28,915 bases of DNA. Source: a virus. Of the stretch, positions 1-28,915 are shown one piece after another (positions within the stretch are counted from its first letter, which is position 1; each line of letters opens with the position of its first letter). Made by a program: the position numbers and the translations under genes. Below the pieces are notes generated by a model. The model saw only the letters and a program-made list of their open reading frames with translations, was not told where the DNA came from and made no database searches. The stretch spans positions 21,168-50,082 of the IMG/VR virus record IMGVR_UViG_3300030102_000637. One strand, given 5' to 3'.

Positions 1-49
1 GGTGCAGGTAAAAAGCATTTTGCTACAGCATAAGATAAGGAGGAGCGAC

Positions 50-304
50 ATGAAAAAAATAATCCACATTAATCAGCACATCATTAAACGTAATGCGAAA
101 ACTGGAGAGCGTAACCCTGTTATTACTTGTAAAACATACAATTCTAATATCTATGGTCACGAGGTTGTTATTAAGGATGAAAATGGCAAAACAGTATGTA
201 CAATAGTATATAGTCCAGACAAGCCACTACCTTGTGGGGCTGTAGTGTGGCTAGAGACAAAAGCAAGGGTAGAAGTAAAAACTGTAGAGGAGACTTTAAA
301 ATGA
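50..304 (+). CDS. Small conserved-type phage protein, unknown function
   Basis: An 84-residue protein starting at the ATG at 50, chosen because a strong Shine-Dalgarno (AAGGAGGAG, 37-45) lies just upstream. The reading frame continues open to the left edge, but that part has no such signal. The protein is basic at the N-terminus (MKKIIHINQHIIKRN) and contains a short beta-rich stretch with YSPDKPL near the middle. It looks like a small, widely shared protein of marine phages, but I cannot assign a function. Its stop overlaps the next start by 4 nt (ATGA), so the two are probably translationally coupled as the head of the early gene run. Confidence 0.75.
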   Translation: MKKIIHINQHIIKRNAKTGERNPVITCKTYNSNIYGHEVVIKDENGKTVCTIVYSPDKPLPCGAVVWLETKARVEVKTVEETLK

Positions 305-447
305 GTAGACCTTCACAAGTAGAAGCATCAAGAGAAGATAGATATAATGAGATATGGACAGAGCTTGTACAAAATGGTATGCCTGTGTATGAAGCTGATG
401 TGCAAGCAGAAATACTTCTATTACAAGAAGAAGAAGAAAGGGATTAG
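301..447 (+). CDS. Small acidic hypothetical protein
   Basis: A 48-residue protein whose ATG overlaps the stop of the upstream gene (ATGA). A GAGGAG motif lies about 10 nt before the start. The product is acidic, probably helical, and ends in a run of glutamates (LLLQEEEERD). No domain is recognised. The frame stays open further upstream, but the overlap and the Shine-Dalgarno argue for the start at 301. The next gene begins 2 nt after its stop, typical of a tightly packed phage operon. Confidence 0.6.
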   Translation: MSRPSQVEASREDRYNEIWTELVQNGMPVYEADVQAEILLLQEEEERD

Positions 448-449
448 AT

Positions 450-653
450 ATGCCAATATGTAATTTTAAAATACCTTGTGAGACTTGTGATGGACAAGGT
501 GAAGTAGCACTAGGTAATGGCAATGATCCGTCTGTTCCAATAGTAGACTGTTATGAATGTGATAGTGGATGGAGAGCAGTAGAGGAAGAATACGAAGATC
601 CTCTAGATGTATTGGATGATTTTCCAGAAGCAGTAAACATTGTTGCTAGTTAG
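450..653 (+). CDS. Small zinc-binding protein with DnaJ-type CxxCxGxG motif
   Basis: A 67-residue protein with two cysteine pairs: CETCDGQGE (a CxxCxGxG motif as in the DnaJ cysteine-rich region) near residues 10-18 and CYEC near 35-38. Together they could hold one zinc ion. The acidic C-terminal third contains the pattern WRxxEEEYEDPLDxxDD, which recurs almost unchanged near the N-terminus of the DUF932 protein at 1797-2717. That suggests a shared binding peptide. The zinc knuckle is visible in the sequence; any role as a protein-interaction or chaperone-like factor is inference. The gene starts 2 nt after the previous stop. Confidence 0.7.
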   Translation: MPICNFKIPCETCDGQGEVALGNGNDPSVPIVDCYECDSGWRAVEEEYEDPLDVLDDFPEAVNIVAS

Positions 654-663
654 GAGAAATAAA

Positions 664-885
664 ATGGTTAAATATAAAGTATACGTTAGATGTAATACTC
701 AATACAGAATATATGTCACTGCAAAAGATGAAGATGAAGCACAAGAAATAATTAATAAGATTAAAATAGATTTTACAAAACCTTTAATATCTGATAATTA
801 TAAACCTAAAAATGTAGGAAAGATTGTTGAGTCAGAAAATTTCAACATAGAAGTACAGGAGTTGAAGATTGACAAAGAGTTCTAA
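664..885 (+). CDS. Small hypothetical protein
   Basis: A 73-residue protein starting at the ATG at 664, preceded by TAGGAGA at 652-658. An upstream in-frame start at 640 lies inside the previous gene and has no ribosome site. The product begins with a beta strand (VKYKVYVR), followed by an acidic helix with the pattern AKDEDEAQEI. This resembles many small alpha/beta phage proteins, but no family is assigned. The 3' end overlaps the next small ORF. Confidence 0.65.
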   Translation: MVKYKVYVRCNTQYRIYVTAKDEDEAQEIINKIKIDFTKPLISDNYKPKNVGKIVESENFNIEVQELKIDKEF

Positions 886-898
886 AGAGGTGTATACT
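869..898 (+). promoter_or_regulatory. Possible sigma70-type promoter inside gene ends
   Basis: TTGACA at 869-874 is followed after 18 nt by TATACT (893-898), with TG directly before it. The match is good, but the element lies inside coding sequence and its first three bases are also the likely TTG start of the ORF at 869. Low confidence. Confidence 0.25.
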
Positions 899-994
899 TC
901 TGCTAAGATTGCAGAACTAGAAGAGAGATTAAAAAAATTAGAGTACATGATACCAATTATTTATAATTGTCTAACAGAAGGAGATAAAAAATGA
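869..994 (+). CDS. Tiny coiled-coil-like protein, TTG start
   Basis: A 41-residue ORF read from the TTG at 869. A CAGGAG Shine-Dalgarno (856-861) lies at a 7-nt spacing, and the stop overlaps the next ATG by 4 nt (ATGA at 991-994). The middle (residues about 12-27, AKIAELEERLKKLEYM) has a heptad-like leucine/isoleucine pattern suggesting a short helix or coiled coil. It fills what would otherwise be a roughly 100-nt gap in a gene run with almost no gaps. Function unknown. Confidence 0.5.
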   Translation: MTKSSKEVYTSAKIAELEERLKKLEYMIPIIYNCLTEGDKK

Positions 995-1194
995 CAAAGT
1001 TAACAGTACACGGCACAGAAAATATTAAAATTTCAGAGTCCCTACATAACTGGGGAAGATGTATCACTGTATCAATAACAAGTGAAGATTATAGTGGACA
1101 TTCAACCACAACAGATATAGAATTATTTACTAACGATCCTAAGAAATCTCTTCGTGACTATATTTCAGAAGAAGAAGTAGAGGTGATAGTCTAA
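991..1194 (+). CDS. Small hypothetical protein
   Basis: A 67-residue protein with a clear GAAGGAG ribosome site about 7 nt before the ATG. Its start overlaps the upstream tiny ORF and its stop overlaps the next ORF (TAATG). Sequence such as TKLTVHGTENIKI and ITVSITSEDYSG suggests mostly beta strands with an acidic C-terminus. No family is recognised. Confidence 0.65.
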   Translation: MTKLTVHGTENIKISESLHNWGRCITVSITSEDYSGHSTTTDIELFTNDPKKSLRDYISEEEVEVIV

Positions 1195-1358
1195 TGCAAT
1201 TAGATACAGCTATGTACAATCATCTTCAAAGTTTACAAAAAGAAGTAGAGATATTAAAAAATAAAATTGATCCCAAGATTGGAGGTCAGGGGCATATACA
1301 CACTACTATAAACACATTAGAGCATAGAATAAAGGAGATAATAAATGAAAACCTTTGA
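1194..1358 (+). CDS. Tiny helical hypothetical protein
   Basis: A 54-residue ORF starting at an ATG that shares its A with the previous stop (TAATG) and running 14 nt into the next gene. It is predicted to be largely helical, with heptad-like stretches (LQSLQKEVEILKNKI and INTLEHRIKEII) separated by a glycine-rich link (IGGQGH). That would allow a helical hairpin or an oligomeric coiled coil. It fills the space between two better supported genes. Function unknown. Confidence 0.5.
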   Translation: MQLDTAMYNHLQSLQKEVEILKNKIDPKIGGQGHIHTTINTLEHRIKEIINENL

Positions 1359-1527
1359 GGTAACATTTGATAATGGTCAAACACATACTATAAAAGTAGA
1401 TGACTGGAAATCTGTTACAGAATCAGTAATAGAATCATTAAAAAAGATAGATAATTCTGGTCTATATGAACCTTGGACTGTCATGAGTATCATACAAAGG
1501 AGAGAGGAAAATGGCACGACTATTTAA
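1345..1527 (+). CDS. Small hypothetical protein
   Basis: A 60-residue protein starting 8 nt after an AAAGGAGAT ribosome site. It opens with two short beta strands (KTFEVTFDNGQTHTIKV) and a helix (SVTESVIESLKKI). It overlaps both neighbours by 14-17 nt. No domain is recognised. Confidence 0.6.
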   Translation: MKTFEVTFDNGQTHTIKVDDWKSVTESVIESLKKIDNSGLYEPWTVMSIIQRREENGTTI

Positions 1528-1792
1528 ACACTCTTCATCTTTAAGACAAGATGTGTTATTATTATTTGATGAAGGTTTAACTGCTACACAAGTGGCAAAG
1601 ATAATAAATAAAAGATTTAGATCAGAAACACTAGGTAATTTATCTAAATGTGCGGCACTAGGTATTAAGTGGAGAGCAGGTAAGTGTAAGAAAAATAATT
1701 ACTCTTATGACTATCCATCTAGAAAGCCTAGACAATTTAAAAATGAAGATGAAGTTTCTATAAACCGTTTACAAACTGCATTGAGAGGGTAA
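1511..1792 (+). CDS. GcrA-like helix-turn-helix DNA-binding protein
   Basis: A 93-residue protein with a helix-turn-helix at residues about 12-52. The pattern (LLLFDEGLTATQVAKIIN, then a second helix ending in CAALGIKWR) resembles the DNA-binding part of GcrA. GcrA is an alphaproteobacterial cell-cycle regulator that recruits sigma70 RNA polymerase at methylated sites. The C-terminal part is basic and rich in Lys, Arg and Tyr, and could add DNA contacts. A phage copy could redirect host transcription or regulate early genes. The motif is visible in the sequence; the role is inference. The start has an AAAGGAGAGAGG ribosome site. It precedes the DUF932 gene by 4 nt. Confidence 0.65.
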   Translation: MARLFKHSSSLRQDVLLLFDEGLTATQVAKIINKRFRSETLGNLSKCAALGIKWRAGKCKKNNYSYDYPSRKPRQFKNEDEVSINRLQTALRG

Positions 1793-1796
1793 TAAA

Positions 1797-2717
1797 ATGC
1801 AACAATTACTTGATATGAATAGAGATATTATGTTTTCTGTACATGAGCAAAATGTACATGGCATGAATGGATTATATGCACCAGACATGAAGATGTTGTG
1901 GCGTGGTCCAGAAGAAGAATATGAAGATCCTCTAGACTTACAAGATGATCACGATGTATCACGTAAACGTAATTATATATCTGTAGTAAATAAAAAATAC
2001 CATGTAGTACAGAACATAGAAATATTAGAACCACTACAAGAACAGATGATAAATTACTTTGATCCTATTGTATTAGAAGATGTACAGATTAAAGATACTA
2101 TACTTAAAAATGGTAGAGAATGTTATTCTGAATACATCTTTCCTAAAATTAAACATGGTATTGAAACTGACGTAGGACATAAGACTGAGTTTGGTCTACG
2201 TTTTGTCATGAAAAATAGTTTTGATGGTAAGGGATCAGTAGTCATGTGGTCTGGTCTAATAGATTTCTTCTGCACCAATGGTACAGTCACAGGTAAGTAT
2301 GATGTAACTCGTAAGAGGCACAGCCGTAACTTTAATACAGATGGTTTTATAAATGCTTTTGAAGTTACTATGAATAATCATAAAGAAATTGTTGATGGTT
2401 ATCAGAGACTAGCAGATAAGAAAGTAAAGCATGAACAAGTTGTGAACTTGTTTAATACTCTTACTAAAGTTAAAGATAGATTAAGGTCTGGTACACTTTC
2501 AGAGAAACTATCTAATCAGTACAATGTTGAGAGATATACTCGTGGTGATAATGCTTTTGCTGTAATGTCTGCCATGACACACTATGCCTCTCATGGTACA
2601 GGTGCATTTAACTTGACTCGTACTGGAGATCAGGGTACACTTTACAAACGTCAAGAGAAAGTAACTAACTGGTTACGTTCTGATACTTGGAAAGAGTTTG
2701 TCGCTGAAGCTGCATAA
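1797..2717 (+). CDS. DUF932-family phage/plasmid protein
   Basis: A 306-residue protein. The segment from residue about 60 onward (NYISVVNKKYHVVQN, then TEFGLRFVMKNSFDGKGS and FFCTNGTV) has the look of the DUF932 family, found in phages and plasmids and of unknown biochemical function. The first ~55 residues are an extra N-terminal part that carries WRxxEEEYEDPLDxxDD, also present in the protein at 450-653. A GAGAGGG motif lies upstream of the start. This is the last gene before a strong terminator, so it closes the first transcription block. Early position in marine phages suggests a role in DNA replication or host takeover, but this is not established. Confidence 0.75.
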   Translation: MQQLLDMNRDIMFSVHEQNVHGMNGLYAPDMKMLWRGPEEEYEDPLDLQDDHDVSRKRNYISVVNKKYHVVQNIEILEPLQEQMINYFDPIVLEDVQIKDTILKNGRECYSEYIFPKIKHGIETDVGHKTEFGLRFVMKNSFDGKGSVVMWSGLIDFFCTNGTVTGKYDVTRKRHSRNFNTDGFINAFEVTMNNHKEIVDGYQRLADKKVKHEQVVNLFNTLTKVKDRLRSGTLSEKLSNQYNVERYTRGDNAFAVMSAMTHYASHGTGAFNLTRTGDQGTLYKRQEKVTNWLRSDTWKEFVAEAA

Positions 2718-2729
2718 TGCAGTAAACTA

Positions 2730-2776
2730 TGGAAGGTAAAGACTTATTAATTTAAGTTTTTACTTTCCACTTTTTT
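2730..2776 (+). terminator. Strong rho-independent terminator
   Basis: The arms at 2730-2746 and 2753-2769 form a 17-bp stem with two G-T pairs and a 6-nt loop (TTAATT). The stem is followed by C and six Ts (2771-2776). It lies 12 nt after the DUF932 stop and ends the first transcription block. Confidence 0.85.
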
Positions 2777-2786
2777 ATGATATAAT
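2759..2786 (+). promoter_or_regulatory. Sigma70-like promoter overlapping the terminator
   Basis: A perfect -10 (TATAAT, 2781-2786) sits 16 nt after TTTACT (2759-2764, 4/6 match to TTGACA). The -35 lies in the descending arm of the terminator hairpin, so transcription can stop and restart in one compact element. The predicted start (~2793) is only 2-5 nt before the next gene's ATGs. Confidence 0.55.
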
Positions 2787-2794
2787 AGAGGTTC

Positions 2795-3025
2795 ATGATG
2801 AAGATTCCTACATTTAAAAACAGAAAACAAATAGATAATTATCTTAGAGATAAGGACTCTGACCCAATAGTTTTGAGTGCTCTTGATGAGTATGTAAATT
2901 ATCCTGCTTTTGGTTGTTCACTAGATCTTATAAATTATGATGATTTAAATGGTTGGATAGAGTACCAAGTAGATATGTTTTGGTCTGGATACGAGGAGTA
3001 TATTAATGACACTCTCAATGCGTGA
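2795..3025 (+). CDS. Small acidic hypothetical protein
   Basis: A 76-residue acidic protein with the pattern NYDDLNGWIEYQVDMFWSGY in its C-terminal half and a helical N-terminus. Two consecutive ATGs (2795 and 2798) are possible starts. AGAGG at 2786-2790 could serve as a ribosome site. If the -10 at 2781-2786 is used, the mRNA would begin so close to the ATG that translation would be leaderless or nearly so. No family is recognised. Confidence 0.6.
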   Translation: MMKIPTFKNRKQIDNYLRDKDSDPIVLSALDEYVNYPAFGCSLDLINYDDLNGWIEYQVDMFWSGYEEYINDTLNA

Positions 3026-3152
3026 AGCTGTAGAAGAAGCACTAGAAGTTCTTCAGATGTTATATCTAAATGGTGATATAAAAATAAAAGATAAAGATAA
3101 TCTTGCTGAAGTTATACACACGTTTAATTGTTACTTAGATGAGGGAAATTAA
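3006..3152 (+). CDS. Tiny helical hypothetical protein
   Basis: A 48-residue ORF with a GAGGAG ribosome site (2993-2998) 7 nt before the ATG. It overlaps the end of the previous gene by 20 nt and stops 1 nt before the next ATG. The N-terminal half is a long amphipathic helix (MREAVEEALEVLQML). No family is recognised. Confidence 0.5.
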   Translation: MTLSMREAVEEALEVLQMLYLNGDIKIKDKDNLAEVIHTFNCYLDEGN

Positions 3153-3153
3153 A

Positions 3154-3519
3154 ATGACAAATAAAGAAGGATATTATAAATACATTGGTATACCAAGTAG
3201 CACATACGATGATGGTGACTACGCAGTTACTTTTGAGATTAGTGGTGCTAAAAGTCACAAAGATGCAGTAGAAAAGATGTTGGAGATAGTGTATGGTGAT
3301 GAAGCGGAAAAATATGACCAATATTTTGTAAATGTTGTAGATCTTAAAGCTGATAAAGAGTGTAGTCCTGTAGATATATACAGTGGTATAGATATGGATG
3401 AAGACGATGAAGAAGCCGAGAAGTATTTGGTTGCTGAATTTTGGCCTGAAGATTTTAAATATCAATGGCCTAATGAAAACGTAAATGATTATCGTACCAA
3501 CTCTCGTTTTATTGAGTGA
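3154..3519 (+). CDS. Acidic hypothetical protein
   Basis: A 121-residue acidic protein. The start at 3154 is preferred over an in-frame ATG at 3139 because GAGGG (3140-3144) is correctly placed for it. The protein has an N-terminal beta-rich segment (YYKYIGIPSSTYDDG), an alpha/beta part, and a strongly acidic stretch with MDEDDEEAEK. No family is recognised. Its stop overlaps a GTG at 3516 of the next frame. Confidence 0.65.
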   Translation: MTNKEGYYKYIGIPSSTYDDGDYAVTFEISGAKSHKDAVEKMLEIVYGDEAEKYDQYFVNVVDLKADKECSPVDIYSGIDMDEDDEEAEKYLVAEFWPEDFKYQWPNENVNDYRTNSRFIE

Positions 3520-3524
3520 ATATT

Positions 3525-3725
3525 ATGACTAAGTTTATAATTACTCAATATGAAAATAGAATTGTTACACATCTAAGAGATTTTGATGTGCTCATATCTG
3601 AGGAAGATGAAACTATATGTAGTTTTAATTCTTATGAAGAAGCCGCAGCATATTTATTAGATGAAGGAGTACCATTTGTTAATGGTAGATTTCTAAATAA
3701 TGTAGCTATAGAGAGGTTACAATGA
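3525..3725 (+). CDS. Small hypothetical protein
   Basis: A 66-residue protein read from the ATG at 3525. A GTG at 3516 is also in frame, but the only ribosome-site-like GAG (3514-3516) suits 3525 better. It contains a beta segment (TKFIITQYENRIVTHL) and a helix with SYEEAAAYLLDEG. It overlaps the following hydrolase gene by 4 nt (ATGA), so the two are probably translationally coupled. Confidence 0.6.
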   Translation: MTKFIITQYENRIVTHLRDFDVLISEEDETICSFNSYEEAAAYLLDEGVPFVNGRFLNNVAIERLQ

Positions 3726-4222
3726 AAATTAATTATCAAGTAGTATTAGGATTACTTATTAGTACATTAATGATTGTTCTAATAACTAGTAAACCTAAAG
3801 CAGATGATTTATCTTGTCTTTCAGAGGCAATATATTTTGAATCAAGATCAGAAAGTTTTGTGGCACAGTTAGCAGTGGCTAACGTAGTTATAGAAAGAGT
3901 TAGAAGCCCTAGTTATCCTAATACAATATGTGAAGTTGTCCATCAAGGTAGATATATTAATGGTAGACCTGTAAGAAATAAATGCCACTTCTCTTACTGG
4001 TGTGATGGTAAACCAGAAAGAATACACAATACAAAAGCATATAAGAAAGCAGTAGATGCTGCCACTCTTGCCATGAATGGTGTTTATGTAGAACCCACAA
4101 TGGGTGCTACTCACTACCATGCAAATTATGTATCACCTAATTGGAGCATGAGTCCTAACTTTCAAATGCTTGGTATGATAGGCACACATATATTCTATGT
4201 TGACAGTACAGTATTAAAATGA
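3722..4222 (+). CDS. SleB-type cell wall hydrolase (Hydrolase_2), exported
   Basis: A 166-residue peptidoglycan hydrolase of the SleB/Hydrolase_2 family. The diagnostic CLSEAIYFE at residues 32-40 includes the likely catalytic Glu35. It is followed by QLAVANVVIERV (residues 49-60), CHFSYWCDG (88-96) and a C-terminal GATHYHA. Residues 6-22 form a single hydrophobic segment after a Lys, followed by SKPKADD. This could be a cleaved signal peptide or a signal-anchor-release segment. The substrate is expected to be the glycan strand of murein in the periplasm. It is far from the holin (20592) and on the opposite strand from the M15 peptidase (22939), so the lysis functions are dispersed. GAGAGG provides the ribosome site. 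Confidence 0.85.
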   Translation: MKINYQVVLGLLISTLMIVLITSKPKADDLSCLSEAIYFESRSESFVAQLAVANVVIERVRSPSYPNTICEVVHQGRYINGRPVRNKCHFSYWCDGKPERIHNTKAYKKAVDAATLAMNGVYVEPTMGATHYHANYVSPNWSMSPNFQMLGMIGTHIFYVDSTVLK

Positions 4223-4362
4223 TAGAACATAAACATATTAAACAACTAAAAGATATAATAAAAAAAAGAGATGAAGAGATTAGAGATTTGCGTAAAAGAC
4301 TATCTCAGTATGAAAAAGATAATAGGAATAAATGGGTTGAAGTACATGACAAAAATTTATGA
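4219..4362 (+). CDS. Tiny coiled-coil protein
   Basis: A 47-residue ORF starting with a 4-nt overlap (ATGA) with the hydrolase gene. It is highly charged and helical; residues about 5-33 (KHIKQLKDIIKKRDEEIRD onward) form a plausible coiled coil. It sits directly after a cell wall hydrolase, but it has no transmembrane segment, so a spanin role is not supported. Function unknown. Confidence 0.5.
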   Translation: MIEHKHIKQLKDIIKKRDEEIRDLRKRLSQYEKDNRNKWVEVHDKNL

Positions 4363-4513
4363 TTTTGATTACTACAGAATAAAGAAAGAAGAAAGTTTAA
4401 GAAACTCTTTAGGTATAAACAAAGAAACTTGGATTGACATGAAGGAACATGGTTACGATCCCACCAACTCATATGATAGAAAAGAATATGCAGAGGAATT
4501 TTTAGATGGTTAA
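4346..4513 (+). CDS. Small hypothetical protein
   Basis: A 55-residue protein from the ATG at 4346. The frame is open further upstream (in-frame ATGs at 4271 and 4310), but those starts would overlap the preceding ORF deeply and lack a good ribosome site. Tyr-rich N-terminus (TKIYDFDYYRIKKEE), then a charged helical part and SYDRKEYAEEFLDG at the end. No family is recognised. Confidence 0.5.
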   Translation: MTKIYDFDYYRIKKEESLRNSLGINKETWIDMKEHGYDPTNSYDRKEYAEEFLDG

Positions 4514-4688
4514 AAATATTTGGGATAAAGAAAGAAATGACATCTTTAGAGATCTTACAAGACAGTATGAAGAAGAAGGTTACTCTCTTAAAGATGCTAA
4601 ACGTCTTGCTAAAAAAGAGGTTGATGAAGTTATGGAAGATAAAGAAGATATAGTAAATTATTTATTAAGCGATGATCTGTTTGAATAG
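4506..4688 (+). CDS. Small charged hypothetical protein
   Basis: A 60-residue highly charged helical protein. It contains RQYEEEGYSLKDAKRLAKKE, a pattern often seen in small phage proteins (an acidic-basic helix pair), and ends acidic. AGAGGAA about 6 nt upstream can act as the ribosome site. It overlaps the preceding gene by 8 nt. No family is recognised. Confidence 0.6.
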   Translation: MVKNIWDKERNDIFRDLTRQYEEEGYSLKDAKRLAKKEVDEVMEDKEDIVNYLLSDDLFE

Positions 4689-4690
4689 TT

Positions 4691-4831
4691 ATGTGGAAAT
4701 TATCTATTAATAGTAAATTACTATCTTTAAATTTTAAAACTAAAAAACAAGCTAAAGAGGAGATAGATAATAGAGCAGGACTACTTAAATATCTAGGGGT
4801 AAATAATGTATACAGGATTAAAAGAATATGA
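4691..4831 (+). CDS. Tiny basic hypothetical protein
   Basis: A 46-residue basic ORF filling the gap before the primase gene and overlapping its start by 26 nt. It reads as a beta pair followed by a Lys-rich helix (TKKQAKEEIDNRAGLLKYLG). The ribosome site is weak, so it could be spurious, but the packing of this region supports it. Confidence 0.35.
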   Translation: MWKLSINSKLLSLNFKTKKQAKEEIDNRAGLLKYLGVNNVYRIKRI

Positions 4832-6464
4832 TAAAGATAACTCTCGTGCTATTAGCCGCAAGCCTTGCTTTAAATGTGATTCAAGTGATGCTAATGTAGA
4901 ATATGATGACGGCCATCATTTTTGTTACAGTTGCGAGACATACTTCCCACCAAACTATAAATCAGAGGGCAACATGATACAACAACAGAAATCGTATCAA
5001 CTTAATAAAAATAAATCTTTTAACTTTTCAGCGATAGCTGACAGAAAAATCAGTGAGAAAACTTGCAGAGAGTATGGTGTTACTGTTTCTATGCAAGGAT
5101 CTATGATTACTGATCACCAATATAAATACTACGACAAAGATAACAATCACATAGCCACAAAATTTAGACAGACACAGAGTAAAAAGTTTTATTCTGAAGG
5201 TAACATGTCTGGTGCAGTTTTGTTTGGGCAGAATAAGTTTAATCAAGGTGGTAAATACATTACTGTGTGCGAAGGTGAGTTAGATGCTATGTCTGCTTAC
5301 GAGTTACTAGGTTCTAAATGGCCTGTCGTATCTATCAAGAATGGTGCGACATCTGCATTGAAGAACTGTCAACAAGCTCTGGATTACTTAAATAAGTTTG
5401 ATCAGATTGTTCTATGCTTTGACAATGACAAGCAGGGCAGAGAAGCAGAACAAAAAGTAGCTAAGTTATTTGAACCTAATAAATGTAAGATTATGAGTCT
5501 TGATCTGAAAGATGCTAATGAGTATCTAAAAACAGGGCAACGTGAGAAGTTTGTTAATACATGGTGGAATGCCAGAACATACACACCAGTAGGTATAATT
5601 AATCTAGCTGATCTTGGTGCATCTCTTTATGATGAAAAGGTAAATGAGACTTGTCTCTATCCTTGGTCTAAGATGAATGAAAAGACATATGGTATGCGTA
5701 CTGGTGAATTAATTACATTCACCTCTGGTGCAGGTATGGGTAAGTCCAGTATCATGCGAGAGCTTATGCATCATATTATGTCTAACACACAGGATAACAT
5801 TGGTGTGTTAGCTCTTGAAGAGAACACTCGCAATACCGCATTTAATATTATGAGTGTTGAAGCTAATGCTAGACTGTACATAAAAGAGATACGTGATCAG
5901 TATACACAAGAGCAGTTAAGTAATTGGCAAAATAAAACTATTGGATCTGGTAGGTTCTTTGCCTTTGATCATTTTGGTTCTATTGAGAACGATGAGATAC
6001 TAGATCGTGTAAGGTACATGGCCAAAGCTCTTGAATGTAAATGGGTATTCTTAGATCACTTATCTATTCTTGTATCAGGTCAAGAAGATAATGGTGATGA
6101 ACGTAAGTCTATAGATATTCTTATGACTAAGCTACGATCTCTTGTAGAGGAAACAGGCATAGCTCTATTGCTTGTCAGTCATCTACGTAGACCATCAGGT
6201 GATCGTGGTCATGAGGATGGGCGTGAGGTATCGCTTTCACATCTACGTGGCTCTGCTTCTATTGCTCACTTATCTGATGCAGTGATCGCACTAGAGCGTA
6301 ACCAACAAGCAGACGATGATGTAGAAGCTAACACCACTACCATACGTATTCTAAAGAATAGATATACTGGTGACACTGGTGTAGCTTGTCACTTGCATTA
6401 TGATAAAGACTCTGGTAGAATGTCACAGATTGATAACCCATTAATGGATAATGAAGATGACTAA
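4806..6464 (+). CDS. T7 gp4-like DNA primase-helicase
   Basis: A 552-residue bifunctional replicative primase-helicase. A zinc-binding domain uses C21, C24, C40 and C43. The TOPRIM primase core has EGELDA (157 onward) and DND (206-208). A linker leads to the RecA-like hexameric helicase with Walker A SGAGMGKSS (307-315), Walker B ending in D417 (VFLD), and LLLVSHLRRPSG plus SLSHLRGSASI in the C-terminal half. The C-terminus is acidic (DNPLMDNEDD), as in T7 gp4, where the tail binds DNA polymerase. It synthesises primers and unwinds DNA at the phage fork, working with the polymerase at 6924 and SSB at 8659. AGGGGT precedes the ATG. A second ribosome site and ATG at codon 57 may give a zinc-less short form. 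Confidence 0.95.
   Translation: MYTGLKEYDKDNSRAISRKPCFKCDSSDANVEYDDGHHFCYSCETYFPPNYKSEGNMIQQQKSYQLNKNKSFNFSAIADRKISEKTCREYGVTVSMQGSMITDHQYKYYDKDNNHIATKFRQTQSKKFYSEGNMSGAVLFGQNKFNQGGKYITVCEGELDAMSAYELLGSKWPVVSIKNGATSALKNCQQALDYLNKFDQIVLCFDNDKQGREAEQKVAKLFEPNKCKIMSLDLKDANEYLKTGQREKFVNTWWNARTYTPVGIINLADLGASLYDEKVNETCLYPWSKMNEKTYGMRTGELITFTSGAGMGKSSIMRELMHHIMSNTQDNIGVLALEENTRNTAFNIMSVEANARLYIKEIRDQYTQEQLSNWQNKTIGSGRFFAFDHFGSIENDEILDRVRYMAKALECKWVFLDHLSILVSGQEDNGDERKSIDILMTKLRSLVEETGIALLLVSHLRRPSGDRGHEDGREVSLSHLRGSASIAHLSDAVIALERNQQADDDVEANTTTIRILKNRYTGDTGVACHLHYDKDSGRMSQIDNPLMDNEDD
4963..4976 (+). promoter_or_regulatory. Possible internal ribosome site and start for a short helicase form
   Basis: AGAGGG (4963-4968) is followed after 5 nt by the in-frame ATG of Met57, just past the zinc-binding domain. 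In T7, an internal start at Met64 of gene 4 yields the 4B helicase lacking the zinc domain; the layout here matches. Production of the short form is inference. Confidence 0.5.
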
Positions 6465-6927
6465 ACAATATCAAGGTAAAAGAAAAAGTTTTGATAGAAG
6501 TATGTATGAAGCTTCCGATAAAGCAGCAAAGGAAGCAGCACTTAGATTTATTAAACCTATGAACTACCCACAAATTACAACTGAAGAAACAAAAGACTTT
6601 GATATAGTTTGTAGTATAGATAATAAACCACATCATTTATTTGAAGTAGAGGTTAAGTACAGTTGGAAAGGAGATTGGAACGAGAGTTGGGAGGAGATAC
6701 GTATACCTCATAGAAAAAATAGATTAGTTAAAAAATGGCAAGAGCTTTATCCAGATTCTCTATTTTCATTTCTAGTATTTAGAAATGATTGTAAGAAAGC
6801 TTGGTACATACAAGCAGAAATATTATTACATTGTGATGTTAAAGAAATATCCAATAGATACGTAAGAGAGGGCGAGAGTTTTTTTCATATACCAGTACAG
6901 GAGGCAACTCTCGTAGACATACCATGA
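6451..6927 (+). CDS. Probable PD-(D/E)XK (restriction-fold) nuclease
   Basis: A 158-residue protein with a likely restriction-endonuclease-fold core. D51 in KDFDIV is followed by the strand FEVEVK (residues 64-69), giving the D...E-x-K arrangement of this superfamily (E67, K69). Helical flanks and a later strand (FSFLVFRN) fit the fold. It is 14 nt inside the end of the primase-helicase gene and overlaps the polymerase gene by 4 nt, so it is co-expressed with the core fork enzymes. A role in recombination, junction or branch processing, or host DNA degradation is inference. Starts at 6451 and 6457 are both possible. Confidence 0.6.
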   Translation: MKMTKQYQGKRKSFDRSMYEASDKAAKEAALRFIKPMNYPQITTEETKDFDIVCSIDNKPHHLFEVEVKYSWKGDWNESWEEIRIPHRKNRLVKKWQELYPDSLFSFLVFRNDCKKAWYIQAEILLHCDVKEISNRYVREGESFFHIPVQEATLVDIP

Positions 6928-8558
6928 CTACAGCCGTAGTAGATATAGAAACAGATAGCTTAGATGCTAGTCGTATACATTGTATAGTTGCACAACACTA
7001 TCATACAGGAGAGATGCGTGAGTGGATAGGAGATCAATGTAAAGAGTTTGGAGAGTGGTCAAAAAAGATAGACACATTTATAATGCACAATGGTCTTAGT
7101 TTTGATGCACCTGTATTAAATAGATTAACAGGATCTAAAATATCTTCATCACAGGTACGTGATACTTTACTAGAGTCTCAACTATTTAATCCTATTAGAG
7201 AAGGTGGTCACAGTTTAAAAGCATGGGGTAATAAATTAAATAGTCATAAGATTGATTATGATAATTTTGATGAATTTACTCTTGAGATGTTAGACTATTG
7301 TAAACAAGACGTATCACTAACTAGAAAAGTAGCACAAGAATTAGAGAAAGAAAGTGTAGAGTTTTCTAAGAAGTCTTACGAGTTAGAAAGAAATATACGA
7401 GTTATTATTGATCAACAAGAACGTAATGGGTTTGCATTTAATATAAGAGAAGGACAATTACTCTTAGCTAAATTAGAAGATGAGCAACATGAACTAGAGA
7501 AACAATCATTGGAGATGTTTGAACCTACTATTGTTGAACTAAAAACTAAGACAAAAGAGATACCATTTAACATTGCTTCTCGTAAACAAATAGCAGATCG
7601 TTTAATAGATCGTGGATGGAGTCCCTCTGTTTACACAGAGAAAGGTAATGTTGTGGTTAATGAAGCTGTATTATCTAAAATTAAAATGCCAGAAGCTGAA
7701 ATGTTTAGTAGATATTTTTTACTACAAAAAAGAACTGGTCTTTTGAAGTCTTGGATAAAAGAATGTAGTAATGATTTACGTGTTCATGGTAGTGTTCTTA
7801 CTCTTAAAACTATCACTGGCCGTATGGCTCACCACAGTCCTAACATGGCACAAGTGCCAGCAGTCTACAGTCCTTATGGAAAAGAATGTAGAGCACTATG
7901 GGGTGTGTCTGACAGCAACACACATAAACTTGTAGGCACTGACGCTAGTGGTCTTGAACTTAGATGTCTTGCACACTACATGAATGATACTAATTTTACA
8001 GAAGAAGTATTAACTGGTGATGTGCATACTGCTAATCAAAAAGCAGCAGGACTAAAAACTAGAGATCAAGCTAAGACTTTTATCTATGCTTTTCTTTATG
8101 GTGCAGGTCCAGCTAAAATAGGTAAAGTTGTTGGCGGCTCTGCTTCTACAGGACAGAGATTAATATCTAAGTTCTTATCTAACATGCCAGCTTTGAAAAG
8201 ACTTAGATCAAATGTATCAGAGGCTGCTCAAGCTGGTACTATTAAAGGTCTTGATGGTAGAAGACTACAGATTAGATCAGAACATGCAGCATTAAACACT
8301 TTACTTCAAGGTGCAGGTGCTATAGTTTGTAAGCAATGGCTTGTGCAGATAAATGAAAAGGTTAGAAGATCTGGTATTGATGCTAAGTTGGTAGCATCTG
8401 TTCATGATGAATACCAATTTGAAGTAGCCAAGCCAGACGTACAAAGGTTTTGTAAACTAACAAAGGAGGCAATGTATCAAACACAAAAGATATTTAACTT
8501 TAAATGTGATTTAGATTCTGATTATAAAGTTGGAAATAATTGGGCAGAAACACATTAA
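6924..8558 (+). CDS. Family A DNA polymerase with 3'-5' proofreading exonuclease (T7-like)
   Basis: A 544-residue replicative polymerase. The 3'-5' exonuclease domain shows Exo I VVDIETDSLD (D7, E9), Exo II HNGLSFD (D61) and Exo III YCKQD (Y125, D129). The polymerase domain has motif A TDASGLELR (D340), motif B RDQAKTFIYAFLYG (R380, K384) and motif C VHDE (493-496). There is no 5'-3' exonuclease domain. It is shorter than T7 gp5 (704 residues), mainly between the exonuclease and motif A, where the thioredoxin-binding loop of T7 would need to be sought. Tyr388 occupies the position of E. coli Phe762/T7 Tyr526, a state associated with virulent phages. The ATG overlaps the upstream nuclease stop (ATGA). 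Confidence 0.96.
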   Translation: MTTAVVDIETDSLDASRIHCIVAQHYHTGEMREWIGDQCKEFGEWSKKIDTFIMHNGLSFDAPVLNRLTGSKISSSQVRDTLLESQLFNPIREGGHSLKAWGNKLNSHKIDYDNFDEFTLEMLDYCKQDVSLTRKVAQELEKESVEFSKKSYELERNIRVIIDQQERNGFAFNIREGQLLLAKLEDEQHELEKQSLEMFEPTIVELKTKTKEIPFNIASRKQIADRLIDRGWSPSVYTEKGNVVVNEAVLSKIKMPEAEMFSRYFLLQKRTGLLKSWIKECSNDLRVHGSVLTLKTITGRMAHHSPNMAQVPAVYSPYGKECRALWGVSDSNTHKLVGTDASGLELRCLAHYMNDTNFTEEVLTGDVHTANQKAAGLKTRDQAKTFIYAFLYGAGPAKIGKVVGGSASTGQRLISKFLSNMPALKRLRSNVSEAAQAGTIKGLDGRRLQIRSEHAALNTLLQGAGAIVCKQWLVQINEKVRRSGIDAKLVASVHDEYQFEVAKPDVQRFCKLTKEAMYQTQKIFNFKCDLDSDYKVGNNWAETH

Positions 8559-8563
8559 AGTAC

Positions 8564-8592
8564 TTGACAACAAAATAATACTATGTTATTAT
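8564..8592 (+). promoter_or_regulatory. Strong sigma70-type promoter for ssb
   Basis: TTGACA (8564-8569), a 17-nt spacer and TATTAT (8587-8592), in the 100-nt gap between the polymerase stop and the likely SSB start. Predicted start of transcription is about 8599. Confidence 0.8.
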
Positions 8593-8615
8593 GTAAAAGT
8601 TACTAGACAATCAAG

Positions 8616-8631
8616 GCTGGAATAGTCCAGC
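8616..8631 (+). other. Hairpin in the ssb leader
   Basis: GCTGGA and TCCAGC form a perfect 6-bp stem with a 4-nt loop (ATAG). It lies between the predicted transcription start (~8599) and the SSB start, with no T-tract, so it is not a terminator. It could stabilise the mRNA or bind a protein, for example SSB itself in autoregulation. Confidence 0.5.
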
Positions 8632-8658
8632 GCAACTTAAATGGAGAAAATAAAGATC

Positions 8659-9117
8659 ATGAATGATCCAATTTACATTACAGGAAAATGTCACTACGCA
8701 TCAATCATTGAACCTAATAAAAAGTTTGATCCAGTATGGTCAATACAAATTGAGGTTGATGATAATAATCGTTCTGTTATTGAAGGAGCTAATCTTAAAA
8801 TAACAAACAAAGGCGATGATCGTGGTGATTATGTAACCATTAAACGAAAGGTAATGAGAAAAGATGGGAGTGAACGTAAAGCTCCTATTGTTAAAGACTC
8901 ACAGAATAATCTGTGGGATGATAAGTTGATTGCCAATGGCAGTCTTGTTAATGTAAAAGCAGTTCCTTATGAATGGAATTATGCTGGTAAGTCTGGTGTA
9001 TCTGCTGACCTTGCTGCTGTTCAGGTTGTTGATTTTATTGAATATGCAGATAGCAAGGAAGACTTTGCCCCTGTTGACGGTGGATATGTACAAGAGTCAG
9101 CCTCAGTTCCCTTCTAA
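8659..9117 (+). CDS. Single-stranded DNA-binding protein (T7 gp2.5-like)
   Basis: A 152-residue SSB of the phage gp2.5-like OB-fold type. The opening IYITGKCHYASII and PNKKFDPVWSIQIEVDD match the family pattern, as does a basic stretch (TIKRKVMRKDGSERK). The acidic tail ends in a terminal phenylalanine (SVPF), the type of C-terminus that contacts polymerase and helicase. The ATG at 8659 is preferred because GGAG lies 12 nt upstream; the in-frame ATG at 8641 has no ribosome site and would add six residues. It has its own strong promoter and terminator, so it can be expressed at high, independent levels, fitting a protein needed in stoichiometric amounts. Confidence 0.85.
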   Translation: MNDPIYITGKCHYASIIEPNKKFDPVWSIQIEVDDNNRSVIEGANLKITNKGDDRGDYVTIKRKVMRKDGSERKAPIVKDSQNNLWDDKLIANGSLVNVKAVPYEWNYAGKSGVSADLAAVQVVDFIEYADSKEDFAPVDGGYVQESASVPF

Positions 9118-9127
9118 CTAAGGAGTG

Positions 9128-9168
9128 GGGGGAGTGATGTTTCCTCTCTGCATTGCTCCCCCTGTTTT
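9128..9168 (+). terminator. GC-rich rho-independent terminator after ssb
   Basis: The arms 9128-9139 and 9151-9162 form a 12-bp stem with two G-T pairs, including a five-G/five-C base that stands out in this AT-rich genome. TGTTTT follows (9163-9168). The next gene starts only 4 nt later. Confidence 0.8.
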
Positions 9169-9171
9169 ACC

Positions 9172-10041
9172 ATGAAAACTATTGATACTCTTGTAGAAGA
9201 TATATATAATTTATTTAATCTTGATCCTATAGATATGGATGAAGAAGAAGTAGATAAACACATAGATACTTTTGGTGAAATGCTAAAGGTACATATAAAA
9301 GATTTTCTATATGAAGTTCCTAAAGATAGAACAGGTTTAAGACTTTCTGCAATAGGTAAACCAGATAGAAAGATTTGGTTAGATGTTAATAGTCCTCTTG
9401 AAGAAGAACAACTTAAACCATCTACTAGAATAAAGTTTTTATATGGTTATATTCTAGAAGAACTTTTACTTTTATTTTCTACTATTGCAGGACATGATGT
9501 TAAAGATCAACAAAAAGAAGTTCATGTTGATGGTGTAGCTGGACATCAAGACTCTGTTATTGATGGTGTTCTTGTTGACTGTAAGTCAGCTAGTGGTTTT
9601 GGATTTGAAAAGTTTAGAAAAAATAATCTAGTGGAAGACGATCCATTTGGATATGTCGCTCAAATATCTGCTTACGCTCAAGCAAATGGTATAGATACTG
9701 CTGCATTTCTTGCAATAAATAAATCTACTGGAGAGATATGTTTATCTAAACTACATCAGATGGATATGATTAATGCAGAAGCAAGGGTCAAACATCTTAA
9801 AAATATTGTTAGTAAAGATAGCTTGCCTGATAAATGTTACTCTGATATACCTGATGGCAAGTCTGGTAATCGTAGCTTGGCTGTTGGTTGTGTCTATTGT
9901 AGTTATAAGCAAACATGTTGGGCAGATTCTAACCAAGGTAAAGGACTACGTGTATTTAAGTATGCAAAGGGTAATAAATTTTTAACACAGGTTGTGAGAG
10001 AACCAGATGTAGAAGAAGTGCATGCATTGGAAGTATCATAA
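9172..10041 (+). CDS. RecB/Cas4-like PD-(D/E)XK exonuclease
   Basis: A 289-residue nuclease. The PD-(D/E)XK core shows GHQD (D127) and VLVDCK (D136, K138), followed by the QxxxY motif QISAY (Q164, Y168) typical of the RecB/lambda exonuclease/Cas4 group. Four cysteines, C222 and then C240, C243 and C249, near the C-terminus may bind an iron-sulfur cluster. The N-terminal LSAIGKPDRKIWL resembles the region where Cas4-like enzymes carry the first cluster cysteine, but here it is absent. It likely resects DNA ends for recombination or degrades host DNA. The ATG directly follows the SSB terminator and has no visible ribosome site, so expression may depend on read-through. Confidence 0.8.
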   Translation: MKTIDTLVEDIYNLFNLDPIDMDEEEVDKHIDTFGEMLKVHIKDFLYEVPKDRTGLRLSAIGKPDRKIWLDVNSPLEEEQLKPSTRIKFLYGYILEELLLLFSTIAGHDVKDQQKEVHVDGVAGHQDSVIDGVLVDCKSASGFGFEKFRKNNLVEDDPFGYVAQISAYAQANGIDTAAFLAINKSTGEICLSKLHQMDMINAEARVKHLKNIVSKDSLPDKCYSDIPDGKSGNRSLAVGCVYCSYKQTCWADSNQGKGLRVFKYAKGNKFLTQVVREPDVEEVHALEVS

Positions 10042-10417
10042 AAAACCAGAACCACATGTTCATTTTGGTTTTGTCTATCAAATAACTAATAAGAAAACTA
10101 ATAAGTCTTATATAGGCTGTAAACAATATTACGTAACTCGTAATAAAAAAAAGGTAGAATCTAACTGGAGAATTTATACAGGCTCTAGTAAATATCTTAA
10201 TGAAGATATAAAAAAATTAGGTAAACGTGCATTTAAGTTTGAGATTATTTGTGAGTGTAAAAATAAAAGAAGTTTAAAATATTATGAGTGTTATTATCAA
10301 ATAATAAATCATGTATTAACTTCAAAATTAGAGGGAACAAATGAACCAGCCTTCTACAATAATTATGTAGGAGGTAAATTTTATAGGCCAGTACAAGAAC
10401 CACCAAATGGAAAATGA
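10022..10417 (+). CDS. GIY-YIG endonuclease (homing-type)
   Basis: A 131-residue protein with an N-terminal GIY-YIG-type nuclease module. FVYQITNK (residues 17-24) and SYIGCKQ (29-35) supply the two halves of the signature, with FVY in place of GIY. YTGSSKYL and a helix with YYECYYQIIN, whose Glu fits the metal-binding position, complete the module. No clear separate DNA-recognition domain follows, so it may be a compact freestanding homing or recombination nuclease. It overlaps the exonuclease gene by 20 nt and the next gene by 11 nt, so it is integrated in the operon without disturbing either gene. Confidence 0.75.
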   Translation: MHWKYHKKPEPHVHFGFVYQITNKKTNKSYIGCKQYYVTRNKKKVESNWRIYTGSSKYLNEDIKKLGKRAFKFEIICECKNKRSLKYYECYYQIINHVLTSKLEGTNEPAFYNNYVGGKFYRPVQEPPNGK

Positions 10418-10730
10418 TTTAGAAGAAAACGAATCACTGTATGATTTAACAGGAAAGAATCCTGATAGAAGTTTAAACTTAGCGATTATTCTAAGAGCAC
10501 TACTTGACTTATCTAAACCTAAAGTAGATAATGAAACTGTAGAAACATCTTTGCTAAGAGATCAAGCTAATGCTTGGGTCTTTGCCTCTGTTGGTGTAAC
10601 ATGTGAGAACTTTGTTTATACCTGTGAACTAGCAGGTGTTGATCCTAAGACAGTGAGAACTTTTGCAATTAAAGCTGTGACTGTAAAAGATAATTCAAGT
10701 ATAAGAAAAAAGTTAAACTCTTTTTTATAG
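10407..10730 (+). CDS. Hypothetical protein of the replication block
   Basis: A 107-residue acidic-then-basic protein. The central region (RDQANAWVFASVGVTCEN to CELAGVDPKTVRTFAIKAV) is a helical pattern recurring in small phage proteins near replication genes. It could be a small DNA- or protein-binding helical bundle, but I cannot place it in a named family. It overlaps the GIY-YIG gene by 11 nt. Confidence 0.6.
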   Translation: MENDLEENESLYDLTGKNPDRSLNLAIILRALLDLSKPKVDNETVETSLLRDQANAWVFASVGVTCENFVYTCELAGVDPKTVRTFAIKAVTVKDNSSIRKKLNSFL

Positions 10731-10740
10731 AAAGAATTAA

Positions 10741-11037
10741 ATGAATATTAAAAATGAATCAAGAGATCAGTATATAGTTAGAAAATTAAGAGAGGAAAAA
10801 GAATTGAAAGAATCATCACTAGAAAAACAAGTAGGTGGAAATCATTACAAAGAATGTGAGATACAACCAATAGAGTACATAGAAAAAAATAATTTAAGTT
10901 TTTGTGAAGGTAATATTGTAAAGTATGTAACGAGACATCGCACAAAAGGAGAGGGTAGAAAAGATATAGAAAAAGTAATACACTATGCTGAAATGATTTT
11001 AGATTTATATTACAAAGAAAAGAAAGTATTATGGTAA
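10741..11037 (+). CDS. DUF3310 protein (T7 gp1.7-like nucleotide kinase relative)
   Basis: A 98-residue protein with the DUF3310 signature: VGGNHYKECEIQPIEYI (from residue 31), then EGNIVKYVTRHRTKGEG and DIEKVIHYAEMILDL. Relatives are common in tailed phages, and the family is linked to T7 gp1.7, a nucleoside mono/diphosphate kinase. Its place just before the DNA-modification and ribonucleotide reductase genes fits a role in nucleotide supply. The kinase activity here is inference from that link. Confidence 0.85.
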   Translation: MNIKNESRDQYIVRKLREEKELKESSLEKQVGGNHYKECEIQPIEYIEKNNLSFCEGNIVKYVTRHRTKGEGRKDIEKVIHYAEMILDLYYKEKKVLW

Positions 11038-11648
11038 GTGCTATGAGTAAAAAAGATTATATGCTCAAAGTTATTAACAAAAAAGATTGTGAAGATTTAT
11101 TACATAAATATCACTACCTAACTAACATATCTCGTGGATTTAAGTCTGGTTCAAACTATGGTTTATTATATAAAAAAGAAATCGTTGGTGTATGTATATT
11201 TACTGGACTACCAGTTCCAGAACTAGCCAAAGGAATGTTTGGTTTAGATAGGACTAAACAAAACGGCTTGTACGAGTTGTCAAGGTTGGTCTTACATCCA
11301 GATCATCAAGCAAAAGAACACAATTTAGCCTCTTGGTTTGTGTCCAGAGCAATTAAATCACTTAGAAAAAATAATAAAGTAAAAGCTGTGCTTAGTTACG
11401 CAGATAATGATTATCACGATGGGGTTGTTTACAAAGCTTTGGGGTTTGGTTATTATGGACTAACAGACCAAAAGTCAGATTTCTGGATTAAAAAAGATGA
11501 TGGCACATATGTAAAACATTCTCGTGGTTCAGTTAAGAATTTGGAAGGAGAGTGGAGAAAAAGATCACAAAAGCATAGATTTTTAAAAGTATTTGATAAT
11601 AACTTAACTGTCAAATGGAACACACAAAGAGTAGGGGCAAATGATTAA
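11031..11648 (+). CDS. Mom-like GNAT-fold protein, putative DNA base modification enzyme
   Basis: A 205-residue protein with a GNAT acyltransferase-like core. HKYHYLTN opens the domain; IVGVCIFTGLPVPEL, YELSRLVLHPDHQ (residue 81 onward) and NLASWFVSRAIKSL follow, then AVLSYADNDYHDGVVYKAL. This order and wording match phage proteins of the Mu Mom family. Mom converts adenine in DNA to N6-carbamoylmethyl-adenine, protecting phage DNA from restriction. If active, this phage may carry modified adenines. The gene overlaps DUF3310 upstream and nrdA downstream by 7-8 nt, within the nucleotide metabolism block. Start at 11031 or 11043 is uncertain. Another GNAT substrate is possible. Confidence 0.7.
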   Translation: MVSAMSKKDYMLKVINKKDCEDLLHKYHYLTNISRGFKSGSNYGLLYKKEIVGVCIFTGLPVPELAKGMFGLDRTKQNGLYELSRLVLHPDHQAKEHNLASWFVSRAIKSLRKNNKVKAVLSYADNDYHDGVVYKALGFGYYGLTDQKSDFWIKKDDGTYVKHSRGSVKNLEGEWRKRSQKHRFLKVFDNNLTVKWNTQRVGAND

Positions 11649-13431
11649 AGATGATATTACAATCTCTCCTGAGAGAGATAATCTTTTTGATGAGTTAGGG
11701 ATCACTCGTCTTAAAGAAGCTTACATGATGGATCATGAAATTTCACCACAAGAAAGGTTTGCACATGTATCTAGCTGTTTTGGTTCTAATAAAGAACATG
11801 CTCAAAGATTATATGAGTACGCTTCAAAACATTGGCTCTCGTATTCAACACCAATTTTATCGTATGGACGATCTAAACGTGGGCTTCCTATTTCTTGTTA
11901 TCTTAATTATATTGACGATAGTTCTGAAGGATTAGTGGAGAATTTAAGTGAAACAAACTGGCTTTCAATGTTGGGTGGTGGTGTTGGTGTTGGCTTTGGT
12001 ATTCGTTCATCTGATGATAAGTCTACAGGGGTTATGCCTCACCTCAAAATGTATGATGCATCAAGCTTGGCATACAGACAAGGGAGAACTCGTAGAGGTA
12101 GCTATGCCGCATATCTAGACATATCACATCCAGACATACTTATGTTTCTTGAGATGCGTAAACCAACAGGAGATCAAAACTTTCGTTGTCTTAATATGCA
12201 TCATGGTATTAACATATCAGATAAGTTTATGAGTGTTCTTGAACACTGTATGGTTAATCCACTTGCTGATGATAGTTGGGATCTAGTTGATCCACATAGT
12301 AACGAAGTAAGAGATATTGTTTCTGCTAAAGAACTTTGGCAACGTATATTAGAAATGCGTATGCAAACAGGAGAACCTTACATACATTTTATTGATAAGT
12401 CTAACAATGAAATGCCATCATGGTTAAAACAAAAAGGTTTTAAAATAAACCAATCTAATTTATGTTCTGAAATTATTCTACCTACATCAGAAGAAAGAAC
12501 TGCTGTATGTTGTTTATCTTCTGTAAACTTAGAGTACTTTGATGAGTGGTCTAAAGACAAAGATTTTCTATCAGATACATTAGAAATGTTAGATAATGTT
12601 TTACAAAGTTTTATTGACAACGCTCCTGATACTATTCATCGTGCTCGTTATAGTGCGAAGCGAGAGAGATCAGTTGGAGTTGGAGCACTTGGATTTCATG
12701 CATACTTACAAAGTAAAAACATACCCTTTGATTGTGCGTTAGCTAAATCTCATAACATTAGAATGTTTAAACATATTAGAGAAGGTTTAGACTATGCTAA
12801 TAGAAGTTTAGCTTTATTACGAGGTGAAGCTCCTGATGCTGTAGGAACAGGACTAAGATGTAGTCATGTAATGGCTATTGCACCTAATGCATCTAGCTCT
12901 ATTATCATGGGTAATACTTCTCCATCAATAGAACCTTGGAGAGCTAATGCCTATAGACAAGATACTCTTAGTGGATCTTTCTTAAATAAAAACAAATTCT
13001 TAGATAAAATTATTAAGACTAAATGTGAAGAAGATAGTAAGCTAAACTATGAACGTATCTGGTCTAGTATCATAGCTAACGATGGTTCTGTACAACATCT
13101 AAGATCTTTTACCTCTGAAGAGAAAGAAGTATTTAAGACTGCTATGGAGATAGATCAACGATGGGTTATAGAACATGCAGCAGATAGACAACAATACATT
13201 GACCAATCACAATCTCTTAATGTATTCTTTAGACCTGATGCTGAGATTAAATACCTACATGCTATACACTACATGGCATGGAAGAAAGGACTAAAGACTA
13301 TGTACTATTGTCGTTCAGAAAAGATTGGTAAGGCTGACAAAGTTAGCCGTAAGATTGAGCGACAGATTATTAATGAGTTAGACATGGAAGCACTAGCATC
13401 TGGAGATGAGTGTCTTGCCTGTGAAGGATAA
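11641..13431 (+). CDS. nrdA: Class I ribonucleotide reductase, alpha (large) subunit
   Basis: A 596-residue NrdA that reduces ribonucleotides to deoxyribonucleotides with NrdB (14701). Visible catalytic residues are the redox cysteines C86 (ISCYLN) and C290 (AVCC) and the core N273/C275/E277 in NLCSE. The C-terminal radical-transfer tyrosines lie in MYYCRSEK, and a mobile CxxC tail (DECLACEG) is regenerated by thioredoxin or glutaredoxin. It starts almost directly at the catalytic domain: the N-terminal ATP-cone of E. coli NrdA (761 residues) is missing, so dATP feedback inhibition is probably lost. It overlaps the Mom-like gene by 8 nt. Confidence 0.97.
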   Translation: MIKDDITISPERDNLFDELGITRLKEAYMMDHEISPQERFAHVSSCFGSNKEHAQRLYEYASKHWLSYSTPILSYGRSKRGLPISCYLNYIDDSSEGLVENLSETNWLSMLGGGVGVGFGIRSSDDKSTGVMPHLKMYDASSLAYRQGRTRRGSYAAYLDISHPDILMFLEMRKPTGDQNFRCLNMHHGINISDKFMSVLEHCMVNPLADDSWDLVDPHSNEVRDIVSAKELWQRILEMRMQTGEPYIHFIDKSNNEMPSWLKQKGFKINQSNLCSEIILPTSEERTAVCCLSSVNLEYFDEWSKDKDFLSDTLEMLDNVLQSFIDNAPDTIHRARYSAKRERSVGVGALGFHAYLQSKNIPFDCALAKSHNIRMFKHIREGLDYANRSLALLRGEAPDAVGTGLRCSHVMAIAPNASSSIIMGNTSPSIEPWRANAYRQDTLSGSFLNKNKFLDKIIKTKCEEDSKLNYERIWSSIIANDGSVQHLRSFTSEEKEVFKTAMEIDQRWVIEHAADRQQYIDQSQSLNVFFRPDAEIKYLHAIHYMAWKKGLKTMYYCRSEKIGKADKVSRKIERQIINELDMEALASGDECLACEG

Positions 13432-13441
13432 GGAGATTACT

Positions 13442-13999
13442 ATGGAACTTACTGCTGAAATAGTTAGAGAGTTATTAGATTATAATCCTGATACTGGAGA
13501 TCTTTTTTGGAAAGAAAGACCTCTAAAATATTTTAAAAAGGAAGTTTACGCACGTAAATGGAACAATCAATGGGCTGGTAAAGAAGCATTTACTTATAAA
13601 ACTAAAGACTATAGCTCAAAACATGGAAGAATTGCATGTAGAGAAGGTTCAATTTTTGGAAAAAGATACTTAGCACATCGTATAATTTGGCTATATTATT
13701 ATGGTTGTTGGCCTAAACATCAAATAGATCATATCAATCATGATCCAACTGATAATAGAATTATTAATCTTAGAGATGTTACTCATACTGAAAATAATAG
13801 AAACAAAACACTTCAAAAAAATAATAAAGTTGGACACAACGGAATCTATTATGATAATGAAAGAAAACAATATAGAGCACATATTTATAATGGTAAATAT
13901 TCTAAACATATAGGACGTTATGATACTTTAGAAGAGGCGATAAAAGCTAGAGAACTAGCAAATATAAATTATAATTTTCACCCTAATCATGGTAGATAG
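13442..13999 (+). CDS. HNH homing endonuclease with AP2 DNA-binding domain
   Basis: A 185-residue freestanding homing endonuclease. The HNH module is at residues about 78-121, with LAHRIIWLYYYG, then HQIDHINHDPTDN and INLRDVTHTENNRN supplying the metal-binding His and Asn. It is followed by an AP2-type DNA-binding module (132-175; GIYYDNERKQYRA and YDTLEEAIKARE). The ATG at 13442 has AAGGAGA 6 nt upstream. An in-frame GTG at 13406 lies inside nrdA and is less likely. It sits between nrdA and nrdB, a common location for phage homing endonucleases, and leaves both genes intact. It probably arrived by its own homing activity. Confidence 0.9.
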   Translation: MELTAEIVRELLDYNPDTGDLFWKERPLKYFKKEVYARKWNNQWAGKEAFTYKTKDYSSKHGRIACREGSIFGKRYLAHRIIWLYYYGCWPKHQIDHINHDPTDNRIINLRDVTHTENNRNKTLQKNNKVGHNGIYYDNERKQYRAHIYNGKYSKHIGRYDTLEEAIKARELANINYNFHPNHGR

Positions 14000-14141
14000 T
14001 TTAGAATTTAAAAATGTATGTTACATATGTAAACTAGGTTGGGTAACAGGAGATCAGTATGAGTTTACATGGGATAGGAAAGGATTAAAACTTTGCTATG
14101 AATGTTATTATATGTTAGAAAGGAAAAGTAAAAATGAGTAA
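13989..14141 (+). CDS. Tiny zinc-ribbon-like protein
   Basis: A 50-residue ORF with two CxxC pairs, CYIC (11-14) and CYEC (36-39), spaced like a small zinc ribbon. It overlaps the HNH gene end by 11 nt and the next start by 8 nt. It may bind zinc and act as an adaptor. Small zinc-finger proteins near homing endonucleases are sometimes part of the mobile unit, but that is inference. Confidence 0.55.
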   Translation: MVDSLEFKNVCYICKLGWVTGDQYEFTWDRKGLKLCYECYYMLERKSKNE

Positions 14142-14394
14142 ATTGATAATAATAATTGTAATGTTCTTTCCTAATTTACAAGATTATGACACAGGTAATG
14201 TTCTTGTTGTTAGTCATAAAGATGGTAAAGAATTAGTATTTGAAAAACAAGAACAGTGTTATAAATATGTAACTGATAATATAGGTGAGTTACTTGATTT
14301 TGCTAAAAATTCTTACAAAGAAATAGATGGAGCACAAGTAAGTAAGTTTCTTTGTTTACCTAAAGATTTAGATAAGAGAGGTATTTCAACGTGA
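14134..14394 (+). CDS. Probable exported small protein
   Basis: An 86-residue protein with a hydrophobic N-terminus (KLIIIIVMFFPNL), looking like a signal peptide or anchor, followed by a mostly soluble charged part with two cysteines (QCYKY and FLCLPKD). It has an AAAGGAAAAG ribosome site and overlaps both neighbours. It is one of the small genes separating nrdA from nrdB. No family is recognised. Confidence 0.55.
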   Translation: MSKLIIIIVMFFPNLQDYDTGNVLVVSHKDGKELVFEKQEQCYKYVTDNIGELLDFAKNSYKEIDGAQVSKFLCLPKDLDKRGIST

Positions 14395-14708
14395 TTAAAA
14401 TTGTAGGTGGTTGGTGGATGTCTATTATGGACCATAGATATAATCCACTAAGTAACATACCAAGTTTAACTGTGCGGCATATGGTTATGCAAGTGTTAGC
14501 ATGGATGTGGTGTATTATATTTAGTATATACATGGGTTCATTTATTGTGTTTGGTATTTCTGCTGTAGCTCATGTATTTTTATTACTTGGTTTATTTGTA
14601 ACAGCAGCTACTTTTGAGGTGGCTAAAACAAACCCAAGCTTTTTTGGAAAACTATTTCCTAGAAGTGTTGGTGGTTTAGGAAGAGGAAATGGGGGCGAAC
14701 ATGAATAA
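14391..14708 (+). CDS. Small two-TM membrane protein, GTG start
   Basis: A 105-residue protein starting with GTG that overlaps the previous stop (GTGA). AGAGAGG lies about 10 nt upstream. Residues about 33-52 and 54-74 are strongly hydrophobic (VLAWMWCIIFSIYMG and VFLLLGLFVTAA), giving two transmembrane helices with a Gly-rich soluble tail (GGLGRGNGG). No family is recognised. Its position directly before nrdB might reflect operon filling rather than a functional link. Confidence 0.55.
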   Translation: MIKIVGGWWMSIMDHRYNPLSNIPSLTVRHMVMQVLAWMWCIIFSIYMGSFIVFGISAVAHVFLLLGLFVTAATFEVAKTNPSFFGKLFPRSVGGLGRGNGGEHE

Positions 14709-15672
14709 ATTAAAATTACAAGATCAAAGAGATTACTTTAAACCGTTTCATTATCCTTGGGCTTATGATGCATGGCTCAAGCATGAGCAATCACATTGGT
14801 TACATACAGAAGTACCAATGCTTGAAGATGTTAAAGATTGGAAAAACAAACTAAGCACAGAAGAAAAATACTTTCTTACTAATATATTTAGATTCTTTAC
14901 ACAGTCAGATATAGATGTGTCTGGTGGCTATGTAGAAAATTATTTACCACATTTTCCACAACCAGAAGTACGTATGATGCTATCTTCTTTCTGTTCAAGA
15001 GAAGCATTACATGTAGCAGCTTACTCACATCTTATTGAATCTCTTGGTATGCCAGATAGCACATACAATGAGTTCAATGAATATGAAGCTATGAGAGATA
15101 AGCATGAGTTTTTTAAAGATCATGTATCAAAACAAAACGTACCAATACCTTTACAGATTGCAGCTATCTCTGCTTTCACAGAGGGACTAGCATTGTTCTC
15201 TTCTTTTATTATGTTGTTAAACTTCCCTAGACATGGTAAGATGAAAGGCATGGGACAGATAGTTACATGGTCTATTGTAGATGAAACACAACACGCAGAA
15301 GGTATGATTAAATTATTTAGAACTTATATAGAGGAAAATAGAGGGGTTTGGAATGATAAAACAAAATCAGAAATCTATAAAACGGCAAGTAAGATGGTTG
15401 ATCTTGAGGATAAATTTGTTGATCTTGCGTTTAAAATGGGGGCAGTGGATGGACTTACACCTGAAGAAGTTAAAACGTATATTCGTTATATAGCAGATCG
15501 TAGGTTAATATCTATGGGTATGAAAGGTATTTACAAAGTTAAAACTAATCCACTACCTTGGGTAGAGACTATGATCAATGCTCCTACTCATACAAACTTC
15601 TTTGAGAACAGAGCTACGGACTATGCTAAAGGTGCATTGCAAGGAGACTGGTCTGATGTTTGGGCGAACTAA
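14701..15672 (+). CDS. nrdB: Class I ribonucleotide reductase, beta (small) subunit
   Basis: A 323-residue NrdB that generates the tyrosyl radical used by NrdA. The iron ligands are all present: D70, E101 and H104 (EALH), E161, and E195 and H198 (DETQH). Radical Tyr108 lies seven residues after E101, matching E. coli E115/Y122, so this is a conventional tyrosyl-radical class Ia-type subunit. An in-frame ATG at 14689 is an alternative start, with AAGAGGAA upstream. The gene overlaps the preceding membrane-protein gene and the following small gene. Confidence 0.96.
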   Translation: MNKLKLQDQRDYFKPFHYPWAYDAWLKHEQSHWLHTEVPMLEDVKDWKNKLSTEEKYFLTNIFRFFTQSDIDVSGGYVENYLPHFPQPEVRMMLSSFCSREALHVAAYSHLIESLGMPDSTYNEFNEYEAMRDKHEFFKDHVSKQNVPIPLQIAAISAFTEGLALFSSFIMLLNFPRHGKMKGMGQIVTWSIVDETQHAEGMIKLFRTYIEENRGVWNDKTKSEIYKTASKMVDLEDKFVDLAFKMGAVDGLTPEEVKTYIRYIADRRLISMGMKGIYKVKTNPLPWVETMINAPTHTNFFENRATDYAKGALQGDWSDVWAN

Positions 15673-15865
15673 AAAACACTTACAAGATGTCAACATGACA
15701 TACTGGCAGCACTTTAGATTTGTTCTTAGTTGTCTACCCTATTTATTTTTTGCTACAGTATTTTTTATTATACATGCAATAATACCGGGGTTATTTACTA
15801 ATACAGCAAGTGCAATAGTATCAGAGTTAGATTTTAAATTAATGTTAAGTAAAAAAAGTTCTTGA
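15656..15865 (+). CDS. Small single-TM protein, DUF6356-like
   Basis: A 69-residue protein with AAGGAG 9 nt before its ATG, overlapping the end of nrdB by 17 nt. The core (TYWQHFRFVLSCLPYLFFAT then IIHAIIPGLFTNTAS) resembles small membrane proteins of the DUF6356 type, with one hydrophobic segment around residues 22-45. The family function is unknown. It closes the nrd operon; a strong promoter starts at its final codons. Confidence 0.6.
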   Translation: MFGRTKKHLQDVNMTYWQHFRFVLSCLPYLFFATVFFIIHAIIPGLFTNTASAIVSELDFKLMLSKKSS

Positions 15866-15890
15866 CATATAGGGATTCATACTGTATAAT
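15862..15890 (+). promoter_or_regulatory. Perfect consensus sigma70-type promoter for hsp20
   Basis: TTGACA (15862-15867), a 17-nt spacer and TATAAT (15885-15890), a full match to the consensus, beginning at the last codons of the upstream gene. A second overlapping TATAAT ends at 15895. Predicted transcription start is about 15897. Confidence 0.88.
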
Positions 15891-15896
15891 ATAATG

Positions 15897-15946
15897 GTGA
15901 TGCTAATAATAGGTCACATTAACTAAGCTTAATATAGGAGTTAATT
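15897..15946 (+). promoter_or_regulatory. hsp20 leader with possible structure at the ribosome site
   Basis: This is an ~50-nt leader. TTAACT (15919-15924) and AGTTAA (15939-15944) are perfect inverted repeats; the right copy overlaps the AGGAG ribosome site (15936-15940). GTGA and TCAC at 15897-15900 and 15914-15917 form another short arm pair. Weak pairing at the ribosome site of an hsp20 gene recalls RNA thermometers, but the stems are short. Confidence 0.35.
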
Positions 15947-16369
15947 ATGTTTCAATATACAGATTCAATGGTAAAAAATTTTTTAGAAAACTCAATAGGA
16001 TTTGATAGTCTACTATACAGTTTGAAAGAGCAGACAAATCAGTACCCACCTTATGATATTATTAAACACTCTGATACTTCCTATGAGATTACATTAGCAC
16101 TTGCTGGTTTTTCTAAAGAAGACATTGCTGTAATACAAGAAAAAAATACCGTTACTATCTCTAATAATAAAAAGATAAATGATGTAGGAACTACTGTAGA
16201 TAAAAAATATATACATAATGGTATTGCTAAAAGACCATTTACAAAAAAGTTCTCACTACTACAAAATGCTGTCATAAGTGATGTATCTTTTGAGGATGGA
16301 CTATTAACACTACACATTAATATTGTAGTTCCTGAAGAAGAGAAACCTAAACAAATAGAAATACAATAG
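15947..16369 (+). CDS. Small heat shock protein, Hsp20/IbpA type
   Basis: A 140-residue alpha-crystallin-domain chaperone. The IbpA-like N-terminus (IGFDSLLYSL then YPPYDI) leads to YEITLALAGFSKEDI and the domain core, and KYIHNGIAKRPFTKKF precedes the end strand DGLLTLHI. The protein ends in a tail with IEIQ, an oligomerisation-type I-x-I motif. It holds unfolding proteins in a refoldable state and would buffer folding stress during virion production or temperature change. It has its own consensus promoter and terminator, giving an insulated, probably high-level transcript. Phage Hsp20 is known from marine T4-like phages; this replication background is different. Confidence 0.93.
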   Translation: MFQYTDSMVKNFLENSIGFDSLLYSLKEQTNQYPPYDIIKHSDTSYEITLALAGFSKEDIAVIQEKNTVTISNNKKINDVGTTVDKKYIHNGIAKRPFTKKFSLLQNAVISDVSFEDGLLTLHINIVVPEEEKPKQIEIQ

Positions 16370-16376
16370 AACTATA

Positions 16377-16406
16377 GAGGGGTAGGTAAAACTACCTCTC
16401 TCTTTT
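16377..16406 (+). terminator. Rho-independent terminator after hsp20
   Basis: GAGGGGTAG (16377-16385) pairs with CTACCTCTC (16392-16400) with one G-T pair, giving a 9-bp stem with a 6-nt loop (GTAAAA), then TCTTTT. It lies 8 nt after the Hsp20 stop and insulates that gene from the glycan block. Confidence 0.75.
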
Positions 16407-16417
16407 CTGGAGAAGAC

Positions 16418-17188
16418 ATGAGAAAAGCACCTAATACAATTTATATAGGTTATGATCCTAAAGAACAAGTAGCCTATGATGTTTTAAGATTTACAATAGA
16501 ACGTATCTCTGTAGAGAATGTTCGTATCGTGCCTATAAAAAAAGATATTTTAGAACTTAACGGTATGTATACAAGAACACACACTACTGTTGAAGGGCAA
16601 CACATAGACGATATTGATGGTAAACCTTTCTCTAGTGAGTTTAGTTTTACACGTTTTCTTGTACCAGCTATGAATATGTATGAAGGTTGGGCATTGTATA
16701 TGGATTGTGATATGTATCCACGTACAGATATTAATGCATTATTTGAAGAATATAATAATAGTTTTTATCCTTTATACTGTGTAAAACATAAGTATGAACC
16801 GGGTGATGGTATTAAAATGGATGGTAGAGTACAGCAAAACTATCGTAGAAAAAACTGGTCTAGTTTTATTCTTTGGAACTGTAGCCATCCTTACAATAAA
16901 AAAATAACACCAGAGGTTGTTAATACTCAAACAGGACAATGGCTTCATGCTTTTGGTTGGTTGCCAGATAAAGAAGCTGACATTGGTTCTATACATGAAG
17001 AGTGGAATTGGTTAGACAATCACTCACCTACTGAAGTTGAAGCTAAGAATGTACACTTTACTACAGGTGGTCCTTGGTTTAAAAGTTGGAGATCTGGTAG
17101 AAAAATTGATGGTCAGTATGCAGCAGAATGGAACGCTGATTATACTTATCTTGCAGGAACAGGACAAATAAAAGCTTATGAAATATAA
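16418..17188 (+). CDS. Glycosyltransferase, GT8-like
   Basis: A 256-residue putative sugar transferase with a GT-A-like fold. It opens with NTIYIGYDPKEQVAYD, followed by FSFTRFLVPAMN and the D-x-D metal motif YMDCDMYPR (D96 and D98). The C-terminal HFTTGGPWF matches the His-containing end of GT8-type enzymes. It would transfer a sugar from a nucleotide-sugar donor to an unknown acceptor, such as a host glycan, phage protein or phage DNA. GGAGAAG precedes the ATG. It overlaps the three-module gene by 11 nt, and both probably act in one modification pathway. Confidence 0.75.
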   Translation: MRKAPNTIYIGYDPKEQVAYDVLRFTIERISVENVRIVPIKKDILELNGMYTRTHTTVEGQHIDDIDGKPFSSEFSFTRFLVPAMNMYEGWALYMDCDMYPRTDINALFEEYNNSFYPLYCVKHKYEPGDGIKMDGRVQQNYRRKNWSSFILWNCSHPYNKKITPEVVNTQTGQWLHAFGWLPDKEADIGSIHEEWNWLDNHSPTEVEAKNVHFTTGGPWFKSWRSGRKIDGQYAAEWNADYTYLAGTGQIKAYEI

Positions 17189-19559
17189 AATAGTTACGTG
17201 TTTTGATGAAACACTTTTAAAAATTAATGGATCAAAACTAATAGAACAATTTGCCTCAAGCTGGCAACCTAACATAGAGTTTCATTGTTATTATTATAAT
17301 TTAGATATATCTAATTATTCTTTACCTAATAAAGATAATATTCATTATCATAATTTAAATAATATAGATGGCTTCTCTGAGTTTATGGAGCGTAATAAAA
17401 CTCATGATGGTACAGAGGGTGGTAGTGTAGAATATAATTCTATTATTGATGTATTATCAGAAGCACCTAAATTATTTTCTATAAGTGAACAAGCATTTAA
17501 TGATAATAACTCTTGGCTGTTTTGGTTAGATGCTAACTGCTGCACAGTAAGAGATGTGAGACTCAATAGTTTAAAGACTATTTTTAGTGATGATGATAAT
17601 GCACTATCTTTAGCCTTAGTTGAACATAGAAATCATTTTGCTGCTTTCAATTTACAAAGCCAACCTGTAGTAGAACTTCTTGCTGATATAAAAGGAGCAT
17701 ATATTACAGATAGGTTTACAAATTATAGAGAGTGGGGATTTAATTTTATACTAGGCTCTATCTTACCTTTGTATCAAGCACGAGGATTAAACTATAAACT
17801 ATTTACAGAAAATAGCATTGGGGTACTAAATAATTTATTTGTAGATCTACGTGATCCAGCATCTAGAAAACTAAGAGATGCTAAAGGTAATAGAATAGTT
17901 CCTCTATCTGATAAAGAAACATCACCAGATATATTACCGGGAAGATATAAACAACTTGCAGATATTATCAGACACTATAAACCACAAACTATCTTAGAAA
18001 CAGGTACATGGAATGGTGGTAGGGCTATAGAAATGGCTCTTGCTATATTTGAAAAGTCAGATAAAGCACACTACATTGGTTATGATTTATTTGAAGATGC
18101 CACACCAGAGATAGATCAAGAAGAATTTAATTCTAAAGCTCACAATACTTTAGCTGCTGTAACAGCGAGACTAGAAGAGTTTAAAGAGTTTGTTAAAAAA
18201 GAAAGAGGAAAAGAGTTTACTTTTAAATTAGTTAAAGGTGATGTAAAAGATGTACTTGATGGTAAAGAAAATAACAGTATTGATTTTGCTCTCATTGGTA
18301 GTGGTAATAGCTACGATACTGTAGCTCATGAATATCTGTGTTTAAAAAATATTCCTATCGTTGTTGCTGATCATTACTTCACAAAAGATGAAGCAGAAGA
18401 AATGCCCCCTGTTATTTATCAGGGTGTAAATGATGTCTTTAAATCTGTGTCTACAAAAAAAGTAAAAGCAGATGAAGTTCCAGATGTGGATGGTTGGCAT
18501 ACATTTGATGATAATTCTACAACAAGAAAGTATGTATTACCATCTAGTGATAGAGTTCTTGGAGGTGGAACAACACACTTAGTTGTCTTCCTTCATGATC
18601 CTGATTTAAAAGATATACCAGAAGATGTTAAACGTGTACCTATAGTAGTACATCCTAGAGACTGTGTGCCTAAAGATTATATTGTAAGTAATATACAAAC
18701 AAATATAAAACTTATAGGTAATGATAAATGGATTTCTAAACATCCATCTCACAGAGAAATAGGTATTGTTGTATCTGCTGGCCCATATTTAAATTATGCA
18801 GAACTAAAAGAATTTATACATAAAAAATTAGAGAAAGGTATTAGACCTAAAATACTAACTGTTAAACATGCTTATCCTAATTTATTAAAACATGGTATAA
18901 AACCTTGGGGATGTATTGTTCTTGATCCTCGTTCAATAGAAGGTAAAAGTACACATAATATTGTGCGTAAAGATTTGTTTAAAGATATAGATAAAGATAC
19001 TTTATTCTTTGTTGCATCTATGACAGACCCATCTGTTACTAAACATATTAAAGATAGTGATGGTAAAATATGGGGTTGGCATGCTTTTACAGACTTCATG
19101 AGAAAAGAACAAGAACGAGGCACACAGATAGTTAATCAAACTGTACAGCTTAACGAAGAGTTAGGTATACCACAAGGAGCTACATTAATTACAGGTGGTA
19201 CTTGTGCAGCTATGCGTGGTATAGGTTTGATGCACACAATGGGCTTCAGAGAAATACATCTCTTTGGTTATGACTGTTGCCGTGAAGAACCAACAGCAGA
19301 AGAGAAGACAGAAACTACAGGTGATATAGAGGGTGGTGAAACACCTAAACCTAAATACATACAAGTTAATGTAGGAGATACTACATACTGGACTACAGGT
19401 GAGCTTTTAGCTATGGCTCAAGACTGTGAGAAAGTATTTGAAGATCCCGGCCTTGAAGGTGTATTAGAACTTCATGGTAAAAATACAATGATCTCTGCTT
19501 TATGGGATATTAAAAAGAGTAAGGAGAAACGTCCACCGTTTGCAGGATATTATGATTGA
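17178..19559 (+). CDS. Three-module protein: glycosyltransferase-like, SAM methyltransferase-like and DUF115-like domains
   Basis: A 793-residue multidomain protein. Residues 1-220 are alpha/beta with SWLFWLDANCCTVRDV (112-127), which suggests a GT-like domain with a divergent D-x-D-type position. Residues about 250-460 are class I methyltransferase-like: ILETGTWNGGRAIEMAL (272 onward) and YIGYDLFED (299-307). Residues about 520-790 resemble DUF115, as in MAF-type flagellin glycan proteins and MptE-like enzymes: IVVSAGPYLNY (530-540), ITGGTCAAMRGIGLMHTMG (671-689) and IHLFGYDCC (693-701). It probably builds or transfers a methylated sugar. Domain borders are approximate. It overlaps genes on both sides. 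Confidence 0.7.
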   Translation: MKYKIVTCFDETLLKINGSKLIEQFASSWQPNIEFHCYYYNLDISNYSLPNKDNIHYHNLNNIDGFSEFMERNKTHDGTEGGSVEYNSIIDVLSEAPKLFSISEQAFNDNNSWLFWLDANCCTVRDVRLNSLKTIFSDDDNALSLALVEHRNHFAAFNLQSQPVVELLADIKGAYITDRFTNYREWGFNFILGSILPLYQARGLNYKLFTENSIGVLNNLFVDLRDPASRKLRDAKGNRIVPLSDKETSPDILPGRYKQLADIIRHYKPQTILETGTWNGGRAIEMALAIFEKSDKAHYIGYDLFEDATPEIDQEEFNSKAHNTLAAVTARLEEFKEFVKKERGKEFTFKLVKGDVKDVLDGKENNSIDFALIGSGNSYDTVAHEYLCLKNIPIVVADHYFTKDEAEEMPPVIYQGVNDVFKSVSTKKVKADEVPDVDGWHTFDDNSTTRKYVLPSSDRVLGGGTTHLVVFLHDPDLKDIPEDVKRVPIVVHPRDCVPKDYIVSNIQTNIKLIGNDKWISKHPSHREIGIVVSAGPYLNYAELKEFIHKKLEKGIRPKILTVKHAYPNLLKHGIKPWGCIVLDPRSIEGKSTHNIVRKDLFKDIDKDTLFFVASMTDPSVTKHIKDSDGKIWGWHAFTDFMRKEQERGTQIVNQTVQLNEELGIPQGATLITGGTCAAMRGIGLMHTMGFREIHLFGYDCCREEPTAEEKTETTGDIEGGETPKPKYIQVNVGDTTYWTTGELLAMAQDCEKVFEDPGLEGVLELHGKNTMISALWDIKKSKEKRPPFAGYYD

Positions 19560-20259
19560 ATATATAGAACAATATAACAGAGACAATCCATCTCAAAGAT
19601 ATAAAGATTTACTAAAAGAATATGAAAAGTTACATGCACATAGTGAAGGTATGTTTAATGGTAGAAGTTTAATAAGATTTGCTGGACCACTTAAACAAAT
19701 AATTAAAAAGCATGGTTGTGAAACTTTATTAGATTATGGCTGTGGTAAAGGACATCCTTATACAGATAAGTTTCATACTGTTCCTGACTCTGATTTCTTA
19801 GATAAACCAATACATGAGTTTTGGGGTATAAAAGATGTTACTCTTTATGATCCCGGTGAAGAAGAACATAATAAATTACCAACTGGAGTTTATGATATTG
19901 TAGTAAATACAGATGTTTTAGAACATGTACCATATCAAGATCTAGCTTGGGTTATTAAAGAGATATTAAACTACTCTACTAACGTAGTATTTCTTAATAT
20001 ATGTTGTCTACCTGCAATAAAACATTTTCCTAATGGTGAGAATGTACACGTATCTCTTTATCCTGTAGAAGAATGGCTACAATTTATTGCTAGAATATCA
20101 GTAGACTATCCGTATCTAACTATATATGTTTATGCTGATGATAAAAATAATGATAAGAAGCGTTTAAATGCTTATAAAATAATACCAAGACCAACAATAA
20201 TACCATTAAAGACAGCTCCTAAAAAAGATTATAAATCAGAATTACAAAGGTGGGATTAA
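19552..20259 (+). CDS. Class I SAM-dependent methyltransferase
   Basis: A 235-residue methyltransferase. The SAM-binding motif LLDYGCGKG is at residues 59-67 and the later DIVVNTDVLEHVP marks the acidic/post-II region. It uses a Rossmann-like fold to move a methyl group from S-adenosylmethionine to an unknown acceptor. The neighbouring glycosyltransferase genes point to a sugar or a glycan-linked protein. The ATG at 19552, after GCAGGAT, is preferred over an in-frame TTG at 19540. It overlaps the previous gene by 8 nt and abuts the SET gene. Confidence 0.8.
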   Translation: MIEYIEQYNRDNPSQRYKDLLKEYEKLHAHSEGMFNGRSLIRFAGPLKQIIKKHGCETLLDYGCGKGHPYTDKFHTVPDSDFLDKPIHEFWGIKDVTLYDPGEEEHNKLPTGVYDIVVNTDVLEHVPYQDLAWVIKEILNYSTNVVFLNICCLPAIKHFPNGENVHVSLYPVEEWLQFIARISVDYPYLTIYVYADDKNNDKKRLNAYKIIPRPTIIPLKTAPKKDYKSELQRWD

Positions 20260-20580
20260 TTGACTGTATTAAAATATAATAGATTTTATTATGATCCATT
20301 ACCCAGTAATGTAGAAATTAGAGAAAGTCCTATACATGGTCATGGTATCTTTGCTAAAGAAAATATTAAATCTAAAACAGATTTAGGTTCTACTCATATT
20401 AAATATCCTATGATTATAGGTTATATAAGAACACCTCTAGGTGGTTTTATAAATCATTCAGATAATCCAAACTGTTATCTAGTTATATCACAAGAGTGGG
20501 ATGACTATCTAATTTATAATATACTAACATCTAGAAAAATATTAAAGAATGAAGAAATACTTTTAGACTATGAAGTATAA
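20260..20580 (+). CDS. SET-domain protein, probable protein-lysine methyltransferase
   Basis: A 106-residue compact SET-domain protein. IHGHGIFAKENI gives the opening G-x-G and beta strand; GGFINHSDNPNC contains the N-H-S-x-x-P-N SAM and catalytic motif; EEILLDYEV gives the final E and D-Y motif. SET proteins methylate lysine in proteins. The substrate here could be a phage structural protein or a host protein. The start is a TTG directly after the previous stop, with AAAGGTGGG 6 nt upstream. It is the last gene of the glycan/methyl block. The SET assignment is strong; the target is unknown. Confidence 0.85.
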   Translation: MTVLKYNRFYYDPLPSNVEIRESPIHGHGIFAKENIKSKTDLGSTHIKYPMIIGYIRTPLGGFINHSDNPNCYLVISQEWDDYLIYNILTSRKILKNEEILLDYEV

Positions 20581-20591
20581 GGAGTAACATA

Positions 20592-20996
20592 ATGTTAGGA
20601 ATAGCAGACAGTGTTATAGGTGTAGCTGGTAAAGTTCTTGATAAGTTTGTAGAAGATAAAGATCTCAAGACTAAATTAAATGCTGAACTAAAACAACAAA
20701 TGATTAGTCTTGATCTTGCTCAAGCACAAGCTAATATAGAACAAGCTAAACATCCTTCTATATTTGTTTCAGGGGCTAGACCTGCTATTATGTGGATCTG
20801 TGCATTTGCTCTTGGTTGGCAGTTCATACTTGCACCTATAGCATCATGGGTTATTTTAACTTGGTATCCAATGGTTACATTACCTGTACTAGAAACAGGT
20901 GAGCTTACAAGTTTAGTTCTTGCATTACTAGGACTTGGTGGTATGAGAACAGCAGAAAAGTGGAAGGGTGTAGCTAGAAACAATATGAAACAATGA
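20592..20996 (+). CDS. Holin, 3-TM type (GTA_holin_3TM)
   Basis: A 134-residue membrane protein with a long, partly amphipathic N-terminal helical region (GKVLDKFVEDKDLKTKL). The membrane part contains SGARPAIMWICAFALGWQFI (60-79), then PMVTLPVLETGELTSLVLAL and GLGGMRTAEKWKGVAR. This matches the holin of gene-transfer agents and many alphaproteobacterial phages. It should make the inner membrane permeable at lysis so that murein-degrading enzymes reach the wall. TAAGGAG precedes the ATG. It overlaps the cupin gene by 4 nt and lies close to the strand change. Confidence 0.85.
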   Translation: MLGIADSVIGVAGKVLDKFVEDKDLKTKLNAELKQQMISLDLAQAQANIEQAKHPSIFVSGARPAIMWICAFALGWQFILAPIASWVILTWYPMVTLPVLETGELTSLVLALLGLGGMRTAEKWKGVARNNMKQ

Positions 20997-21343
20997 AAGC
21001 AGGAAAAGTTTGGGGTGAGACACACTCTGTATTTAAGAACGGTGTATTTGAATTTCACCATATAAAATTTAATAAAGGTAGTAAATGTAGTAAACATAAA
21101 CACAAGTATAAGTGGAATGGATTCTATGTTACTAAAGGTGAACTAATTATTAGAGTATGGAAAAATAATTATGATCTTGTAGATGAAACATTTCTTAAAG
21201 AAGGAGAATGGACTACAGTAGGGCCGAGAGAGTATCATCAGTTTGAAGCTGTATCAGATGGAGAGGCTCTTGAATTATATTGGGCTGAGTTTGATCATGA
21301 TGATATTGAACGTGAGACAGTAGGAGAAGCTGGTGGCTCTTAA
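20993..21343 (+). CDS. Cupin-fold protein
   Basis: A 116-residue single-domain cupin. GSKCSKHKHKYKWNGFYVTK (residues 29-48) has the first cupin motif with His ligands, and GPREYHQFEA (77-86) is the second. Such proteins bind a metal and act as sugar isomerases, epimerases or dioxygenases, or just bind sugars. Near the glycan block it could act on a nucleotide sugar; a virion role is also possible. It overlaps the holin (ATGA) and the terminase gene by 11 nt, so it is made with late functions. Confidence 0.75.
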   Translation: MKAGKVWGETHSVFKNGVFEFHHIKFNKGSKCSKHKHKYKWNGFYVTKGELIIRVWKNNYDLVDETFLKEGEWTTVGPREYHQFEAVSDGEALELYWAEFDHDDIERETVGEAGGS

Positions 21344-21797
21344 CGAAAAACAAGAAAAGTTTGCACAGTCTTATATATTACATCGTAATGCTACAGAGGC
21401 TGCAAAGAATGCTGGTTATGCTCCTGACTCAGCAGCTAATCAAGGCTACCGTCTTATGCAGAACCAAGAGGTTGTTGATAGAGTCCATGAACTAGAGCAG
21501 CAACTTGAAACAGACGTAGATGTTATAGGTGAATTAGAAAAGCAGTATGAGTTTGCTAAAAATAATGGTCACTCTAATAGTGCGCTCAAAGCTCTAGAAT
21601 TATTATCTAGAATACGTGGTGCTAACAGTGATATTAATACTGGTTTAGATAAAGATACATTAGAAACAGCCATAGTAGGTTGTCTTAATACATTAGGAGA
21701 GGAAAAAGTTATTAATTTATTAGAGAAGTGTGACTTTGCTAATAATATATTTGAGGGGCAAGATGAAGAACATGCTGAAGAAATGGAAAGTATATGA
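21333..21797 (+). CDS. Terminase small subunit (Terminase_2-like)
   Basis: A 154-residue small terminase subunit. The N-terminal helix-turn-helix LNEKQEKFAQSYI then NATEAAKNAGYA and LMQNQEVVDRVHEL is the classic DNA-recognition pattern of TerS proteins. The later part is helical and oligomerising, with an acidic tail. It recognises phage DNA and presents it to the large subunit (TerL) for packaging. The start is GTG with TAGGAG 6 nt upstream. TerL is not in this window; the gene lies at the end of the plus-strand arm. Confidence 0.85.
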   Translation: MALNEKQEKFAQSYILHRNATEAAKNAGYAPDSAANQGYRLMQNQEVVDRVHELEQQLETDVDVIGELEKQYEFAKNNGHSNSALKALELLSRIRGANSDINTGLDKDTLETAIVGCLNTLGEEKVINLLEKCDFANNIFEGQDEEHAEEMESI

Positions 21798-21888
21798 TTT
21801 AAATGGTAATATAATTATAATTACTACATATAAGAAGATTGCACTACACTATTCTGAAAAAAAAGGGGCTGTATTGACCTCTGAGTAG
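21763..21888 (+). CDS. Tiny ORF overlapping the terminase end
   Basis: A 41-residue ORF with a strong GAGGGG ribosome site 6 nt before its ATG, overlapping terS by 35 nt. The product has a basic start, then beta strands (KVYDLNGNIIIITTYKK). Its last codons run into the terminator-like region of the opposite strand. Presence of the ribosome site supports it, but it could be spurious. Confidence 0.4.
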   Translation: MKNMLKKWKVYDLNGNIIIITTYKKIALHYSEKKGAVLTSE

Positions 21889-21901
21889 CCATCTAACCCC
21901 T
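21857..21901 (-). terminator. Probable terminator for the minus-strand arm
   Basis: Read on the minus strand, AGGGG (complement of 21897-21901) and CCCCT (complement of 21864-21868) can form a stem. An alternative inner pair is GGCT/AGCC. Both are followed by eight Ts (complement of 21857-21864). The loop is long (28 nt), so strength is uncertain, but the position after the minus arm's last gene fits. Confidence 0.5.
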
Positions 21902-21959
21902 CTAGTATACTAACCTACCACAAACACATAGATTGCTCTGTATGGGCAGCTATACCCCC

Positions 21960-22220
21960 TTAACGTGGATTTCGTCCTAATTTACCTGCCTGATAAGCAG
22001 CAGCACCAAAGTAAGCTGCAATCAAACCTGACAAAGCTAGATAAGCCATCTCCATAACATTATTATTACTGTAACGATCTGGATCAGCTACAATACATAC
22101 AGTCATGGCAAACAACATTCCCATAACTAACCAAGCCATACGTCTTCTATTTGTTTGATATACAGATTTATCAGGTATCATATCTTTTTTATCTTCTTCA
22201 TACATCATTTCACCCACCAT
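21960..22220 (-). CDS. Two-TM membrane protein, holin-like candidate
   Basis: An 86-residue protein with an acidic N-terminus and two hydrophobic segments (RMAWLVMGMLFAMTVCIVAD and MAYLALSGLIAAYFGAAAY), ending in a basic tail (KLGRNPR). Size and topology fit a class II holin, but the sequence is not diagnostic, and a typical 3-TM holin already lies on the other strand. AGGAG 6 nt before the ATG supports the start. It is the last gene of the minus-strand arm. Confidence 0.6.
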   Translation of the reverse strand: MVGEMMYEEDKKDMIPDKSVYQTNRRRMAWLVMGMLFAMTVCIVADPDRYSNNNVMEMAYLALSGLIAAYFGAAAYQAGKLGRNPR

Positions 22221-22229
22221 TCTTACTCC

Positions 22230-22697
22230 TTATATATTAAGATAAATAAGTGCTCCTATTGCTGCTAATAAAGCAAAGAAAATAAAAGATAAAACTAACA
22301 CAAATATATTTTTCATTTTATTCAACCTATTAGCACGTTTTCTCGCCATATTTTCTTTTGCTTTTTTTAATTCTAATCTTGCTTCTCTTTCATACTGAAG
22401 AAATAAATTCCAACTACCCGGAGTTCCATATAATTGTAGAAACTCTCTCAGTTCTTCTCTCTGTTTTTGAATTTTCTGTACACTTAAAAGTCTTTCCATA
22501 GCAGATGCTGATGTACTACTACCCATAAGTTTTTGTTTATTATTTTCTTCATGTACTTGTGAGCATCCTGTAGCCCAATCAGTTAATTGTTTTGCACAAT
22601 CATTAACAGATTTACCATTTTCTAAAAGCTGTTTAACTTCTTTAAATGCTTTGTTGGCGAGAGCTATACCACTAATTATAGTTACTGGATCTACCAC
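22230..22697 (-). CDS. C-tail-anchored phage protein
   Basis: A 155-residue protein with a helical body, including FLQYEREARLELKKAKENMA (residues about 101-120), and a C-terminal transmembrane segment (IFVLVLSFIFFALLAAIGAL). Similar helical proteins occur near structural and lysis genes of marine phages, but no function is assigned. GTG start with GAGGGGG 6-7 nt upstream. It lies between a small beta-rich protein gene and the two-TM gene in the minus arm. Confidence 0.6.
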   Translation of the reverse strand: MVDPVTIISGIALANKAFKEVKQLLENGKSVNDCAKQLTDWATGCSQVHEENNKQKLMGSSTSASAMERLLSVQKIQKQREELREFLQLYGTPGSWNLFLQYEREARLELKKAKENMARKRANRLNKMKNIFVLVLSFIFFALLAAIGALIYLNI

Positions 22698-22708
22698 CTT
22701 TGCCCCCT

Positions 22709-22939
22709 CTATGCTAAAATTTCTACCGTACTATTGTCCTTATTTATTTCTACTAATTGTCCATATCTATCATATATTGTAAATGAAGACTCAGATATTT
22801 TAGTAACTGGTCCATTCATTTCATACTCACGAGTGACATGTGTTATATCACCACCACCTTTATTAATAGTATATCTAACATATGTCTCTATTGGAGCTAC
22901 ACTACCAGACATAGGTGTAGAATATACAGGTTCAGTCAT
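22709..22939 (-). CDS. Small beta-rich hypothetical protein
   Basis: A 76-residue protein of mostly beta strands (THVTREYEMNGPVTKI and SSFTIYDRYGQLVEI), perhaps a small virion or assembly protein given its place in the minus arm. Its start overlaps the M15 peptidase stop by 1 nt (TAATG) and a GGAG motif lies 8-9 nt upstream. No family is recognised. Confidence 0.6.
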   Translation of the reverse strand: MTEPVYSTPMSGSVAPIETYVRYTINKGGGDITHVTREYEMNGPVTKISESSFTIYDRYGQLVEINKDNSTVEILA

Positions 22940-23325
22940 TACTTATAGCTCCATACTGTAGGTCTAGGTGTACGATCTGAATCATCTAAATCATCTATAT
23001 GAATAAATCTTTTATTATATGCCCCTCTTTGAGCTACACCTATACCTGTAAAGCCATGCTCTATTGCTAGTTTAATAAGATCGTATGCATCTGATCCTAC
23101 TACTGCTACATCTACTGCACGACCTTGTACATGTGCTGAATTAGGAGATCCACCTATAGCACTATTATGTGCTTGACTTCTGTAACCTGATGTAATAACC
23201 ATTGGTCTATCATAACACTCACGAAGACACTCTAGTTTCTCCATAAATTTTTCATCCATCTCACATTCATCTGTACCTTTACATCTCATTTCTTTTTCTG
23301 TAAAGTAAACCCAATGTGTTGACAT
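22939..23325 (-). CDS. M15-family zinc peptidase (Peptidase_M15_3), endolysin-type
   Basis: A 128-residue zinc D-Ala-D-Ala-type peptidase. ITSGYRSQAHN (residues 44-54) and SAHVQGRAVDV (63-73) give H65 and D72, and FIHIDD gives the third ligand H109. The substrate is the peptide cross-link of murein, complementing the SleB-type glycan hydrolase at 3722. No signal peptide is visible, so it needs a holin or is carried in the virion. It starts at a TAATG overlap with the upstream TM-coiled-coil gene. Confidence 0.9.
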   Translation of the reverse strand: MSTHWVYFTEKEMRCKGTDECEMDEKFMEKLECLRECYDRPMVITSGYRSQAHNSAIGGSPNSAHVQGRAVDVAVVGSDAYDLIKLAIEHGFTGIGVAQRGAYNKRFIHIDDLDDSDRTPRPTVWSYK

Positions 23326-23582
23326 TATCTACAAATCCTTTCCATCATACTATCTAGTTTATTTTCAATTTTATCAAAACGATCCATAAGTTTTTCTATG
23401 TCTCGTTCAACATCATCTTTACGTGCATACTCTTTTGCTATCTCTTCTCTAGTCTTACTAACTAATATACGTGCCTCATCTAGTTTTGTATTAACACCAC
23501 GTATCCACCATATTACCATACCAGCAAAGCCGCTAAGTATAAGATTCCATATCATTGCACTCTCTGGCATAGAAAACTCCAT
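23325..23582 (-). CDS. Small protein with TM segment and coiled coil
   Basis: An 85-residue protein with a hydrophobic segment at residues 10-28 (IWNLILSGFAGMVIWWIRG) and a long coiled coil (ARKDDVERDIEKLMDRFDKI onward). Such topology is common next to phage lysis genes (holin-like or Rz-like), but the arrangement with a cytoplasmic-side C-terminus is unresolved. Its start is coupled to the end of the large virion gene (TAATGG) and its stop to the peptidase start (TAATG). Confidence 0.65.
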   Translation of the reverse strand: MEFSMPESAMIWNLILSGFAGMVIWWIRGVNTKLDEARILVSKTREEIAKEYARKDDVERDIEKLMDRFDKIENKLDSMMERICR

Positions 23583-26500
23583 TAATCTGGTTTAATAATA
23601 TCACGAACTCTTTCTCTAAATTCAGGAATATTTCCTAAAAATGGAGTGAAATTTTTTGCAATCCAAGTAGCTAATGCTCTAGGTCTAAGATCTTCTTCTT
23701 TAAATAAAGCATCAAATGCATTTAAATTACCTATAGCATTTACTAATTCATCTATTGAGGATGCTGCTGGACCAGCAAGACTAACTAAAGGTGACGAACC
23801 AAATTCTTTAGCCTCAAGAGCTTGATTAACTAAACCACCCCAACCAAATATATTTGTGGCAACAAGTAAATCTTTAAATTTTTCAAAACCATCTTTTTTA
23901 TCAAAAGGACTTTCGTCATCACCATATCTTATGCTATCTTTTAATGCCTGTGTTCCAAACATAACAGACATAATCATAGAAAACATAAGAAGATATTTCA
24001 TCCCTTCTCCTATTGGAATCCTACCTCTAGCTAATGGTTTAGCTACATCTCGTAAAAGTGCTCCACCAACAGTATTACCAAAGACAAGCATAAACCCTTT
24101 TAATTGTGCAACAGGAGCTAGATAAGGATTAGACATCCATAAAGGTCTATTAACAACATTAGGACTTTGAATTATTTCATCGACAGTTTTAGCTAAAGCT
24201 TGTTGTATTATTTTAGGATCTTGTTCTAATTTACCAGAACCCCAATCTTGTAAAACTTCAGATTCAGGTTCTACTAAACCTTGTTCTAATAAACGTCTAC
24301 GAGCTTGAGTTGTAGCTCTAGTTTTTTTACCTTGAGCATTTTCAATAGTTTTTAAGTCATCTCGTATCTGTCTTTTAGATGCATCATATGCTATATATCT
24401 ACTAAACTGAGTTACTTGTGCTAGGAAGTTTGCTCTAAAAAATGCATTTGTAACTTTCTCACTAACACTAATACTATCTATATCTCTTAGAGCATCTACA
24501 AGAGCAAGATCAGCAGTTTGATATAATGAGTTTAAGGACTCTTCTAATTTTGTTTTAGGCAGTCTAGGAAATATAGTTCTTAATGTTTTTCTAAATCCTA
24601 CATAAGAAGCATTAGCTAAACCAAATATTGCATTTTTTGGAGATGCTTTATATAATACAACTGCTGGTTCAGCAAGGGCAGTAATAGCAGCAAATGGAAG
24701 TGTTGCTATATATTGCAGTGTAAGGAATGGTTTGTAAAAGGGAGCAAAGTATTGTCTATAGGTAACGTTTTGTCTACCTAAAATAGCATCACTTATTTTT
24801 TTAATAACTGTTTTTTCTTGTTGAGACAAAACCCCTTCATCTTGTAATTCTTTTAATACAGGAAGATAATCACGTTGTAACTCTTTTTGTTTTGCTCTAT
24901 TAGATGCTCTTGTTATATACCTATTAAGAATTTTATTTACATCTCTATCAACAAGACCTGCTTCATCTAATTTTTTAAAAATAGCTGTTGGTATTCCTCT
25001 AGCCTGTTCTTCTGAAATTTTAGTTTCTGAAATAGGATCACCAGCCTTTTCTGGTAATGCACTAAATAAATCTATAGCTCCTGCTTGTGGTATAAAAACA
25101 CCACCATTATCATGAATATTTTCTATAATACCCTCTGATTGTTTTTTTGATACTCCAGATTCAATTAATACTTTTTCAAATTTTTTACGATTTTTAGAAG
25201 ATGATAATTTATATAGTCTTGGTAAATAATCATTTCTATATTCTATATTAACTCCAGAATCTTTCAACATATTAAATACAGGATTTAAAACATTTTCTCT
25301 AAATCCATCTGCCATTCTATTAGCAGTTTCATTTGTAGATCTAGTCCCATATTGAAGATTATCAAAAACTTCATTATTTAACTCTTTTGATATAGACTTT
25401 GTAAATGGAGCTTTAATACGTTTTCTTGCACTACCTTCAGTTTCACTTGAAGTATCAATAACTTTTTCTTTTGCTTGATGTAGTTGACCAATTCTTGTGT
25501 GAACATCATTAAAATAATTACTTAGAGCACCGACAACCTCTGCACCTCTAGTATTCTTTCTTGCTAAATTTCTTAGTTGAGTTGTAGATCTTCTAACACT
25601 TCTACCTAAAAACTCTCCTACTTTACCAATAGCACTTAGATCTTCTGGACCTTTTATTTTTTCATCAGCCCTAAGAACACCTCTTGTTACTGGTGTAGAT
25701 AACTCTTCTTCAAAATTTTCATTATTTTTTTTCAGTGTTTCTAATTCTTTTTCTACTTCTTGTGCTTCTACTATAGCATTTCTCTCAGATATTTTTGATA
25801 GGCCTTTAACAGAACCTGAAATAGTAAAACCAGCTATACCACCAAGAGCAGCAGCATCTATCATACGATTAACATCTAGATCAATATCTTGTCCAGCAGC
25901 TTTTTGTGCGGCTGCTTGTGTTAAAACTTCTTGACCTAATTCAATAGGAGCTTCTCTAACAATACCTTTACCACCAGCTTTAGCTACATCTTTACCAACT
26001 TTACCTACCTTTTTACCAGTTTTAACTACACCTTTAGTAAATTGTAATGCTCTATTTACTGCTTTTTCTGCAACCTCTTCACCAAGTTCTTTTCCTGCCT
26101 CTGCTATAATAGCATCTTTACCAAATTTTCCAACTAAATCTCTAACAATTTTACCTGCACCAAATCTTTCAAGAACTGCTCCAATAGGTGCAGATATTAA
26201 AGCTGCTTTATCAGCTTCTTCTTGAGTAGCCCCTCTTGCTTTTGCCTCTTCTTCTACAGAACCACCTATCATAGCACCTGCTATAAATGGGCCTAATAAA
26301 GCTACAGAACCTGTTACAACCGCAGGAGCACCAGCCGCAGCAACAGGTATAGCAAGAGCAGTCGTTGCAATAGGTATACCAGCAGAACCTAATGCAGTTG
26401 CAACCATATCTTTTAGAAGTAAACCACCTCTACTAAATGCTGCTCCTAAACCTTCTTTCTCGTAAGCTTCATCAATTTCATCTATACCACCAGTTATAGA

Positions 26501-26896
26501 TGCAGTCCTAGTAGGAGTCCCTAAAGCTGCAATATCTCTCCTAGTTTCTTCTTGCTGTTCTTCAGACCATTCAACTAAACTTTCACTGTTTATTTGTCTA
26601 CCAAGAACACCAGTAAAATCTAAAAAAGAATTATAACTTTCATTAAATGATCTAGATAAAACATTACCAAAAGAGTCTGGATCACTAACTGATCTACGTT
26701 TAAGAGAAGTAGTAGCTGTAGTTATAGGTTTATCTACAGACAAGCTATCACCTAAAACAGGTAATCCTAAAGAATCTACAGAAGAACTACTGTCTAGAGT
26801 AGGTAATCCTAAAGAATCTACAGAAGAACCACTATCTAAAACAGGTAATCCTAAAGAATCTAAAGAGGATAAATTTAAAGTATCTTGTTCAGCCAT
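23582..26896 (-). CDS. Very large internal-virion/ejection-type protein
   Basis: A 1104-residue protein, by far the largest here. The N-terminus has three 14-residue repeats (S-V-D-S-L-G-L-P type, residues 11-52). A long hydrophobic Ala/Gly-rich region at about 167-213 and another at about 967-985 could cross a membrane. The middle is helical and Lys/Glu-rich. The C-terminal region (TNAFFRANFLAQVTQFSRYI then RPLWMSNPYLAPVAQLKGF) looks like the end modules of large polyvalent phage proteins. A role as an internal core or DNA-ejection protein is inferred from size, membrane segments and position beside the other large structural-type gene. The ribosome site is weak (AAGAG 12 nt upstream). Confidence 0.65.
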   Translation of the reverse strand: MAEQDTLNLSSLDSLGLPVLDSGSSVDSLGLPTLDSSSSVDSLGLPVLGDSLSVDKPITTATTSLKRRSVSDPDSFGNVLSRSFNESYNSFLDFTGVLGRQINSESLVEWSEEQQEETRRDIAALGTPTRTASITGGIDEIDEAYEKEGLGAAFSRGGLLLKDMVATALGSAGIPIATTALAIPVAAAGAPAVVTGSVALLGPFIAGAMIGGSVEEEAKARGATQEEADKAALISAPIGAVLERFGAGKIVRDLVGKFGKDAIIAEAGKELGEEVAEKAVNRALQFTKGVVKTGKKVGKVGKDVAKAGGKGIVREAPIELGQEVLTQAAAQKAAGQDIDLDVNRMIDAAALGGIAGFTISGSVKGLSKISERNAIVEAQEVEKELETLKKNNENFEEELSTPVTRGVLRADEKIKGPEDLSAIGKVGEFLGRSVRRSTTQLRNLARKNTRGAEVVGALSNYFNDVHTRIGQLHQAKEKVIDTSSETEGSARKRIKAPFTKSISKELNNEVFDNLQYGTRSTNETANRMADGFRENVLNPVFNMLKDSGVNIEYRNDYLPRLYKLSSSKNRKKFEKVLIESGVSKKQSEGIIENIHDNGGVFIPQAGAIDLFSALPEKAGDPISETKISEEQARGIPTAIFKKLDEAGLVDRDVNKILNRYITRASNRAKQKELQRDYLPVLKELQDEGVLSQQEKTVIKKISDAILGRQNVTYRQYFAPFYKPFLTLQYIATLPFAAITALAEPAVVLYKASPKNAIFGLANASYVGFRKTLRTIFPRLPKTKLEESLNSLYQTADLALVDALRDIDSISVSEKVTNAFFRANFLAQVTQFSRYIAYDASKRQIRDDLKTIENAQGKKTRATTQARRRLLEQGLVEPESEVLQDWGSGKLEQDPKIIQQALAKTVDEIIQSPNVVNRPLWMSNPYLAPVAQLKGFMLVFGNTVGGALLRDVAKPLARGRIPIGEGMKYLLMFSMIMSVMFGTQALKDSIRYGDDESPFDKKDGFEKFKDLLVATNIFGWGGLVNQALEAKEFGSSPLVSLAGPAASSIDELVNAIGNLNAFDALFKEEDLRPRALATWIAKNFTPFLGNIPEFRERVRDIIKPD
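26741..26866 (-). repeat. Three tandem 42-bp coding repeats
   Basis: Three in-frame 42-bp units encode 14-residue copies of the pattern SxDSLGLPxLDSxS at residues 11-52 of the 1104-residue protein; the third copy is diverged (GDSL). The core nucleotides (GGTAATCCTAAAGAATCTA on the plus strand) recur at 26760, 26802 and 26844, so DNA as well as protein is conserved, indicating recent duplication. Confidence 0.9.
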
Positions 26897-26918
26897 ATTA
26901 TTACTTATACACTCTTAA

Positions 26919-28814
26919 CTAAAAAAAACTTTCTTCAAGTGAGATTTTTTCTTTAATTGCATCTCTAATAGCTGCCTTCATTGATTGATCAAAAGTGTTA
27001 CCTCTAGCAGTATATTCTAAAGCTCTAGATACTAAAAAATCAGCAGTTTTACTATCTGGGCTTTGAGTAACATCTTTTAAATTTATACCTGATTTATTTA
27101 ATTCATTTTTAAAAGCTTCTTCAAGATCATTTATTGGAATAGTCTTTGCTATATTTAAATAACTCTTTTTAATTTGTCCATACTTTTTTGGATCAGCCAT
27201 TATATCCATTATTTTTTTAGTATCAATCTTACCTATCTTACCTATCTCTCTTTCAAGTTGTTTAATCTCAAGTGCGGCTTTTTTTTGTTGACCGGGCCTA
27301 GCTACTATTTTTTGAGATACATCAACACCAGCTTTAAGTTTAGCTATATCTCTTTTTTCTTTTTCTTTTGTCTCTTCTCTAACTTCTTTTTCAGCATCTG
27401 CAAGAGCATTAACAGCATTAACTGAAAGACCTCTTTCTTGAGTCTCTGGATTTACAAGTGATAGTGATAAGTTTTGTATGAACTTACCTCCAAAAGTCTC
27501 CTCAAATGGTTTATCTTCTGATACTCTTAATTTTTCTATAAGTTGTTTTTCAAAACTATCTCTCATAGCTATATCTTGTTTTGCATTTTGTTCTGCCATT
27601 TCACTTCTTGCTGCCCTTGCTGAAGCATTTATTGCAGCATTAGTAGCTCTTATTTTATCTTGTTTAGCTTGATTAAGAGCAGTAATACCTAATATAGTTT
27701 TTGGTAAAGGAACACCTGATTCAAGATTAGTCTCACCTGCACTTTCTAATTCTCTTGCTTGAGTAGACAAACTACCGGGAGTTAGATATGGATCAATACC
27801 CATAGATATTCCTCCACCTCCTTGTCTATTAACAACAGGTAAACTTCTTAATCCTTTATTAACTTGACCACCTTTTTTACTAAATAAATTTTTAAATCCA
27901 AAATCTTCAGTAAATCCTTTAGTTCCTCGACCATAAAGATTTAAACCAGAAAGACCAGCAGAAAGTAATTGAGATCCTATCGGAGCACGACCTCTACCAG
28001 TAGTAGTTTTTGTTGTATCAGGTTCTCTTAAAAATGGATTACCATAAACAAAACTAGAGTATTGAGCAAGAGCTTGTTTAGGAAATTCTTTTTCTTCTAT
28101 ATAATCAGAAAATTCTTTATCTAATAATCTTTGACTTTCTGCTCTTTCATCTTGACCTAATCTTTGTAAAAGACCAGATTCAGTAAGACCTAAATTAAAT
28201 TCATCTAAACCAAACTTTTGTAAATCAGCAGCTCTTTGTCTACCAAGCTCACCTGCTAAAGTAAATTGTCTTAGTGCATCTTCATAAGCTCTTTGTGATC
28301 CTCTAGTTTGTATTTCTCCAAGACGTTTAGCCTGTGCTTCACCTAATAATGCAGCCGTAACACCAGCACGACTACCAAGACCAGATAATCCTCCAGCACC
28401 TATAGCTTCTGTTTCAAATTGTGGTAATATTCTTTGTTCAAAGTCTTCTTGAGCTTTTTGTTTTTCAAGATCAACTACTGCTTGTTGAAATGGACTCATA
28501 AATTTTTGAGCAGTCTCTGCTGTAAATTCAGTAGGTAATCCTCTTATTATTTCTTCAGCTTCTTTACGAAAAGGATCTTGTGTACCGACTAAACCTTTTT
28601 GTTTTTCAATAGCTTGTAGTTCCAATTCATCACGAGGAGCAATAGTCTCTCCTTTATATGGTAAATAGGGATCTTTAATATCTTTAGCATATTGCTCTTG
28701 AGCTTCTTTTAAGACCTCTTTTACATAAGGTGCAATCTCTTCAGGTAATTTAGAAGTTGTCCTTACAGTTGATGTAGGGCTTGTTTTAGTTCTACCAAAT
28801 ATAAAATCTAACAT
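26919..28814 (-). CDS. Structural/ejection-associated large helical protein
   Basis: A 631-residue protein. The N-terminal half is rich in Ala/Gln/Glu helices and has a Gly-rich segment (EAIGAGGLSGLGSRAGVTAA, around 136-155) followed by AKRLGEIQTRGSQRAYEDAL, a pattern found in phage internal virion or injection proteins. A basic Gly-rich linker (GRGRAPIG, then LFSKKGGQVNKG) precedes a highly charged C-terminal half. It abuts the 1104-residue gene (22-nt gap), so the two probably form one virion module. AGGATAG precedes the ATG. No enzymatic motif is seen. Confidence 0.65.
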   Translation of the reverse strand: MLDFIFGRTKTSPTSTVRTTSKLPEEIAPYVKEVLKEAQEQYAKDIKDPYLPYKGETIAPRDELELQAIEKQKGLVGTQDPFRKEAEEIIRGLPTEFTAETAQKFMSPFQQAVVDLEKQKAQEDFEQRILPQFETEAIGAGGLSGLGSRAGVTAALLGEAQAKRLGEIQTRGSQRAYEDALRQFTLAGELGRQRAADLQKFGLDEFNLGLTESGLLQRLGQDERAESQRLLDKEFSDYIEEKEFPKQALAQYSSFVYGNPFLREPDTTKTTTGRGRAPIGSQLLSAGLSGLNLYGRGTKGFTEDFGFKNLFSKKGGQVNKGLRSLPVVNRQGGGGISMGIDPYLTPGSLSTQARELESAGETNLESGVPLPKTILGITALNQAKQDKIRATNAAINASARAARSEMAEQNAKQDIAMRDSFEKQLIEKLRVSEDKPFEETFGGKFIQNLSLSLVNPETQERGLSVNAVNALADAEKEVREETKEKEKRDIAKLKAGVDVSQKIVARPGQQKKAALEIKQLEREIGKIGKIDTKKIMDIMADPKKYGQIKKSYLNIAKTIPINDLEEAFKNELNKSGINLKDVTQSPDSKTADFLVSRALEYTARGNTFDQSMKAAIRDAIKEKISLEESFF

Positions 28815-28818
28815 ATCA

Positions 28819-28915
28819 CTATCCTATCGCTGATCTTAATGAAGCTAATCCATTTATTTGCTTTGGTTGTTTAGTTGTACCAAAAGCTTTTTGTCTAATT
28901 TCTTTTACTACTTTA
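28819..28915 (-). CDS. 3' end of a further minus-strand gene (partial)
   Basis: The right edge contains the last 31 codons of a minus-strand gene, ending in QKAFGTTKQPKQINGLAS then LRSAIG and TAG (28819-28821). The C-terminus is basic. It ends 4 nt before the start of the 631-residue gene, in operon spacing. The gene continues beyond the window, and the family cannot be judged from this end. Confidence 0.65.
   Translation of the reverse strand, partial: KVVKEIRQKAFGTTKQPKQINGLASLRSAIG

Follow-up and report, generated by a model that had tools for sequence, protein, structure and literature searches.

A conserved three-gene operon of uncultured marine phages that may assemble and methylate a glycan on the virion

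Characterized Maf enzymes O-glycosylate Ser/Thr residues of proteins, and two of them are reported to take CMP-Neu5Ac and CMP-Kdo (PMC11339370). These bacterial flagellin Maf/PseD O-glycosyltransferases have a DUF115 core (PF01973; structure 5mu5). Virion glycosylation in phages involves phage-encoded glycosyltransferases; for mycobacteriophage Maravista, glycosylation of the capsid has been suggested (PMC11256854). In a literature search of partial coverage, we found no account of DUF115/MptE-like proteins in phages. Here, we present a computational analysis of a window of 28,915 bases (positions 21168-50082 of the 50,082-base virus record IMGVR_UViG_3300030102_000637), which encodes such a protein. 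In contrast to the phage genes for virion glycosylation, this DUF115 domain is part of a fused protein and is accompanied by two methyltransferases.

A preliminary description of the window proposed a cassette of four overlapping genes for glycan synthesis and methylation between terminators and the holin. All four ORFs were confirmed: P1 (16418-17188; 256 aa), P2 (17178-19559; 793 aa), P3 (19552-20259; 235 aa), and the SET gene P4 (20260-20580; 106 aa), all of which, like the neighboring features between 15862 and 21797, are on the plus strand. P3 was listed with a TTG start at 19540 but most likely begins at the ATG at 19552, the position to which the start codons of its relatives consistently correspond. 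P1 overlaps P2, P2 overlaps P3, and P3 and the SET gene abut. As proposed, the run is located downstream from a hairpin terminator or attenuator (16376-16401) and upstream from a holin gene (20592-20996; GTA_holin_3TM, 7.6e-13) that closes the conserved run. The holin gene is followed by genes for a cupin (20993-21343; Cupin_2, 6.7e-7) and the terminase small subunit TerS (21333-21797; PF03592, 1.1e-15). All four genes of the run are under purifying selection (dN/dS 0.09-0.35).

The hsp20 gene, encoding a small heat-shock protein (15947-16369; PF00011, 5.4e-14), is a frequent upstream partner of the run and was detected in 53 of the 84 loci with room (BLAST E<1e-6). The sole perfect (12/12) sigma-70 promoter in the 50-kb record, TTGACA-17-TATAAT at 15862-15890, is located upstream from hsp20. 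When redundant contigs are counted, 54 of 55 loci have a sequence with 11 or more of the 12 consensus positions in a comparable location. The hairpin with its T-rich tail recurs in 30 of 36 distinct hsp20-P1 intergenic gaps, with differing sequences. Based on the conserved promoter and the hairpin, hsp20 is likely strongly transcribed, while P1-P3 are likely reached by read-through or from an unrecognized promoter.

Searching viral contigs with P2 yielded 475 relatives, of which the best 80 were kept (full-length or near full-length, 58-100% identity); a scan with a divergent P2 member, again with the best 80 retained, added more loci. Over all scans, P2 identities range from 37 to 100%. Among the resulting 96 distinct loci, P1 is directly before P2 in 87 of 87 loci with room and P3 directly after P2 in 69 of 69; because the sample includes near-identical contigs, these counts are not independent. 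Under a stricter gap limit, the counts are 71 for P1 and 61 for P3; in all of the exceptions listed, P1 or P3 overlaps further owing to the automatic choice of the longest ORF. The holin gene is within 1.7 kb downstream in 56 of 56 loci. In a second scan, loci were drawn independently of P2 using TerS as the anchor and the set was scored on the DUF115 domain of P2; P1-P2-P3 were present in 60 of the 61 loci with enough upstream sequence, and a TerS-anchored locus lacking them (L358) turned out to be a phage of a different layout. All three genes keep their order at P2 identities as low as 45% (L129), and P1 and P2 keep theirs at 37% (L341, which lacks P3). No P2 relative was found among 50,697 annotated phage records. 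We conclude that P1-P2-P3 form one conserved operon, that the group carrying it is a large one of uncultured marine phages, and that the gene order suggested for a search in other phages recurs for three genes.

With respect to possible hosts, a phage contig with this layout was binned in a Sneathiella metagenome-assembled genome. The corresponding match (L129) was considered as a bacterial gene and rejected, as its contig is a syntenic phage contig that is apparently also in IMG/VR (as L306). The nearest TerL relative, at 40%, is that of Pelagibacter phage HTVC027P; the parts examined of HTVC027P and HTVC023P, the phages with the nearest TerL, contained no match to P1, P2, or P3 below E=0.01.

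The four genes of the proposed cassette are real and lie where described, but a unit of four genes was rejected: SET is present in only 10 and the cupin gene in only 15 of the 56 distinct loci with room, and both are additions in a sub-clade. P4 matches the SET family above the cut-off (PF00856, 5.5e-10) and shares the GxG, NHSxxPN, and LDYE motifs with small viral SET proteins, from which it differs in belonging to a bacterial virus and in lying outside the conserved set. Its kin are common in unrelated marine phages that lack the set: no fewer than 550 matches were found in viral contigs, along with matches in six annotated phage records, and of 71 SET loci checked outside the clade, L213 alone carries P1- and P3-like genes as well. 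Rather than a fourth component, SET is an optional passenger, found within the clade in the nearest relatives only; its action would be separate from that of the set and might be protein-lysine methylation.

P2 is a single protein that comprises a GT-A-like domain (residues ~1-235; 17178-17882), an O-methyltransferase domain (residues ~236-470; 17883-18587), and a DUF115/Maf-like (MptE-like) domain (residues ~471-793; 18588-19559). This three-module architecture, part of the original proposal, is borne out by Pfam and by fold matches of the predicted structure. The DUF115 match is above the family cut-off (PF01973, E=4.9e-13; 49.6 bits versus 34.6), and the match to Methyltransf_24 (5.6e-5) is slightly below the cut-off of that family. 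The best PDB fold match of the AlphaFold model (mean pLDDT 78) is the Magnetospirillum Maf transferase 5mu5, followed by O-methyltransferases of the TomG and COMT types and the GT-A enzymes GlyE, BoGT6, and LARGE1; the low TM scores over the whole chain are to be expected, given that each match spans just one of several domains. In domain 2, SAM motif I (ETGTWNGGRA) is invariant as E-x-G-T-W-N-x-G. Domain 1 has a homologue in Pelagibacter phage Mosig (6.8e-9). Its DxD motif is degenerate, reading D-A/P-x in most aligned members, DAD in L078, and NTN in L129, and its fold matches include the metal-independent BoGT6 (4ayj); the loss of DxD suggests that domain 1 may be non-catalytic or metal-independent. 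The sole match in a PDB sequence search, an L-asparaginase, was judged spurious. A multi-domain MptE-like relative of P2 (A0A6J7X5Q0; 26% identity, E 7.8e-50) is present among the predicted structures of uncultured Caudovirales phages.

The suggested link to flagellin Maf proteins held for the DUF115 core, as judged from the Pfam match and the top fold match, but not for the protein as a whole. PseD is the sole NCBIfam match of P2, at 26.5 bits versus a cut-off of 670 bits; the N- and C-terminal domains of Maf are replaced in P2 by a GT-A and an O-methyltransferase domain; and P2 has no flagellin partner. Moreover, its DUF115 motifs are VDPR and GG[ST]xxxxR...HLFGxD, whereas those of bacterial Maf proteins are IEN and NTA. 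Compared by eye in a single alignment, the motifs of P2 group with those of two distant phage loci (L271 and L269) and a bacterial protein (L397) and not with L385-L393. Based on these comparisons, P2 is assigned to the DUF115 superfamily and is not a flagellin Maf.

The enzyme classes originally named for P1, P3, and SET agree with the domain and fold matches. P1 has no Pfam family and matches phrog_28018, of unknown function, in PHROGs (1.3e-43). Its AlphaFold model (mean pLDDT 79) matches GlyE (5gvw), UGGT, LgtC, LARGE1, and, at a lower score, the PBCV-1 major-capsid glycosyltransferase 2p72. Across relatives, the DxD motif (D96, D98) and an HFTTGGPW motif are invariant. P1 therefore shares the GT-A fold and DxD of GT8/GT24 glycosyltransferases such as GlyE, LgtC, and UGGT, although it has no sequence-level match in the PDB at E<=1. 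P3 matches Methyltransf_23 in Pfam (4.6e-6) and phrog_24759 in PHROGs (9e-17), and its SAM-binding motif I, DYGCGKG, is conserved, with D-Y-G-x-G-K invariant.

Parts of this set occur in other phages. In L271, genes for DUF115, a glycosyltransferase, a 197-aa protein without a Pfam match, an O-methyltransferase, and P1 are consecutive and are located downstream from the major head protein gene and two small ORFs and before a tail protein gene. In L269, a fusion of DUF115 and a P3-type methyltransferase directly follows Ser-rich repeat proteins, and genes for a TylF methyltransferase, a 301-aa protein, P1, and then the portal follow. Thus, the domains of P2 occur elsewhere as separate parts beside P1, amid virion genes, as in described phage virion glycosylation. 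Using clade HMMs, P1 and P3 relatives were found adjacent in Caulobacter, Stenotrophomonas, and spring-water phages, namely in Caulobacter phages C1 (gp165 and gp166), CcrBL9, and CcrColossus, in Stenotrophomonas phage DLP_6, where the neighbor is a GT29 sialyltransferase, and in ctDrO704. In Mosig, P1 adjoins the relative of P2 domain 1, and genes for a sulfotransferase and two FkbM methyltransferases lie next to them. Overall, FkbM methyltransferases, a sulfotransferase, GT9, and GT29 are found near P1 or P3 relatives in phages, and Synechococcus phage S-SCSM2R has genes annotated as KdsA and KdsB near its P1 relative. These clusters resemble the present locus in that P1 adjoins P3-type or P2-domain-1 genes; they differ in that their genes are unfused and of undescribed function in the records, and searches of four complete records (Mosig, C1, DLP_6, and ctDrO704) gave no DUF115 match. 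In 19 of 75 other loci, a relative of P2 domain 1 is no more than five genes away from P1, compared with one match among 638 control ORFs. The full combination is rare among these distant P1 loci: a DUF115 match lies that close to P1 in only 2 of the 75, and an adjacent P3 match occurs in only one.

We narrowly favor a model in which the P1-P3 operon builds a short methylated glycan late in infection, just ahead of lysis; the most likely carrier of this glycan is a virion protein rich in Ser/Thr. The DUF115 domain of P2 would load the first sugar from a host nucleotide-sugar onto an acceptor such as a tail fiber or capsid-surface protein; P1, and possibly P2 domain 1, would extend it; and the methyltransferase domain of P2 together with P3 would methylate the glycan. 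The three-step fusion in P2 would hold these steps at one site. No sugar-nucleotide synthesis genes were recognized in the phage, arguing that the donor must be the host's. CMP-Kdo occurs in Gram-negative cells, and we suggest that it, or another nonulosonate-type sugar, is perhaps the donor. A candidate acceptor is a fiber-like ORF at the end of the record (record positions 3-2084, minus strand) with 25% Ser+Thr, compared with a mean of 12.7% for the ORFs of this phage; Ser/Thr-rich repeat fibers are common in marine phages, and this composition is weak evidence for an acceptor. Counting against the model, the set is not adjacent to fiber or capsid genes here, L341 has no P3, and P2 domain 1 has mostly lost its DxD; support for the proposed virion target is indirect and comes from L271 and L269, in which the enzymes are encoded among genes for capsid, portal, and Ser-rich repeat proteins. 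As an interpretation, the original idea of a methylated-glycan pathway agrees with the enzyme classes and the gene order.

Alternatively, P1-P3 could modify a surface glycan of the host (LPS core, capsule, or S-layer) during infection and thereby block superinfection or keep released particles from adhering to debris, which we regard as unlikely but worth serious consideration. The P1 family is also present in 28 of 289 alphaproteobacterial genomes, so that P1 alone is no sign of a virion target; in a few of these genomes, its neighbors, as read from partial sequence, are TPR, gmhA/gmhB-like, FkbM, and GT25-like genes, taken to be polysaccharide or heptose genes. Similarly, a P3-like methyltransferase gene is grouped with heptosyltransferase and capsule-export genes in DSL-LC06, and the adjoining holin would suit a late role in release. 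However, phage O-antigen seroconversion involves a GtrA flippase, a GtrB transferase, and a membrane Gtr, and no such family was found in 15947-21797, nor was a polymerase family matched in the set. Moreover, the enzymes of L271 and L269 are encoded within virion gene clusters, and characterized Maf-type transferases target protein Ser/Thr (PMC11339370).

It is improbable that the DUF115 domain is an MptE, i.e., a 6-hydroxymethylpterin diphosphokinase, and that the operon acts on a pterin or another small molecule and not on a glycan. MptE gave the Pfam family its name, and P2 has a significant fold match to the MptE structure 8sd5; however, the Maf structure and PseD are the top fold match and the only NCBIfam match, respectively, DUF115 is fused to glycosyltransferase and methyltransferase domains, which in L271 are encoded by genes next to it, and no folate or pterin genes were recognized near it. 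Slightly less probable still is that the set glycosylates phage DNA, generating hypermodified bases against restriction. A Mom-family gene 5 kb upstream (11031-11648; PF25680, 2.8e-21) suggests that this phage does modify its DNA; however, Mom is not known to depend on these enzymes, the relatives of the set cluster with virion genes, and no gene for hydroxymethyl-pyrimidine synthesis, a base glucosyltransferase, or TET/JBP was recognized among those proteins that were scanned. Finally, the least probable explanation, that unrelated accessory genes are adjacent by chance, describes SET and cupin well but is already contradicted for P1-P3 by their fixed order over the range of P2 identities given above, their overlapping frames, the fusion and fission in L271 and L269, and their pairing in unrelated phages.

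Returning to the model of a methylated virion glycan, a broader version of it is that P1-P3 represent a core-gene protein-glycosylation system of widespread uncultured marine phages, in which one fused enzyme initiates, elongates, and methylates a virion glycan from a host Kdo or nonulosonate-type donor, and whose enzymes have been reshuffled into separate genes or other fusions beside capsid and fiber genes in unrelated phages. We consider this version tentative and rather doubtful. If the model of a virion glycan is right, a common lineage of ocean viruses, without a matching isolate in the searched collections, would sugar-coat its particles with dedicated enzymes of its own, and DUF115/Maf-type chemistry would extend from flagellin to virions. 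The fused and split versions provide a testable set for determining the donor, acceptor, and reaction order. For the phages, methylated surface glycans could alter adsorption, particle stability, or grazing.

The holin and terminase small subunit (TerS) genes have close relatives in L358, a TerS-anchored locus of a phage with another gene layout and without the P1-P2-P3 glycan set. At 5867-6724 of L358, holin and TerS match the window's pair at 89% and 80%, respectively; the occurrence of such close relatives in a differently arranged phage lacking the set suggests, from sequence comparison, that cassette exchange lies behind the shared pair. Tiny SET proteins, P4 (20260-20580) and those of loci L146-L225 among them, are common in marine phages, and their carriers include Pelagibacter phage Kolga and cyanophages P-SSM7 and P-RSM6. 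Two cell-wall enzymes are encoded in the window, i.e., a Cell Wall Hydrolase (PF07486; 3722-4222, + strand) and a peptidase M15 (PF08291; 22939-23325, − strand).

Class I ribonucleotide reductase alpha and beta genes occupy 11641-15672. In L129, a syntenic contig with the glycan set, an adenosylcobalamin-dependent ribonucleotide reductase (L129 4626-6581) lies after the upstream genes common to both and before hsp20; in most of the more distant relatives, there is just an alpha match of ~23% and none for beta. An HNH/AP2 endonuclease gene (13406-13999, +) sits between alpha and beta; this gene and that for a GIY-YIG (SegE-like) endonuclease (10022-10417, +) are probably homing genes. The Mom-family protein encoded at 11031-11648 (+; PF25680, 2.8e-21) suggests base modification of the phage DNA, separate from the glycan set.

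Upstream of hsp20, a sigma-70 promoter with a perfect match is located at 15862-15890, and a match of at least 11/12 is found in 54 of 55 loci (redundant contigs included). Large amounts of hsp20 may be needed.
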